DNA of 64,000 bases, from contig NZ_CP032100.1 of assembly GCF_003544815.1 (NCBI RefSeq), forward strand, positions 2,356,001 to 2,420,000, read 5' to 3'. The notes below the pieces were generated by a model. The model saw only the letters and a list, made by a program, of their open reading frames with translations. It ran no database searches and was not told the DNA's origin. Shown here piece after piece: positions 1 to 64,000 of this stretch. Position numbers and translations under genes: made by a program. The stretch comes from Arcobacter suis CECT 7833 (lineage in GTDB: Bacteria > Campylobacterota > Campylobacteria > Campylobacterales > Arcobacteraceae). Position 1 is the first letter of the stretch. The number at the start of each line of letters is the position of its first letter.

Positions 1-863
1 TTTGGAGCATCAATTCTAATATCACCAGCTGCATAAAGACCTTTTACAGACGTTCTCATTCTTAAATCAACTATAACTTCACCGGCTTCATTTAAATCAC
101 ATAAAAAACTTCCATCTTCTTGTTTTAAAGGAGCATTTAAAACATCTCGTCCAACAAAAACAAAAACACCAGGAGTTGGTAAATCTCTTATTTCACCAGT
201 TTCTCTATGTTTAACTTTAATTCCTTGAACTCCACTCATATCACCATAAACTTCTTCAACCATTACATTTGTAACTTCTTCAATGTTTGCTGCATGTTTC
301 ATATGTTCAATTGTACTTGGAGCTGCTCTGTATGTATCTCGTCTATGAACTAAATAAACTTTTGAACACATTTTTGATAAATATACAGCTTCTTCGATAG
401 CAGAATCTCCACCACCAATTACCGTAACTTCTTTACCTCTGTAAAAAAATCCATCACAAGTAGCACAAGTAGAAACACCTTTTCCAAAAAATTCATTTTC
501 ACCTTTAAATCCAGCACGTTTAGGAACAGATCCCGTTGCAATTAAAACTGTTTTTGCTTGAAATTCTTTTTTATCATTTGTTGTTAGTGTAAAAATATCA
601 CCAGATTTTGTAACTCTATCAATTTGAGCCATTTCATGTTTTAATCCAAATCTTTGACATTGTTCTGGCCAATTTGCCATCAAATCCATACCTGAAACAA
701 CTTCTACTTGACCTGGATAATTTTCGATTTCTGATGAACTTGTAATTTGTCCTCCTGGCATTCCCATTTCAAACATAATTACATTTTTTAATCCACCTCT
801 TGTTGCGTATAAACCAGCTGTTAACCCTGCAGGTCCTCCACCAATAATCGCTAAATCTAACAT
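1..863 (-). CDS. trxB: Thioredoxin reductase (partial, C-terminus outside window)
   Basis: This FAD/NADPH enzyme reduces thioredoxin in the cytoplasm. The start is ATG at 863-861, and 287 codons are visible before the window edge; the family is usually about 310 aa, so only a short C-terminal piece is missing. The FAD-binding GGGPAG lies at residues 8-13, the redox pair C133-A-T-C136 sits in STCATCDG, and an NADPH-binding [10 protein letters not shown] follows. trxA lies just upstream on the same strand, so the two halves of the thioredoxin system are neighbours, but a strong hairpin stands between them. The product call is certain; only the end is unseen. Confidence 0.96.
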
Positions 864-1030
864 ATTAATTCCTTATTTTAAATTAAATATTCTATAGTAT
901 TTTTTAAAGCCTTAATAATACAAAAATATTTGTAAGTTATAGGTTAAACACAATACAATAATAAGGATAAATTTTATCCATTAATAATTTATATCTATCT
1001 TAAATTTTTATGAAATTTTATAAATAAAAA

Positions 1031-1056
1031 AAGGGAGAAGTTTTCACTTCTCCCTT
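1031..1056. terminator. Strong bidirectional hairpin between trxA and trxB
   Basis: AAGGGAGAAG (1031-1040) pairs with CTTCTCCCTT (1047-1056) around a 6-base loop, with a T-run on one side and an A-run on the other. It lies downstream of trxA and upstream of trxB on the same strand. It therefore looks like an intrinsic terminator or attenuator that separates, or reduces, trxB transcription relative to trxA. Confidence 0.85.
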
Positions 1057-1079
1057 TTTTAAAATATTTATAGTATGTA

Positions 1080-1397
1080 TTATAATAATGAATTGATTTT
1101 ATCAGTAAATGCTTGTTTAGAAGAAGCACCTACCATAGTATCAACAACTTCACCATTTTTCATGAATAAAATTGTTGGAATTGATCTAATTCCATATTTT
1201 ACTGCTAAATCTTGTTCTTCATCTGTATTTACTTTACAAATGTTTGCTTTACCTTCAAAATCACTTGCTAATTCTTCAATAACTGGAGCAATCATTCTAC
1301 AAGGTCCACACCAAGGAGCCCAAAAGTCTACCATTGACACACCATCTTTTGTAACTTCTTCAAAATTTGCAGGAGTTAATTCAATATATTTTCCCAT
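1080..1397 (-). CDS. trxA: Thioredoxin
   Basis: Small cytoplasmic dithiol reductant of 105 aa, the normal length for thioredoxin 1. The active site is W29-C30-G31-P32-C33, and the conserved cis-proline is P74 in RSIPT. The ATG start at 1397 has a good AAGGAA ribosome site. TrxB, its reductase, is encoded just downstream on the same strand beyond a terminator hairpin. Confidence 0.97.
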   Translation of the reverse strand: MGKYIELTPANFEEVTKDGVSMVDFWAPWCGPCRMIAPVIEELASDFEGKANICKVNTDEEQDLAVKYGIRSIPTILFMKNGEVVDTMVGASSKQAFTDKINSLL

Positions 1398-1570
1398 TTC
1401 GTTTCCTTCTTATTAAATTTTAATTTCATTTTTAGCTAATTATTTTTTTATTATAAACTAAACTTAATCATTATAACTTGTGAAAACTTAAATTTAGTTT
1501 TACATTATTTAGGTTTTCACTAATCAAGGCTAAATAATTTTTTAGTTAAAATAAGATAATTTAATTTAAA

Positions 1571-4138
1571 ATGGATAATTTTATGGATATCAGAAAAGAA
1601 TATTTAGAGTTTTTTAAAAGTAAAGGTCATGATGTAATATCATCTATGCCACTAGTTCCAGATGATCCTACATTAATGTTTACAAATGCTGGAATGGTTC
1701 AATTTAAAGATATTTTTACAGGTGCTGTTCCAAGACCTGAAAACCCTCGTGCAACTTCTTGCCAATTATGTGTAAGAGCTGGGGGAAAACACAATGACTT
1801 AGAAAATGTTGGTTATACAGCACGTCACCATACTCTTTTTGAAATGTTAGGTAATTTCTCTTTTGGAGATTATTTCAAAGAGGATGCTATTGCTCATGCT
1901 TGGGAATTTATTACAGTTAATTTAGCACTTCCTATTGAAAAATTATGGGTAACTGTTCATGAAAATGATGATGAAGCATTTAATATTTGGACAAAATATA
2001 TAGATTCAACAAGAATTGTAAGATTTGGAGATAAAGATAATTTCTGGGCTATGGGAGACACAGGTGCTTGTGGTCCGTGTAGTGAGATTTTTTATGATCA
2101 AGGGCAAGAACACTTCAATACTCCTGAAGACAAAATGGGTGGAGATGGAGATAGATTCTTAGAAATTTGGAACTTAGTATTTATGCAATATGAAAGAACA
2201 GCTGATGGAAAACTAAATCCACTTCCAAAACCATCTATAGATACAGGAATGGGACTTGAAAGAGTTATTGCTATAAAAGAAGGTGTTTTAAATAATTTTG
2301 ATTCTTCAAACTTTAAACCAATTATTGAAAAAATTGAAGAGTTAGCAGGTAAAAAATCAACATCTGAAAATATTGGTTCATATAGAGTTATTGCTGATCA
2401 TTTAAGAGCTACTGCATTTATGTTATCTCAAGGTATTTTATTTGGGAATGAAGGTCGTCCTTATGTTTTAAGAAGAATTTTAAGACGAGCGGTAAGACAT
2501 GGTTATTTAATTGGATTTAGAAAACCATTTATGGCACAACTTCTTGATACACTTATTAATATTATGGGTGGACACTACACAGAACTTGTTGAAAATAAAA
2601 ACTTTGTAAAAGAACAATTGACACTTGAAGAAGATAGATTCTTTAAAACTATTGATTTAGGGATGTCTTTATTTAATGAAGAGTTAGCAAATACAAAAGA
2701 TATTTTCTCTGGTGAAATTGCATTTAAACTATATGATACTTATGGTTTCCCTTTAGATTTAACAGAAGATATGTTAAGAGATGGAAATTTAAAAGTTGAT
2801 TTAGCCAAATTTGATGAATTAATGAATGCACAAAAAGCTATGGCAAAAGCTGCATGGAAAGGAAGTGGTGACGCTTCAAATGATGGTGATTTTAAACAAT
2901 TAATTGAAAAATATGGAATAAATAAATTTGTTGGATATGATAATGTAAGTTACAAATCAAAAATTCTCGCTCTTTTAGATGAAAACTTCAAAGAAGTTTC
3001 AACATTAGAAAAAAATTCTATTGGTTGGGTTATGCTAGATTTCACTCCATTTTATGCAACTAGCGGTGGACAAAGTGGAGATATTGGAGCATTAGAAGAT
3101 AATAAACATATTGCAATTATTGAAGATACTCAAAAATTCCATGGATTAAATCTTTCAAAAGTTAAAGTTGCAAATTCAAGTTTAAATCAAAATGAAACTG
3201 TTGATGCAGTTGTAGTAAATAGATATGAAATAGCCAAACATCATAGTGCAACTCACCTTTTACAAAGTGCATTAAAAATGGTTTTAGGAGATAGTGTTTC
3301 TCAGGCTGGTTCTTTAAATGATAGTTCAAGATTGAGATTTGACTTTACTTATCCAAAAGCTATGACTACTGCTCAAATTGATGAAGTTGAAGATTTAGTA
3401 AATACAATGATTTCAAGAGGAATCGCTGGAAATGTGGAAGAATTACCAATTGACCAAGCTAAAAACAAAGGTGCTATTGCTATGTTTGGTGAAAAATATG
3501 GTGATATGGTAAGAGTTGTAAGCTTTAGTGATGTTTCAGTAGAATTTTGTGGTGGAACTCATGTAAAAAATACAGCAGATATCGGAAGTTTTTATATAGT
3601 TAAAGAATCTGGAGTAAGTGCAGGAGTACGAAGAATAGAAGCAGTTTGTGGAACTGCTGCAATTGCATATACAAAAGAAATTATTAACTCTATAAATGAA
3701 ATCAAAGCTGAAATCAAAAACAATGATGTAATTGCTGGAATTAAAAAATTAAAAGAACAAATTAAAGATTTAAAAAGAGAAGTGGAAACTGCTCAAAATC
3801 AAACATCAGCTCCAATTAGTGAAGAAGTTATTGGTAATACAAAAGTTGTAGTTGCTGTTGTTGAAAATGGGGATTTGAAAAAAATTGTTGATGATATGAA
3901 AAATGCAAATGAAAAACTTGCAATTTTACTTTTACAAGCAAAAGATGACAAAGTTTTAATTGTTGCAGGAAGTAAAAATACAAATATCAAAGCTGGTGAA
4001 TGGATTAAAAATATTGCTCCAATCGTTGGTGGAGGTGGAGGGGGAAGACCTGACTTCGCACAAGCTGGTGGAAAAGATATAACAAAAGTTGAAGATGCAA
4101 AAATTGCAGCTTTGACTTATGCAAAAGAAAACTTATAG
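1571..4138 (+). CDS. alaS: Alanyl-tRNA synthetase
   Basis: Charges tRNA-Ala with alanine. At 855 aa it is full length: a class II catalytic core at the N-terminus, an editing domain with the zinc-type HHSATH and CGGTH motifs in the middle, and a C-Ala domain ending in a glycine-rich stretch before RPDFAQAGG. The family normally begins MDIRKEY, so the second ATG at 1583 is a credible alternative to the ATG at 1571; neither has a clear Shine-Dalgarno. In Helicobacter alaS neighbours maf, and here a (broken) maf also lies a few genes away. Confidence 0.97.
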
Positions 4139-4147
4139 GAAATAATA

Positions 4148-4627
4148 TTGATTGATTTTTTTAAAAATTATTCTTCAATAATAGTTTTCTTACATGTAAT
4201 TTCTGCTGTAATTTGGGTAGGAGGAATGATTGCAATTAGATTTGCGGTTCATTACTCTATACAAAATATAGAAGAACCTAAAATAAAATTAGCAAGAACC
4301 CTAGAATTATTAAAAAGATTTTTTTCTATGGTAATTCCTGCTATTTTAACACTTCTAATCACTGCTATTATCATGATAATAGCTTTAGGATTTAAAGGAA
4401 CAGAACTTTATAGTGTTGTTATTGTAAAAGAGGTTATATGGACTCTTATGACTCTAATTTTTATAACAATATATATAAAAAGAAATAAAGCACAAAAAGC
4501 TTTTGATAGTGGAGATTTTGCAAGTGCAAAAAATAACTTACTTCCAATTGCAACTTATTTTATACCTATAAATATAATTTTAGGATTAATTGCAATATTT
4601 CTAGGAATTACTCTTAGAGGACTTTAA
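4148..4627 (+). CDS. Small integral membrane protein (CopD-like)
   Basis: A 159-aa protein with about four membrane helices. The first holds FLHVISAVIWVGGM, a histidine/tryptophan/glycine pattern seen in CopD and related haem- or copper-linked membrane proteins. It uses a TTG start nine bases after the alaS stop, so it is probably cotranscribed with alaS. The substrate and exact role cannot be told from the sequence; CopD-like is a family resemblance by eye, not a proven function. Confidence 0.65.
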   Translation: MIDFFKNYSSIIVFLHVISAVIWVGGMIAIRFAVHYSIQNIEEPKIKLARTLELLKRFFSMVIPAILTLLITAIIMIIALGFKGTELYSVVIVKEVIWTLMTLIFITIYIKRNKAQKAFDSGDFASAKNNLLPIATYFIPINIILGLIAIFLGITLRGL

Positions 4628-4640
4628 TCCTCTTGAGTTT

Positions 4641-5810
4641 TTAAACAAACAATCTCCTATTTTTAAATGTAAGTATTACAACCACGCATAAAATAAAAAC
4701 TAAACAATAAAGCATAATATCCCAACCAAAATGTTCATAAATAACTGAAGGAACAAAAGAACCTGTTGCTCCACCTAAATAATAAAAAGTTAAATACATT
4801 CCTGAAGTTAATGATTTTTGAGAACCTTTCATAGAATTAGCAAGTCCTGTACTTACTGTATGAACAGTAAACATACCAATACAAAATAAAAACAGTAGTA
4901 CAAATAGATAAATTATATTTTGATTTCCTAAAAAAATAGTAATAAAAAGGAAAAAACAAATTGCAACAAGAATTGTATTTATCTCATTTCTAAAAAAAGT
5001 TATAATTTTTTTTGAACCTAAAGAGACTATTATTCCCATACCATAACCTAAATATAAAAGTGAAATTTGAAACTCTGAAAAAGAATTTGAAATCTCTTTT
5101 ACTCTAAAAGGTAAGACATTTAAAACTCCTGAAAAAACAAAAAACATACAAAACATAATAAAATAAACCAATAAAAATCTTTTATCTTTTAATATATATA
5201 AAACATCTTTTAATTTCGGTTTTACAACTTGAGTATCACCCTCATAATCTAACTTTTGTATTAATAAAATAGAAACAAATAAAGCAGCAGAAAGTGAATA
5301 AAAAACTAATTGATATGAAAAATTAGTAGCAATAAAACCTGAAAAAATTCGTCCTACAAGTCCACCAAAAACAGTAGATGCCACATAAATTGACATATTA
5401 AACTTTACATTTTCTTTATCGATATTTGCTAATATACTCATTAAAGCTGTTAAAATTGCAGGAATAACCAAAGCTTCACAAACTCTAAAAAACATAAACA
5501 TCTCATAAGAAGTTGATAATCCTAAAAAAATATTTGTTATTAATAAAATAAAAGAAGCAACTGAAAGCATTTTTTTTGCACATACTTTTTCTAAAAAGAA
5601 TCCATAGAAAATTGGAGATATTGCTAAAAAAAGCATAATTACTGCTGTAAATTGTGATGCTTTAATAATAGATACATTAAACTCTTTTGCTAATAAAGGT
5701 TGTAAAGGTTGTGTTGCATACATTACTGATAAAATTATAATTATACAATATATAACAATGGCTAAATTAATTCGCAAAATCTGACTCACTTCTTTTTGAA
5801 AAATACCCAT
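4641..5810 (-). CDS. Major facilitator superfamily transporter
   Basis: A 389-aa polytopic inner-membrane protein with about twelve hydrophobic helices and an early YATQPLQPLLAKEF motif typical of MFS drug or sugar exporters of the AraJ/YnfM type. The substrate is unknown. It converges with the gene ending at 4627. Its ATG at 5810 lies 44 bases inside the upstream lipoprotein gene, so the two may be translationally coupled, or the true start may be further in. No Shine-Dalgarno is obvious at the chosen start. Confidence 0.85.
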   Translation of the reverse strand: MGIFQKEVSQILRINLAIVIYCIIIILSVMYATQPLQPLLAKEFNVSIIKASQFTAVIMLFLAISPIFYGFFLEKVCAKKMLSVASFILLITNIFLGLSTSYEMFMFFRVCEALVIPAILTALMSILANIDKENVKFNMSIYVASTVFGGLVGRIFSGFIATNFSYQLVFYSLSAALFVSILLIQKLDYEGDTQVVKPKLKDVLYILKDKRFLLVYFIMFCMFFVFSGVLNVLPFRVKEISNSFSEFQISLLYLGYGMGIIVSLGSKKIITFFRNEINTILVAICFFLFITIFLGNQNIIYLFVLLFLFCIGMFTVHTVSTGLANSMKGSQKSLTSGMYLTFYYLGGATGSFVPSVIYEHFGWDIMLYCLVFILCVVVILTFKNRRLFV

Positions 5811-6333
5811 TTAAAATATTCATTCTTACTAAACTATTCGAATAATTTGAATTAAATCTAGGTTCTTTTAAAAATTTATTTATATAATTTTTATCATACT
5901 TTCTAATCATTTCATCAAAAAGTTTTCCTTCATAATCAATGATAAAAAAATCTTCAGTTACAGTGTAATTATAGATTAAATTCATATAATATTTATCATC
6001 TATTATATATGTACTAAATTCATAATTTCCATAATCAATTCTTTCTAAAGCTTTCATATTTTTAAGTTTTAAAGTTGACTTGAATAAATCATCAAAAAAT
6101 CCCCTTGACATTCCATTCCAAGAACAATTTGAGTCTAAATTTATATACTCATAAAATAACTTTCCATATTTTTCTTCATCATTTTGCGAGATATAAGAGA
6201 AATTTGTACAAGAATCATAGGTAAAATTCTTTTTATTATTTTTTAAAATTTGTATTTCATCTACAGAATTATTTTTTGATGAAGAACAACCTACTAACAG
6301 TAAAAGTAAAGATAAATATATAATATTTTTCAA
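5767..6333 (-). CDS. Hypothetical lipoprotein
   Basis: A 188-aa protein with a lipoprotein signal: a hydrophobic leucine run and a lipobox LVGC with the lipidated cysteine at 16, followed by serines. The remainder is rich in Asn, Tyr, Lys and Asp with no recognised domain. The 3' end overlaps the MFS gene start, suggesting one transcript. I do not recognise the family. Confidence 0.7.
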   Translation of the reverse strand: MKNIIYLSLLLLLVGCSSSKNNSVDEIQILKNNKKNFTYDSCTNFSYISQNDEEKYGKLFYEYINLDSNCSWNGMSRGFFDDLFKSTLKLKNMKALERIDYGNYEFSTYIIDDKYYMNLIYNYTVTEDFFIIDYEGKLFDEMIRKYDKNYINKFLKEPRFNSNYSNSLVRMNILNGYFSKRSESDFAN

Positions 6334-6449
6334 TTTAAAAGCCTTTGTTTTTATAGTTATATTATACTAAAGAGAGGTTAAAACTTGACATATTTCTTAT
6401 TTTTTAATACTATAAAACTCGAAAACCTATAATTTAAAAGGTATTTAAT

Positions 6450-7058
6450 TTGATTATGTATATTAAAAACTTTTTACTATTTCTTATTTTAACGCTTATT
6501 ATGACTGGTTGTTCATTTAAATATAGTGATGATAGTAGTTTATCTGCATCACAAAATGGTGAATACATCTTTCAAAGCGCATCTTTGCAAAATACAATAA
6601 TGCAAAGAGATTTAAAATTTAAAAAGTATAGAGAGATTACAAAATCAAATAAAAGCCTAGACTCCTTAAGTTATCAAAATGAAAGAATAGATCTAAACTT
6701 AGACCTATTTGATTTTTATAGTGAATGGGAAGGAGTTGGATATAAATTAGGTGGTGATTCGAAAAGTGGAATTGATTGTTCAGGTTTTATTCAAAAAGCC
6801 TTTAAAGAAAAGTTTGATTTATCTATGCCAAGAACAACTGTTATGCAATCGCAGGTTGGAAAAGAGATAGATAAAAGTCAATTACTAAGTGGAGATTTAG
6901 TATTCTTCAAAACAGGTGATGATATAAACCATGTTGGCATATATCTTGAAGATGGATTATTTGTACATGCTTCTACAAAAAGCGGTGTAACAATTTCCGA
7001 ATTAAGTAATTCTTATTTTAGCAAAAGCTATTGGAAGGCACAAAGAATTATAGATTGA
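6450..7058 (+). CDS. NlpC/P60-family lipoprotein (peptidoglycan hydrolase)
   Basis: A secreted, lipid-anchored cysteine peptidase of the NlpC/P60 type that likely cuts peptide cross-bridges in peptidoglycan. The lipobox IMTGC places the lipid on C21. The catalytic domain covers roughly residues 85-200, with nucleophile C110 in DCSGF, catalytic H161 in NHVGIY and H173 nearby. AAAAGG lies 8 bases upstream of the TTG at 6450; the ATG at 6456 is the alternative and removes two residues. It forms a tandem pair with the next gene, which has the same domain layout. Confidence 0.9.
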   Translation: MIMYIKNFLLFLILTLIMTGCSFKYSDDSSLSASQNGEYIFQSASLQNTIMQRDLKFKKYREITKSNKSLDSLSYQNERIDLNLDLFDFYSEWEGVGYKLGGDSKSGIDCSGFIQKAFKEKFDLSMPRTTVMQSQVGKEIDKSQLLSGDLVFFKTGDDINHVGIYLEDGLFVHASTKSGVTISELSNSYFSKSYWKAQRIID

Positions 7059-7081
7059 ATTTAATTATAAAAGGAGAATTA

Positions 7082-7732
7082 GTGATAAAGAAGACTTTTA
7101 TACTTCTACCAACTATATTATTACTTACAGCTTGTAGTAGTAACAAAAATATTCAAATAGAAGAAAACAATAAAATAAATAACAGTAATTTGAACGCTTC
7201 AAATATTTCTTATAATGACTACAAATCGTCGTATGAGTCAGAAGGAAATGATAAACTTAAAAATAGACCTCATTTAAAATATGAAGCTACAATAAGTAAA
7301 AAAGATTATGAAAAATTAGTTTTAGATAATACTGAAAATGTTGAATCTTTAAACTCAAAAGTTTTAACAAAAAAACAAGCATTCGTTGATTTCTATAACG
7401 ATTGGAAAAATGTAAAATATAAAATGGGTGGAAGCTCAAGAACTGGAATAGATTGTTCTGCTTTTACGCAAAAAGCTTTTAAAGAGAAATTTGGTATTGA
7501 ATTACCAAGAACTACTTTAACACAAGTAAATGTAGGAACAGAAGTTAAAAAAGCTGACCTTAAAATGGGTGACTTAGTTTTCTTCAAAACAAGTAAAAGA
7601 GATAAACATGTAGGAATTTACATGGGAAATGGTGACTTCTTACACTCATCAATAAATGGTATCCAATTTACAAAATTAGATAAACCTTTTTATAAAGATG
7701 CTTACTGGACTGCTAGAAGAATTATGAATTAA
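7082..7732 (+). CDS. Second NlpC/P60-family lipoprotein, tandem paralogue
   Basis: The frame is open from 7031, but the likely start is GTG at 7082: AAGGAG (7071-7076) lies 5 bases before it, and the protein then begins with a lipoprotein signal ending LLTAC (lipid on C18), giving 216 aa. The NlpC/P60 domain has its nucleophile at C125 (DCSAF) and histidines at 176 (KHVGIY) and 188. It is 23 bases behind its paralogue and probably in the same operon. A longer polar linker precedes the catalytic domain than in the first copy. Confidence 0.88.
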   Translation: MIKKTFILLPTILLLTACSSNKNIQIEENNKINNSNLNASNISYNDYKSSYESEGNDKLKNRPHLKYEATISKKDYEKLVLDNTENVESLNSKVLTKKQAFVDFYNDWKNVKYKMGGSSRTGIDCSAFTQKAFKEKFGIELPRTTLTQVNVGTEVKKADLKMGDLVFFKTSKRDKHVGIYMGNGDFLHSSINGIQFTKLDKPFYKDAYWTARRIMN

Positions 7733-7740
7733 TTCTTCTA
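7714..7740. terminator. Convergent hairpin between NlpC/P60 gene and AEC permease
   Basis: A perfect 11-bp stem (7714-7724 with 7730-7740) around a 5-base loop overlaps both stop codons. There is no strong T-run, so it could act as a weak two-way terminator or an RNA-stabilising stem. Confidence 0.5.
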
Positions 7741-8673
7741 AAAACCACTATAAATAATCAAACATATTGGTATGTAAATAACTGAAATTAGCGTACTTAA
7801 AAGAACAGTAAAAGAAGCTTTTTCAGGTCTTGCATTTAATAAAACTGCAAGTGTAACAGTATTCCCTGCAAGTGGTACAAGAGAAAATAAAAATAAAACT
7901 TTATAAATCTCTTCATTTAAAAAACCTATAAAATTTTTATCTAGAAAAATAATACATATCATAGAAACTGGCCAAAAAATGAATTTATAGAAATATGCAA
8001 TTCTTAAATATTTTATATCTACATCAGCTTTTAAATTAAAATTTTTCATTCCCATACCAAGCATCATCATTCCTAAAATCCCATAAGCCCATTTAAATCC
8101 TTCAAAATATGGAACTACAAATTCAGGTGTTTTAAAACCTAAAATATTTAAACAAAGACCTAAAATAAACGCATATAAAAGTGGAAGTTTGATTACTTTG
8201 ATAATAGATTGTCTTGCAGTAAAACTTCCCTTTGCAGTTACATAAAAACCTGTTGTATTTTCATATAATAATGAACCAAGTGTTGCGAAAATAAATAGAT
8301 TTGCTGATTCTGGAGTTAATAAAATCATAGATAAAGGAATACCAAAATATCCAGTATTTCCAGTTCCACAAGTAAATGATAAAGTATTTATACTTGCATC
8401 ATTCCAATCATTTTTATATCTTTTTAATATATAAAAAGCAATTGTTGTTCCAAGAAAAAAAACAAATAAAGGTAAAAAAAGTAGTTGTAAATTTATTTTT
8501 ATAGATAAAGTTGCAAAAAGAATTACAATTGGTCCTAAAATATATATAAGCAGTGTAGCTATAAAATTTCGTTTAATCCTAAAATATCTTGTTAGAACAT
8601 ATCCAATTACGATATTTAGATATAAAGGAGAAATTTTTCCTAATAAAATAAAAAATAGATTCATATAAATCAC
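7738..8673 (-). CDS. AEC-family permease (auxin efflux carrier type)
   Basis: A 311-aa inner-membrane protein with about ten helices arranged as two halves. The central FTCGTGNTGYFGIPLSMILL and the late SLVPLAGNTVTLAVLL segment are typical of the AEC/malonate-transporter family, where the Asn-Thr-Gly break lies near the substrate path. Bacterial members export or import small organic acids; the substrate here is unknown. It stands alone, converging on the NlpC/P60 pair. Confidence 0.85.
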   Translation of the reverse strand: MIYMNLFFILLGKISPLYLNIVIGYVLTRYFRIKRNFIATLLIYILGPIVILFATLSIKINLQLLFLPLFVFFLGTTIAFYILKRYKNDWNDASINTLSFTCGTGNTGYFGIPLSMILLTPESANLFIFATLGSLLYENTTGFYVTAKGSFTARQSIIKVIKLPLLYAFILGLCLNILGFKTPEFVVPYFEGFKWAYGILGMMMLGMGMKNFNLKADVDIKYLRIAYFYKFIFWPVSMICIIFLDKNFIGFLNEEIYKVLFLFSLVPLAGNTVTLAVLLNARPEKASFTVLLSTLISVIYIPICLIIYSGF

Positions 8674-8827
8674 TTAAAATAATTTAGGATAATTGTAACT
8701 AATAATCATAAAAATAAAGTAAATACACAATTCTTAAATCTAGGAAGCAGAAAGAGTACGAAGCTTGTGCATCTACTAATATTTCAAAGAATTTTATAAA
8801 AACAAAATGATATATATATGATTTTTT

Positions 8828-10117
8828 TTATAAACCTAAATAGTTTGATAAAATAAATAGACAAAAAACACAAATCAAATACATTTTAAAAGCATAAAAA
8901 ATATTTAATCTAAATATCTCTTTTGCAGCAAAATCATATCTTGCAACAACAGTTAGATTTAATCCTGAAAATGGTGAAGTTGAAACAGTTGTTGACCAAG
9001 CCATCAAAAAAGTAAGTGCTAAAAGAGTATGATTTACTCCACTTAAAAAATCTCCTATTATTGCAATAGTTATGATTGGATGGATTCCAACAAAAGCTAA
9101 AATAATAAATATCAAAAGTAATATAGAAGCTATTTGCCAATCAAAGATTTCAAAGGGTAACTCTAAATTCATGCCAATTAATATAGAACTAATAAAAATA
9201 CCAAACATTCCTGCAACCAAAAAAAGTGCCATTTCTGTTTTCATTTTTGGTAGTTCATCACTTATATAAAAAGCAAATTTAAAATAAGATTGGATTAAAC
9301 CTTTTTTTACTGGTAATATTAATAAAGACATCAATAAAGAATAAGTAGAAATCAAAACAATCACTTTGATATTTGGGAAAAAATAGTTAGTAATTAAAAC
9401 TAATAAAGCCAACACAAATGGTAAATATAAACTTTCAAAAGATAAAGGATAACCTCTAAATTCGTTAATATTAAACTCCTTATTATTAAGCACTTCGTAA
9501 TATGTAATTAAAAAAGCCAATATTGACAAAACTATTCCATTTAATAAAATAATTGAAGTATCCAATTTAGGAGCATATGTAATAGCAGCTGCAAATGCTA
9601 CAAAAAATGGTGACCAATACGCATCACTTGCAAATGCTCTTGTTAATAAAACAACTTGAGCATTACTTAAAGGTGCTTTTTTGTACATCTTATCAGCTAC
9701 TAAAATAAGAGAAGATATATTTATTACTGAACCAAAAAGATGAACACTTAAATATGTTTTTATAAAAGATTTTTTGCCCTTTGGAAGTTGAGAAGTTTTT
9801 TCTTTTTTTGGGTTTGCAATAAGTCTTAAAAAACCGACTGCAATTAACAGAGTTAATAAATATTGATTTACTGTAAATACTTTTGTTAAATCTATTTTAA
9901 AGTCATTTAGATAAGAAATAAAAAAAGCTAAAAAACTTAATATCAATAAAACAATAATGATTTTCTTATTTTTTATTGAAGGAAAAAGTATTAAAAATGA
10001 AATCCAAGCAAAAACTCCCGCAATAATCAATAACTTTTCATTAAAAAAATAAGCATATAAGGTAGTTAAAAAAGAAAAAAAGATTAATAATCCTGATATG
10101 TTAAATAAAAATTGCAT
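8828..10117 (-). CDS. Polytopic membrane protein, probable ion/organic-acid transporter
   Basis: A 429-aa protein with about eleven membrane helices. The segment ASDAYWSPFFVAFAAAITY and the late AWSTTVSTSPFSGLNLTVV look like the re-entrant polar hairpins of the IT (ion transporter) superfamily, which includes ArsB, DctM and citrate carriers. I cannot assign a substrate. The 154-base gap on its 3' side holds no gene I can support. It is divergent from the broken maf gene. Confidence 0.6.
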   Translation of the reverse strand: MQFLFNISGLLIFFSFLTTLYAYFFNEKLLIIAGVFAWISFLILFPSIKNKKIIIVLLILSFLAFFISYLNDFKIDLTKVFTVNQYLLTLLIAVGFLRLIANPKKEKTSQLPKGKKSFIKTYLSVHLFGSVINISSLILVADKMYKKAPLSNAQVVLLTRAFASDAYWSPFFVAFAAAITYAPKLDTSIILLNGIVLSILAFLITYYEVLNNKEFNINEFRGYPLSFESLYLPFVLALLVLITNYFFPNIKVIVLISTYSLLMSLLILPVKKGLIQSYFKFAFYISDELPKMKTEMALFLVAGMFGIFISSILIGMNLELPFEIFDWQIASILLLIFIILAFVGIHPIITIAIIGDFLSGVNHTLLALTFLMAWSTTVSTSPFSGLNLTVVARYDFAAKEIFRLNIFYAFKMYLICVFCLFILSNYLGL

Positions 10118-10175
10118 TTAGTTTTATCTCTTTATTTTATATTATAAATTTCAAATGAATTATATTCAAATTGAG

Positions 10176-10181
10176 TATAAT
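10176..10181 (+). promoter_or_regulatory. Candidate -10 box of the host maf gene
   Basis: TATAAT lies 20 bases before the TTG start of maf, and AAAGG at 10191-10195 is correctly spaced (6 bases) for that start. No convincing -35 box is seen. Confidence 0.5.
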
Positions 10182-10201
10182 CCAAATAAAAAAGGCTTAA
10201 T

Positions 10202-10669
10202 TTGATTAGACTTGGTTCAAATTCATCAACACGTGCATTGATTTTAAAAAATTTTGGTATAGATTTTATTCAAAATGGTGGAGATTTTGATGAAGATTCT
10301 ATAACTACAACAAATCCTAAATCATTTTGTTATGAAGCAACAAAAGGAAAGTTTAATGAACTTTATAAAAAATATGGAATAAAAGATATACCTTTGTTGG
10401 TTGCTGATTCTGTTGTAACTTGTGAGGGAAAACTTTTACGAAAAGCAAAAGATTTAGCCGATGCAAAAGCTATGCTTGAACTTCAAAGTGGAAATAAAAC
10501 TTCTGTAATTACTTGTATGATTTACAAATCAAAAGAAAAAGAACTAATCGATATATCTATTACAACTTATGAATTTGAATCTTTTGATAAAAAACATATG
10601 CAAGAATATTTAGATTCAGGTGAGTGTTTTGGAAAAGCAGGAGCTATAAAGATACCCTTAAGTCTTTAA
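10202..10669 (+). pseudogene. maf: 5' part of host maf, cut by the mobile element
   Basis: Maf proteins are nucleotide pyrophosphatases that clear non-canonical nucleotides. This fragment begins at TTG 10202 (IRLGS, AAAGG upstream) and encodes the first ~149 residues up to GECFGKAGAI. The frame then enters foreign DNA and stops at 10669 after KIPLSL (155 aa in all). The missing 32-residue end is found intact 11.5 kb away at 22218. Joining the two gives 181 codons, exactly the length of the complete copy carried inside the element. The truncated product lacks the C-terminal segment and is probably not functional. Confidence 0.93.
10653..10663 (+). repeat. Left terminal inverted repeat of the element
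   Basis: TACCCTTAAGT lies immediately inside the left junction. Its partner at the right end, read on the other strand, is TACCCTTTAGT: 10 of 11 bases agree. It is probably the recombinase binding site next to the crossover. Confidence 0.75.
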
Positions 10670-10671
10670 CT

Positions 10672-10774
10672 TATGGACATTCTTTAAAGCCTATCTTTTC
10701 TATATTATTTAATTTCTAGTATGTCCATAGAATTTAAATAGATATGGACACTTTTTATTTTATATATGTCCATA
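10672..10774. repeat. Four copies of TGTCCATA in alternating orientation at the left end
   Basis: The 8-mer occurs at 10672-10679 (minus), 10722-10729 (plus), 10743-10750 (minus) and 10767-10774 (plus). The last two form a 9-bp inverted pair (ATATGGACA/TGTCCATAT) with a 16-base spacer. A further copy lies at the right end. Four copies within 103 bases is far above chance for this base composition, so they are likely binding sites for an element-encoded protein. They lie between the junction and the 3' end of the receiver-phosphorylase gene. Confidence 0.7.
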
Positions 10775-10787
10775 TTATATACTTTTT

Positions 10788-12017
10788 TTATTTACTCTTT
10801 ATAAAACTTCGAGCATATTCATATAAGAATTGTGCACTCGTATATGCGGCATAATTTTGAAAACCATCATTTTTTTCTCTATCAGCATAGTCACACACAG
10901 ACTTTATTATAAGAGGGTAAGGTCTTTCATGAGTAGCATGATTTGCAGCATAAACTAGTCCATATGCTTCCATTTCTATACCTACCATTTTCCGTGATTG
11001 CTTTTGTATTTCACTTGTGATATCTTCGTCTGCTATTACTGCTGCACCCGAAGCGATAGGACCTACATGTACATTTAAAACAGTTGAAATTGTTTGGTGT
11101 GTCCAAGATTCACGAATTTTATTAAGTAACCTAGAATCTTTTGCCATTTGAGCTATTTCATGACTAATATCGTCATCTAGTGGTTCTTGCTTAGGATCAA
11201 TTTCAAAAACTTTTCCATCATCTGTCTCTTTAAATTTCCCTGAACCTGAATCCCATGAAGGACTTGCAACTAGGATATCTCCAAGATTTATATTTTCTCC
11301 TTTAATAGCAGCGGCAATACCAGTCATAGCCAAATACCTAGGTCTAAAATATTCAATCATTTGTGTAGATAGTACAGCAGTTGGTACCATTCCCATTTTA
11401 TTAATAGAGATAGCAACCACTTTTAATTGCTTATCACCAAAATCAAAAACTGTTTCAATAAATGGTAATTTAGAGTTTGGCATCTCAACTTTACGCCATT
11501 TACTAGATAAAAGTTCAATTTGTCTAAATTCTGGATCATTTAGTGCACATATAATCCCTAAATCATATTTGTAATCTGTTGAATTATGCGTTGATTGTAA
11601 GTTATTATTGATTAAAGCTAAATTTTTAATTAATATTTTTTTCCACTCATCACCTGTTTCATCATAAAAAATCATATTAAACATATCACTGTTTAGCTGT
11701 TCTCTATACTCATCATATAATTCTTTGTATTCTGTAATAGAGATAATATGTGTAGGTATATTATAAATTTGAGGTCTTTGTGTTAACTGATATATAAAAT
11801 CAAAACCAGCACTTTTAACTGCTTTTTCTCCACCTCTTTTAGGTACTTGTATATCTGCTATAAATAAGTCATACTTATGCTTCTTTAATTCATCTTTTGC
11901 ATATTTTAAATCACTTACGACATCAATATCATCTTTTATTAAAAATTCTACTGCATCTAAAGTTTCCATGATAGAGCAAGCTTTATCATTATTATCCTCA
12001 AGTAGAAGTATTCTCAT
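10788..12017 (-). CDS. dtcC: Receiver-nucleoside phosphorylase effector (DtcC-like, Detocs)
   Basis: A 409-aa fusion. Residues 1-130 form a response-regulator receiver with acidic residues E7/D8 and phospho-acceptor D55 (FIADIQVP). Residues 150-405 form a purine-nucleoside-phosphorylase/MTA-SAH-nucleosidase fold with TGIAAAIKGE at 232-241, the ribose-binding type GIEMEAYG at 346-353, and the base-binding acid D376 in KSVCDYAD. In Detocs the matching effector DtcC, once phosphorylated, cleaves ATP to adenine and ribose triphosphate and stops phage growth. It overlaps the upstream stand-alone receiver gene by 20 bases, so the two are coupled. No lysine is obvious after beta-5 of the receiver (IFYDE instead of a KP-type motif). 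The role is inferred from architecture and gene order. Confidence 0.85.
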   Translation of the reverse strand: MRILLLEDNNDKACSIMETLDAVEFLIKDDIDVVSDLKYAKDELKKHKYDLFIADIQVPKRGGEKAVKSAGFDFIYQLTQRPQIYNIPTHIISITEYKELYDEYREQLNSDMFNMIFYDETGDEWKKILIKNLALINNNLQSTHNSTDYKYDLGIICALNDPEFRQIELLSSKWRKVEMPNSKLPFIETVFDFGDKQLKVVAISINKMGMVPTAVLSTQMIEYFRPRYLAMTGIAAAIKGENINLGDILVASPSWDSGSGKFKETDDGKVFEIDPKQEPLDDDISHEIAQMAKDSRLLNKIRESWTHQTISTVLNVHVGPIASGAAVIADEDITSEIQKQSRKMVGIEMEAYGLVYAANHATHERPYPLIIKSVCDYADREKNDGFQNYAAYTSAQFLYEYARSFIKSK

Positions 12018-12471
12018 TGTTCTTCCTTATATATTCATTTAATCTATTTTCTAATTTTTCTTGCCAACCAATTAATCCATTGTGATAGTAAATAATTTCT
12101 TCAAATATCTCTCCATATGAAATTTTTAATTCTTTTTCAAGTTCAGAAAAAGTTACTTCATCTTCTCCAAAAGTTTCAAATTGAGTCATAACAACTACAG
12201 GCATTATCAAATCTCTTCTAATCATTTTACTCATGATTTCTTTTCCTGCAAAGACTTTTATTCTACCACCATTCTCTTCAATAGAGATATCATAAGTTGG
12301 CATTGTCATATCAAGAATAACTAAATCAAATAACTCATGTTGAATACATTTTAAAGAGCTTTGATAAGAGTGTCGTTCTGATATTTCAAATTTATCATTA
12401 AATTTTGTAATAATAAATGATTTGATTCGTTCACGTTTATTAATATCATCATCAGCAATCAATATTTTCAT
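11998..12471 (-). CDS. dtcB: Stand-alone response-regulator receiver (DtcB-like, Detocs)
   Basis: A 157-aa single-domain receiver with an acidic cluster D7-D8-D9 and phospho-acceptor D54 in VILDMTMP; there is no output domain. In Detocs, DtcB is a phosphate buffer that drains stray phosphate from the kinase so that the ATP-cleaving effector is not switched on without infection. The gene overlaps the kinase gene by 20 bases at its start and the effector gene by 20 bases at its end, giving three genes with linked translation. The receiver carries an insert after D54 (the NGGRIKVFAGKE region) and lacks an obvious beta-5 lysine. Confidence 0.83.
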   Translation of the reverse strand: MKILIADDDINKRERIKSFIITKFNDKFEISERHSYQSSLKCIQHELFDLVILDMTMPTYDISIEENGGRIKVFAGKEIMSKMIRRDLIMPVVVMTQFETFGEDEVTFSELEKELKISYGEIFEEIIYYHNGLIGWQEKLENRLNEYIRKNNENTST

Positions 12472-15400
12472 AATAAAGTCCTTCCCTTTCTAAAATTATC
12501 TCTGAGTAAAAGTATTTTTTATCAAGATACTTTAATTTTATGCTTGTTTTACAAAATAAATCTGTATTTAAAATTTTAATAATTTTATAAAACCCACTTC
12601 CTCCTTCTTTTCGTACCTTTTCCATTCCTTGACGTATATTTAAATCGTTTTCTAACTGATTAACATAAGTAATTCTCTCCTCTGTACATGTTTTTTCATC
12701 TATATCATTAATACATATAAATTTACATTGATTACTTTCAAAATTAATAGTTATTTTAATAGAGTTTTCTTCAAGTCCAGACCTTTGAATACAGTTATCA
12801 AAGATTGTATAAAAAATTGTAACAAAATTGTTCAAAGTAATGCCCTTAAACATATAATCTAAAGAACTAATTTTAGTCTCCATATTTTTATGTGGATAAA
12901 TATTCTCAATCATATTTCTTGCAATATCAATAGCAAGGTCTAAAGTATAGTCTTGGGTATTAAATGTTTTTGAACGTTTAAACCAATTTGATACTGTAAC
13001 TAATGAATTTAAAAGCTCTGTTCTAGATTTGGTAATTGACTGATCTAATTCTTTATATTTACCATCACTATTCATATTTGCAATCCTTTTTTGCAAGACG
13101 TCAAAAATTCGATTATATTTAGGCATTAGTACATTATTTATATTTGTTCTAATAACCTCTAAATTCTCCTCTGTTACTTCCCAAAGCTTTGAGAAAATTA
13201 ATTCAGTAAACTCTTCATAAGTAGTTTTAGGATGTATATGAGATTCTAAATCCTCTAGTTCATGTGTTCCAAATATATAGGCAAACATTCCGTTATCAAA
13301 CATTTTTGACTCTGTAAGAATTTGAATCCAGTTATTTTTAAGTATGTTAATCAATCTATCAGTACGTTTAGAAAAGTCATTAAGATATTTTAAAACATTT
13401 TCGAGATTTTCTTCATCATAATAATATTTATCTATCCAATATTCATTGTCTTTATACACATTTGTTTTTTCATTTCTAAGTGTTATAAGGTGTTCCGCCT
13501 CTAAAGGTTTACGTAATAATCCTGATAAAGTACCATGTCGTATATTTACACTTAAATAAGTATCTAATCCATAATCACTATTAGTTGTAAACAAATCCCG
13601 TATATGGTAAAAAATTTTCCAGAATACCATCTGCCTATCATTTGTAGTAATTTGAATCATTACCCCATCATCACCCTCAATCTCGATGTAATCGTTTTTT
13701 TTATCTTGCTTATCAGTTGTTAAAAGCTTCATATATCGAGTGTAAGACTCTTTAAGTTTCAACTCTGAAATCTTCTTTATACCTTCAATATCAACATAAA
13801 TTTTACTTTGTTCTATTTCAGACATCTTCTTATTAATAAAAAGCTTTGCAGTATATTCTTTAATCTGATTTGAATATATATCATGGTTTCTAGAATCTAA
13901 TTCAATAAGAATTTGACATATTTTAATACGTTCCTCATATAACTCATTAGAGGAATAAAACTCAGAACTTGTGTCCATAACATTAGGAATACATATATAA
14001 CGTAAAAAGTAAATAGATTTTTTCCGATTATGTACATCAATTTTTGATAAAAGCCCTTTAGGCTTTTCTAAATTGTATGTATATAATACGTCTTCATAAG
14101 TATTTTGAAGGTCTAGAAATATAAAACTATTTACTTTTAAATGTTTAATACAAATATCATATAAAATTGACAATGATAAAAAATCCTTAACTTTTATTCT
14201 TTCAAGTTTCATTTTCTGTATAATTTCACTAATTGGGAAAATTTTATAAAGATTATTATTTTCTATGTATTGTGAACTTATTAAACTAATACATTCATCT
14301 ATTCTATTAAGTTCTATTAAACATCGTATTTTACCCTTTAAGGAGTTTTGTATGTCAATATAATCAGTATCATCTGTCTCAAAAATCTCGTCATAAAGAG
14401 CTAATGCACTTTCAAATTGATTATTATTCTTTAAATATTTAGCAATATAATATTTTTCCCTTATTGTAGGTAGTTTAATATTTTTTATATCCTGGATCGT
14501 CAAATTATTATGTAATGCTTTAAATAACTGAGTAGTTTTTAAACTTCCATGCATATTTTCTATTTGATTTAAATATTTACTACCTTGATTATGAGTTAAA
14601 AAAACCTCGACTTTTTTAGGAGTATTAATAATAGAATTAAGTTTTGCAATGATAATATCTTTATGTATCGTATCACTATTATCATCATTATATGCATTAT
14701 GCAAGAAATCATAAAGTGTTGCACTCCAATGATGTGTAGAAAAACTATAAATTAACTTGCTTAAACTTAAATATGACTCATAAGATTTATCATTCTTCAA
14801 TAAAATATTATACATATTTTTAAGTATGTCATTTAAGAAAGTATTATCAACATTAGGGTATAAACTGCTATTTCTAATTAAACTCTTAATATATATTTCA
14901 CAAACCTCAATAATATATGGGTATCTATCTAATATTTTTTTAGAAAGTTTACTAGAAGTTAAATAATCAGCATTCGTATAATGTTCAAGTAGTATATTAA
15001 CATCTTTATCAAGATCACTATTTATTATATTGTTTTGATTATTATAGAAAAAGTGTAAATTATTTAAAAATACTTCATCAACATATTTATTTAAAATATC
15101 AATTGATTCTGAAAATATATCTTGATATTGTTCTTGATCTATTTGTTGAGCAACTTGTTTAAAAGAGATATATCTATCAAGAATAGAAGAGTCACTTTCA
15201 AAAGAAATTACATCAAAATAGCTTGAAATGGGTTCTATAGAACTACAGTTTAATCTGAAACTAACATAATTCATCAATTGAGGATTAAGTTTATAATTAC
15301 GTAAATCTTTGAACTTATCTTTAATATACTCTTCATATTGTTTTGAGTTCATATTTGAATCAATTTTATTGCTTGTAAAATCTACAAGAAGTTTCACTAC

Positions 15401-15919
15401 ACCATTTATGTTATCATTGTCTAAAATTGCGTTAACAAATTTCCTAAGCTCTGAAAAACCTTCAGCATAATTAATAAGAAGCATTTTATTTTCAATAAGC
15501 CACATTGAATAACCAAATTTAGACTCAATATCTTCTAAAATGCTATGTGCCGTTTCAAATTCGCCTTTTACAAAATTTATCTCAAACATGTGTCTCAAAG
15601 ACTCAAATTCTTTAAGTTCTCTTTTAAATATCTTTAAAACATTAGCTTCCCAATATACTGCATTATTAAGATTTGTAGCTGCAGAAAATGGAACATTTTG
15701 GTGTTTTAAATCAATAATTGTTTTTGGGAAAGGTTCATATACAATATACTTTTTAAATAATCTGATTTTATATAATCTTTCAATATTAGCTCTTATAAGA
15801 TGTTTACCCTTATTATCTGTATTATTAATAAAATTAAAAAAATTCAATTCTATTCTATACTTATCAAGTAAATCAATTTTTAATCTTTTAAATTCTGTCA
15901 ATTCTCTTTTTTTCTTCAT
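12452..15919 (-). CDS. dtcA: Large sensor with C-terminal histidine-kinase ATPase (DtcA-like, Detocs)
   Basis: A 1155-aa protein. The first ~750 residues are helical with repeat-like segments (for example AKYLKNNNQFESALALYDEI), consistent with TPR-type sensing. The C-terminus is a GHKL ATPase: N-box IFDNCIQRSG with N1042, an acidic ND near 1071, and a glycine-rich GGSGFYKII at about 1106. In Detocs, DtcA senses phage through its repeats and phosphorylates DtcB and DtcC. I see no canonical H-box (H-E-L-K/R-x-P) ahead of the N-box; ELLNSLVTVSNWF occupies about that place, so the phosphorylated histidine is unassigned. The ATG start at 15919 has AGAGGA upstream. The separate promoter region is 15920-16045. 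Confidence 0.83.
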   Translation of the reverse strand: MKKKRELTEFKRLKIDLLDKYRIELNFFNFINNTDNKGKHLIRANIERLYKIRLFKKYIVYEPFPKTIIDLKHQNVPFSAATNLNNAVYWEANVLKIFKRELKEFESLRHMFEINFVKGEFETAHSILEDIESKFGYSMWLIENKMLLINYAEGFSELRKFVNAILDNDNINGVVKLLVDFTSNKIDSNMNSKQYEEYIKDKFKDLRNYKLNPQLMNYVSFRLNCSSIEPISSYFDVISFESDSSILDRYISFKQVAQQIDQEQYQDIFSESIDILNKYVDEVFLNNLHFFYNNQNNIINSDLDKDVNILLEHYTNADYLTSSKLSKKILDRYPYIIEVCEIYIKSLIRNSSLYPNVDNTFLNDILKNMYNILLKNDKSYESYLSLSKLIYSFSTHHWSATLYDFLHNAYNDDNSDTIHKDIIIAKLNSIINTPKKVEVFLTHNQGSKYLNQIENMHGSLKTTQLFKALHNNLTIQDIKNIKLPTIREKYYIAKYLKNNNQFESALALYDEIFETDDTDYIDIQNSLKGKIRCLIELNRIDECISLISSQYIENNNLYKIFPISEIIQKMKLERIKVKDFLSLSILYDICIKHLKVNSFIFLDLQNTYEDVLYTYNLEKPKGLLSKIDVHNRKKSIYFLRYICIPNVMDTSSEFYSSNELYEERIKICQILIELDSRNHDIYSNQIKEYTAKLFINKKMSEIEQSKIYVDIEGIKKISELKLKESYTRYMKLLTTDKQDKKNDYIEIEGDDGVMIQITTNDRQMVFWKIFYHIRDLFTTNSDYGLDTYLSVNIRHGTLSGLLRKPLEAEHLITLRNEKTNVYKDNEYWIDKYYYDEENLENVLKYLNDFSKRTDRLINILKNNWIQILTESKMFDNGMFAYIFGTHELEDLESHIHPKTTYEEFTELIFSKLWEVTEENLEVIRTNINNVLMPKYNRIFDVLQKRIANMNSDGKYKELDQSITKSRTELLNSLVTVSNWFKRSKTFNTQDYTLDLAIDIARNMIENIYPHKNMETKISSLDYMFKGITLNNFVTIFYTIFDNCIQRSGLEENSIKITINFESNQCKFICINDIDEKTCTEERITYVNQLENDLNIRQGMEKVRKEGGSGFYKIIKILNTDLFCKTSIKLKYLDKKYFYSEIILEREGLYYENIDC

Positions 15920-16045
15920 ATTTCCTCTAATAATATATAATCAATAGTATAGCAAACTATATATTATTTATAGTTATTATTAAATAATTTATTAACTCTA
16001 TTTAATAAGGAAAAACTTTTTTATTGACATCTTTAAGCTAAATTT
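15920..16045 (-). promoter_or_regulatory. Promoter region of the Detocs-type operon
   Basis: This 126-base AT-rich gap between the element maf and dtcA holds AGAGGA just before the dtcA ATG, a TATACT-like -10 on the minus strand near 15950, and a small inverted repeat TATAG-CAAA-CTATA at 15948-15961 overlapping that -10. The repeat could be an operator; this is inference only. Confidence 0.45.
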
Positions 16046-16591
16046 TTATAAATGCGGTAATAGTTTTTCAATAGTTAGTCCCATTGCACAAGACTCATAT
16101 CCAATATATTCTTTTATATAAGGCTTACAAAACCCTTCTACCATGATAGCTCCAGCCTTACCAAAGCATTCACCTGATTTTATATAGTCTTTAACATCCT
16201 GTTCATCAAATTTTTCAAATTGATATGTTGTAATAGAAATATCAACAAGCTCTTTTGTTTTACTTTTATAAATCATACAAGTAATCACTGAAATTTCATT
16301 ACCACTTTGAAGTCCAAGCATTCGTCTTGCATCATCTTCATCTTTTGCTTTTCTAAGTAATTCACCATTTGTTGTAACTACACTATCTGCAACAAGTAAA
16401 GGCATATCTTCAATTCCATATTTTTCATACAATTCTTTAAATTTACCTTTTGTTGCTTCATAACAAAAAGATTTAGGATTAGTTGTTGTAATTGAATCTT
16501 CATCAAACTCCCCACCATTTTGAATAAAATTTATTCCAAAGTTTTTAAGAATCAATGCCCTTGTAGGTGATTTTGAACCTAATCTAATCAT
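16046..16591 (-). CDS. maf: Complete Maf-family nucleotide pyrophosphatase carried by the element
   Basis: A full 181-aa Maf protein, the same length as the reconstructed host gene and about 80% identical to its N-terminal part by eye (roughly 119 of 149 positions). It keeps IRLGS, ALILKNFGI, LLVADSVVT, the LRKAKD loop and GECFGKAGAI, as well as the end region missing from the broken host copy. It begins with ATG (the host used TTG), and the ATG overlaps the stop of the preceding 128-aa gene as ATGA. It is thus translated with the recombinase operon. The simple reading is a rescue gene that replaces the function destroyed by insertion. Confidence 0.93.
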   Translation of the reverse strand: MIRLGSKSPTRALILKNFGINFIQNGGEFDEDSITTTNPKSFCYEATKGKFKELYEKYGIEDMPLLVADSVVTTNGELLRKAKDEDDARRMLGLQSGNEISVITCMIYKSKTKELVDISITTYQFEKFDEQDVKDYIKSGECFGKAGAIMVEGFCKPYIKEYIGYESCAMGLTIEKLLPHL

Positions 16592-16974
16592 CTATAATTC
16601 CTATTAATGCTATTTTCTGGATGTTTATATTTTTCTATTTCTTTTTCTAATTCATTAATTGTTTCTAAATACATTAGCTCTCTATTTAAACTTTCATTAT
16701 ATAAAATCTCAACATTAATTTTATCTTGCTTTGTTTTTTCAAGTTTACCTTGTAGCTTTCGTACTCCTTGTGTACGTTTTGCTTCTGCCTCTAAAATATC
16801 AGTAATCAATTGCTCAAAGCCTTCTCGACTTCTTTTAATACTACCCCGCTTTCTACAGGCTTCAAGTGCAACAGTATCATTATTTATTTTTGAATCTTTT
16901 GGAATATTTAATGGTTTATTATTTATAAGACGTTGTAATGCATCATAATAATAATCAATTGCTTTTCGTGCCAT
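16588..16974 (-). CDS. Small coiled-coil transposition accessory protein (TnpC-like)
   Basis: A 128-aa basic protein. Residues ~25-60 (TVALEACRKRGSIKRSREGF) resemble the DNA-binding N-terminus of small proteins found next to Tn554-type recombinases; residues ~60-120 form a long charged coiled coil. Tn554 TnpC has about the same size and genetic position, and in that transposon it affects the efficiency and orientation of insertion. It lies 10 bases after the 675-aa recombinase gene and overlaps the element maf by 4 bases. No catalytic residues are expected. Confidence 0.75.
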   Translation of the reverse strand: MARKAIDYYYDALQRLINNKPLNIPKDSKINNDTVALEACRKRGSIKRSREGFEQLITDILEAEAKRTQGVRKLQGKLEKTKQDKINVEILYNESLNRELMYLETINELEKEIEKYKHPENSINRNYR

Positions 16975-16984
16975 ATTATCTCCT

Positions 16985-19012
16985 CTATTTATTAATCAAT
17001 TTTTTTCTATATTTTTTCAATTCTTCAAGATCGGCTATTTCAGTTCTGTACTCAACAGTATCACCATAATTATTCTTATATAAATATTCAATACTCTTTT
17101 TTTGTTGAATAATCATATTATCTATTTTTTCTTTTTTAATTATTGCCCCTGTACAACTAGCACATGCGTAAATACTATGTACTAATCTATAGTCACATGG
17201 TTCAGATGATACACAAGCTCCTAATGCAGTTTCTTTATATATCATCTCACCACTCTTAAATCGTTTCATTAGATTCTTACGATTTTCTTTAAAAAAAGGT
17301 AGAAACTCTTCTTGATTATTATGCTTATTATGTTTTTCTATATAACTACCGTGTACACCAAATAATTCTTCATCAGAAAAAAGTACATCTCTAACATAAT
17401 ACAAAGTCTGTAACTCAGTTTTAGTTTCTTGATATTCTCTACTTAAAACTTTTTCTGGTTTAAAAAGATTTTCTGCGTTATGAGAATTATTTCCATAATA
17501 CATTGTCATATCTATAAATAAATGTTTCATTTGTTGTTGTAGTCCACCAATAGAAACCATGCCACTTTGTAATGCATAAACAACTAAACTCCTACGATAT
17601 TGATGATAAGAGAAATTCCACACATTTCCAATCTCAATAGATTCATCTGTTTTCAGTGGATTTAATTTTTCCAATTCTTTCTTATCATCTTCCGTAATTG
17701 TTATCTGCAATATATCCAATGGCAATTCATCTTTTACTTGTGCATCTCTCATCCATAAAGATGATTTTAGAATAATATTATTCTCATCCTTTGGTTTTAA
17801 AAATCCAGTCTTTGGAAAAAGAGGGAAAGATTCAAAATCTATTTCATATATTTTTGTTATCACATGATTTAATTTATTTAATATATTAATAAGACTCTCT
17901 ACTCGTGAAGATGTTATCCATGCAGTTTCTTCAAAAGAAGGTGTCAATTTAGTTGTCTTTCCTAATAGTTTTAAAACAGTTCCACTTTCTGTTAGCGTTG
18001 TTATCAAGCAATTATTATTTAATGATAAAGCTTCATTTCTTCTCATCCCACTATATGTTAATAGTTGATGAAAACATGTAGAATAAATTAAATTTAAAAA
18101 TTTAGCAAAACTTCTACGATTTTTAACTTCATATATACTAAATAATTTACTTAATTGAAATTGACTTACTGCATCAGTCCATTTTACATACTGACTAGGG
18201 ATAAGATTATATTTAGTAATCATAGCCATTGTTGAACCGAAGCCACGGTTTGATAAAAATTGTTCAAAAAAATCACTTAGTGAATTAATATATTGATTAA
18301 TATTATCTATATGTTCCCATCGTTTTTTGATGCCATAAAGGTAAATTCTTGATGGTATCAATAAAGTTTGCTCACTATTTTCTTCATTTTTTTTTCTTGA
18401 ATATTCCACAAACTGTTTAATCTCATTCGTGAAAACACTCTGAATATTATGAATAATATTATAACTTTCACATAAATATTTAAGTAACCTTGCAAGAAAT
18501 CTTAATTTTGTAGTGTCTTTTCTGTTAACATATAAATATTTTAAAATAAACTTTTCTGAAAATAAACTTTTCATTAGGCTAATATTATTTTGTTCAGAGA
18601 ATTGACTCAAAGGTCTTATTGCTGAATAGAAATAGTTATACAAAGTCAAAACAGACAATTGACTACTCTTATTACCTCTACCCATAATCAACAATATAAG
18701 CATAATTTTTTTAGCTATTTTAGAATCATCTAATCTTAATGTTCCAAAGTTTATTTTATCTTGATAAGTAGAAATAACAGAATAAGCACTAAAATCCCAT
18801 ATGTCATCTTGGAATCTAGATAAAGTATTTCCCCTATTGTCTCGTGATATAACAAAAGTATTTTGAATTTCTTCTATTTTAAAATTTTCATCAATGTATA
18901 GTACATCAGATTTAGCTTTTTCATTAGGAGCTAATTCATCAAATATATAATAAGTTTGTGCTGTCACTTGAGAACTCCCATATCTAATAATTTTTTGAAT
19001 TTGTGTTCCCAA
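16985..19012 (-). CDS. Tyrosine recombinase, third of the trio (TnpB-like)
   Basis: A 675-aa phage-integrase-fold protein with a long N-terminal region and a catalytic part at ~310-510: R324 in SGMRRNEALSL, H470-x-x-R473 in YHQYRR, H497 and probable nucleophile Y506 in MTMYYGN. The C-terminus has four cysteines (GAC-x5-C then CASC) that may bind zinc, as seen in large Tn554-type recombinases. The set of catalytic residues looks complete. The start at 19012 lies 49 bases inside the 615-aa gene, so the two are probably coupled. Confidence 0.85.
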   Translation of the reverse strand: MGTQIQKIIRYGSSQVTAQTYYIFDELAPNEKAKSDVLYIDENFKIEEIQNTFVISRDNRGNTLSRFQDDIWDFSAYSVISTYQDKINFGTLRLDDSKIAKKIMLILLIMGRGNKSSQLSVLTLYNYFYSAIRPLSQFSEQNNISLMKSLFSEKFILKYLYVNRKDTTKLRFLARLLKYLCESYNIIHNIQSVFTNEIKQFVEYSRKKNEENSEQTLLIPSRIYLYGIKKRWEHIDNINQYINSLSDFFEQFLSNRGFGSTMAMITKYNLIPSQYVKWTDAVSQFQLSKLFSIYEVKNRRSFAKFLNLIYSTCFHQLLTYSGMRRNEALSLNNNCLITTLTESGTVLKLLGKTTKLTPSFEETAWITSSRVESLINILNKLNHVITKIYEIDFESFPLFPKTGFLKPKDENNIILKSSLWMRDAQVKDELPLDILQITITEDDKKELEKLNPLKTDESIEIGNVWNFSYHQYRRSLVVYALQSGMVSIGGLQQQMKHLFIDMTMYYGNNSHNAENLFKPEKVLSREYQETKTELQTLYYVRDVLFSDEELFGVHGSYIEKHNKHNNQEEFLPFFKENRKNLMKRFKSGEMIYKETALGACVSSEPCDYRLVHSIYACASCTGAIIKKEKIDNMIIQQKKSIEYLYKNNYGDTVEYRTEIADLEELKKYRKKLINK

Positions 19013-20811
19013 TATGGATGTAGTTTTTCATAATGAAATACTTCATTCTTAATACTCTCCATATCCTGAATTGATATTCTTTTAGTTTTTAGTGCTAATT
19101 CTTTTAGCTCATCAATTCTTTCTAAAAGTCCTTCATACACTGAGAGGAATTGTTTTTCATCAAATGCAACAGCTCTTGTCTCAAGTAAAATAAACTGTAA
19201 ACTAAAAATTTTTAGTAGGTCTTGTTTATCAAGATGGCAACGGTAATGAGGACAGAATAAACATGTTTGCTTATTATTACAATCAACTGGAAATTCATTA
19301 TTTATAACAATTTCTTCTGTTTTACTACATTGACCTATAATAGTTTCAACTTGTACATTATTATTTTCAAATACTCTCTCATTCAATGTACTAAAAAAAT
19401 CTGTTATTTGTTTGTTTGATACTTCTTCACGTTGTGCAGTATAATGTTTTAATATAGTTGAGACTTTGTTTTGCATCATATTTGAAGCTTGAATTAGCCC
19501 ATGTTTTCTAACAACATAATCTGTTTTATTTATACGAAGAATCTTAGAATTTAATGCAGGAAGTCTTGGATCTAATGTTTTTTTAAAATATTTATTAATA
19601 AATCCACTCCATGAACCATCCAATTGTGTTTTAGTCAATTTTGCATTTACTCCATATGATTGAAAGAACAAATACTTATAAGTTCGGTTTTGCAACATAT
19701 ATTTTCTTAATACAATATATTTTTTAAACATAGAATGAAATTTCTTTTCTATTTCAAATTCAACTAATTTATTTGCTCTATTCTTAAAAACAATAAACTT
19801 TTGTCTTTCCGTACTTTGCTCATAATCATCATGCCATCTAAGTTTTATTGCACTACTACCATTCATACCAGTATTTGTTAAAAAAAGCATGTAAAATGCA
19901 CGAATTGCAAATTGACCTAATTTATATCTGAATTTATGGTTTGGATTTGAAGATTCTTCTAATAAACTGGTAATATATTTAATATGAGTATTGATTATTC
20001 CTTTGGATTTTTGAGGAAATAATTTCCTTAGTTCGTCATAAGTATATACTCTACCTTCTAGTTGGTTGAAACCTATAGGAGAAGAAGATTTTGTATCTAT
20101 AGAATAAAATATATTTTGAGTAGGTAAAATATTATATATTTTATTTGTTAACTCTAGTTGAAAAGGATACGTTTTTTTTTCAATCAAGAAGTCACTAATC
20201 TGATTAAATATAGATTTGTAAAATTCTAAATGGTAAGCATTTGATTCCAAAGAAGATGGTTTTGTTCTTCTTTGAGGTATACCTTCACCATGAAGAGAAA
20301 TAAGGGAAGCACTATTTGCAATAATCATATGTTTATCATCATGTATTATTGTAAGTAGTTGTCGTACACATTTTTGTAAATCCATACAATGTCTTAAACT
20401 TTTACCTTGTCTTAGCGATCCTTTTAGATAAATACTATAAGCCATGTATGTCTCAGAAGCTTCTTTTATTGTTTTTATTTCAAAACTATTATCAAAACAC
20501 CAAGTACAAAATTGTTTTAATCTTTTATCAAAAGATAGAAAAGTATTTATTGATTTTCCAATTTGAATATATTGAATTAAAAGTTCAAAAACACATTTCA
20601 CTACAATCTCAAAAGTTTTCATGTATGTTTTTTCTTCAATAAAAAATGACTTCCCAGTTGATTTATATTTTCCATAACAAAATTTAAAAAGAGGTATATT
20701 ATAATTTTTATATTCTACTACCAACTTTTTATAATCTAATATACTTGTTGGATATTCTATTTTTAAATATTCTTCTAGATTTATAAAACTGGGATTAAAT
20801 TTTACCATCAT
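18964..20811 (-). CDS. Tyrosine-recombinase-like protein, second of the trio, possibly degenerate
   Basis: A 615-aa relative of the integrase family. The box I region reads TNTGMNGSSAIKLRW, with N317 where the conserved catalytic arginine normally stands. A box II-like segment RKHGLIQASNMM (436-447) and a possible nucleophile Y457 in LKHYTAQ remain. A cysteine-rich tail (CNNKQTCLFCPHYRC) suggests a zinc-binding end. It may be a structural or DNA-binding partner rather than an active recombinase. The gene begins 4 bases inside the end of the first recombinase gene. Confidence 0.8.
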   Translation of the reverse strand: MMVKFNPSFINLEEYLKIEYPTSILDYKKLVVEYKNYNIPLFKFCYGKYKSTGKSFFIEEKTYMKTFEIVVKCVFELLIQYIQIGKSINTFLSFDKRLKQFCTWCFDNSFEIKTIKEASETYMAYSIYLKGSLRQGKSLRHCMDLQKCVRQLLTIIHDDKHMIIANSASLISLHGEGIPQRRTKPSSLESNAYHLEFYKSIFNQISDFLIEKKTYPFQLELTNKIYNILPTQNIFYSIDTKSSSPIGFNQLEGRVYTYDELRKLFPQKSKGIINTHIKYITSLLEESSNPNHKFRYKLGQFAIRAFYMLFLTNTGMNGSSAIKLRWHDDYEQSTERQKFIVFKNRANKLVEFEIEKKFHSMFKKYIVLRKYMLQNRTYKYLFFQSYGVNAKLTKTQLDGSWSGFINKYFKKTLDPRLPALNSKILRINKTDYVVRKHGLIQASNMMQNKVSTILKHYTAQREEVSNKQITDFFSTLNERVFENNNVQVETIIGQCSKTEEIVINNEFPVDCNNKQTCLFCPHYRCHLDKQDLLKIFSLQFILLETRAVAFDEKQFLSVYEGLLERIDELKELALKTKRISIQDMESIKNEVFHYEKLHPYWEHKFKKLLDMGVLK

Positions 20812-22118
20812 AATATCAAACTTTCTAAATATTCTTCAAATTCATTTTGAATAAATTGTTTTTGATTTTGTTTATTTCTGAAATTTAAATATCTTTCTGT
20901 TGTTAGTAAACTTTTATGAGGCATTCTTTCTTTTATTATGGATAATAATTCATATAGTGTCATTTCACCTTTTTCTACCATATATATTTTCGAATCTAAT
21001 AAATTCATTGCAAATGTAGCTCGTAAATCATGAAATCTGAATTTTAATTTTCCCTCTAACTCTCGATAAAGAGTTACACTAAGAAACTGTCTTATGGTAT
21101 TTCCATTAGGAATTGTTTTTGTATATATTCCAATATATTCATCATATTTAGATACATAATAGGGTGTACCTCGATTAGTTAAAAAAATATATTGGGATGT
21201 TTCATCTTTAAAGATGTGTTTTTGATTTTGAAAGCGTTTTTTATATCGTTCTGATTTTATATAAATTTGAATTTTTTGATATACCCAATTTGGCATTCGT
21301 AAAAAATATACAGTATCATTTTTAGTATCTACATCCGTTCCTAATCCAACTTTAATTGATAGATATTTCTCTTTTTCTGGATGTTGTCTCTCAAAATGCT
21401 TTAAACGTAATGTACATACAGTTTGTATTCTTGCACCAGTTGTTAAAGCGATTAAGCAAGCTAATGTCATTTCTATATTTCCTAATCTGTTCAATGTTCT
21501 GAATAATAAACTTTGTTCTTCTTGAGTAAGAGGTTTTAATTTCCCTTCATCTTGAATGTATTCATCACTATCAATCCCATAAAAAGAAGAGATTTTTAAT
21601 AAATCTTTTGTTTCTACTTTCTTACTTTGTTTAAACCCATATTGATCTTTATAAGATATATAAGCATCTTCTTTTTCCCATAATGGGAATTTAAATTTTA
21701 ATTTTAGAATATTTTGTAAATATTCATAAAAATTAATTACTACAGACATTTTCTTTTTTACCGTTTTATCTGTGTTTATACCATTTTCTAATTTCTTTTG
21801 AAGAAAAAATCTATACATATAAGTTGGTCTTCTTACTCTTCTTTTCTCATTTAAATAATCAACATTATTTTCCAAACTCCATTCAAAAAATGCTTTTAAT
21901 TCTTTCGCAACACTATAAAGAGTTGAGTAATGAGGTGGATTTGGAGATTTAATTTTATATAACACATATAAATTTGCATATTTCCATAAAGTACCATCCT
22001 CATTAATTAATATAGGGAAATGGTTATAATAGCTTATATAAAAATCATCATTATATACCTTTGTTTTATCTGGTAGTAATTTATAAATTTCTAGATGAGG
22101 AATTACATTTATTGTCAT
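20808..22118 (-). CDS. Tyrosine recombinase, first of the trio (TnpA-like)
   Basis: A 436-aa integrase with all the main catalytic residues visible: R230 in TTGARIQTV, H363-D-L-R366 in FRFHDLRATF, H401 in MPHKSLLTTERYL and nucleophile Y410. The N-terminal ~150 residues form the helical arm/core-binding region. It is the promoter-proximal gene of the right-end operon and lies 100 bases from the right terminal repeat. It overlaps the next gene by 4 bases. It is the best candidate for the enzyme that makes the first strand exchange. Confidence 0.9.
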   Translation of the reverse strand: MTINVIPHLEIYKLLPDKTKVYNDDFYISYYNHFPILINEDGTLWKYANLYVLYKIKSPNPPHYSTLYSVAKELKAFFEWSLENNVDYLNEKRRVRRPTYMYRFFLQKKLENGINTDKTVKKKMSVVINFYEYLQNILKLKFKFPLWEKEDAYISYKDQYGFKQSKKVETKDLLKISSFYGIDSDEYIQDEGKLKPLTQEEQSLLFRTLNRLGNIEMTLACLIALTTGARIQTVCTLRLKHFERQHPEKEKYLSIKVGLGTDVDTKNDTVYFLRMPNWVYQKIQIYIKSERYKKRFQNQKHIFKDETSQYIFLTNRGTPYYVSKYDEYIGIYTKTIPNGNTIRQFLSVTLYRELEGKLKFRFHDLRATFAMNLLDSKIYMVEKGEMTLYELLSIIKERMPHKSLLTTERYLNFRNKQNQKQFIQNEFEEYLESLIL

Positions 22119-22153
22119 AATTAATCTTTTTATTTTAACTTTATCCTAATCAT

Positions 22154-22168
22154 ATTATAATGTCCATA
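22154..22168 (-). promoter_or_regulatory. Candidate promoter of the recombinase operon with a TGTCCATA box
   Basis: On the minus strand TATAAT (22159-22154) lies 36 bases ahead of the first recombinase ATG. Immediately upstream is TATGGACA (22168-22161), the same 8-mer repeated at the left end. A protein bound there would sit in the -10/-35 spacer, suggesting feedback control of transposition; this is inference. Confidence 0.5.
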
Positions 22169-22203
22169 AAATTAAAATATATGAGTAATACTTATATACA
22201 TAA

Positions 22204-22214
22204 ACTAAAGGGTA
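22204..22214 (-). repeat. Right terminal inverted repeat of the element
   Basis: ACTAAAGGGTA, which on the minus strand reads TACCCTTTAGT and matches the left-end TACCCTTAAGT at 10 of 11 positions. Host maf sequence resumes within a few bases on its outer side. Confidence 0.75.
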
Positions 22215-22217
22215 ATA

Positions 22218-22316
22218 ATGGTTGAAGGATTTTGTAAACCATATATAAAAAATGTAATTGGATATGAAAGCACTGCAATGGGATTATGTGTAGAAAAATT
22301 AAAATATTATCTTTAG
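22218..22316 (+). pseudogene. maf: 3' remnant of host maf
   Basis: Thirty-two codons plus TAG encode MVEGFCKPYIK...IGYES.AMGL..EKL, the missing C-terminus of the host Maf; about 24 of 32 residues match the same region of the element-borne copy. AAGGG lies shortly upstream of its ATG, so a tiny peptide could be made, but nothing suggests a function. The stop codon lies inside a terminator stem. Confidence 0.92.
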
Positions 22317-22332
22317 AGGAAAACCTCTAAAG
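22311..22332. terminator. Convergent terminator between maf remnant and cytochrome c peroxidase
   Basis: CTTTAGAGG (22311-22319) pairs with CCTCTAAAG (22324-22332) around AAAA, followed by ATTTTT on the plus strand. It overlaps the maf stop and ends 4 bases from the stop of the peroxidase gene, so it can serve both. Confidence 0.8.
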
Positions 22333-22336
22333 ATTT

Positions 22337-23359
22337 TTAGTTAAACTCTGGCTTTGCAGTATCTATTGAAGATTCTGGAAGTTGAGGATAAGAAATAGCT
22401 GGTTTTGCACCTTTTAATGTTTTTAAGAAAGTTACAATTTGAGCTGCATCTGCATCAGAAATTTCAATTCCTAATTGAACAGAACCCATCTCTTTTACTG
22501 CTTCATTTAATGACCAAATTTGTCCATTATGGAAATATGGTGCAGTTTCTGTAATATTTCTTAGAGTTGGCGTTTTAACCATTCCTTTTGCATCACCTTT
22601 GAAATCACCTACATTTGTAAATTTATATTTAGAAGCTACTTCAAATGCTTGCATTGTTCCACCTAATGCAATTCCAGTATGACAAGAAGTACAACCTTTA
22701 TCTATAAATAAAGTTAAACCTTTTTTCTCTTCAGCAGTTAATGCTTTCTCTTTACCATTTAAGAAATCATCAAATTTTGAAGGAGTAACTAATGTTTTCT
22801 CAAAAGTTGCAATAGTTGCTGTTATTGTTGCAAAATCAACTTTTACATCTTTTCCGTATGCAACTTTAAATTCACTTACATATTCTGGAATTGAATTTAT
22901 TCTTTGCTCCACTAATGATGCAGGTGCTGCCATTTCTGGACCTGCTTGAACTGGACCTTGAGCTTGATCAGCTAAATGAGGACTTCTTCCATCCCAAAAT
23001 TGTGCTTTAAAAAATACTGAGTTATAAACTGTTGGAGAGTTTAAGTGATGAGGATTTGCCGTCCATCCATGACCAATAGCAGCAGGAATTCCATCTGCTC
23101 CACCTAAACCTAAGTTATGACATGTATTACAAGAAATCAGTCCACTTTTTGAAAGTCTTGGATCAAAATATAATTTCTTACCTAATTCAACTTTTTCTTT
23201 CGTGATTGGATCTTTTTTGTCATCAATTAATTTCATTAATTCAACTTTAGAAGCAGGAATTGCCTCAAGACCACTTTGTTTCGCTTTTGTCAATAGTGAA
23301 CTACTTGCAAATAATGTACTTGCACCTAATATACATACAGCTAATGTTATTTTTTTCAT
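22337..23359 (-). CDS. ccpA: Di-haem cytochrome c peroxidase (CcpA/MauG family)
   Basis: Periplasmic enzyme that reduces hydrogen peroxide with electrons from cytochrome c. The 340-aa protein has a signal peptide (to about residue 18, ending LFAS) and two haem c attachment sites, C77-N-T-C80-H81 and C223-T-S-C226-H227, the spacing expected of bacterial di-haem peroxidases. It stands alone between the maf terminator and a 262-base AT-rich gap in which I see no gene. Confidence 0.93.
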   Translation of the reverse strand: MKKITLAVCILGASTLFASSSLLTKAKQSGLEAIPASKVELMKLIDDKKDPITKEKVELGKKLYFDPRLSKSGLISCNTCHNLGLGGADGIPAAIGHGWTANPHHLNSPTVYNSVFFKAQFWDGRSPHLADQAQGPVQAGPEMAAPASLVEQRINSIPEYVSEFKVAYGKDVKVDFATITATIATFEKTLVTPSKFDDFLNGKEKALTAEEKKGLTLFIDKGCTSCHTGIALGGTMQAFEVASKYKFTNVGDFKGDAKGMVKTPTLRNITETAPYFHNGQIWSLNEAVKEMGSVQLGIEISDADAAQIVTFLKTLKGAKPAISYPQLPESSIDTAKPEFN

Positions 23360-23621
23360 AACTTCTCCTTTAAATATAATATTAATTATAGGAGAATAAT
23401 TATTAATTGAAAATTAATTTTATATATATTTTAGATAATTAACATAAGTTTTTATAATAATATAAGATAAAAAATATCCTATTTTACGAGTTATTTTGAT
23501 TATTATGTAATATTAAACAAGATATTTTTTGTCTCATTTAATATAATTATATTTGATGATTTTTATAATATAAATCTAAATTTTTATTTAATAGATTTAT
23601 ATTTTATATTAGTAAATTTGA

Positions 23622-25427
23622 TTATTTAATTTTTAGTATTAGTTGATGTGGTAAAAGCCCAAGGCTTTCTTCTACTTGTTTTGTATCACCATGTTGAATA
23701 AAACTATCTTCATATTCAAAAGATATCACTTCTATATTATGTATCTTATTTTCATTTAAAACTTCCAAGATTGTACTTGCAACTCCAGCTTGTTTTTGAG
23801 AATCACTAAAAATATACCATTGAGTATATCTTTTTGATAATTCAATTAAACAATCTTCATCAATTGGTTTTACAAATCTTAAATCTAAAATAGAAATATC
23901 TTCTTGATGTAAAAGTTCTGTTTCAATTGCACGACTTACTCCTGCACCATAACCAATAAACAATTTATTAGAACTTCCCTCTTTTAGTAACTCTGCTTTT
24001 CCTAATTGGAATTGTGTAGATTCAAATGATAATTCTTTGAAAAAACCTCTTGGATATCTAATGGCACAAGGACTTGTTAAAGTATATGCAAACTCTAAAC
24101 CTAACTCCAGTGTTTTATTATCCCTTGGAGCAAATAAAATCATATTTGGTATGAATCTTAAATATGAAATATCAAAAGCCCCTTGATGTGTTTCTCCATC
24201 ATTTCCTACAGTTCCAGCTCTATCCATTGCAAAAATAACTGGTAAATTCATCAAACATACATCATGAATTATTTGGTCAAATCCTCTTTGTAAAAAAGTT
24301 GAATAAATAGTTATATATGGTTTAAATCCTTCTTTTGCCATTGCTGCCATTGAAGTAATTGCGTGTTGTTCTGCTATTGCCACATCCCAAAATCTATCGG
24401 GAAATCTTTCAATAAGTTTATTTATACCTGTTCCACTAGGCATTGCAGCTGTAACTCCTACAATATTTTCGTATTTACAGGCTAAATCTAATAATGCATC
24501 TGAAAATACAGCTGTTGCTGATTTTGGTACAATTTTCTTTTCAAATATCCCATCTTCAATATTAAAAGGACCAACCCCATGCCAATGTTCATGTTGACCT
24601 TCAGCTATTTTATAACCTTTACCTTTTACTGTTCTTGCATGAACAATAACTGGTTTTCCCATAGCTTTTGCAATTTGTAAGGTATCAATAATTTCTGCAA
24701 TATCATGTCCATCAATAGGACCAATATAATCTATTCCCATCTCTTCAAACAAAATTCCTGGCGTTATAAGTTTTAAGGCTTCTTCCATTCTTTTTGCTAT
24801 ATATGTAGTTCCTTCTGGCATATTCTTTTTAATAAACTTATCAACTTTTGTTTTAAAACCTTGATAATATTTTCCAGCTAATAGTTTTGAAAGATATTTA
24901 GAAATTGCCCCAATAGGTTTTGCAATCGACATTTCATTATCATTTAAAATAATTACAACAGGAAGTTTAATATCACCTAATTCATTTAATGCTTCATAAA
25001 CCATCCCAGCAGTCATTGAACCATCTCCAATCATTACAACTGGTACTCTATCTTCTTTTTTTAACGCAATTGCTTTTGCTGCGCCTACAGCTAATGAAAT
25101 AGAAGTTGAACTATGACCTGCTACAAAATAATCAGCAGGACTCTCTTTTGGTTTTGTAAAACCACTAAGTCCTCCAAATTGCCTTATTGTTTCAAACTCT
25201 TCCCAACGTCCTGTTAAAAGTTTGTGGGGATAACATTGGTGTGATACATCAAAAATAAAAGGATCACTATAAGCATTAAATACATAATGCATTCCAAGAG
25301 TTAACTCAACAGCGCCAAGTGTAGATGAAAAATGTCCACCCTTCCTTGATACCACATCAATAATTCTATCTCTTATCTCTTGTGATAATGTTTCTAACTC
25401 TTTAAATGATTTATCTTTTATTTCCAT
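23622..25427 (-). CDS. dxs: 1-deoxy-D-xylulose-5-phosphate synthase
   Basis: Thiamine-diphosphate enzyme that joins pyruvate and glyceraldehyde 3-phosphate, the first step of the MEP isoprenoid pathway. The 601-aa protein has the GHSSTSIS motif, the ThDP/Mg motif GDGSMTAG with EALNE, and the later DRAGTVGNDGETHQG and RYPRG segments. It is slightly shorter than the usual ~620 aa but complete. It lies 14 bases behind hisC and is probably the last gene of lysA-pheA-hisC-dxs. It draws on glyceraldehyde 3-phosphate, whose enzymes are encoded a few kb upstream. Confidence 0.96.
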   Translation of the reverse strand: MEIKDKSFKELETLSQEIRDRIIDVVSRKGGHFSSTLGAVELTLGMHYVFNAYSDPFIFDVSHQCYPHKLLTGRWEEFETIRQFGGLSGFTKPKESPADYFVAGHSSTSISLAVGAAKAIALKKEDRVPVVMIGDGSMTAGMVYEALNELGDIKLPVVIILNDNEMSIAKPIGAISKYLSKLLAGKYYQGFKTKVDKFIKKNMPEGTTYIAKRMEEALKLITPGILFEEMGIDYIGPIDGHDIAEIIDTLQIAKAMGKPVIVHARTVKGKGYKIAEGQHEHWHGVGPFNIEDGIFEKKIVPKSATAVFSDALLDLACKYENIVGVTAAMPSGTGINKLIERFPDRFWDVAIAEQHAITSMAAMAKEGFKPYITIYSTFLQRGFDQIIHDVCLMNLPVIFAMDRAGTVGNDGETHQGAFDISYLRFIPNMILFAPRDNKTLELGLEFAYTLTSPCAIRYPRGFFKELSFESTQFQLGKAELLKEGSSNKLFIGYGAGVSRAIETELLHQEDISILDLRFVKPIDEDCLIELSKRYTQWYIFSDSQKQAGVASTILEVLNENKIHNIEVISFEYEDSFIQHGDTKQVEESLGLLPHQLILKIK

Positions 25428-25441
25428 TTGTTTTTGATACT

Positions 25442-26548
25442 TTATTTTAATTTTTCTAATACTTCGTCTAACTGTTCAAATACTTTTGTATTTTGCTCAT
25501 TTCTTCCTATTGTAATTCTTATTGCATTTTGTCCATATCCAGTTAAATCTCTCACAATCACTCCTCTTTCAAGAAGTTTTTGTGCAACTGTTTTTGATAC
25601 AAATTTATCACCAAATTTAATTGTTATAAAATTTGTATACGAAGGTATATATTCAAATCCTCTTGAAGTTACATAATCTTCATATCTTGTCATCTCTTCA
25701 AAGTTTTTTGCAATACAAGCATTAACAAACTCTTCATCTTTTAGTGCTTCAATTGCAGCTGCTAGTGTTAAAGTTGTAATATTAAAAGGAGCTCTTAATT
25801 TATAAAAGGCATTTATAATTTCAGGTTGAGCAATACCATATCCAACTCTCATTCCACCAAGGGCATAAGCTTTTGAAAAAGTTCCTAAATAAATAGCATT
25901 TGGGAAATTTGCAATTAAATCTTTTGGAACTATTCTTTTTTTCTCATCTTTAAATGCTGCATATTCTTGATAAGCTCCATCAACTACAACCAAAGTTTCT
26001 TTATCAATAGTTTCTAAAAATGCATAAACATCATCTTTATCTAAACATTCACCTAATGGATTATTTGGTAAACACAAAAATATTACATCAGCACCATGTT
26101 CTTTATATAATTTTGAAAATTGTTCAAGATTATGTTGATCATCTTGAGTTTTAATAATTGTTGCACCAGTTTGTTTTCCATAAATTTCATACATAGCAAA
26201 TGTTGTTTTTGCCATTAGGATTTTTGAACCTTTTTCACATTTTGCATGAACACAATATTCTAAAATTTGATCACTTCCCGAACCAATAATTACATGTTTA
26301 CTTGTTAAATCAAATTTATTTGCAAGAGCTTCTTTTAATTCAAACATTGAATCATCAGGATAAATGAACATATTTTGAACTAAACCTTTGATTTTTTCAA
26401 CAACTTTTGGGCTAGTTCCATAAGGATTTTCATTTGAAGCTAATTTTATAACATCTTTTGGATTTACTCCAAATTCTCTAACAACTAACTCTATTGGTTT
26501 TCCAGCTTCATAAGTTGTAACATTCTCTAATACTTGATTAAATTGCAT
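25442..26548 (-). CDS. hisC: Histidinol-phosphate aminotransferase
   Basis: PLP-dependent class I/II aminotransferase of 368 aa acting late in histidine synthesis; in this group it may also transaminate aromatic precursors, which would fit its place behind pheA. SNENPYG near the N-terminus, LCLPNNPLG and the PLP lysine in [13 protein letters not shown] are visible. It lies 20 bases after pheA in the same direction, matching the lysA-pheA-hisC order known in Campylobacter. Confidence 0.95.
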
Positions 26549-26568
26549 TTACTTTTCCTATTTTTATA

Positions 26569-27648
26569 TTAAATATCGTTTATTTCTTTTACATAAGAAC
26601 CTAAAACTTTTACACTACTTTCATGTTTTTTTAGAACTTTTTTTACATTTTCATCATCTTTATGACCATCAAAATCTATAAAGAAAATTGAATTTCCCTC
26701 TACAATATGAGATTTTATTTTTGTTAGATTTATCTTTGCATCATTAAAATCATTTAAAAATTTCACCAGTGCACCTTGTTCATTTGGAAATTTTACCAAA
26801 ATTGATGTTTTGTCATTTCCACTTTGAGCATTTTCAAAATCACTAATTATAAAAAATCTTGTTTTATTGTTATCTTTGTCTTCAATGTTTTCAAATAATA
26901 TTGGAAGATTATGAAGTTTTGCTCCAACATGTGGACAAATTGCTGCACTTCCCTCTTCTTTTGCTGCAATCTTTGCAGCTTTTGTAGTTGATTCAATTGG
27001 AATTTGCTCAACTTCATCTAAACCAAAATTTGCTAAAAATTTTCTACATTGATCAAAAGCTATATCTTTTGAATAGATTCTTTTTATATCACTTACTTTA
27101 TCACATTTTGTTGCAAGAGTATGATGAATATCTAAAACAACTTCAGCAATAATTCTTAAATTATAGTTACTTAAACAATTTATTGTATCAGTTACTATTC
27201 CATTTGATGAATTTTCAATTGGAACAACACCAAATTTTACTTTTTTTGTATCAACTTCTCTAAAAATTCCTTTTATAGAACTAATAGGGATATACGAACT
27301 CATTGCACCAAATCGCCCTTCAGCAGCTTGATGTGTAAAACTTCCCTCAGGTCCAAGATATGCTATATTTTCAGGTAATTCAATATTTCTTGAAATTGCA
27401 AAAATCTCTAAAAATAGAGCTTCAATTGCACTTCTATTTAAAAGTCCTTTGTTTTCATTATTGATTTTTTCAAGTCTATCAATAATTGATTTTTCCCTTT
27501 CAGGTCTATAAATTGCTCCACCACTTTTTGCCTTTAAAGCTCCAACTTCGTGAACAATTTTCATTCTTTGATTTATTAATTCAAGTAGTGTATTATCAAT
27601 ATTATCAAGTTTGTTTCTAAGTTCTAATAATCCATCTTCGTTAGTCAT
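26569..27648 (-). CDS. pheA: Chorismate mutase / prephenate dehydratase
   Basis: Bifunctional enzyme converting chorismate to prephenate and then phenylpyruvate for phenylalanine synthesis. In its 359 aa: chorismate mutase type II at residues ~1-90 (LRNKLDNIDNTLLELINQR), prephenate dehydratase at ~95-270 (YLGPEGSFTHQAA, PIENSSNGIV, later NNKTRFFII) and an ACT regulatory domain at ~280-359 beginning SILVKFPNEQGAL, expected to bind phenylalanine for feedback control. It is in the lysA-pheA-hisC-dxs series, 10 bases after lysA. Confidence 0.96.
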   Translation of the reverse strand: MTNEDGLLELRNKLDNIDNTLLELINQRMKIVHEVGALKAKSGGAIYRPEREKSIIDRLEKINNENKGLLNRSAIEALFLEIFAISRNIELPENIAYLGPEGSFTHQAAEGRFGAMSSYIPISSIKGIFREVDTKKVKFGVVPIENSSNGIVTDTINCLSNYNLRIIAEVVLDIHHTLATKCDKVSDIKRIYSKDIAFDQCRKFLANFGLDEVEQIPIESTTKAAKIAAKEEGSAAICPHVGAKLHNLPILFENIEDKDNNKTRFFIISDFENAQSGNDKTSILVKFPNEQGALVKFLNDFNDAKINLTKIKSHIVEGNSIFFIDFDGHKDDENVKKVLKKHESSVKVLGSYVKEINDI

Positions 27649-27658
27649 AGATGCCCTT

Positions 27659-28867
27659 CTATTTTATAAACTCTTCTTCTAAAGCAATTATATCTTCAAA
27701 AGTTTCTCTTTTTCTTATAAGTCTATCATTACCATTCTCATATGCTATTTCCGCAACTTTTCCTCTTGTATTATAGTTACTAGCCATTGTAAATCCATAA
27801 GCTCCAGCCGAATAAATTGCAACTAAATCATTATGTTGAGTTTTTGGTAATTGTACATTTTTAGCAAAAAAGTCTCCACTTTCACATACTGGCCCTACTA
27901 AATTACAATCAGAAAACTCTTGATTGTCATTTAATACTTCTATTTTATGGTAAGCATTGTATAAAGATGGTCTAATTAAATCATTCATCGCTCCATCAAC
28001 AATAACAAATCTTTTATTCCCATTTACTTTTTCATATAAAACTTTAGTTACAAAAGTTCCAGCATTTCCAACCATGAATCTACCTGGTTCACAAATAACA
28101 GTAATATCTAAACCAAACATATTTTCTAAAATAGATTGAGCATATTCAGTTGTATCAATTAAAGTTTCATCTTTGTAAACAATACCTAATCCACCACCAA
28201 CATCAACAAATGATAATTCAATTTTTATAGCTTTTAAATTTCTTACTAAATCAGTAATGATTTTAATAGACTCTTTAATTGGTTGAAGTTGAGTAAGTTG
28301 AGAACCGATATGACAATGCATTCCAACAGGATCTAAATTCTCAGAATTTTTACATTGGATATACATTCTTTTAGCCGTATCAATATCAACACCAAATTTA
28401 TTTTCATGTAAACCAGTTGAAATATATGGATGTGTTTGTGGGTCAATATTCGGATTTACTCTTATTGAAATTCTTGCTGTTTTTCCAAGTTCTTTGGCAA
28501 TTAGTTCAACCCTATTTAACTCTGCATCACTCTCAACATTTATCATTAAAATATCAAGTTCAAGTGCTTGTTTTATCTCTTCATCAATTTTTCCAACACC
28601 TGAAAAAATGATTTTATAAGGAGGAATTCCAACTTTTAAAGCACGTTTTACTTCACCAATACTAACACAATCAGCACCAGCTCCAAGGTTTGCTAAGTGT
28701 TTAATCACAGACAGATTTGAATTTGCTTTTACAGCATATGCAATAAGTGATTTTCTAGCTCTAAATGCACCTTTTAACTCTTCATATTGTTTTGTAATAT
28801 GGTCAAAATCGTACACATAATAAGGTGTTTGATATTTATTTGCTAACTCTTTAAAATTTATACTCAT
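27659..28867 (-). CDS. lysA: Diaminopimelate decarboxylase
   Basis: PLP enzyme making L-lysine from meso-diaminopimelate. The 402-aa protein shows the PLP lysine in YAVKANSN, HCHIGSQ, the glycine loop VDVGGGLG, EPGRFMVGNAG and the catalytic-cysteine region GPVCESGD. It is the first gene of the leftward amino-acid/isoprenoid series. The 222-base upstream gap carries a large imperfect hairpin (28994-29054). Confidence 0.96.
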   Translation of the reverse strand: MSINFKELANKYQTPYYVYDFDHITKQYEELKGAFRARKSLIAYAVKANSNLSVIKHLANLGAGADCVSIGEVKRALKVGIPPYKIIFSGVGKIDEEIKQALELDILMINVESDAELNRVELIAKELGKTARISIRVNPNIDPQTHPYISTGLHENKFGVDIDTAKRMYIQCKNSENLDPVGMHCHIGSQLTQLQPIKESIKIITDLVRNLKAIKIELSFVDVGGGLGIVYKDETLIDTTEYAQSILENMFGLDITVICEPGRFMVGNAGTFVTKVLYEKVNGNKRFVIVDGAMNDLIRPSLYNAYHKIEVLNDNQEFSDCNLVGPVCESGDFFAKNVQLPKTQHNDLVAIYSAGAYGFTMASNYNTRGKVAEIAYENGNDRLIRKRETFEDIIALEEEFIK

Positions 28868-28993
28868 TATTATAATTATCCTATATTTAAAATCTTAATT
28901 TAAAATTTCATTAAATTTAAAAATAAAACTTTATTAAATTTTTTTATATTAAAAACAGTCAAAAAGTGTGAGATTTTGAGTGAAGTTCAAGGC

Positions 28994-29054
28994 GGAGTGT
29001 GAATTTTAAATAGGAGCTTACATAAAGTAAGTGAGTATTTAAAATTTACTCTCC
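28994..29054. repeat. Large imperfect inverted repeat between fabI and lysA
   Basis: Two 28-base arms (28994-29021 and 29027-29054) flank ATAAA; 22 of 28 positions pair, with a solid central block around AATTTTAAATA. It is much longer than an ordinary terminator and has no T-run. It lies between two gene groups. It could be a dispersed palindromic repeat or a structured RNA. Confidence 0.6.
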
Positions 29055-29066
29055 AACGCAAGAATC

Positions 29067-29089
29067 AGCCAAAAGCTTACGCTTATTGG

Positions 29090-29091
<2 letters not shown>
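29067..29091. terminator. Possible hairpin overlapping the fabI stop
   Basis: AGCCAA...TTGGCT with an inner AAGC/GCTT pair forms a stem across the fabI stop. ATTTTT follows only on the plus strand, so its use as a fabI terminator is doubtful. Confidence 0.35.
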
Positions 29092-30625
<1,534 letters not shown>

Positions 30626-30626
<1 letters not shown>

Positions 30627-31828
30627 TAATTATCTTCCTCAAGTACTAAAGCTTTAACACCTGGCAGAATTTTTCCTTCAATTAATTCAAGTGATGCGCC
30701 ACCACCTGTACTAATAAATGTCATTTCATCTTCATCACCTGTAACTCTTACAAGGTCAGCAGTATCTCCACCACCAACTACTGTTGTAGCAAATGAAGAT
30801 GCAACTGCATGTGAAATTTTTGTACTTCCTTTTGCAAATTTATCCATTTCATAAACACCCATTGGTCCATTCCATAAAATAGTATTTGCATCTTCTAAAG
30901 CTTCAGAAAATAATAAAGCAGATGCCGGTCCAATATCAAGCCCCATCCAATCTTTTGGGATTTCTTGAATTGTTACGATTTTTGCAATTGCTTCTGCACT
31001 AAATGTTTCAGCTGCAACAACATCAACAGGTAAATAAAGTTTTACCCCTAAAGTTTTTGCTTGTTCCATAATTTTTAGAGCTTCTGGAATTAAATCCTCT
31101 TCAACTAAAGATTTACCAATTTCATGTCCTAAAGCTTTTAGGAATGTAAAGGCCATTCCTCCACCAATAATAATTTTATCAACTTTTGGAACTAAATTAT
31201 GTAAAGCCTCAAGTTTACCAGAAACCTTTGAACCTCCAACAATTGATATAAATGGTCTTTTTGGATTATGAACTATATGATGAAAAAATTTAATCTCTTT
31301 TGCCATTAAAAAACCAGCTGCTTTATGCTCCATATCAAAATATTTTGCAATTCCTTCAACAGATGAGTGAGCTCTATGAGAAACACCAAAGGCATCATTA
31401 ATATATACTTCTGCCATTGAAGCTAGTTTTGCACTTAATGCTTCATCATTTTTTGTTTCACCTGTTTCAAATCTCATATTCTCTAATAATAAGATTTCCC
31501 CAGCTTTAAGCTCTTTTGCCATTTTCATAGTTTCATCACAAATAATACTTGGAGCCATTTTTATCTCTTGTTTTAAAAGAGTATGTAATCTTTTTGCAAT
31601 TGGAGCTAGTGAAAACTCTTCTTCAAATCCACCTTTTGGTCTTCCAAAATGTGAAGCTAAAATAACAGAACAATCATTATCAATACAATATCTAATAGTA
31701 CTTAATGCACTTCTTATTCTTCTATCATCTGTAATATTGTTATATTCATCCATTGGAACATTAAAATCGCATCTAATAAAAACTCTTTTACCAGCTATAT
31801 CAATATTTTTAATCTCTTGTAATTTCAT
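30626..31828 (-). CDS. pgk: Phosphoglycerate kinase
   Basis: Transfers phosphate between 1,3-bisphosphoglycerate and ADP. The 400-aa two-domain protein has RCDFNVP near the start, [21 protein letters not shown] and the nucleotide-binding GGGDTADLV and [13 protein letters not shown] at the C-terminus. It is the second gene of gap-pgk-tpiA-fabI, 8 bases after gap. Confidence 0.97.
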
Positions 31829-31836
31829 TTTTAACC

Positions 31837-32835
31837 CTATTTATTTGCTACAAAAACAGCCATATCAATCAATCTTGATGAATAACCCCACTCATTGTCA
31901 TACCAACTCATAACTTTTATCATATTTCCACCAATTACTTGTGTTAAATCTGACGCAACTATTGTTGAATTAGTATTTCCTACTAAATCACTCGAAACCA
32001 TCATATCGTTATCAACTGCAACAATTCCAGATAATTCTTTTGATTTTGCCTCAAATAAAGCATTTATTTCTTCTTTTGTTGTATCTTTTTTAATTATAAA
32101 ATTAACATCAACCATAGAAACATTTGGAGTTGGAACTCTAACACTTTGTCCATGTAATTTACCATCAAGTTGAGGCATAATTAATTTCATAGCCTTTGCA
32201 GCTCCTGTTGATGTAGGAATCATATTAGCAGCACCTGCTCTTGCTCTTCTTTTATCTGCTTTATGTTTTACATCTAAAATATTTTGATCATTTGTATAAG
32301 AGTGAATTGTTGTCATTAAACCTTTTTCAATTCCAAATGCATCATCAATAATTTTTGCTATTGGTCCTAAACAATTTGTTGTACAAGAAGCATTTGAAAT
32401 AATTGTTTGTCCTGTATAAGTTGATTCATTAACTCCAAGTACAAAAGTTGGTGTATTATCTTTTGCAGGCGCAGACATTACAACTTTTTTTGCTCCATTA
32501 TCAATATGAATTTGACATTTTTCTTGAGTTAGATAAGCACCCGTACACTCTAAAATAATTTCAGCACCACAATCTTTTGAAAAAGTTAATTCAGAAGCAT
32601 CTCTTGTAGAATAAAGTTTTGCATTAATTTTTCCCATTTTTAAATAACCATTTTCAACTTTTACATCACCATTAAAAGTCCCATGAACAGTATCATATTT
32701 TGTAATATATTCTAACATATCTGGTGCTGCTGTATCATTTATTGCAACTAATTCTACATCATCTCTTGTTGCGATGATTCTTGCAACACATCTACCAATT
32801 CTTCCAAAACCATTTATTGCAACTTTAATAGCCAT
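31837..32835 (-). CDS. gap: Glyceraldehyde-3-phosphate dehydrogenase
   Basis: Oxidises glyceraldehyde 3-phosphate to 1,3-bisphosphoglycerate. The 332-aa protein has the NAD-binding INGFGRIGR at 8-16, the catalytic C151 in [10 protein letters not shown] and the late WYDNEWGYS. It is the first gene of the lower-glycolysis/gluconeogenesis run and is divergent from nadD across an 88-base promoter region. Confidence 0.97.
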
Positions 32836-32884
32836 TTCTTCCCTTTAAATAAATCTAATTGTAGATATTTTATCGAAAAATTGC

Positions 32885-32890
32885 TATAAT
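32885..32890 (+). promoter_or_regulatory. Candidate -10 box for nadD-rsfS
   Basis: TATAAT lies 33 bases before the GTG start of nadD in the divergent gap/nadD spacer. The -35 is not clear. Confidence 0.5.
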
Positions 32891-32923
32891 AATATTTAAG
32901 TATATTACAAAGGTTTTAAATAG

Positions 32924-33475
32924 GTGCGAATTGCAATATTTGGTGGAAGTTTTGACCCTATACATGTAGCTCATGTTACAGTTGTAAAGGAAGCGTTAAA
33001 AAAACTAGACATTGATGTAGTTATTGTTGTTCCAACATATCTGAATCCTTTCAAGAGTAGCTTTTACTTAAATCCAGAAACAAGATTCAAATTACTTAAA
33101 AAAGTTTTTAATGAGTTTGAAAAAGTTAAAATTTGTGATTACGAAATAAATCAACAGAAAACTAGCTATTCAATTGACACAGTAAATTATCTAATAAACT
33201 TATATAATCCATCGAAAATCTATCTAATAATTGGAGAGGATAATTTAAAAAATTTAGATAAATGGCATGAAATTGATAAACTAAAAGAGCTTGTTGAATT
33301 TGTAATTGCTTCAAGAAAAGGTTTTGAAAGTAAAAAAGCAAAAGAGTTTAAAAATTTGGATGTAAATATCGATATTAGTTCTAGCTTGCTAAGAGATAAA
33401 ATTGATTTAGATTATATTCCAAAAGAAATTAAAGATGATATATTAAATCTTCAAGAAAAAGGTAAAAGTTTTTGA
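32924..33475 (+). CDS. nadD: Nicotinate-nucleotide adenylyltransferase
   Basis: Forms deamido-NAD from nicotinate mononucleotide and ATP. The 183-aa protein has the nucleotidyltransferase signature FGGSFDPIHVAH at the N-terminus and the C-terminal ISSSLLRDKI (ISSTxIR type). The start is GTG at 32924 with AAAGG about ten bases upstream. Its TGA overlaps the TTG start of rsfS, so the two are coupled as in many bacteria. Confidence 0.95.
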   Translation: MRIAIFGGSFDPIHVAHVTVVKEALKKLDIDVVIVVPTYLNPFKSSFYLNPETRFKLLKKVFNEFEKVKICDYEINQQKTSYSIDTVNYLINLYNPSKIYLIIGEDNLKNLDKWHEIDKLKELVEFVIASRKGFESKKAKEFKNLDVNIDISSSLLRDKIDLDYIPKEIKDDILNLQEKGKSF

Positions 33476-33798
33476 ATACTAGATTAGAAAACATAAAAAA
33501 AATATTAGATGACAAAAAAGCGGAAAATATAGAAATTATTGATTTAACATCAAAAGACTATATAGTTGATTATGTTGTAATTGCTACAACATTAAATCCT
33601 AAACATGGATTTGCATTATTAAACTACTTAAGAACTGATTTAAAACCAACTGGTGAAGAATTTTTAAGAGTGGATGAAGATGATGAATGGACAATTATTG
33701 ATTTAGGTGATGTATTTATTCACTTAATGAGTGAGAAATATAGAGTTAAATACTCTTTAGAAGAATTTTTATCTGAGTTAAAAACAACTGAAAACTAA
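33472..33798 (+). CDS. rsfS: Ribosomal silencing factor RsfS
   Basis: A 108-aa RsfS/YbeB/Iojap protein that binds ribosomal protein L14 and blocks subunit joining when nutrients are scarce. Visible family features are the DYIVDYVVIAT strand, the LKPTGEEFLRVDEDDEWTIIDLGDVFIHLMS core and the YSLEEF end. It uses a TTG start overlapping the nadD stop. A strong hairpin follows directly. Confidence 0.93.
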   Translation: MNTRLENIKKILDDKKAENIEIIDLTSKDYIVDYVVIATTLNPKHGFALLNYLRTDLKPTGEEFLRVDEDDEWTIIDLGDVFIHLMSEKYRVKYSLEEFLSELKTTEN

Positions 33799-33800
33799 AA

Positions 33801-33824
33801 AAAGAGAGAAATATTTCTCTCTTT
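33801..33824. terminator. Bidirectional terminator between rsfS and argS
   Basis: A 24-base perfect palindrome (AAAGAGAGAAAT paired with ATTTCTCTCTTT) is followed by a T-run on the plus strand and preceded by an A-run. It lies between two convergent genes. Confidence 0.85.
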
Positions 33825-33835
33825 TTTTATGACTT

Positions 33836-35425
33836 TTACATTTGTTCCTTGGCTTTGATTCCAAGAATTCCAAGCCCAACATTAATACTTAATGCAGCCA
33901 TTACCAAAACTTTTAAATACATATTTTGTTCACTACTTCCTATTACTTTATGTTCATTATAAAATTTATGAACACTTGAAGCCAATGAATATAAATATTC
34001 TGTAATTTTTTGCATATCTCTTTTTGTAAACGCTTCTACTAAAATAGATTCCAATAAAAGTGATTCATAAACTAAGTTTAATCCATCTTGATTTAAATTT
34101 GAGAAATCTACATTTTTTATATCATCAAAACTAATTCCAGCTTTAACAAAAACTTGATTAATTCTAGCATGCGCATAATTTATATAAAAAATTGGATTTG
34201 AAGAATCTTGATTTTTTAACATATCTATGTCAAATTCTAAATGCGTATCGCTTTTTCTTGTTAAGAAAATAAATCTTAATGCATCAGCGCCTATTTCCTC
34301 AGTTATATCAGACATCAGAATAACATTTCCTGCTCTTTTTGACATTTTATAAGGTTCTCCACCTTTTAATAACTGAACCATTTGAGATAAAATAACTTCA
34401 AGTTTTGAAGAATCATTTCCTAAAAATTCAATAGCAGCTTTCACCCTTGGAATGTAACCATGATGATCAGCACCCCAAATATTTATGTATCTATCAAAAC
34501 TTCTATCATATTTATTTTTATGATAAATAATATCACCGGCTAAATAAGTAGGAATCCCATTATCTCTTACAACTACTCTATCTGAATCATCTCCATATTG
34601 AGTAGATTTAAGATAAATTTTTTCATCTTTTTCATAAAGAGAACCATTTTTTTCTAATACTTCTTTTGTATTTTCCCAAGATGAATACAATGATTTTTCA
34701 GATACAAAATTATCAAATGTTATACCTAAATCTTTTAAATCTTTAATTATTATTTCCATAACTAAATCTTTTGAAAAAAAGGCTATTTCTTTAAATCTTG
34801 ACTCATCATAAATTATCTCTTTTCCAAATTTCTCAATTACTATATTTGCAATATCAATTAAATATTCACCTCTATAATAAGTTTCTGGATAAGTTACTTC
34901 TTCTTTAAAAATAAAATCTCTAGCAGCAAGTGAAACTGATAAACCTAATAAATCCATCTGAGCACCAGCATCATTTATATAATATTCAGTTGTAATGTCA
35001 TAACCTAAATATTTTCCAACACGAGCAAGTGAGTCTCCTGCAATTGCACCTCTTGCATGACCAATATGTAAAGGTCCAGTTGGATTTGCAGAAACAAATT
35101 CTAATAAGATTTTTTCATCTTTTTTTGATTGCTTTGCAAAAGATTCTTTGTCATTTAATGCATTATTTACTAATGATTCTAAAAAAGATGATGATAATTT
35201 AAAATTAATAAAACCTTTTACAGCTTCAACTTTTTCAAACATATCAGAATCACTTAAATTAGAAACTAATTCATCAGCTATTGCCATTGGAGATTTTTTC
35301 AGTTCTTTTGCTAGTGAAAATGCAACAGGAGTCGCATAGTGTCCAAAAGACAAATCTTTTGGTTTTTCTAACACTATACTTGTATTTAATTTTTTTTCAA
35401 TAAATTCTTTTACTAAATTTTGCAA
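33836..35425 (-). CDS. argS: Arginyl-tRNA synthetase
   Basis: Charges tRNA-Arg. The 529-aa class I enzyme has an N-terminal additional domain (1-~80), the HIGH motif in GPLHIGHARGA, the KMSKRAG motif and a DALR-type C-terminal anticodon-binding domain. It is the last gene of the leftward series and lies 9 bases after tatA. Confidence 0.97.
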   Translation of the reverse strand: MQNLVKEFIEKKLNTSIVLEKPKDLSFGHYATPVAFSLAKELKKSPMAIADELVSNLSDSDMFEKVEAVKGFINFKLSSSFLESLVNNALNDKESFAKQSKKDEKILLEFVSANPTGPLHIGHARGAIAGDSLARVGKYLGYDITTEYYINDAGAQMDLLGLSVSLAARDFIFKEEVTYPETYYRGEYLIDIANIVIEKFGKEIIYDESRFKEIAFFSKDLVMEIIIKDLKDLGITFDNFVSEKSLYSSWENTKEVLEKNGSLYEKDEKIYLKSTQYGDDSDRVVVRDNGIPTYLAGDIIYHKNKYDRSFDRYINIWGADHHGYIPRVKAAIEFLGNDSSKLEVILSQMVQLLKGGEPYKMSKRAGNVILMSDITEEIGADALRFIFLTRKSDTHLEFDIDMLKNQDSSNPIFYINYAHARINQVFVKAGISFDDIKNVDFSNLNQDGLNLVYESLLLESILVEAFTKRDMQKITEYLYSLASSVHKFYNEHKVIGSSEQNMYLKVLVMAALSINVGLGILGIKAKEQM

Positions 35426-35434
35426 TACTTTCTC

Positions 35435-35662
35435 TTATACTTGTTTTGTTTCGTTTTTTTCAGCTGTAGTTGTTTCAGATTTTTTTTCAATTTCGTCTGA
35501 CTTGTTTTGTACTACTTCATCTTCATCATCTTTTATAGCTTTTTTAAAGTTTTTAATACCTGAACCTAAACCTTTTGCTAATTCTGGTATTTTTTTACCT
35601 CCGAACAATAATAATATTACTAATACTATTAATACTAACTCCATACCACTTGGCATACTCAT
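35435..35662 (-). CDS. tatA: Twin-arginine translocase subunit TatA
   Basis: A 75-aa pore-forming component of the Tat export system. It has one N-terminal membrane helix ([15 protein letters not shown]), the hinge [21 protein letters not shown] amphipathic helix and an acidic/lysine-rich tail, all typical of TatA. tatB and tatC are not in this window. It lies 65 bases after crcB. Confidence 0.93.
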
Positions 35663-35727
35663 GATATATCCTTATATTGATTTGCTGTCATTATAACTAC
35701 ATAATGCTTAAAAAAATTTTGTGATTT

Positions 35728-36114
35728 TTACTTTAAAAAGAAATGCATAAGTTTGAATCCACTACCTGCTGCTAAGATTGTTCCCACTAAATTCAGGGTA
35801 ATATTTGCAATAGCTATATAAATTGATGTTCCTAATAATAAATAAGATTCAATAGCAAAAGTTGAATAAGTAGTTAATGCTCCTAGAAATCCTGTTGTTA
35901 AAAATGCTTTAAGATTCACAGAAAGAGGATAATTTGAGAAATATGCAAATAATACACCAGCTAAAAATGAACCTACTAAATTTACGAATAATATTCCTAG
36001 TGGAAATTCTATTGGAAAATATTTATTTGTAAAATGTACAGCATATGCCCTTGCAATTGAACCTATAAATCCTCCCACTCCAATAGCAAGAATCATTGAC
36101 CAATTAAGAGACAT
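35728..36114 (-). CDS. crcB: Fluoride ion channel CrcB/Fluc
   Basis: A small membrane channel that exports fluoride, acting as a dual-topology dimer. The frame is open from an ATG at 36144 (138 aa), but the family begins close to the first helix, so ATG 36114 (MSLNWSM, 128 aa) is preferred; it overlaps plsC by 11 bases rather than 41. Family motifs are GGFIGSIARAY, GTLFVN-like GILFVNLVGSFLAG and TTGFLGALTTYSTF. There are four membrane helices. Confidence 0.92.
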   Translation of the reverse strand: MSLNWSMILAIGVGGFIGSIARAYAVHFTNKYFPIEFPLGILFVNLVGSFLAGVLFAYFSNYPLSVNLKAFLTTGFLGALTTYSTFAIESYLLLGTSIYIAIANITLNLVGTILAAGSGFKLMHFFLK

Positions 36115-36790
36115 AGTTTGTACATTCTTTATTGAATACTTCATTCATTTTTTCTTCTGTTTTTTCAAACCAATCCGTATTTTTATCTGCTTGAATTGGT
36201 TCTAAATAAACAACTTTTACAATACCTGGTGTTGCTAATACTTTTTTAGAATCAACTATATTTCTTGTATTAAATAAAACTATAGGTTGCACCCTTAGAT
36301 TATATCTATTTGCTAATATTTTAGCACCCGGTCTAAAACCTAGCATTGATTTACCATCACTTCTTGTACCTTCAGGAAACATTGCAATTGGTCGACCTTT
36401 ATCTAGTCTATCTTTTGCTTCTTTTAAAAGGTTTATAATTCCTGCTTTATTTTCTCTATCAATGCTAATCATTCTCGGAGCTTTTATTATATGTCCAAAA
36501 AAGAATAAATCAGTTATCTCTTTTTTAGCAACCCAAGCTAAATCTCTTGAATGAATATATTCCATTACAATTATGTCAAGTAAAGATTGATGATTCATTA
36601 AAATCATGTCACATGATTCATCTAATTTTCCTTGAGTTTGTAATTTTATTCCTAAAACAAACATTTGGAAATTCATCCATACTTTAATTACTTTGTGTGT
36701 GTGGTTTTTAAATATATACATTAAAACTACAGTTATTGCAACTGTAATTGAAAATTGAATAAATAGTATAATTCCTCTAATTCGTGCCAA
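36104..36790 (-). CDS. plsC: 1-acyl-sn-glycerol-3-phosphate acyltransferase
   Basis: Adds the second acyl chain to make phosphatidic acid at the inner membrane. The 228-aa protein has an N-terminal membrane helix, the catalytic NHQSLLD (NHx4D) motif and the FPEGTRSDG substrate motif. It overlaps both neighbours: 14 bases with the upstream SH3-type gene and the start of crcB. The genes are therefore cotranscribed. Confidence 0.93.
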   Translation of the reverse strand: MARIRGIILFIQFSITVAITVVLMYIFKNHTHKVIKVWMNFQMFVLGIKLQTQGKLDESCDMILMNHQSLLDIIVMEYIHSRDLAWVAKKEITDLFFFGHIIKAPRMISIDRENKAGIINLLKEAKDRLDKGRPIAMFPEGTRSDGKSMLGFRPGAKILANRYNLRVQPIVLFNTRNIVDSKKVLATPGIVKVVYLEPIQADKNTDWFEKTEEKMNEVFNKECTNYVS

Positions 36791-37847
36791 AACTTTCTTC
36801 CTTTATCCAACCTATAAAATCACTTTCTTTTCCTAAAATTTTGATAAAGCCATTTTTTTTCTCTAATATTTCAACTTGCTGATCATTTTCTAATTTAAAA
36901 AATATTGTTGAATTTTTTGTTGGCAAAATATAAACAAAAGAATCTTTTTTTACTATTCCTGTACTATTTGGTAATAAATAAATAATTGATATTACAAAAA
37001 GTACTAACGATATATATAAAAAGAATCTTTTTCTTTTCCAAATAAACAATGCTAGGAAGAAGATAAAAAAAGTAATTGAACCTATTTTTTTGTATTTTTC
37101 AAAACTTGAATCATTCGGATTTAAATCTGTTTGCGTACTTACTAATTCATTTTGCAAAATTAAAGGAATAGTTAAATCTTTTAAACTTTTTGTTTTGGTA
37201 TTATAGTAAGTAATAACCATTTTCTTTTTGTATATTGGAGTAACAAAATAGTAAACTAAATTTTGTTTCTCATTATTTTCTTTTATATTAGAAATTCCCT
37301 GTTCTTCAACATCTTTTAATTTAAAATCTTCAAGATTTGAATTAATAGCATCTACATCTATTATAGTTAAAGCTTCTTTATTATTATATTGTTTTGTTTT
37401 ATATGCTTTTAAAATTATATCATCAGCAATTACACCTGAATATCTTTCATCGCCTTTTCCTATATCAGAAAATCTAATTACTGGTGGACTTAATTCACTC
37501 GAATCAATCATTGCACTATCATTTTTTAAAACAATACTCAAATCAGGGAATTTAAAATTTCCTTGTTTAACTTTGAAATAATAGCTATTTTCATAAGTAT
37601 CATTTGTAACTTTTCTCCAAGGATTTTTTGGATTTAGAATTGTAATATTTGAAGAGTTTAAAAAAGTTGTTTCTAATTGAGTAAAATCAGCTGTAGTAAT
37701 TAATGCTCTAACTACAACTTCAAATTTTTGATTTTTATAAATATTTGTTGGTATTTTATTGTACGAAAGATATAAATTTTTTGATGCGAAAAGATTTACG
37801 CACAAAAAAACATTAAGAAGAATAAATAGTTTTAATATTTTTCTCAT
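36777..37847 (-). CDS. Periplasmic/membrane protein with C-terminal SH3-like domain
   Basis: A 356-aa protein with a signal peptide (residues 1-22), a long periplasmic part of beta-rich character (BatD-like in outline), two membrane helices around residues 250-295, and a C-terminal SH3-like segment (VYILPTKNSTIFFKL...GFIKILGK...FIGWIKEE). SH3b domains of this kind often bind peptidoglycan or peptides. The function is unknown. It lies between purQ and plsC, after a strong stem at 37853-37888. Confidence 0.65.
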   Translation of the reverse strand: MRKILKLFILLNVFLCVNLFASKNLYLSYNKIPTNIYKNQKFEVVVRALITTADFTQLETTFLNSSNITILNPKNPWRKVTNDTYENSYYFKVKQGNFKFPDLSIVLKNDSAMIDSSELSPPVIRFSDIGKGDERYSGVIADDIILKAYKTKQYNNKEALTIIDVDAINSNLEDFKLKDVEEQGISNIKENNEKQNLVYYFVTPIYKKKMVITYYNTKTKSLKDLTIPLILQNELVSTQTDLNPNDSSFEKYKKIGSITFFIFFLALFIWKRKRFFLYISLVLFVISIIYLLPNSTGIVKKDSFVYILPTKNSTIFFKLENDQQVEILEKKNGFIKILGKESDFIGWIKEESFGTN

Positions 37848-37852
37848 TTTAC

Positions 37853-37888
37853 TTTTTACAATAGGAGATTAACTCCTTATTGTAAAAA
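37853..37888. terminator. Stable stem between purQ and the SH3-type gene
   Basis: TTTTTACAATAGGAG (37853-37867) pairs with CTCCTTATTGTAAAAA (37873-37888) with one bulge. It includes the purQ stop and ends just before the next ATG. It may act as a processing or attenuation hairpin inside the operon. Confidence 0.45.
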
Positions 37889-38548
37889 ACCCTTTAGCAT
37901 ATTAACACCATCAATAGAACCTAAAAGTTCTTCAATAGCTCGTTCTGGATGTGGCATTAAACCAAAAACATTTTTTTCTTTGTTACAAATACCAGCTATA
38001 TTTGAAACTGAACCATTCATGTTTACTAAATTCCCATCTTTATCGCAATATTTTAAAAGTATTTGATTATTGTCTTCTAGCTCTTTTAATCCAAGAGCAT
38101 CAATATAATAGTTTCCATCATGGTGTGCTACTGGAATATTAACAACTTGATCTTTTTTCATCAACGATAAAAATCTATTATCTGTATTGATTATTTTTAA
38201 AGTATGATATTTTGAAATAAAATGTAAAGAATCATTTCTTTTCATAGCACCAGGTAATAATCCAGCTTCTAATAAAATTTGAAATCCATTACAAATTCCT
38301 AAAACTTTTCCACCCTTTGCAGCATACTCTTGAACTGATTCCATAATATTTGCAAATCTAGCAATTGCTCCACTTCTTAAATAATCTCCATAAGAAAATC
38401 CACCAGGAATTACTAATAAATCAGTATTCGCAGGAATTTGTTTTTCTTTATGCCAAATGATTTCTACATCACAACCTAATTGTTCAAATGCATATTTTGT
38501 ATCATATTCACAGTTTGTTCCAGGAAATTGTAATACTGAAATTTTCAT
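37877..38548 (-). CDS. purQ: Phosphoribosylformylglycinamidine synthase, glutaminase subunit
   Basis: Supplies ammonia from glutamine for the fourth step of purine synthesis, working with PurL and PurS. The 223-aa class I amidotransferase has its nucleophile C86 in LGICNGFQ and the histidine/glutamate pair in MPHPERAIE. It lies one base after purS. PurL is not in the window. Confidence 0.96.
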   Translation of the reverse strand: MKISVLQFPGTNCEYDTKYAFEQLGCDVEIIWHKEKQIPANTDLLVIPGGFSYGDYLRSGAIARFANIMESVQEYAAKGGKVLGICNGFQILLEAGLLPGAMKRNDSLHFISKYHTLKIINTDNRFLSLMKKDQVVNIPVAHHDGNYYIDALGLKELEDNNQILLKYCDKDGNLVNMNGSVSNIAGICNKEKNVFGLMPHPERAIEELLGSIDGVNMLKGFLQ

Positions 38549-38549
38549 A

Positions 38550-38795
38550 TTAACCTACTATTTCTATATCATAATCTTCAATAACTGTATTAGCTAAAAG
38601 TTTTTGACACATTTTTGTAACTTCTTCTTTAGCAGATACTGCATCAGTTGAGTTTAATTCAATAATAATTTGTTTACCAATTCTTACATTTTTAACTAAT
38701 TCTTTAAATCCTAATGTGTCTAATGCATGATGAGTTGCTTTACCTTGATCATCAAGTACACCTTGTTTTAATGCTACATTTACAATTGCTTTCAT
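38550..38795 (-). CDS. purS: Phosphoribosylformylglycinamidine synthase subunit PurS
   Basis: An 81-aa bridging subunit that docks PurQ on PurL. It has the family pattern of an early LKQGVLDDQGKATHHAL segment and a VRIGKQIIIEL strand. The order purC-purS-purQ is typical of bacteria that use the small-PurL complex. Confidence 0.94.
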   Translation of the reverse strand: MKAIVNVALKQGVLDDQGKATHHALDTLGFKELVKNVRIGKQIIIELNSTDAVSAKEEVTKMCQKLLANTVIEDYDIEIVG

Positions 38796-38858
38796 TTATT
38801 ACCTTCAATTTATATTTTTGCGATTATATCTAAAAATGCCTTACAGCTATTTAGGCAA

Positions 38859-38878
38859 GAAGAGTCTTAAAACTCTTC
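38859..38878. terminator. Weak hairpin between purC and purS
   Basis: GAAGAGT/ACTCTTC stem with a 6-base loop, directly after the purC stop. There is no T-run in the transcribed direction, so it is at most a weak stem. Confidence 0.3.
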
Positions 38879-38885
38879 ATTAAAA

Positions 38886-39839
38886 CTATTTACTTAATCT
38901 ATTAAGAATAGTTGTATATCCATCTAAAATTTTATCTTTGATAGTTTGAGGAACATTTACCTCTAACTTTTCACCAGATTTAAGAGCTTTTGCTTTCTCT
39001 TTCCAGTTATCTGCTTTTCCAAAATCTCTAAGAATTTGTTTATCCATTGAGATATAATTTTGCGCATCAAAATCTTCTTTTGAAATAAATCTTGAACTCT
39101 CAGGTGTTAAAACTTCATCACCTAAAACCCATTCACCTTTAGAATTAACAAAAATTTCAAATTTTGTATCAACTACAATAATACCTCTCTCTTGTGCAAA
39201 TTTAGTAAAATCTTTAAACAATTTTTCTAAGTTTGTTACAATTTCAGGAAAAGTTTCTCTAACTTTTGCAGAATTTAAAGGTTCATCTTTAATTCCTTTT
39301 GTTGTTGGAGTAAAAATTGGTGTTTCAAATTTAAACCATTGAGGTAAATCAGAAGCTAAATCTAAACCATAAGGATCTTTTCCATTTTGACAAGCATCAA
39401 ATAAAGAACCTGTTAAATAATTTCTAAATATTAATTCAAATTGAACTATTTCACCATCAAATTCAGCTTCTAATGGTTTACATAATTCCATAAGTTGACA
39501 TCTTGGTGCAATAGCTAAAGATTGGTCAACCATTTCTGATAAAATTGCTGTTCTAATTCCAGCTTCTTTTGCAAACATTGCTCCATTATTAGAAATAGCT
39601 GTTTGAGAAACCCCTTTTCCTTCTATTAAAAGATTTAATGGAATATCAAATACCGAACATCTGTCACTTCTTACAAGTAACACTTTTGGCTCAACTCCAG
39701 GACAAGTATAAAGATCTGCATTTTTACCAATATAAAAAAGATTATAACCTAACTCTTCTAACTCAGAAATACCTTTTTGAGTTGTAGTTTTCTTTGAATC
39801 AGGCCAAAGATTAAGTGCTACGATATCACTTATTTTCAT
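38886..39839 (-). CDS. purC: Phosphoribosylaminoimidazole-succinocarboxamide synthase
   Basis: Joins CAIR and aspartate to give SAICAR in purine synthesis. At 317 aa it belongs to the longer SAICAR synthetase form rather than the ~240-aa form common in Gram-negatives. Visible features include an early KGISELEELGYNLFYIGKNADLY, RSDRCSVFD, FELIFRNYLTGSL and the WVLGDEVLTPESSRF segment. It lies 11 bases after ctpA and leads the purine genes. Confidence 0.93.
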   Translation of the reverse strand: MKISDIVALNLWPDSKKTTTQKGISELEELGYNLFYIGKNADLYTCPGVEPKVLLVRSDRCSVFDIPLNLLIEGKGVSQTAISNNGAMFAKEAGIRTAILSEMVDQSLAIAPRCQLMELCKPLEAEFDGEIVQFELIFRNYLTGSLFDACQNGKDPYGLDLASDLPQWFKFETPIFTPTTKGIKDEPLNSAKVRETFPEIVTNLEKLFKDFTKFAQERGIIVVDTKFEIFVNSKGEWVLGDEVLTPESSRFISKEDFDAQNYISMDKQILRDFGKADNWKEKAKALKSGEKLEVNVPQTIKDKILDGYTTILNRLSK

Positions 39840-39850
39840 TTAGTCTCCTA

Positions 39851-41143
39851 TTATTTATTCATTATTATTAAACTTTTTAAAATTGCAATAGAAGTATTTA
39901 ATTGATTATCTCCTAGTACATCTTCACCTGTAATTACTTTTTTATTTTCATCAGCTATTACTTTTTCTTCTTTTTTTGTATTACCTACTTTTTCAAGTTC
40001 TCCTTCAAGATGTTTTTTTAAATCAGATTCTTTTATTTTAAACTTATCTTCTTCATCTTGTGTAACTTTTCCAGCATTAACAATTACATCAGGAGTAACT
40101 CCTGTTGCTTGAATTGTTCTTCCACTTGGTAAATAATATTTTGCAATAGTTAATTTTATATTTTCACTTCTATCATTTTCAATAGGAAGAACTGCTTGAA
40201 CAGAACCCTTACCAAAAGTTTTTTCTCCAATAATAACTGCTCTTTTATGGTCTTGTAACGAACCACTTACAATTTCAGATGCTGATGCTGAACCTTCATT
40301 TACAAGAACAACTAAAGGTAATTTAGTTTTAGTTTTTAATGCACTTGCTTCAAATTTTTCTTCATCTTCAGGATTTCTTCCTTTTTGAGAAACAATTACT
40401 CCACTATCAACAAATAAATCAACTACACCTATTGCTTGTGAAAGTAATCCTCCAGGATTATTTCTTAAATCCAAAATAAGACCTTTTACATTTTTATTTG
40501 CAGTTATGATTTTTTCTAAATCTTCAGTAACTTTTGTATCAAAACTTGAAATTCTCAAATATAACAAATTTTCATTTTCAATTGTTTTAGAGAATACAGA
40601 TTGTATTTTGATAATATCTCTTTTCATTTTTATTTCTAAAGGTTTTAGTTCACCTTTTCTTACAAGAGTTAATGTAATATCAGTTTGAGGATTTCCTCTC
40701 ATTAAGGTAACAGCTTCATCTAAGGTCATATTTATTGTTGAAGTATTATTGATTTTTAAAATAATATCTAGAGCTTTTACTCCAGCTTTAAATGCTGGTG
40801 TATCATCAATAGGTGAGATTACAGTTAAAGCTCCATCTCTCATTCCTACAGTAATTCCTAAACCACCAAATTCACCTTGAGTTTGAATAGCCATCTCTTT
40901 TGATGCTTTCTTATCTAAATATGATGAATGAGCATCTAACTCTTGCATTAAACCTTTTAATGCTTTGTCAACTATTTCTTGTAATTTTATGTCATCAACA
41001 TAATATTTTTCAACAGTACCAATTACTTTTGTTAGTTTTGATAAAGACTCAAATCTTGATTGTTCAGGAACAACTTCCTCGTTTGCAAAAATATTTTGCG
41101 ATATAACCAATGTAAGTGTAGAAGCTAATAATAATCTCTTCAT
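39851..41143 (-). CDS. ctpA: C-terminal processing peptidase (S41)
   Basis: Periplasmic serine protease of the tail-specific type. The 430-aa protein has a signal peptide (~1-20), a PDZ domain at ~85-170 (GEFGGLGITVG) and an S41 catalytic domain with S287 in EGSASASEI and K312 in FGKGSVQ, spaced 25 residues apart as in E. coli Prc. A lysine/glutamate-rich tail follows. It is divergent from the YfgM-like gene and probably heads the ctpA-purCSQ operon. Confidence 0.94.
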   Translation of the reverse strand: MKRLLLASTLTLVISQNIFANEEVVPEQSRFESLSKLTKVIGTVEKYYVDDIKLQEIVDKALKGLMQELDAHSSYLDKKASKEMAIQTQGEFGGLGITVGMRDGALTVISPIDDTPAFKAGVKALDIILKINNTSTINMTLDEAVTLMRGNPQTDITLTLVRKGELKPLEIKMKRDIIKIQSVFSKTIENENLLYLRISSFDTKVTEDLEKIITANKNVKGLILDLRNNPGGLLSQAIGVVDLFVDSGVIVSQKGRNPEDEEKFEASALKTKTKLPLVVLVNEGSASASEIVSGSLQDHKRAVIIGEKTFGKGSVQAVLPIENDRSENIKLTIAKYYLPSGRTIQATGVTPDVIVNAGKVTQDEEDKFKIKESDLKKHLEGELEKVGNTKKEEKVIADENKKVITGEDVLGDNQLNTSIAILKSLIIMNK

Positions 41144-41257
41144 ATTTTTTATAACCTTATAAATTTATAGAGAATTATTATACAAAAAGTAAGATAAAAG
41201 TAAGATTTTATTAAAAATTTTGTACCATATCAACTACTTTTCAAAAAGGTTATTAAA

Positions 41258-41839
41258 ATGAGTATAAAAGAAAATGTTGATTATGTTAAAACAGAGCTAA
41301 GTAGCGAAGAGAAATTTTTAGAAAATTTCGTAAAAGGTGAAAGGTTTTTTAAAAAATATAAAACATTAATCTTTGCATTTGTGGCAGTTATTATAGTAGG
41401 AATTATCAGTTTTTTTATAAAAGATAACATAGCACAATCAAATAAATTTGAAGCAAATATTGCTTTCAATAAAGTTTTAGAAAATAGTGATGATGCTCAA
41501 GCACTAGCTATTTTAAAAGATAAAAATCCTCAACTTTACGATATTGCTATTTTTTTACAAGCAAAAAAAGAAGCTAAAGCAACACAAATAAGTGTTCCTT
41601 TATTAAAAGAGTTATCAAAATATCAAACCGCGTTAGCAGATAAAAATATTGCTGAATTAGATAATTTATCTATGCAAAATGATTTTTTATTAAAAGAATT
41701 TGCTATTTTCAATAAAGCACTTCTTTTAACAAATGAAGGAAAATTTAATGAAGCAAAAACAACACTAGCATTGATTCCAGAAACTTCAAAAGCTTTTGAA
41801 TTGGCTAAATTACTAAACCACTATCTACTTACAAAATAA
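41258..41839 (+). CDS. YfgM-like membrane-anchored protein
   Basis: A 193-aa protein with a cytoplasmic N-terminus, a single membrane helix (LIFAFVAVIIVGIISFFI, ~47-65) and a helical periplasmic part with TPR-like segments. The layout resembles YfgM, an ancillary SecYEG chaperone-like factor. Its neighbour 8 bases downstream is BamB-like, as in the yfgM-bamB pair of other proteobacteria, which strengthens the call. The start is ATG with AAAAGG about ten bases upstream. Confidence 0.7.
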   Translation: MSIKENVDYVKTELSSEEKFLENFVKGERFFKKYKTLIFAFVAVIIVGIISFFIKDNIAQSNKFEANIAFNKVLENSDDAQALAILKDKNPQLYDIAIFLQAKKEAKATQISVPLLKELSKYQTALADKNIAELDNLSMQNDFLLKEFAIFNKALLLTNEGKFNEAKTTLALIPETSKAFELAKLLNHYLLTK

Positions 41840-41847
41840 GGAAAAAC

Positions 41848-42831
41848 ATGAGATATTTTTTAATTTCATTATCAGCAATATTTTTATTTACAGCTTGTTC
41901 AGGGAAAAAGTATTTCGAACCTGAAGATGTAAGCAGTAATATAGAATTAAATAAAGAATCTATGTCTTCATCAATTACATCGATGAATAAAATTGGTGCA
42001 ACACTAGAAGATAAAAAAGTTATCACAGTAGATGGAATTTCATCTTTTGAATTACCAGAAAATTTTGACTTTTTAAATGTAAGTGCTGATGGAAAAATTA
42101 TCGCTACAAACTATATTAATAAAATATTAATTGGTAGTGAAGAAAGAGTTGTAAAAGATGTTGTAGTTGCCGCATCTTTAAAAGATAATAAATTAGCTTT
42201 GGTTTACTCAAGTAATACAATTGAGTTAATTGATATTAAAACAAATAAAACTTTATTTAAAGAGTATTTACCAGCATCTTTAGCAAATGATACAAGAATT
42301 ACAAATCCTCATTTTATGGGAAATTTAATACTTTTCCCTACATTAAATGGAAAAGTTATTATTGTTTCAGCATTAACAAATGAATCAATTAGAAATATTT
42401 CAGTTGATCCAGATAGTGAATTTAATAATATAATTTCATTAAATGTAATTGAAAGTTCTCAAACATTAATAGTTGCTAGTCCAAATAAAGTTGTATCAAT
42501 TTCTCCAAAAGAAATTATTGCAAAAGAGTATGATCTAAGAGATATTATTGTAAATAAAGAAGATGTTTATATTGCAACTATCGATGGTCAAATCATAAAA
42601 TTAACTCCAAGCTTAGCTGAAGTTGCAAAGAAAAAATATAAATATGCAAAAGTTCATGCTTTAGGATTTTCTGATTCATTATATGCGGTTGAATCACAAG
42701 GTTACTTAATAAACTTAAATCAAGACTTTACTGATGATAGAATTTATAAATTCAGCTTTGATAATGAAGAAAGAATGATAGCAATTGGAAATAAAATATA
42801 TTTTGATTCAAAATATATAACTCTTCCATAA
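41848..42831 (+). CDS. BamB-like outer-membrane lipoprotein
   Basis: A 327-aa lipoprotein: lipobox FTAC with the lipidated C17, then repeated short beta segments (VSADGKIIATNY, DNKLALVYSSN, LIDIKTNKTLF, GKVIIVSALTNESI) that suggest a beta-propeller. It has the size and genetic neighbour expected for BamB, an accessory of the outer-membrane protein assembly machine. Sequence identity to BamB is not obvious by eye, so this rests on architecture and context. Confidence 0.65.
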   Translation: MRYFLISLSAIFLFTACSGKKYFEPEDVSSNIELNKESMSSSITSMNKIGATLEDKKVITVDGISSFELPENFDFLNVSADGKIIATNYINKILIGSEERVVKDVVVAASLKDNKLALVYSSNTIELIDIKTNKTLFKEYLPASLANDTRITNPHFMGNLILFPTLNGKVIIVSALTNESIRNISVDPDSEFNNIISLNVIESSQTLIVASPNKVVSISPKEIIAKEYDLRDIIVNKEDVYIATIDGQIIKLTPSLAEVAKKKYKYAKVHALGFSDSLYAVESQGYLINLNQDFTDDRIYKFSFDNEERMIAIGNKIYFDSKYITLP

Positions 42832-42850
42832 CTAAAAATTCTAGAATAAA

Positions 42851-42883
42851 AAAGGGATATTTGGAAAAACCAAATATCCCTTT
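42851..42883. terminator. Strong bidirectional terminator after the BamB-like gene
   Basis: A 14-bp stem (42851-42864 with 42870-42883) around AAAAA, followed by a T-run on the plus strand and an A-run before it. It lies between the BamB-like gene and the convergent truD. Confidence 0.9.
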
Positions 42884-42904
42884 TTTTATTCCTAAAATAT
42901 AATT

Positions 42905-43903
42905 TTAAGAGAAATTCTTATTAGCTAAATATTCAACTAAAACTGTTGCATAAGAGCCTTTAGGAAGAATGAAATCTAAACTACACACCTTTTTAGTTGC
43001 ATCATATTTACAGCTTATATCTCTTGGGAAAACCATAGCTTCTCTTCTATAACCTTTTTCTTGAATATATAAATCATCATATTTTTGCTCAATTAAAGCA
43101 GCTTCACCCATTGCTTTGAAAACCTTTCTTCCTGGAAGTAATCCAGTTGGAGTTATTTTAAAATTATGAAAATCATTTAATATATTTGCAGTTATAGCCT
43201 TTGGAGTAAATAATTTATTATTTTGCAAATCAAAAAAGATATCTCCATTTAAAAGTTTAAACTCATCATTTGATAAGCTTAATCGCTCAACTAACCAAGC
43301 ATTAAAAAAACTACTTTGATAAGCAGCAATAAGCATTTTTGATAACTTTTTATCTTTTACTATCTCTTCACCATAAACTACATCTTTTGCTTTTGCAAGA
43401 TTATCAACTACTTCTTTTCCAAATCTTTGATAACCAAAATAGTTTGGCATTCCTTCTTTGACTATAAGTTTTATGATTTTTTGAATATGATTTATATCCG
43501 TTACTTCAACATTATGAAGGTTGATTTTAAATCTATTTCCTTCTAAATCACCAATATTTAGTTTTTCATTATGTAAAAAAGTATCTATAATTTCAATCTT
43601 TTTATTTTTAAAAAGTTTTATTTCTTTAGAATATTTTTTAGGGATAGTAATGTATTGAGTTGTTGTGGCTCGTTTATCTTTAAGACCAGCATAACCAATC
43701 TCATTGGAAAAAACATTTAGGAATTTTGCTAATCTATCGATTAATTCCCAGGTATCGCAGTTATTTTTTTCAATTTTTAAAACTAAAAAACTACCTGCAC
43801 CAGAAAATTTTATAGGTTGTTCTTCAACTATAAAATCCTCTTCATTTTGAACAAATTTGAAATTTAAAGTTTTATCATTCTTAGGATAAACTCTTTTTAT
43901 CAA
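42905..43903 (-). CDS. truD: tRNA pseudouridine synthase D
   Basis: Converts U13 of tRNA-Glu to pseudouridine. The 332-aa protein has the TruD pattern: EQPIKFSGAGSFLVLKIEK, the catalytic-loop aspartate region YAGLKDKRATTTQY, and FGYQRFGK followed by an inserted domain. It overlaps the DksA-like gene start region by 4 bases and is translated behind it. Confidence 0.95.
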   Translation of the reverse strand: MIKRVYPKNDKTLNFKFVQNEEDFIVEEQPIKFSGAGSFLVLKIEKNNCDTWELIDRLAKFLNVFSNEIGYAGLKDKRATTTQYITIPKKYSKEIKLFKNKKIEIIDTFLHNEKLNIGDLEGNRFKINLHNVEVTDINHIQKIIKLIVKEGMPNYFGYQRFGKEVVDNLAKAKDVVYGEEIVKDKKLSKMLIAAYQSSFFNAWLVERLSLSNDEFKLLNGDIFFDLQNNKLFTPKAITANILNDFHNFKITPTGLLPGRKVFKAMGEAALIEQKYDDLYIQEKGYRREAMVFPRDISCKYDATKKVCSLDFILPKGSYATVLVEYLANKNFS

Positions 43904-44271
43904 TTCTTAGCTCTTTTTATAAATTCATTTTCATAAACAGTTCTACACTCTGTACAAAACTTAGCAAATGGTTTAGCTTTTAATCTTCCTAATGGAATAA
44001 CAACTCCACACATATCACAAATCCCATAAGTTCCAGCATCTATTTTTTTAAGAGATTCTTCTATTTGTCTTAACTCATCAAGTTGATGATTTGCTATCAT
44101 TCCTTCTGTAAAAGAATCACTTACTAACTCAGCATAATCTAATTCATCATTAATTTCTTGTTCTTTTAATTGATCAATATTTGCTCTACTGTTATTAATA
44201 TTTGATAAAATATTTTCTTTTCTTTCAAGTAAAATTACTTTTAACTCATCAATTTGCTGTTTGTTTGGCAT
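43900..44271 (-). CDS. dksA: DksA/TraR-family zinc-finger transcription factor
   Basis: A 123-aa RNA-polymerase secondary-channel regulator. A helical coiled-coil region (~10-80) with an acidic tip (NDELDYAELVSD) is followed by the C4 zinc finger CDMCG...CTEC. DksA works with ppGpp in stringent control; which of the DksA family members this is cannot be settled here. It is followed by truD with a 4-base overlap. Confidence 0.9.
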   Translation of the reverse strand: MPNKQQIDELKVILLERKENILSNINNSRANIDQLKEQEINDELDYAELVSDSFTEGMIANHQLDELRQIEESLKKIDAGTYGICDMCGVVIPLGRLKAKPFAKFCTECRTVYENEFIKRAKN

Positions 44272-44359
44272 AGTTTCTCCTTAAATATTCGCGCAATTAT
44301 ATACTTTTTTACATATATTATTACTTAGATAACACTTAAATGCCTATTTTAAGGACTTT

Positions 44360-44385
44360 TAATCATTAATAATAATCATTAATAA
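44360..44385. promoter_or_regulatory. Fur-box-like tandem repeat upstream of the ABC operon
   Basis: Two perfect copies of TAATCATTAATAA (44360-44372 and 44373-44385). The block contains ATAATCATTA, which matches the core of the Fur consensus, and consists of NAT(A/T)AT-type hexamers. It lies between the divergent DksA-like gene and the ABC operon and could regulate either. The rest of this 440-base gap holds the small gene at 44474 and nothing else I can support. Confidence 0.5.
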
Positions 44386-44473
44386 TATAATTAAATTACT
44401 TTTTAAGATTATTTGTTTAACTGAAAATTAACTAAAAGAAGATAGAATACACAAGTTCTAAGAGGAGTTTACT

Positions 44474-44731
44474 ATTACAATTTTAACAAAAAAATTCATT
44501 TTTTTTATAACTTTTTTTATTTTAACTTTTGTTTTTTTTGTTTTTTTTCACTCAAAATTAAACAATAAAATTGATTATTCAACAAAAGTTAGTACTATTT
44601 CTAAACTTTCTAATTTAAGTTTTTCAAATAATATATATGATTCAAAAATAAAAGAACAAAACGATTTCTCAAATAAAAACTTTTTTATCAATTTACAAAT
44701 AAACTATTTGGATTTTGTTTATGAAAAATAG
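44474..44731 (+). CDS. Small membrane-anchored protein with probable ATT start
   Basis: An 85-codon frame with no ATG, GTG or TTG in a suitable place, but AGGAG (44463-44467) lies 6 bases before an in-frame ATT at 44474. The product has a hydrophobic helix (FIFFITFFILTFVFFVFF, residues ~8-25) and then a polar Asn/Lys/Ser-rich tail. Its stop overlaps the ATG of the permease by 11 bases, which is the usual coupling in this operon. The strong ribosome site, the long open frame and the overlap support a real gene; the rare start codon is the weak point. Family unknown. Confidence 0.6.
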   Translation: MTILTKKFIFFITFFILTFVFFVFFHSKLNNKIDYSTKVSTISKLSNLSFSNNIYDSKIKEQNDFSNKNFFINLQINYLDFVYEK

Positions 44732-45899
44732 TGTGTTTTTTAATTTCTTATTTCTTTTACTAATCAAACATAAATCAAAACATATTGCAATTTTTATTAT
44801 TTCTATTTTAATCGTATTTATGGTTTCTTCAGTACTTTTTATCTCAAACAGTTTAAAAAAAGAGATTTTTTCTACTTTAAATAATCAAAGTGATTTTATA
44901 ATCCAGAAAACAAATAATGGGAAAATTTTTGATGCTCCAATATCATGGATTGATGATTTCTCTTCAATAAATGGTGTAAAAAATGTTCAACAAAGGGTTT
45001 ATGGCTTATATTATTTTATGCCTGAAAATGTTTATTTCACAATTGTTGGTGTTGATTTATTTGAAGAAAATACAAACAAAAATATAAAAGAGCTTTTAAG
45101 TGTTCTAAATATCTCAAACTTTTTAGAAAATGATTCTATGATTATTGGAAATGGAATTAAAAAAATATTTGATAAATATCACTATTTTGATTCTTATGAT
45201 TTTAAACTTTTAGATAAACAATCTTTAAATGTAAAAATATTCAAAGATTTACCCAAAGAAGCAAATTTAGTTGCAAATGATTTGATAATCATGGATATAA
45301 ATCTTGCAAAAAAGATTTTAAATATAGATGAGGAATATTCAACTGATATAGTTTTAAATGTTCCAAATGATTTGGAAAAACAAAACATAAAAGAACAACT
45401 GATTTTAAAACACTCAAATATTAGAATTTTACAAAAAGAGAGTCTAAAAAAAGAGTATGAAAATATGTTCAACTACAAAGGTGGAATTTTTTTAGTTTTA
45501 TTTATCGTAGTAATTTTTACATTTGTTTTGATTTTATACCAAAGATATTCCATGATTAGTTCAAGTGATAAAAAAGAGATTGGTATTTTAAAAGCTGTTG
45601 GTTGGAGTATAAAAGATATTATCAAACTAAAAATTATTGAAAATTTTATTGTGGGATTCATGGCTTTTATTATTGGAGTTATTATTGCTTATATTTTTGT
45701 GTTTATTTTAAATGCACCTATTTTAAAAAATATTTTTATTGGTTTTTCAAATGTTCAAAATGATTTTATTTTAAGTGCTAACATTGAATTTACAACAATA
45801 GTTACCCTATTTTTATTTTTTATAATTCCTTTTTTAAGTGCAGTTTTAATTCCCGTTTGGAAAATTGCAGTAATTGATGCAAATGAGAGTATGAAATGA
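44721..45899 (+). CDS. FtsX/MacB-type ABC transporter permease
   Basis: A membrane subunit with one N-terminal helix, a periplasmic domain of about 200 residues and three C-terminal helices, ending in VWKIAVIDANESMK, the family-typical tail. The frame is open from TTG 44715, but ATG 44721 is the natural start (392 aa). KKEIGILKAVGW before a helix is the coupling motif of FtsX-type permeases. These proteins usually transmit ATP-driven movement to the periplasm rather than move small solutes. Its stop overlaps the ATPase start as ATGA. Confidence 0.88.
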   Translation: MKNSVFFNFLFLLLIKHKSKHIAIFIISILIVFMVSSVLFISNSLKKEIFSTLNNQSDFIIQKTNNGKIFDAPISWIDDFSSINGVKNVQQRVYGLYYFMPENVYFTIVGVDLFEENTNKNIKELLSVLNISNFLENDSMIIGNGIKKIFDKYHYFDSYDFKLLDKQSLNVKIFKDLPKEANLVANDLIIMDINLAKKILNIDEEYSTDIVLNVPNDLEKQNIKEQLILKHSNIRILQKESLKKEYENMFNYKGGIFLVLFIVVIFTFVLILYQRYSMISSSDKKEIGILKAVGWSIKDIIKLKIIENFIVGFMAFIIGVIIAYIFVFILNAPILKNIFIGFSNVQNDFILSANIEFTTIVTLFLFFIIPFLSAVLIPVWKIAVIDANESMK

Positions 45900-46567
45900 T
45901 AAAAATAGAAAACTTAAATAAAATCTTTAATGAAAATACAAAAAGAGAGTTTCACGCTTTAAAAAATATCAATTTGGAAATCAAAAACTCTTCATGTATT
46001 ATTTTAAAAGGAATAAGTGGAAGTGGAAAATCTACGCTTTTATCTATTATTGGAACTTTATTAAAACCAACAAGTGGAAGTATAGTTGTTGAAAATGAAA
46101 ATATTGCGAAACTTCCTGATTTACACGCCTCAAATTTTAGAGCAAAAAAACTTGGTTTTATTTTTCAATCATATAATTTATTCGATACTTTAAGTGTAAA
46201 AGATAATGTTTCAATTGCCTTAATTCCTCTTGGATTTAATCAAAAACAAATAGATGAAATGGTTTTAAAAGCTTTGGAATTAGCAAATATTCAACATAAA
46301 AAAGATGAGTTAGTTTATAATCTTTCAGGTGGGGAAAAACAAAGATGTGCAATTGCAAGGGCAATTGTAAACAATCCTGAAATTATTCTTTGTGATGAGC
46401 CAACTGCAAATTTGGATTATGATAATTCTCTTATTTTTATTGAGAGTTTAAAATTACTAAAAAGTCTAAATAAAACAATAATTGTTGCAACCCACGACCC
46501 AATATTCGATAATCTTGATTTTGTAGATAAAATAATAAATATAAAAAATGGAACAATTTGTGAGTGA
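45896..46567 (+). CDS. ABC transporter ATP-binding protein
   Basis: The 223-aa nucleotide-binding partner of the preceding permease. Walker A is in KGISGSGKSTLL, the signature motif is LSGGEKQRCAIARAI, Walker B is IILCDEPTANLD and the switch histidine is in VATHDP. It belongs to the LolD/MacB group by its FIFQSYNLFDTLSV Q-loop region. It overlaps both neighbours (4 and 20 bases), so the operon is tightly coupled. Confidence 0.95.
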   Translation: MIKIENLNKIFNENTKREFHALKNINLEIKNSSCIILKGISGSGKSTLLSIIGTLLKPTSGSIVVENENIAKLPDLHASNFRAKKLGFIFQSYNLFDTLSVKDNVSIALIPLGFNQKQIDEMVLKALELANIQHKKDELVYNLSGGEKQRCAIARAIVNNPEIILCDEPTANLDYDNSLIFIESLKLLKSLNKTIIVATHDPIFDNLDFVDKIINIKNGTICE

Positions 46568-47528
46568 AATACTTCTATCAAATGAAATAATTATCTATTT
46601 ATTTACTCAGATTATTCTATTTATTTTACTTTTTATAGCTTTTTATTTTTCTATTTTTATAATAAAAAATTGGAATTATGAAAAAACTACATCAGCTCAA
46701 TATAAACTTGAGAAAACTTCATATTTAGTAATACTTATAATCTTTTTTGCACTTATTGTAAAAATATTTTTAATGCCCTACTTCACATACAGCATTGATA
46801 ATTTGTCACATATAATTCCAGGAGCGATGTGTGCAGCTGGAGTTATCAAAGCAAATAGTTATGGTGAAATTTTACTCAGCTTAAAACTTATAATTGTTTT
46901 TTGTATTGGTATTTGGTTGATTATTAATAGTTTAGATTTAAAAGAAAAAACATATCCATATACAAAAAAGAAATTTGTTTTTTATATTTTTATTTTTGCT
47001 CTTATTTTAATTGAAACAACTCTTGATATTTTATATTTATCAAATATTTCAACAAAAGAACCTGTAATGTGTTGTTCAGTCATTTTTGGAGTTAATTCAA
47101 CTGGAAGTAAAATACCTTTTGATTTATCAGTTCCAATGCTTGTTGGTCTGTTTTATTTGATTTATATATTAAGCATTTTTACAAATATTCAAAAACAAAA
47201 ATTTACAAATTTTGTAGTTAATTTATTCTTTTTATACATCGCTTATTATGCTGTTACTTATTTCTTTTCAACTTATGTTTATGAATTACCAACACACCAA
47301 TGTCCATTTTGTATGCTTCAAAAAGAATATAACTTTGTAGGATATTTTATTTGGACAACTCTATTTTTAGGAACTTTTTTTGCAATCGCTAGTTTCATTG
47401 TGCCAAAATTCACAAATAAAAATTTAGATAATATTTTTAAATATTCTATTTTATTTAATTCAATCTTTGTATTTTTATGTTCTTTTTATTTGATTAGATA
47501 TTATTTTGTAAATGGAGTTTTTTTATAA
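46548..47528 (+). CDS. Polytopic membrane protein with paired cysteines
   Basis: A 326-aa protein with about eight membrane helices. Cysteines lie near membrane edges: PGAMCAAG, a C-C pair in PVMCCSVIFG, and C-P-F-C in HQCPFCMLQKE. The C-P-F-C motif with two other cysteine sites recalls DsbB/VKOR-type thiol redox membrane proteins, but the fold is not clearly theirs. It overlaps the ATPase gene by 20 bases and so works with the ABC pair. I do not recognise the family; metal or thiol handling is an inference. Confidence 0.6.
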   Translation: MEQFVSEILLSNEIIIYLFTQIILFILLFIAFYFSIFIIKNWNYEKTTSAQYKLEKTSYLVILIIFFALIVKIFLMPYFTYSIDNLSHIIPGAMCAAGVIKANSYGEILLSLKLIIVFCIGIWLIINSLDLKEKTYPYTKKKFVFYIFIFALILIETTLDILYLSNISTKEPVMCCSVIFGVNSTGSKIPFDLSVPMLVGLFYLIYILSIFTNIQKQKFTNFVVNLFFLYIAYYAVTYFFSTYVYELPTHQCPFCMLQKEYNFVGYFIWTTLFLGTFFAIASFIVPKFTNKNLDNIFKYSILFNSIFVFLCSFYLIRYYFVNGVFL

Positions 47529-47531
47529 AAG

Positions 47532-47558
47532 TTCCGTGCTAATTAAATTAACACGGAA
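47532..47558. terminator. Convergent hairpin after the ABC operon
   Basis: TTCCGTG (47532-47538) pairs with CACGGAA (47552-47558), extended by AATT/AATT-type pairing inside. It lies between the convergent ABC operon and the small lipoprotein gene and probably serves both. Confidence 0.65.
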
Positions 47559-47566
47559 TAGTAGAA

Positions 47567-47812
47567 TTATTTAGTTTCTTCTTTTTTCTCTTCAGTTTGA
47601 ACTGGAGCAGTTTCATCTTTTTTTACTTCTTCTGTAGCAGTAACAGGAGTTGTTTCATCTTTTTTTACTTCTTGAGTTGCTGGAGTTGTTGGTGCAACTT
47701 CATCTTTTTTTACTTCTTGAGCTACAGGAGTTTCAGTAGCTGGTTTTTTCTCTTCTGTACAACCTGTTAATAAAGCTAATGCTACAGCTGTTCCTAATAA
47801 AATTTTTTTCAT
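47567..47812 (-). CDS. Small repeat-rich lipoprotein
   Basis: An 81-aa lipoprotein: signal with lipobox LTGC (lipid on C18), then a low-complexity body in which EVKKDE occurs three times with threonine/proline/alanine linkers. It is likely an unstructured outer-membrane-tethered spacer. Repeat number may vary between strains. No enzymatic function is expected. It is transcribed alone, with a terminator stem 9 bases after the stop. Confidence 0.75.
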   Translation of the reverse strand: MKKILLGTAVALALLTGCTEEKKPATETPVAQEVKKDEVAPTTPATQEVKKDETTPVTATEEVKKDETAPVQTEEKKEETK

Positions 47813-47969
47813 GGATTGCGTCCTTTTTTTAATAAATAATTTTTATTTTGTTTTATAAAAAACAATGTTGGAATAATACCAAAATAATTGTATATAAATT
47901 GTGTTGAAATCATAAATTTAGTTTATTGCTGATAAGATTCCAACTTATTTAACAAATCAGGATAAATTC

Positions 47970-49085
47970 ATGGTCGAACAAATCAAACAAAAATCAACAT
48001 TAAGTTACTTTAATACTTTCTTCTTATTTTTTGGTGTATCAGTAATTATTGAACTATTTTATATGGGAATATTAGGTGTTGTTCAAGGAACAACTCTTAC
48101 AATTTTAGAATTAAGTTTATCTTTTGATAATGCAGTTATTAATGCATTAATTTTAGCAAATATGCCTCCTATTTGGAGGAGAAGATTCCTTACTTGGGGT
48201 ATGTTAATTGCCGTATTTGGAGTAAGATTAGTTTTCCCAATTTTAATAGTTTTCGCAACAACTGATTTAAGTTTTGTAGAATCATTTAGTCTTGCTGTAA
48301 ACAATCCTGCTGAATATGAAAAAGTAATCCTTGCTTCACATCATATAGTTATGGCATTTGGTGGAATATTTTTATTAATGATATTTTTATCATTTTTATT
48401 TAACGAAAATAAAGATGTGCACTGGATTGCAGTAATTGAAAAATATGCTTCTAGATGGTCAAGTATTGGTAATTTAAAAATATTAATTGCAATATTAACT
48501 GTAGCAGTAATTGGATTTTATGCTCCTTCTCATATATTAATAGATGATGTTGTGAAAAATATTGATAAAGGAGAAATTATTTTACCTATGATTTATGGTA
48601 TTTTATTATATCTTTGTATTGAATTTCTAAGAGGCATTTTAGAAGATGATGGAACAAAACATGATTCAACTAGTATGGAAAGTGAAAGAGAAAAAATAGA
48701 ACATGTTGTTAATTCTAAGCTTGCAAAAGGTGGATTCGCATCATTTATTTATTTAGAGCTTATTGATATGTCTTTCTCTTTTGATGGTGTTTTAGGAGCT
48801 TTTGCAGTTAGTCAAAATATCGTTATTATTATGCTAGGTCTAGGTGCTGGTGCATTTGCTGTTAGGAATCTTACAATCTTAATGGTTGATAGAGGAACTG
48901 TTGCTGAATACAAATATTTAGAACATGGAGCAATGTGGTCTGTAGGACTTTTAGCTATAAGTATGATTGTTCAAATATTCATGCATTTACCTCATGGCTT
49001 AATAATTGCTTTTGCAATTATTCCAATTGCTATTGCATTTATTCACTCTGTTAGAGAAAATAAACAAGATAAAAATAAAATATAA
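47970..49085 (+). CDS. DUF475/TerC-like integral membrane protein
   Basis: A 371-aa protein with about nine helices. LELSLSFDNAVINALIL near the start and ELIDMSFSFDGVLGAFAV later are the paired acidic motifs of the TerC/DUF475 superfamily, thought to bind divalent metal ions in the membrane; TerC relatives help load manganese-dependent exported enzymes or confer tellurite resistance. It stands alone and is followed by a hairpin. Its metal and partner are unknown. Confidence 0.85.
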   Translation: MVEQIKQKSTLSYFNTFFLFFGVSVIIELFYMGILGVVQGTTLTILELSLSFDNAVINALILANMPPIWRRRFLTWGMLIAVFGVRLVFPILIVFATTDLSFVESFSLAVNNPAEYEKVILASHHIVMAFGGIFLLMIFLSFLFNENKDVHWIAVIEKYASRWSSIGNLKILIAILTVAVIGFYAPSHILIDDVVKNIDKGEIILPMIYGILLYLCIEFLRGILEDDGTKHDSTSMESEREKIEHVVNSKLAKGGFASFIYLELIDMSFSFDGVLGAFAVSQNIVIIMLGLGAGAFAVRNLTILMVDRGTVAEYKYLEHGAMWSVGLLAISMIVQIFMHLPHGLIIAFAIIPIAIAFIHSVRENKQDKNKI

Positions 49086-49096
49086 CTACAACTTAA

Positions 49097-49121
49097 AGAA
49101 TAAGGATTTCATCCTTATTCT
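49097..49121. terminator. Hairpin after the DUF475 gene
   Basis: Perfect 11-bp stem AGAATAAGGAT (49097-49107) with ATCCTTATTCT (49111-49121) around TTC, 12 bases after the stop. No T-run follows. Confidence 0.55.
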
Positions 49122-49243
49122 CTTACATATTCAAAACTTTATATCTTTTTACAGCAATATTTAAATTATATTTGTGATATTAAAGATTTAGTAATTAACT
49201 CTGGAGATGATTGATTTGGATTAAATTGTATGATATTAAAAAG

Positions 49244-49319
49244 TGGAGGAGGTAGTCGGACTCGAACCAACGCATGTCGGATTTGCAATCCGAGGCATTA
49301 CCAGCTTTGCTATACCTCC
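49244..49319 (-). tRNA. tRNA-Cys (GCA)
   Basis: Cloverleaf on the minus strand: acceptor GGAGGTA pairs with TACCTCC, the anticodon loop is TTGCAAA with anticodon GCA, the T-loop is GGTTCGAGTCC, the discriminator is U (usual for Cys), and CCA is encoded. Last of three tRNA genes in line. Confidence 0.95.
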
Positions 49320-49390
49320 AACAAAAATGTATAGTCTTTAGATAAATCATTTAAAACTGAAAAAGATTAGATGATTATTTTTAGTTATAG

Positions 49391-49479
49391 TGGCAGAGAG
49401 CAAGGGATTCGAACCCTCGGAGGCTTTCACCTCGCCGGTTTTCAAAACCGGTACAATCGACCAACTCTGTCAACTCTCT
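49391..49479 (-). tRNA. tRNA-Ser (UGA)
   Basis: An 89-base tRNA on the minus strand with a long variable arm, as expected of serine tRNAs. The anticodon stem CCGGT/ACCGG holds loop TTTGAAA (anticodon TGA). The discriminator is G and CCA is encoded. The acceptor AGAGAGT pairs with GCTCTCT, including one G-T pair. Confidence 0.95.
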
Positions 49480-49491
49480 ACACATATATTA

Positions 49492-49578
49492 TGGTGCGAA
49501 TGGTGAGAATCGAACTCACACTCCGAAACCGGAACGGGATTTTAAGTCCCGCGCGTCTACCTATTCCGCCACACTCGC
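49492..49578 (-). tRNA. tRNA-Leu (UAA)
   Basis: An 87-base class II tRNA on the minus strand. The acceptor GCGAGTG pairs with CATTCGC, the anticodon loop is CTTAAAA (anticodon TAA), there is a long variable arm, and discriminator A is followed by encoded CCA. First of the three tRNAs in transcription order (Leu-Ser-Cys). UAA is the main leucine decoder in such an AT-rich genome. Confidence 0.95.
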
Positions 49579-49769
49579 ACATTTGGTAAGTCAATTTCAA
49601 GTATCTTATACTCAAATTGGACTGGAATTATAATAGGTTTTTTTTTATTTGTCAAGATATTTTCTAAAGAATTCTAAAATTTTAAAATAATCTTCTATTT
49701 TAATTAAAATTGAACAGCAATAAATGTATAATCTAGACATATAATTTATGCATATTTAAAGGATTAAAA

Positions 49770-51458
49770 TTGAGAAGTGATGAAGTAAAAAAAGGATTTG
49801 ATAGAACTCCACACAGGTCATTATTAAGAGCAACAGGACTTAAAGATGAAGATTTTGATAAACCATTTATTGGTGTTGCAAACTCTTTTATTGAGTTAAT
49901 TCCTGGACACTTTTTTTTAGATAAAGTATCAGCAATCATAAAAGAAGAAATTAGAGCAAATGGTTGTGTTCCATTTGAATTTAATACTATTGGTGTTGAT
50001 GATGGAATTGCGATGGGACATGATGGGATGTTATTTTCACTTCCATCAAGAGAATTAATTGCAAATTCTATTGAAACAGTAATGAATGCACATAAACTAG
50101 ATGCAATGATTGCTATTCCAAACTGTGATAAAATTGTTCCAGGTATGATTATGGGAGCTTTAAGGGTTAATGTTCCAACTATTTTTGTAAGTGGTGGACC
50201 AATGGAAAAAGGTTACACAAAAGATGGAACTCCAATTGACTTAGCAACTGCATTTGAAGCTGTTGGAAAACATGAAGCTGGACAAATGAGTGATGAAGAG
50301 TTAAAAGATATTGAATGTAATGCATGTCCAAGTGGTGGTTCATGTTCTGGAATGTTTACTGCAAACTCTATGAATACACTTATGGAAGCTATGGGAATTG
50401 CACTTCCTGGAAATGGAACTATTTTAGCACTAACGCCTGAAAGAGAAGTTTTATATAGACAAGCAGCTAGAAGAATTTGTGAAATTGCACTTGATGCGCA
50501 AGCAAGAGAAAAATATAAATTAACAAATATTTTAAATGAAAATGCTGTTAGAAATGCTTTTGCTGTTGATATGGCAATGGGTGGAAGTTCAAATACTGTT
50601 TTACATATGTTAGCAATTGCAAAAGAAGCGCATGTTAATTTTAATCTTGAAGATATTAATAAAATTTCTAAAAGAGTTTCGCATATTGCAAAAATTTCTC
50701 CATCTTTATCAACTGTTCACATGGAAGATATTAATAAAGCGGGTGGTGTAAATGCAGTTATGAAAGAGATGACAAAAAGAGGTGATGATATTTTAGCTGA
50801 TAACCTTACAATCTCTGGGGAAAGTGTATTAGAAAAAATCAAAGATTCTTACATCAAAGATACAAATATTATTCACACTATTGATAATCCATATTCACAA
50901 GTTGGTGGATTAGCGATTCTTTATGGAAATTTAGCAGAGCAAGGTGCTGTTATTAAAACTGCTGGAATTACAGGTTCAAGAGTATTTACAGGAACTGCTG
51001 TTTGTTTTGATGGACAACCTGAAGCTGTTAAAGGAATCATTAGTGGAAAAGTAAAAGCTGGTGATGTTGTAGTAATCAGATACGAAGGTCCAAAAGGTGG
51101 TCCTGGTATGCAAGAGATGTTAGCACCAACTTCATTAATCATGGGAATGGGACTTGGAGATAAAGTTGCACTTATTACTGATGGAAGATTCTCAGGAGCT
51201 ACAAGAGGAGCATCTATTGGTCACGTAAGTCCTGAAGCTGCTGAGGGTGGAATGATTGGATTATTAAGAGATGGTGATGAAATTCATATTGATGTTGACC
51301 AATATATTTTATCTGTAAATCTTACATTTGAAGAGATTGCACAAAGAAGAGACGAATTTGTTCCTCTAAAAAAACCTCTTAACTCTTCTTGGTTAGGACA
51401 ATATAGAGCTTTAGTTACAAACGCAAGTAGCGGCGCTGTTTTAAAAACTGATTTATAA
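49770..51458 (+). CDS. ilvD: Dihydroxy-acid dehydratase
   Basis: Iron-sulfur enzyme of valine, leucine and isoleucine synthesis. The 562-aa protein has the cluster cysteines in [10 protein letters not shown] and [18 protein letters not shown], and the late [10 protein letters not shown] motif. The start is TTG at 49770 with AAAGGA six bases upstream. It is followed by a perfect 13-bp stem. The 190-base gap between the tRNA genes and ilvD shows no clear leader peptide. Confidence 0.97.
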
Positions 51459-51463
51459 TAACT

Positions 51464-51490
51464 CTAACTAAGGTTTTAAACCTTAGTTAG
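51464..51490. terminator. Hairpin after ilvD
   Basis: CTAACTAAGGTTT pairs perfectly with AAACCTTAGTTAG around one base (a four-base loop in practice), six bases after the ilvD stop. The T-run is short. Confidence 0.65.
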
Positions 51491-51581
51491 TATTAACCAA
51501 ACATTAACTTTTGATTGGAAAATAGTTTACGCTTATACTTTACAATGTCATATATAAAATTAAAAAAAGAGGATATACAAA

Positions 51582-53012
51582 GTGAAGAAAAAACTTCTAC
51601 TTATTTCTACATTAATTGCTACTCAATTGTTTTCAAAAACAATTGATTTTGAAGTAGTGGATTCAAATCCTACTAGAGTTTCTCCTAATTCAACTAACGA
51701 AATTTTATCTTTTAATAGTAGTATCAAAGATTCTGTTCATTCTATTGTAAATATTTCTGCTAAAAGACATGTAAATGAAGGAATTGAAAATCTTCCTTTA
51801 CAAATGTTTAATGATCCTTTCTTCAAAAGATTTTTTGGAGATCAATTTGGAAATCAATTTAAACAAAATAGAATTCAAAGATCACTTGGTTCTGGTGTTA
51901 TTATTTCAAAAGATGGATATATTGTTACAAATAATCATGTTATTGAAAATGCCGAAGAAATAACAGTAACAATAGGTGATGAAACAACAGAATACAATGC
52001 GAAACTTGTTGGGAAAGATGCTGATAGTGATATCGCTGTTATTAAAATTGAAGCTAATATTGCTTTAAAACCTATAAAACTAGCTGATTCTAACTCATTA
52101 TTGGTTGGAGATGTTATATTTGCTATTGGAAATCCTTTTGGTATTGGAAGTACAGTAACTCAAGGAATTATCTCAGCACTTAATAAAAACAAAGTTGGAA
52201 TTAATAGATACGAAAACTATATTCAAACTGATGCTTCTATAAACCCTGGAAATTCAGGTGGTGCGTTAGTTGATTCAAGAGGTGCGTTAATTGGTATAAA
52301 TACTGCAATTATTTCAAAGGGTGGTGGAAATAATGGTATTGGATTTGCAATTCCAGTTGCAATGGTAAAAGATGTTGTTGAAAAATTAGTTGCTGATGGA
52401 AAAGTAACAAGAGGTTATTTAGGTGTAGCAATTGCCGATTTAGATAATGAATCTTCAAAAGTTTATAAAAGAAAAGAAGGTACTTTAGTTTTAGATATTT
52501 CAGCTGACACACCAGCAGCAAAAGGTGGTCTAAAAAGAGGTGACTTAATTTATGCAATAAATGGTAAAGTTTTAAAAGATAAAGCTTCTTTACAAAACAC
52601 TATTGCAGCATTTAAACCTGATGAAAAAATAAAGATTCAAGTTGAAAGAGATGGAAAAGATATTGAATTAAATATTGTTTTAGGAGATAGAACTACTTTA
52701 TTAGATACTACACCTACTCAAGTAAATAACACTATTTTTCTTGGTGGATTAAAATTAAGTGTAATTGATAGTGAAACACAAAAGCAATTTAGATTATCTT
52801 CAGATGTTACAGGAATATTAATTTCAGATGTTGAACTAAAATCAAAGGCTGAAAAAGCTGGTTTCCAAGCTGGAGATATTATAGTTCAAATAGAAGATAC
52901 AGAAATAAAGAACTTTGCAAATGTTGAAGCTGTATTAAAAAAATATGCAAATAAATATAAAAGAGTGTATGTAAATAGATATGGTCAAACTATTTTATTT
53001 ATCATTCAATAA
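51582..53012 (+). CDS. htrA: Periplasmic serine protease/chaperone HtrA (DegP type)
   Basis: Quality-control protease. The 476-aa protein has a signal peptide (~1-19), a trypsin-like domain with catalytic H119 (TNNHV), D150 (DSDIAV) and S225 (GNSGGAL), and two PDZ domains (~265-360 and ~375-470). It uses a GTG start at 51582. In Campylobacter HtrA is secreted and cuts E-cadherin; whether that holds here is unknown. It is followed at 25 bases or less by a two-component pair, as in Campylobacter jejuni. Confidence 0.95.
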   Translation: MKKKLLLISTLIATQLFSKTIDFEVVDSNPTRVSPNSTNEILSFNSSIKDSVHSIVNISAKRHVNEGIENLPLQMFNDPFFKRFFGDQFGNQFKQNRIQRSLGSGVIISKDGYIVTNNHVIENAEEITVTIGDETTEYNAKLVGKDADSDIAVIKIEANIALKPIKLADSNSLLVGDVIFAIGNPFGIGSTVTQGIISALNKNKVGINRYENYIQTDASINPGNSGGALVDSRGALIGINTAIISKGGGNNGIGFAIPVAMVKDVVEKLVADGKVTRGYLGVAIADLDNESSKVYKRKEGTLVLDISADTPAAKGGLKRGDLIYAINGKVLKDKASLQNTIAAFKPDEKIKIQVERDGKDIELNIVLGDRTTLLDTTPTQVNNTIFLGGLKLSVIDSETQKQFRLSSDVTGILISDVELKSKAEKAGFQAGDIIVQIEDTEIKNFANVEAVLKKYANKYKRVYVNRYGQTILFIIQ

Positions 53013-53025
53013 AGGATAACCCATT

Positions 53026-53700
53026 ATTAAAGTACTTATGATAGAAGATGATTTAGAATTAGCTCAAATCATCACAGATTATTTAAAATCATTTGACATT
53101 GAAGTAGTAAATACTGATAGCCCATATAATGGGTTATCAATGCTTGATGTTCATAAAGATTATAAACTTATTATTTTGGATTTAACACTTCCTGAAATAG
53201 ATGGTTTAGAATTAATTCCGAAAATTAGAGAAAAATCTAATATTCCTATTATTATTAGTTCTGCACGTGATGATATTTTGGACAAAGTTATGGGGCTAGA
53301 ACGAGGTGCAGATGATTATCTTCCAAAACCTTATAATCCAAGGGAACTTCAAGCTAGAATCAAAACTATTTTAAAAAGAGTTGATTCAAACAATGAACCC
53401 AAAAAACCTGAACAAAATTCACTTTTTGAAGTAAGGGATGATGATATGCAAATCTTATTTCAAGGGATTGCATTAACTCTGACACTTGCTGAATATGATA
53501 TTTTAAAACTTTTGATTCAAAGAAATCATGGAGTTGTTGCTAGAGAAGATTTTATTTATGCAAGTGATAATATTGAAGATGATTCATCTTTAAAAAATAT
53601 TGATGTTATTATTTCAAGAATTAGAACAAAACTAGCAAAAATAGATGAAAACAACACTCACATAAAATCAGTAAGAGGTATTGGATATCAGTTAATATGA
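53026..53700 (+). CDS. cprR: OmpR-family response regulator (CprR-like), probable ATT start
   Basis: DNA-binding regulator with receiver (phospho-acceptor aspartate in LIILDLTLP) and winged-helix output domain (ending IKSVRGIGYQLI). The first ATG is 53038, but receivers need KVLMIEDD as the first strand, and this is encoded just upstream: in-frame ATT codons at 53023 and 53026 lie 5 and 8 bases after AAAGGAT. I therefore place the start at ATT 53026 (224 aa); ATG 53038 would give 220 aa with a clipped first strand. The htrA-cprR-cprS order is that of the CprRS system linked to envelope stress and biofilm control in C. jejuni. Confidence 0.85.
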   Translation: MKVLMIEDDLELAQIITDYLKSFDIEVVNTDSPYNGLSMLDVHKDYKLIILDLTLPEIDGLELIPKIREKSNIPIIISSARDDILDKVMGLERGADDYLPKPYNPRELQARIKTILKRVDSNNEPKKPEQNSLFEVRDDDMQILFQGIALTLTLAEYDILKLLIQRNHGVVAREDFIYASDNIEDDSSLKNIDVIISRIRTKLAKIDENNTHIKSVRGIGYQLI

Positions 53701-54920
53701 TAAAAAATATCTCTATTTCTACTTTTGTAAATATAATATTTTCATTAGCTTTTATCTCGATTTTTATAACATTTGCAATGTTTATAAACTACGACCAACA
53801 AAAACATGAAATATCTTTACAAAATAGATATGAGTTAATTGCAGAAAATTTTTTAAGTTCATTTCAAAATCAACCAACAACAGATTCATTAATAGCTCTT
53901 TTTAGAAAATTCAAAGTAAAACCTATTGAAGAAAGAGAAAAAAAACTAGAAATTATAAAAAATGCCCAAGAATTAACAATAACTCAAAATTTTTTAGGAA
54001 CTTACAGAGTTTATAAATATGATGATAACTATTATATCTATGTTCAACAATATGGATATAACTTGATGTTAAAAGATTCTGATGGACATAATTATAGTAT
54101 TGCATTTATAATTGCTGGATTTATGGTTTCAATTTTAACTTTCCTTATTTTGTATGAAATTTTAAAAAGAAAATTAAAACCTCTTAAAATTTTAAATAAA
54201 CAACTAATTGAATTTTCAAATGGAAACAAAGATATAAAACTAAACTATACAAGTACCGATGAAGTTGGAACAATAGCAAAAAGTTTTAATGAAGCTATAA
54301 ATATCATAAATAATCAATCAAAATCAAAAGATTTATTTATGAGAAATATGATGCATGAACTTAAAACTCCAATTACAAAAGCAATGTTTATTGCTGAAAC
54401 TTTAGAAGATGAAAAGACCAGATTAAATCTTCAAAGAGCTTTTAAAAGAATGGATGATATTATAAAAGAGTTAGCAACTGTTGAAAAACTAACCTCTAAA
54501 AATAGTATGATTTATAAAGAAGAAAACAGTTTTTTAAATATTTATACTAGAACTTTAGAAATTATGATGATAAATCCAAATAATATCACAGCTAATATAG
54601 AAGATTTTGATTTCAAAGTTGATAACTCAATGATGCCTATTGCTTTAAAAAATTTAATAGATAATGCAATTAAATTTTCACCAAATAAAAAAGCAATAAT
54701 TGATGCGAACAAAGAAAAAATAGAAATTATCTCTTTAGGTGAACAACTAAATCACGAACTTTCATATTATACAGAAGCTTTTTCTCAAGAAGAAAAAAGA
54801 AGTGATGGTTTTGGATTGGGACTTTATATAGTTAAAACTATTGTAAATTTACATGGATATAAACTAGAATATAAATATGAAGGTGGAAGAAACTACTTCA
54901 TCATAAATATGATGAAATAG
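53697..54920 (+). CDS. cprS: Sensor histidine kinase (CprS-like)
   Basis: The 407-aa inner-membrane partner of the preceding regulator. Helices at ~10-30 and ~135-153 flank a periplasmic sensor of about 100 residues; then come a HAMP region, phosphorylated H220 in MMHELKTPITK, N-box LIDNAIKFSPN and a glycine box DGFGLGLYIVK. The start overlaps the regulator stop by 4 bases. The name rests on synteny with htrA. Confidence 0.88.
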   Translation: MIKNISISTFVNIIFSLAFISIFITFAMFINYDQQKHEISLQNRYELIAENFLSSFQNQPTTDSLIALFRKFKVKPIEEREKKLEIIKNAQELTITQNFLGTYRVYKYDDNYYIYVQQYGYNLMLKDSDGHNYSIAFIIAGFMVSILTFLILYEILKRKLKPLKILNKQLIEFSNGNKDIKLNYTSTDEVGTIAKSFNEAINIINNQSKSKDLFMRNMMHELKTPITKAMFIAETLEDEKTRLNLQRAFKRMDDIIKELATVEKLTSKNSMIYKEENSFLNIYTRTLEIMMINPNNITANIEDFDFKVDNSMMPIALKNLIDNAIKFSPNKKAIIDANKEKIEIISLGEQLNHELSYYTEAFSQEEKRSDGFGLGLYIVKTIVNLHGYKLEYKYEGGRNYFIINMMK

Positions 54921-54927
54921 TTTTTAC

Positions 54928-55347
54928 CTATCGAACATTTTTCATTACTTCAAACCAATTTGTATTGAAATGTTTTTTGATATATCTCTCTTTGTGAGGC
55001 ACTATACAGCCTGAACAATTTTGATGAATATAATCCTCACCAATATATTGACTTCCATCTTTAGACTTGATATTACAAACTGAAAATAGAGTTTTTCCAT
55101 CAGATGTTTTTTCAAATCCTTCATCTTTAAATCTAAAATTTGGACAGGCGCAAAAATAGCAGTTTAAATCTTCCATATTATGGCATTTTTTATTATCTTT
55201 ATAAAGTGGACAAAAATCTGGTTCGTTTTTTACCATATTTTCAAATCTAAAATACTCTATTACTTCATCAATTGATTTATCTGTTAATTTTTTCATTACA
55301 TTGGCATGAAGATTACCTTGCTTAATAAACCACTCTTCATAAGTCAT
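54928..55347 (-). CDS. Cysteine-rich small-domain protein next to cobD
   Basis: A 139-aa protein with about nine cysteines arranged as CPLYKDNKKC, CYFCACP, a later VCN and HQNCSGC, likely a metal-binding (zinc or Fe-S) domain of the cysteine-rich small-domain family that often accompanies cobalamin genes. Its ATG overlaps the cobD stop by 4 bases, so the two are cotranscribed. The role in cobalamin metabolism is an inference from context. Confidence 0.7.
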   Translation of the reverse strand: MTYEEWFIKQGNLHANVMKKLTDKSIDEVIEYFRFENMVKNEPDFCPLYKDNKKCHNMEDLNCYFCACPNFRFKDEGFEKTSDGKTLFSVCNIKSKDGSQYIGEDYIHQNCSGCIVPHKERYIKKHFNTNWFEVMKNVR

Positions 55348-56234
55348 ACTAAAACTCCTAAAATTAATACAATTATTATAAATATATCAAGTCTTGTTTT
55401 AAATTCTAAAGCCTTTAAAACATCACTATTTTCAATATTTTCTTTTCCATCTCCAAAAAAAGGTTTATTTTTTATTTTTCCAAAATATGAAGTAGGACCG
55501 CCAAGTTTAACATTTAAAGCCAATGCAAAAGCTGATATGGGAAGTCCTGCATTAAAACTTTCGTGTTTTTTTCCATGTTTGTAAAACTCTAAAAAAACCT
55601 TTTTAGAAAAAAATAAAAAAGCTATTATCAAAGCAGTTATTCGAGCTGGTATATAGTTTGCCACATCATCAAGTCTAGCACTAAACTTCCCAAACTTTTC
55701 GTATTTAGCATTTCTATATCCAACCATAGAATCAAGGGTATTTATGGCTTTATAAACAAAAGCTCCAACAAGTCCAAAACATAAAAGATAAAAAAGTGGT
55801 GCAATAACTCCATCACTTAAATTTTCAGCGTAAGTTTCAATGGCTGCTTTATTTACATCGCTATTAGTAAGAGTTGAAGTATCACGACTAACTAGCATAG
55901 AAATTTTATATCTTTTAGTCTCTATTTCATCACTTGAAACCACATCTTTTACAGTATCAAAAAGCATTTTTGATGAAAGTGTAAAAGAGGCTATTAAGCC
56001 TTGAATAAAAATATTATTTATAAAAGAGATTAAATATACAATACAAAAAACTATAAAAACCAAAGAAAGAGTTAAAAGGAATCCTCTAAATATAGAATCC
56101 TTATAAAACTTTCTTTCAAACCAAGAGATATAATCTCCCATAAAAATTATTGGATGTTTCAAAAACTTCAATTTTTGAAATTCTGAAAAAACCATATCTA
56201 TAATATATGCTATCAAAGCTACTTCATAAAACAT
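55344..56234 (-). CDS. cobD: Adenosylcobinamide-phosphate synthase
   Basis: Membrane enzyme (CobD/CbiB) that attaches aminopropanol (phosphate) to adenosylcobyric acid. The 296-aa polytopic protein has the family motifs HPIIFMGDYISWFE, LVSRDTSTLTNSDV, the core ETYAENLSDGVIAPLFYLLCFG and NTLDSMVGYRN. It shares this stretch with cobQ, which makes its substrate. It is divergent from the epimerase-like gene. Confidence 0.95.
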   Translation of the reverse strand: MFYEVALIAYIIDMVFSEFQKLKFLKHPIIFMGDYISWFERKFYKDSIFRGFLLTLSLVFIVFCIVYLISFINNIFIQGLIASFTLSSKMLFDTVKDVVSSDEIETKRYKISMLVSRDTSTLTNSDVNKAAIETYAENLSDGVIAPLFYLLCFGLVGAFVYKAINTLDSMVGYRNAKYEKFGKFSARLDDVANYIPARITALIIAFLFFSKKVFLEFYKHGKKHESFNAGLPISAFALALNVKLGGPTSYFGKIKNKPFFGDGKENIENSDVLKALEFKTRLDIFIIIVLILGVLV

Positions 56235-56326
56235 CGAATGAACAATTTCCCTATTTTTAAATTTTTTTTTAGTGATATAATGAACTTATCGAAATAGTAT
56301 CATTACTTTATTAAAAGGAGTCAAAA

Positions 56327-57745
56327 ATGAAAGTACTACTAACAGGCTCAACTGGATATATTGGAAGAAGATTAAAACAGGAACTATTAAATGATGAAAA
56401 TATAGAGTTAAAACTTTTAGTTAGAAATAAAAAAAGTATTTCATCTTTGAATGAAAATGCTCAAGTTATAGAAGGAGATACTTTTAATAAAGAATCTTTA
56501 AAAGAAGCTCTAAAAGATGTGGAAGTTGCTTATTATTTGATTCACTCTTTAAGTAATGAAAATTACAAAGACCTAGACAAAATCTCAGCTCAAAATTTTG
56601 TGGATATAGCAAATGAGTGTGGAGTTAAAAGAATCATTTATCTTGGTGGTTTGGGAGTTAAAAATGAAAATACAAGTGAACATTTACTTAGTCGAATAGA
56701 AACGGGAGAAATTTTAAGCTCAAATAAAAATGTTCAAACTATTTGGCTTCGAGCTGGTGTAATCATAGGTTCAGGAAGTACAAGTTTTGAGATTATTAGA
56801 AATCTAACAGAAAAACTTCCTATTATGACTACTCCAAAATGGGTAAATACAAAAGCCCAACCAATAGCTGTAAGTGATGTTTTATCATATTTATACATCT
56901 CTTTGTATTTGGATGTAAAAGAAAACTTGATTGTTGATATTGGAAGTGAACAATTAAGTTATAAAAATATGATGTTAAAAACTGCAAAAGTTTTAGGACT
57001 TAAAAGAATTTTAATTACTTTGCCTTTTATGAGTATAAATCTCTCTTCTTATTGGCTAAATCTTTTTACACCCGTTCCTTATGCCGTTGCAAAAGCTTTG
57101 GTTGAGGGAGTTAAATCAGAAGTAATAATTCAAAATGACCACGCAAAAAAATATTTCCCAAATATTATTCCTATCTCTTATGAAGAGGCTGTTTCAAACG
57201 CCATAAAAGAGATAGAAGCAAATCAAGTTATCAGCAGATGGAATGACAAAGGTGATGGAGTTTGGGAGAAAAACGCTCAAAATGAAATCTCAAAAGCAGT
57301 TTTTATAGATAGAAAAGAACTTGATATTTCAAATATAGAAGCTTCAAAAGTTTATCAATCATTTATAGGAATTGGCGGAGAAAATGGCTGGTTTGACTTT
57401 GATTTTTTATGGGAATTAAGAGGAATTATTGATAAATTAATTGGTGGAGTTGGACTCAAAAGAGGAAGAAGAAGCCAATGTGATTTAAGAATTAGCGATT
57501 GTTTGGATTTTTGGAAAGTTGTGGATTTACAAAAAGATGAAAGATTATTACTTTATGCCCAAATGAAACTTCCTGGAGTTGCTTGGCTTGAGTTCAAAAT
57601 CAAAGATAACAAACTAATCCAATCAGCCTACTTTTATCCAAAAGGAGTTTTGGGAAGATTGTATTGGTATGCGTTGATTCCTTTACACTATTTTGTGTTT
57701 AATAATATGATAAAAAGTATAATCAAAAAGGCTAAAAACCTTTAG
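56327..57745 (+). CDS. NAD(P)-binding SDR/epimerase-like protein with DUF2867 domain
   Basis: A 472-aa two-domain protein. The N-terminus is an extended-SDR Rossmann fold (LLTGSTGYIGRRL at ~4-16, with a YYLIHSLS segment near 75); residues ~320-470 match the DUF2867 layout (GVGLKRGRR, PGVAWLEFKI, YPKGVLGRLYWYAL). AAAAGGAG precedes the ATG. It runs into cobQ with a 4-base convergent overlap of stop codons. Substrate unknown. Confidence 0.85.
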   Translation: MKVLLTGSTGYIGRRLKQELLNDENIELKLLVRNKKSISSLNENAQVIEGDTFNKESLKEALKDVEVAYYLIHSLSNENYKDLDKISAQNFVDIANECGVKRIIYLGGLGVKNENTSEHLLSRIETGEILSSNKNVQTIWLRAGVIIGSGSTSFEIIRNLTEKLPIMTTPKWVNTKAQPIAVSDVLSYLYISLYLDVKENLIVDIGSEQLSYKNMMLKTAKVLGLKRILITLPFMSINLSSYWLNLFTPVPYAVAKALVEGVKSEVIIQNDHAKKYFPNIIPISYEEAVSNAIKEIEANQVISRWNDKGDGVWEKNAQNEISKAVFIDRKELDISNIEASKVYQSFIGIGGENGWFDFDFLWELRGIIDKLIGGVGLKRGRRSQCDLRISDCLDFWKVVDLQKDERLLLYAQMKLPGVAWLEFKIKDNKLIQSAYFYPKGVLGRLYWYALIPLHYFVFNNMIKSIIKKAKNL

Positions 57746-59133
57746 TTTATACTTTTTATTAGATATTCTATATCTAGTTTTGATTTTAAAGTAGAGATAA
57801 AATTATCCACTGTTTTTTTCTTATACTCTTGAAAATCAAAACCAATATAATCACTTTTTATTGATTTAAAATATTTTGTTCTAAATTCATTGTTATCAAA
57901 AATTTGATGTACAAAAGTACCTTTGAAATTTTGTTTTTCAAAAGATAGAGGATAATTTTTACACATACCATGATGTATTTCAAAACCATCAATTTTTTCA
58001 CCAAATAAGTCATAAGATTTTTTCTCTAGGATTTTTTCTTTTTCAAAAGTGATAATATCAGGAATAAAAGCAAAACCCTCTTCTTTTGAAACTTCTTCAT
58101 TTTCTAAAGCATAAATATCTTCAAGATTTTCAAACATCATTTCGTAACCACCACAAATGGCACAAATATCTTTTTTGTAGTTTTTAATTTGCTCAAAAAG
58201 TCCAGTCTCTTTTAACCACTTTAAATCTTTGATTACAAGTTTACTTCCTGGCAAAATCACTAAATCAAACTTTTCAAGTGAAATATTTGAACTCACAAAC
58301 TCCACAAAAACCTCATCATCGGCAATCAAAGGCTCAAAATCGTTGTAATTACTCATATATGGATATGCAATAACTGCAATATCTAGTTTTTTATTTCGTG
58401 GTTGTTGAACAAAGTTTTTCAAACTTGCACTATCTTCAAATCCAAGATTAAAAGGTAAATATGGTAAAACTCCCAAAACTGGAATTTTAAAATCCTCTTC
58501 TATGATTCTAATTCCCTCATCAAAAAGAGTTAAATCACCTCTAAATTTATTTACTATTACACCTATTACATTTTTTCGTAAATGCTCTGGCAAGAGATTG
58601 TAAACTCCCCAAATAGAAGCAAAAACTCCACCTTTTTCTATGTCTGCTACTAAAATGATTTTTGTGTTGTATTGGGTAGCTATAAAAATATTTGATAAAT
58701 CTTTATCCATAAGATTTAACTCTACGGGACTTCCTGCACCCTCGCAAACTACACAATCATACTTTGCATCCAAATAATCAAAACATCGCTTTACAGCTGG
58801 TTTAAGTAGGTCTAAATCCCTATAATATTCCCTAACATCTTTGTTAGTTACAACTTTCCCCTCAACTATAAGTGAAGCTGAACTTCCACGACCAGATTTT
58901 AATAAAACTGGATTTAGATGATAAGAAGTTTCCACACCCAACACCTCAGCTTGAAAATACTGAGCAATAGCAATCTCACTTCCATCATCACAAACATGAG
59001 AATTATTTGATACATTTTGAGCTTTAAAAGGAGCAACAGAAATACCCAAGTCTTGAAGTATTTTTGCTATTACAAAAGTTATGGTTGATTTTCCAGCGTC
59101 ACTTGAAGTTCCGAAGATTGAGATGTTATTCAT
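57742..59133 (-). CDS. cobQ: Cobyric acid synthase
   Basis: Amidates four carboxyl groups of adenosylcobyrinic diamide. The 463-aa protein has an N-terminal P-loop-like amidotransferase domain (FGTSSDAGKSTI, KAQNVSNNSHV, VCEGAGSPVELNL) and a C-terminal glutaminase-type domain with the nucleophile cysteine in CAICGGYEMM and histidine in FEIHHGM. It lies downstream of and overlaps by 8 bases the KAP-type NTPase gene, an unusual partner. Confidence 0.95.
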   Translation of the reverse strand: MNNISIFGTSSDAGKSTITFVIAKILQDLGISVAPFKAQNVSNNSHVCDDGSEIAIAQYFQAEVLGVETSYHLNPVLLKSGRGSSASLIVEGKVVTNKDVREYYRDLDLLKPAVKRCFDYLDAKYDCVVCEGAGSPVELNLMDKDLSNIFIATQYNTKIILVADIEKGGVFASIWGVYNLLPEHLRKNVIGVIVNKFRGDLTLFDEGIRIIEEDFKIPVLGVLPYLPFNLGFEDSASLKNFVQQPRNKKLDIAVIAYPYMSNYNDFEPLIADDEVFVEFVSSNISLEKFDLVILPGSKLVIKDLKWLKETGLFEQIKNYKKDICAICGGYEMMFENLEDIYALENEEVSKEEGFAFIPDIITFEKEKILEKKSYDLFGEKIDGFEIHHGMCKNYPLSFEKQNFKGTFVHQIFDNNEFRTKYFKSIKSDYIGFDFQEYKKKTVDNFISTLKSKLDIEYLIKSIN

Positions 59134-60286
59134 TTATTAGGATTCCTGATTCTATGAAGTTGTTGATTTTATTTATAACTTTTATATCCATTGATTCAAA
59201 ATAACAGCAGTGTAATTTAATAGAAAAATATATACTTTTAATTTCTTCTTCTGATAAAACTTTACTGTCTATTCCAAGTTTCTTAATATTAAAATCTTTT
59301 TGATAGGAAGATTCTCTTTTAACTGATTCAATTACCATTGAAATTTCTTGATTCTTAAATGAATTAGAAGAACTAGTAAACTTATCTTTAAATTCAAGTT
59401 TAATCACTTTATGGTTTATAATGAAATTTATATTTAATTTAATTAAATAACGAATATACATATCAATCTTAGATTCTTTTGTTTCACTAATAATCCATTC
59501 AACTAAATTATCCAAAACTTGAATATAAATTCTCGCATTTAACTCTTGTGTTTCTTCGATAGTTTTTAAAATGATTTTTAAATATTTTTTTAATTTTGAA
59601 TATTTAAAGTTATTACTATTATCTTTTTCAAAAATTATTGATTTAAATAAGTCTCTGATACTTGGCTCATATTTTAAAAACTTAGATACAGATTTCTCTT
59701 TTACATTTGAAAATATCTTTTTTTCTTCGCCTTCAAACACATCATCATTTAAAATAATTACAACTTTACAATTAAAATTTTGAGTTAATTGAGTAATAAA
59801 TCCGAATAAGTCATTTAAATCTATGTTCTTTGATTTTCTTTCAAAGTCATCAAAACAGATAACTCCTCCATCACTTAAATAAGATTCTGCTTTTTTAAAT
59901 TCAAATTTATTTTTTAAATCTGTTATTCCTTTTATGATACCTGATGATATTTTTTCTGGAGAATATTGAGAATAATAAGTAAATACTGAAAAGAATTTTG
60001 AAACTTTTTCATTTGGATTTGCAATAAATTCATAAGAATTATAAAGCAAATCATTTTGTATTGATTCAATAGTATTTTTCCCATATAAACTAATATAAGC
60101 ATAAGACTTTCTTTTTTCTTTTAATTCTTTCTCAAAAATTTCAGTTGCAATAATATTCTTCCAAAAGTGAGTTTTACCACTTCCCCATTTTCCAGAAAGC
60201 ATAATAACTTTACCATTTGAAATATCACTTTTTAAATAACCATTAGTTCCAACTAAATAATTTTCCAATTTTTGTTGATTCGACAT
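59126..60286 (-). CDS. KAP-family P-loop NTPase
   Basis: A soluble P-loop ATPase. The frame is open from ATG 60325 (399 aa); ATG 60286 (MSNQQKLENYL, 386 aa) has GGAAA close upstream and fits KAP-type N-termini better. Walker A is SGKWGSGKT (residues 45-52 of the long form), and Walker B is VICFDDFER. KAP NTPases occur in phage-defence and membrane-associated contexts; here there is no clear membrane helix. It overlaps cobQ by 8 bases. Its role is unknown. Confidence 0.75.
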   Translation of the reverse strand: MSNQQKLENYLVGTNGYLKSDISNGKVIMLSGKWGSGKTHFWKNIIATEIFEKELKEKRKSYAYISLYGKNTIESIQNDLLYNSYEFIANPNEKVSKFFSVFTYYSQYSPEKISSGIIKGITDLKNKFEFKKAESYLSDGGVICFDDFERKSKNIDLNDLFGFITQLTQNFNCKVVIILNDDVFEGEEKKIFSNVKEKSVSKFLKYEPSIRDLFKSIIFEKDNSNNFKYSKLKKYLKIILKTIEETQELNARIYIQVLDNLVEWIISETKESKIDMYIRYLIKLNINFIINHKVIKLEFKDKFTSSSNSFKNQEISMVIESVKRESSYQKDFNIKKLGIDSKVLSEEEIKSIYFSIKLHCCYFESMDIKVINKINNFIESGILINE

Positions 60287-60439
60287 TTTATTTCCAATAA
60301 TTTTTATGTAGTTTATTATATTCATTGTCCATATAATTTAATATTAAAATTACTCTTTGCTTGTCTTGATGAGCTTTTAGATAAGTAATTTTTAAATCTT
60401 ATTTTGATAACTTCTATCAAAATTAAGAAAAAGAAAAAG

Positions 60440-60898
60440 ATGTTAGTTTACTACAAAGATATATTCAATTTTGTTACAAAACTTGTGGGAGATAAAGAAG
60501 CTGCAAAAGATATAACCCAAGAAGCTTATGCCAAATGCATAGAACTAGATTCAAACAAAGAAATTAATCGTTCATTTTTATATAAAGTTGCAAAAAATAT
60601 TGTAATTGATGAATCAAGAAAAAACAAAAAAATATCTCAAATAGAGTTTCAAGAAGAGATATATTCTATCCCAAAAGATGAACAACCCGATGAAATTGTT
60701 CTTGAAACAAATCAATATGAAAACCTAATGAAAATAGTTGAAACTTTACCAAATAGAAGTAAAGAAGCTTTTTTATTACATACAATAGATGGTTATAGTA
60801 GAAAAGAGATTGCTTTTATGATGGGAATAAGTCCAAATGCAGTTGAAAAACATATAATAAGAGCTACAAAAAATCTGCAAGAAAAATTAACTAAATAA
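60440..60898 (+). CDS. ECF sigma factor (FecI type)
   Basis: An extracytoplasmic-function sigma factor. The frame opens at TTG 60404 (164 aa), but ATG 60440 (MLVYYKDIFNFV) matches the usual N-terminus (152 aa). Region 2 is visible as AKDITQEAYAKC and FLYKVAKNIVIDESRK; region 4 as LPNRSKEAFLLHTIDGYSRKEIAFMMGISPNAVEKHI. It is followed 11 bases later by a FecR-like regulator and then a TonB-dependent receptor, the classic iron-signalling trio. Confidence 0.9.
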   Translation: MLVYYKDIFNFVTKLVGDKEAAKDITQEAYAKCIELDSNKEINRSFLYKVAKNIVIDESRKNKKISQIEFQEEIYSIPKDEQPDEIVLETNQYENLMKIVETLPNRSKEAFLLHTIDGYSRKEIAFMMGISPNAVEKHIIRATKNLQEKLTK

Positions 60899-60909
60899 TA
60901 GGAATAAAG

Positions 60910-61872
60910 TTGAAAGATAATATCAAAGACAAAGCTATATATTGGGTAACCTGTCAAAAAGAGGGATTAACCTTGCAAGAAAAAGAAGAATTAAATTTAT
61001 GGTTAGAATCAAATATTGAACATCAAAAAGCTTTTGATGAAGTAAAAAATATCCATAATATATTTCAAAATATTCCAAAAGATTATTCACAAACTCTTAG
61101 CAATAAAGCTCACTATGGAGCAAAAAAAATCAAATTTGTAGAAAAAACTCTTAAACCTATTATTGCTTGTGCTGCTGTTATATTTGCTTTATTTATTGGT
61201 TATGATAATTTTATTCCAAACTATGAAAAAAATTATCAAACTCAATACACAAATCTAAAAAAAGAGCTTCTTCCTGATGGTTCTATTATTTCAATAGACA
61301 CAAAATCAAATATTGGAATAACTTATTTTAAAAATAAAAGAGAAGTTTTATTACAAAATGGTCAAGCATTATTTGATGTTGCAAAAGATAAAAATAGACC
61401 TTTTATTATAACTTCTGGAAAAACATCTATTGAAGTTGTTGGTACAAAATTTGAAGTTATAAATTTAGACAATACTACAACAGTAAGCGTTTTAGAAGGT
61501 ATTGTAAAAATTGGTCATATTCAAAATCAATTTTTTGAACCTCAAAATATAACTCATCTTAAAAAAGGAGAAAAGATTATCCTTGATAATACGGGGAAAA
61601 TTCATTATCTTGGAGAAACTGAAATCCAAGAGATTGCTCCTTGGCAAAATAATGAATTGATTTTTCGTAAAATCACACTAAAAAATGCTTTTAAAGATTT
61701 TTCAAGATACCAAAATATTGAAGTTGAATTTAAAACAAAAGATATTGAAGATAGGCTTTTTAGTGGGAAATTTAATACTAAAGAAATAGATAAGTTTTTA
61801 TTTGCTATTCAAAAAATATATCCTATTAAAATAAAAAAAGAACAAAATAAAATTTACATTAGTAAAATATAA
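60910..61872 (+). CDS. FecR-family regulator of the ECF sigma factor
   Basis: An inner-membrane anti-sigma/activator of 320 aa. The cytoplasmic N-terminal part (WVTCQKEGLTLQEKEELNLWL) binds sigma, one membrane helix covers ~82-98 (LKPIIACAAVIFALFIGY), and the periplasmic FecR domain holds VLLQNGQALFDVAKDKNRPF and VEVVGTKFEV-type strands. A C-terminal part (DRLFSGKFN) resembles the STN-contacting segment. The start is TTG behind TAGGAATAAAG. It relays ligand binding by the downstream receptor. Confidence 0.92.
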   Translation: MKDNIKDKAIYWVTCQKEGLTLQEKEELNLWLESNIEHQKAFDEVKNIHNIFQNIPKDYSQTLSNKAHYGAKKIKFVEKTLKPIIACAAVIFALFIGYDNFIPNYEKNYQTQYTNLKKELLPDGSIISIDTKSNIGITYFKNKREVLLQNGQALFDVAKDKNRPFIITSGKTSIEVVGTKFEVINLDNTTTVSVLEGIVKIGHIQNQFFEPQNITHLKKGEKIILDNTGKIHYLGETEIQEIAPWQNNELIFRKITLKNAFKDFSRYQNIEVEFKTKDIEDRLFSGKFNTKEIDKFLFAIQKIYPIKIKKEQNKIYISKI

Positions 61873-61925
61873 AATTTCTAAATTTCTAAAAAATAGTGTC
61901 CGATTTTTTAATCCTATTTCGTTTT

Positions 61926-61954
61926 ATAATTACGAGAACGATTCTCATAATTAT
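61926..61954. promoter_or_regulatory. Fur-box palindrome upstream of the TonB-dependent receptor
   Basis: ATAATTACGAGAA (61926-61938) and TTCTCATAATTAT (61942-61954) form a 13-3-13 palindrome with one mismatch. The core GAGAACGATTCTC resembles ferric-uptake-regulator sites of iron receptors. It lies 25 bases before the receptor ATG, giving iron control on top of the sigma factor. Confidence 0.75.
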
Positions 61955-61978
61955 TTATGAACATAACAAGGAAAAGAA

Positions 61979-64000
61979 ATGACGAAATTACAATCTAAGA
62001 TTATAACTTCTTCTATTGCAATATTACTTTGTAGTAATTTATTTGCACAAGAAACTTATACAATAAAAGATATGTCTTTAAAACAAGCACTAGAAAAAAT
62101 TTCAAAAGAATCAAAACTTTCATATATTGTAGATGAAAATTTAATTGAAGGTAAAAATGCTGCAAATATAAATAATATAGAAGGCGTAAAAAATGCCCTT
62201 GATAAAGTTTTAGCTGGAAGTGGACTAGAAGCTACTATTGAAAATGGAACAATCATTATAAAAAAGAAAATAATAGTTGGAAGTGGAACAATTCTTGATG
62301 ATATTTCTGTAACAGATAGTTATAGAACGGGAAGTGCTGAAGATGGATATGTTGTAAATGAAGTAAAACAAATTGGATTTTGGGGAGCAAAATCACTTCA
62401 AGATACTCCTTATTCTATGACAGTAATGCCCCAAGAATTAATTGAAAATTCTATTGCAGGGGATATGGATCAAGTTTATAAAATGAATCCTATTACTCAA
62501 ACTGGTCCTACAACTTCTGTATATGGAACACCATATGCGACAATTAGAGGTTTTGGTACACAAACTGGAATTATGGATGGAGTAAGACTTTCTTCAACTT
62601 CATCTGGTATTAGTATGGAGGAATTAGAAAGTGTTGAAATATTAAATGGTCTTTCTGGATTTATGTATGGAGTAGGAAATGTTGGAGGAACAACAAATTA
62701 TGTACTTAAAAGACCAACTTATAAACCTCTTACAAATTTAACTATTGGAAATTATGGGGCTGAACAATACTTTACACATCTTGATTTAGGAAATAAAATA
62801 GATGAAAAAGGCAAATTTGCTTATAGATTAAATACTTCATATCAAGATGGCGAGACATCAAAAGATGACCAAAATATTGAAAGAAAACTAATAAGTGGAG
62901 CTATAGATTGGAATGTTTCTGATGATTTATTATTACAATTAGAAGCTGCACATCAATATTACAAAGCAGAAGGAAGAGAACAAGCTTTTTATTCAGATAT
63001 ACCTAATGTTTTGCCTAGTGCAGATTCACTAGATATGAATAAAACATATGTTCCTAATAATTGGTTATATAATGAAACTGAAACAAATAGAGTTGGGTTA
63101 AATGCAAATTGGAGTATAAATGATATTTTTACACTTAGAAGTGCTTATTTATATAAAAAAGATACACGAGAACATACTCAAGCTTTTCCAACATTTACAA
63201 CAACAGGTTGGAAATTACAATGGATGAGTAAAGTAAATCCAGTTGATTATATAGCACAAGGTACATATACTTATTTAGACAGTGAATTTAATACTTTAAA
63301 TATTAAACATAAATTAACAATGGGAATTTCAGGTGATATTTTAGAACAAAGACAATATGAAAAAAATTCTATTTGGGCATCTACAACACCTTCTGATTTA
63401 ACTCTTGATGATTTATTAAATTATCCTATACCTTCTGAATTTAATACAAGTGATTATGGAAAAAAATACAAAGCAAATAAATCAGAAAATACAAATATTG
63501 TAATTGGAGATGATATAGCTTTTAATGAGCAATGGGGTGCATTGATAGGAGCTAACTATACAACTATTGGAACGAAAGTTTTTAATGCTTCAGGAAAAGA
63601 AACATCTAAATATAATAAATCTGAATTAACTCCAACTCTATCTTTAATATATAAACCTTTTGAAGATTTAACAACTTATGTAACTTATATGGAAGCTTTA
63701 GAAAAAGGAACAATAGTTGGAAGCACTTATAAAAATGCAGGTGAAATATTAGAACCATTAAAAAGTGAGCAATATGAAGTTGGAGCAAAATATTCTGTTT
63801 CAGAAAATTTACTTTTAAGTTCATCATTATTTAGAATAGAAAAACCTTATGAATATTCAGATAAAGCTTTACCTATACCAACTTATGTACAAGATGGTAA
63901 AAGAATACATGAAGGAGTAGAATTAACTGTTACGGGAAAAGTAACTGACAATTTCACTGTAATTACTGGTGGAACAATATTAGATCCTAAAATTGACAAA
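61979..64000 (+). CDS. TonB-dependent siderophore receptor with STN signalling domain (partial)
   Basis: Outer-membrane receptor of FecA/FpvA type, open to the window end (674 codons seen). It has a signal peptide (~1-24, ending LFAQ), an STN domain at ~28-98 (MSLKQALEKISKESKLSYIVD) that contacts FecR, a plug domain starting near KSLQDTPYSMTVMPQELIE with IRGFGTQ and MEELESVEILNG, then beta-barrel strands. GAAAAGAA precedes the ATG. The substrate, probably a ferric siderophore, is unknown. The barrel's final strands lie outside the window. Confidence 0.92.
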   Translation, partial: MTKLQSKIITSSIAILLCSNLFAQETYTIKDMSLKQALEKISKESKLSYIVDENLIEGKNAANINNIEGVKNALDKVLAGSGLEATIENGTIIIKKKIIVGSGTILDDISVTDSYRTGSAEDGYVVNEVKQIGFWGAKSLQDTPYSMTVMPQELIENSIAGDMDQVYKMNPITQTGPTTSVYGTPYATIRGFGTQTGIMDGVRLSSTSSGISMEELESVEILNGLSGFMYGVGNVGGTTNYVLKRPTYKPLTNLTIGNYGAEQYFTHLDLGNKIDEKGKFAYRLNTSYQDGETSKDDQNIERKLISGAIDWNVSDDLLLQLEAAHQYYKAEGREQAFYSDIPNVLPSADSLDMNKTYVPNNWLYNETETNRVGLNANWSINDIFTLRSAYLYKKDTREHTQAFPTFTTTGWKLQWMSKVNPVDYIAQGTYTYLDSEFNTLNIKHKLTMGISGDILEQRQYEKNSIWASTTPSDLTLDDLLNYPIPSEFNTSDYGKKYKANKSENTNIVIGDDIAFNEQWGALIGANYTTIGTKVFNASGKETSKYNKSELTPTLSLIYKPFEDLTTYVTYMEALEKGTIVGSTYKNAGEILEPLKSEQYEVGAKYSVSENLLLSSSLFRIEKPYEYSDKALPIPTYVQDGKRIHEGVELTVTGKVTDNFTVITGGTILDPKIDK

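Follow-up and report, generated by a model that had tools for sequence, protein, structure and literature searches.

A GInt-type element that splits a host maf gene carries a complete maf of its own, and spare copies of target genes recur in related elements

Results

The insertion site in host maf

The window, i.e. the whole stretch of 64,000 nt analyzed here, is part of a complete 2.64 Mb genome and contains a maf gene that is interrupted by an inserted element (Table 1). The exact repeat at the two flanks is ATAA only (GCT-ATAA-AGAT / GTA-ATAA-TGGT). Fused at this common ATAA, the flanks read GGAGCTATAATGGTTGAAGG, which encodes G-A-I-M-V-E-G in frame, just as in the uninterrupted maf genes of the genus. 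The 5′ part of the host gene continues into the element as a truncated open reading frame of 155 aa that ends at 10669. It shares 89-93% identity with maf of the nearest relatives and 78% identity, over residues 1-151, with the complete maf carried by the element. The TTG start of host maf, already pointed out in the preliminary description, is normal, since 27 of 29 same-genus relatives likewise use TTG. The gene is present in 30 of 31 same-genus genomes, its frame is uninterrupted in all 29 relatives that were read, and the neighbors located at 8828-10117 and 22337-23359 in the window directly flank maf in many of them. A whole-genome search revealed a single intact maf, the carried copy, while a second maf exists only as the 5′ and 3′ pieces that flank the element. 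The arrangement is thus not a product of chance.

The preliminary description called the service provided by maf essential-like. This proved too strong: a search of 88 good genomes from the family detected no maf in 14 of them, and the gene seems to be dispensable in some family members. Mutants of model bacteria that lack maf are viable. Split maf matches in two further family genomes (G484 and G485) were rejected as insertions because the pieces lie at contig ends with ordinary neighbors and look like assembly breaks. Searches of 397 genomes of the phylum with GinB and with GinA each returned two relatives besides the window, and no second element inserted in maf was found among them.

Table 1. 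Features of the element and its surroundings in the window, and spare target genes in related elements
Feature	Position or locus	Strand	Remarks
Interrupted host maf, 5′ part	10202-10649	+	TTG start, residues 1-149; Pfam/NCBIfam Maf
Left junction core ATAA	10646-10649	.	context GGAGCT[ATAA]AGATACCC
Inserted element	10650-22218	.	11,569 bp with the core counted once; flanks are the two host maf halves
Cargo PDC-M60C, response-regulator and nucleoside phosphorylase domain protein	10788-12017	-	PADLOC 4.7e-116; Pfam PNP_UDP_1
Cargo PDC-M60B, response regulator	11998-12471	-	PADLOC 6.2e-39
Cargo PDC-M60A, 1155 aa	12452-15919	-	PADLOC 1.1e-101
Carried complete replacement maf, 181 aa	16046-16591	-	begins with ATG and has its own AGGA motif; full-length match to NCBIfam PRK04056, 9.9e-78
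GinD-like small protein, 128 aa	16588-16974	-	30-47% identity to fourth gene of related operons
Third recombinase, 675 aa	16985-19012	-	catalytic R-K-H-R-H-Y present; four-Cys motif; residue count over 77 homologues
Second recombinase-like protein, 615 aa	18964-20811	-	first catalytic Arg absent (TGMN replaces TGxR)
First recombinase, GinA-like, 436 aa	20808-22118	-	R230/K266/H363/R366/H401/Y410 conserved; Pfam Phage_integrase
Right junction core ATAA (22215-22218) and host maf 3′ part	22215-22316	+	reads IMVEGFCKPYIKNVIGYESTAMGLCVEKLKYYL-stop
Spare maf	window
Spare endonuclease I	G458 (and relative G341)
Spare umuC	L029
Spare short HExxH-containing protein	Acinetobacter L032, L033, L036
Spare Na/H exchanger	L035
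Spare glyoxalase I	L086
Spare metallophosphoesterase	L094

The recombinase operon and the type of element

All genes of the element are read from the minus strand, in the order three recombinase-type genes, the 128-aa gene, maf and three PDC-M60 genes. The start of ginA lies 96 nt from the right end. The operon is as tightly packed as originally described: the genes for the 436-aa and 615-aa proteins overlap by 4 nt (20808-20811), those for the 615-aa and 675-aa proteins share 49 nt (18964-19012, assuming a start at the TTG of 19012), and the gap between the 675-aa and the 128-aa gene is 10 nt. Catalytic residues of the first and third recombinases are conserved across 77-85 homologues, R324 of the third in 77 of 77; the second protein is without the first arginine and retains R426 and Y457. 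The GinD-like protein occurred in all 30 related genomes searched. Among viral contigs, no relative of this protein was detected and the GinA alignment gave one weak match; phages likewise yielded one weak match.

Three genes for tyrosine recombinases, followed by a small GinD-like gene in one operon at one end, a maf gene overlapping the ginD stop, and an AT-rich left end of about 140 bp beside the last cargo gene together constitute the layout of a GInt. The strict GInt label was nevertheless not applied. Here, it is the second gene product that has no first catalytic arginine, and the residue is retained in the third, whereas in GInts it is missing from GinC (Bardaji 2017, PMC5385486). Because the degenerate recombinase is the second gene and not GinC, a difference that could be one of naming only, we call the element GInt-type and use the names ginA to ginD in this sense, leaving strict family assignment aside. 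The gene order also agrees with that of strand-biased circularizing integrative elements (SE), which consists of intA, tfp (no catalytic motif), a large intB and a small srap, with the second gene here keeping the two residues named above; SE form their own Tfp/Srap sequence clusters and have terminal motifs C/C′ of 13-19 bp (PMC10214605). Classification as a Tn554-like transposon was rejected, since such elements have TnpA, TnpB and a TnpC without a third recombinase-type gene and three recombinase-type genes are present here.

TGTCCA/TGGACA hexamers cluster at the ends of the element; the terminal 120 bp or so on the left contain four of them (10674-10767), and one lies near the right end (22161). 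In related loci, the hexamer was found within 260 nt upstream of ginA in 31 of 71 cases, compared with 216 of 1795 control windows. It is probably a recombinase-binding motif common across phyla.

The region 10788-15919 constitutes a candidate anti-phage system, PDC-M60, with A, B and C in order. Other defence-like cargo was noticed by eye in related elements, namely a SIR2-like gene of 308 aa in G458 and restriction-like genes near G341.

The carried maf

The Maf protein encoded on the element scores well above the curated cut-off of PRK04056 (259.9 bits, cut-off 161) and also above that of TIGR00172 (129, cut-off 117). Its ATG and the stop codon of the small gene share an ATGA, in full agreement with the preliminary description, whose coordinates (16588-16974) delimit the GinD-like small gene and not maf itself; the overlap amounts to 4 nt (A-TGA), the junction on the coding strand is ATTAATAGGAATTATAGATGATTAGA, and the small gene ends with the codons for N-R-N-Y-R-stop. 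An AGGA motif is located 7 nt before the ATG, inside the small gene, and the carried maf therefore has its own ribosome-binding-like site. Compared with other maf genes, dN is 0.15-0.20, dS 0.67-1.4 and dN/dS about 0.1-0.25, and part of this low dN/dS may be older than the capture of the gene. Its closest protein match (84%) is a Maf from a different genus of the family, and its identity with the host copy is 78%. The synonymous distances are smallest to the host's own genus, and for this reason the donor is not settled; a tree gave no firm position for the carried maf, which forms a long branch. The proposal that maf is the target of the element is borne out: the host frame is split by the element, and the carried copy is complete and under constraint.

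Spare target genes in related elements

A scan of one genome per species provided 80 related loci, and more were added from plasmids and from genomes of the family. In 76 loci (54 non-redundant), ginA and ginD could be mapped and the slot behind ginD was analyzed. For the detection of spares, all open reading frames behind ginD were compared with the flank sequence before ginA. A spare homologue of a gene within 1.5 kb of ginA was present in 9 of 50 non-redundant elements, compared with 0 of 235 control bins, which covered 1.5-9 kb in five steps (Fisher p 8.3e-8). The other 41 of the 50 showed no spare; element ends are defined at few loci, such that more distant spares can have been missed, and the collection search is biased toward elements that resemble the one in the window. 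The spares belong to seven target families (Table 1). Both halves of the broken gene and a complete spare are visible in the window, L029, L032, L036 and G458. G341 has a clear 3′ half of the target, whose 5′ half is represented by a short stretch that shows the same motif when translated, and in L033, L035, L086 and L094 one target half was seen. The breaks hit conserved motifs, i.e., GAIMVEG in Maf, NNDGC in UmuC, the IHE of the HExxH motif and HGHLH in the phosphoesterase, and endonuclease I is broken immediately before EHxxPAH. At the protein level, spares and host targets differ by 12-66%.

Several elements split a gene and show no spare in the 18-26 kb read, the genes being those for YbdG in L040, L071 and L073, DUF808 in L093, a glyoxalase in L092 and DUF924 in L030 (names assigned by eye from sequence, with no family search). 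A spare is thus common but not obligatory. Weak cargo/flank matches of 15-16 residues in Acinetobacter L079-L081 and a short weak one in L034 were dropped, and a transposon-like match in L095 was excluded from the stricter count. No ssb-type targets were found near ginA.

L222, a Pseudomonas element that is more distantly related and interrupts umuC, carries a complete spare umuDC 203 nt behind ginD (gin-oriented 8559-10254), equipped with its own SOS-box-like sequence, CTGTATGTATATACAG. Within the DNA read, this element is the sole spare carrier among the 20 Pseudomonas loci of its set; other umuC-inserted relatives that were read, e.g., L218 and L223, showed no spare umuDC.

Two further observations concern genes next to the operon. 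In Aliarcobacter-like L016 (61-1149) and L171 (reverse complement 2594-3643), both on short contigs, a PDDEXK-like gene (DUF1016-type, by eye) lies on the ginA strand and stops about 10 nt short of ginA, in the slot taken by the spare endonuclease I gene in G458 and G341. In L213 (8968-9672, gin-oriented) and in the extension of L085 (~16111-16641), fragments of a YbdG-type mechanosensitive channel gene reside 0.4-0.6 kb behind ginD, and the other YbdG half does not adjoin ginA. These are possibly minimal elements in tandem at one site.

Co-inheritance, selection and the attachment core

Two pairs of related elements allowed spares, recombinase genes and broken host genes to be compared. Between G341 and G458, the spare endonuclease I genes share 90% identity with a dN/dS of 0.12, and the genes of the recombinase operon 89-94% with dN/dS of 0.10-0.17, compared with 46% for the broken host genes. 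Between L033 and L036, the values are 80% (dN/dS 0.11) for the spares, 83% for ginA and 41% for the broken host genes. In both pairs, the spares track the gin genes while the host targets differ, from which we conclude that spares are inherited together with the recombinases and evolve under constraint as genes.

The attachment core of the carried maf reads TATCATGG as opposed to TATAATGG at the host site. The spare core also differs from the host gene elsewhere: ATC replaces ATA in maf near codon 150, Ser replaces Gly in the NNDGC of UmuC, Met and Leu are swapped in IHE[M/L] (L032, L033 and L036), and the endonuclease I spare of G458 has FEFEH. Spares may have been altered at the core to escape insertion.

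Placement of the spares

Three of the nine spares lie inside the gin operon, those of the window and L094 after ginD and that of G458/G341 before ginA. The other six are found on the opposite strand, one of them (L029) 5.3 kb from ginD. In about 10 loci a same-strand gene is located no more than 30 nt from the ginD stop, and it matches the target only in the window (maf) and in L094 (metallophosphoesterase). The earlier expectation that the gene following the small, then TnpC-like, gene always corresponds to the target therefore fails; the slot mostly holds unrelated or opposite-strand genes. The common feature is the spare, and coupling to the operon is optional.

Discussion

We regard it as very probable that the GInt-type element that splits host maf supplies a Maf of its own, that the spare is a recurrent and selected trait, and that its placement in the operon is not the essential point. 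The element integrated inside the reading frame of host maf and brought along a full-length maf that was probably acquired elsewhere and not from the current host, and this gene would now supply Maf. A spare of the target gene family would render insertion into conserved coding sequence nearly harmless. The carried maf would accordingly have to be expressed and active, and sparing of the host would be the reason why it was kept. The position behind ginD would be one of several placements used by this group of elements.

In the preliminary description, coupling to recombinase expression was seen as the very purpose of the arrangement: by closing the operon with an essential-like gene, the element would force each new host to maintain transcription. 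In the window, the 4-nt overlap fits this idea; furthermore, the spare of L094 begins directly after the ginD stop (TGAATG) and that of G458/G341, which has the orientation of ginA, ends 1 nt ahead of it. We nonetheless consider it unlikely, because two thirds of the spares (six of nine) are on the opposite strand, the one in L029 at a distance of several kilobases, while about eight other related elements have unrelated same-strand genes equally tight behind ginD. The spare umuDC of L222, some 200 nt after ginD, has an SOS-box-like site of its own, and maf itself was not detected in all genomes of the family. The addiction-like reading is drawn from gene layout. An explanation at the level of DNA is less probable still. 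Here, the spare would be kept as a source of attachment sequence or a decoy, or as a homologous-recombination tract for new hosts. It does extend across the site at which the host gene is cut, and the target-like gene of Tn552-II contains an att copy (PMC12486829). However, the spares are complete frames with dN/dS of 0.11-0.12 between related elements, the carried core departs from the host site in the window, Acinetobacter, umuC and endonuclease I cases, and the protein divergence of 12-66% is too great for efficient homologous recombination in most of them. Least of all do we favor a chance capture of maf as ordinary cargo, with a merely coincidental match to the target. GInt cargo is indeed very diverse and often begins immediately before or after the ginD stop (PMC5385486), but the 9 of 50 elements with spares, against none in the 235 control bins, and the spread over seven target families make coincidence very improbable.

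How the carried maf is expressed is a separate step. It is likely co-transcribed with the gin operon, given the tight same-strand order, the lack of a terminator-like site and the analogy to GInt, where RT-PCR revealed a single ginABCD transcript that probably extends into the cargo (Bardaji 2017, PMC5385486). As the first cargo gene, maf would then be read from the gin promoter and probably be translated from its own ribosome-binding site inside ginD. Alternatively, the overlap may reflect compact packing, with maf transcribed mainly from a promoter of its own in ginD or by read-through, and we rate this as possible, though doubtful. The AGGA motif of maf is compatible with it, and spares located on the opposite strand in other elements necessarily depend on promoters of their own. 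Promoter-like matches do exist inside ginD on the minus strand (e.g., 16974-16945), as often as in shuffled sequence (47, with 50 expected). Against predominant expression from such a promoter stand the GInt RT-PCR result and a scan of the minus strand from ginA to maf, which revealed no terminator-like site.

In the usual view, mobile elements protect the host by landing beside genes or by restoring the end of a gene. Carriage of a spare would explain the use of conserved coding motifs as insertion sites. With some reservation, and at slightly less than even confidence, we propose that a whole spare which is inherited with the recombinases and altered at the core, and for that reason no target itself, is a general 'insurance' of multi-recombinase elements (GInt, SE, ILE, Tn554) that allows them to land in conserved, often catalytic motifs. 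Should this hold widely, the target of an element could be predicted from its spare and vice versa, and target prediction would become testable from sequence. Note also that spares leave diverged housekeeping 'duplicates' behind, which annotation may misread as ordinary paralogues.

Comparison with known systems

Islands that integrate into conserved genes such as dusA or trmE by means of classical integrases preserve the function of the host gene, as appears to be the case here. They supply only a short replacement gene end via att homology. The element in the window, in contrast, carries a whole diverged gene and leaves the broken copy behind.

Among multi-recombinase elements, GInts resemble the present one in the operon of three recombinase genes and a GinD-like gene at one end, in site-specific insertion targeted to genes, in cargo that follows from the ginD stop and in a single transcript that probably enters it. 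GInts are described with flanking imperfect direct repeats of 10-17 nt, from which the short exact ATAA found here may differ. A degenerate GinC takes the place of the degenerate second gene, and the GInt sections cited here describe no target replacement; their authors attribute survival of the targets to end-of-gene insertion or an outward promoter (PMC5385486). Excision of the GInt circle is described as requiring all four gin genes. SE share the succession of a recombinase, a degenerate recombinase-fold protein, a large recombinase and a small protein; they are known from Gammaproteobacteria and fall into separate sequence clusters (PMC10214605). ILE in Pseudomonas rulB also have three recombinases and a small gene, insert site-specifically within a gene and have been demonstrated to move (Rhodes 2014, PMC4542609). 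PCR detected no intact rulAB in ILE strains (PMC4542609), whereas the related L222 carries a spare umuDC. The portions of these publications on GInt, SE and ILE used here report no spare target copies (PMC5385486, PMC10214605, PMC4542609), and our literature search turned up no direct account of mobile elements that replace a whole gene.

The closest precedent is Tn552-II, a Tn554-like element (Wan 2025, PMC12486829), in which a recombinase operon is followed by a homologue of the target and then by cargo (tnpABC, the target-gene-like tgl, bla), rescue by tgl being suggested in one sentence. It differs in that it has TnpABC and not four gin genes, resides in Staphylococcus and has a yolD-like target, and, in the part of the paper cited, it stands as a single case for which neither co-inheritance nor selection is tested (PMC12486829). 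What our analysis adds to this precedent is the recurrence of spares over seven target families, their co-inheritance with the recombinases, the selection acting on them and the optional nature of their coupling to the operon.
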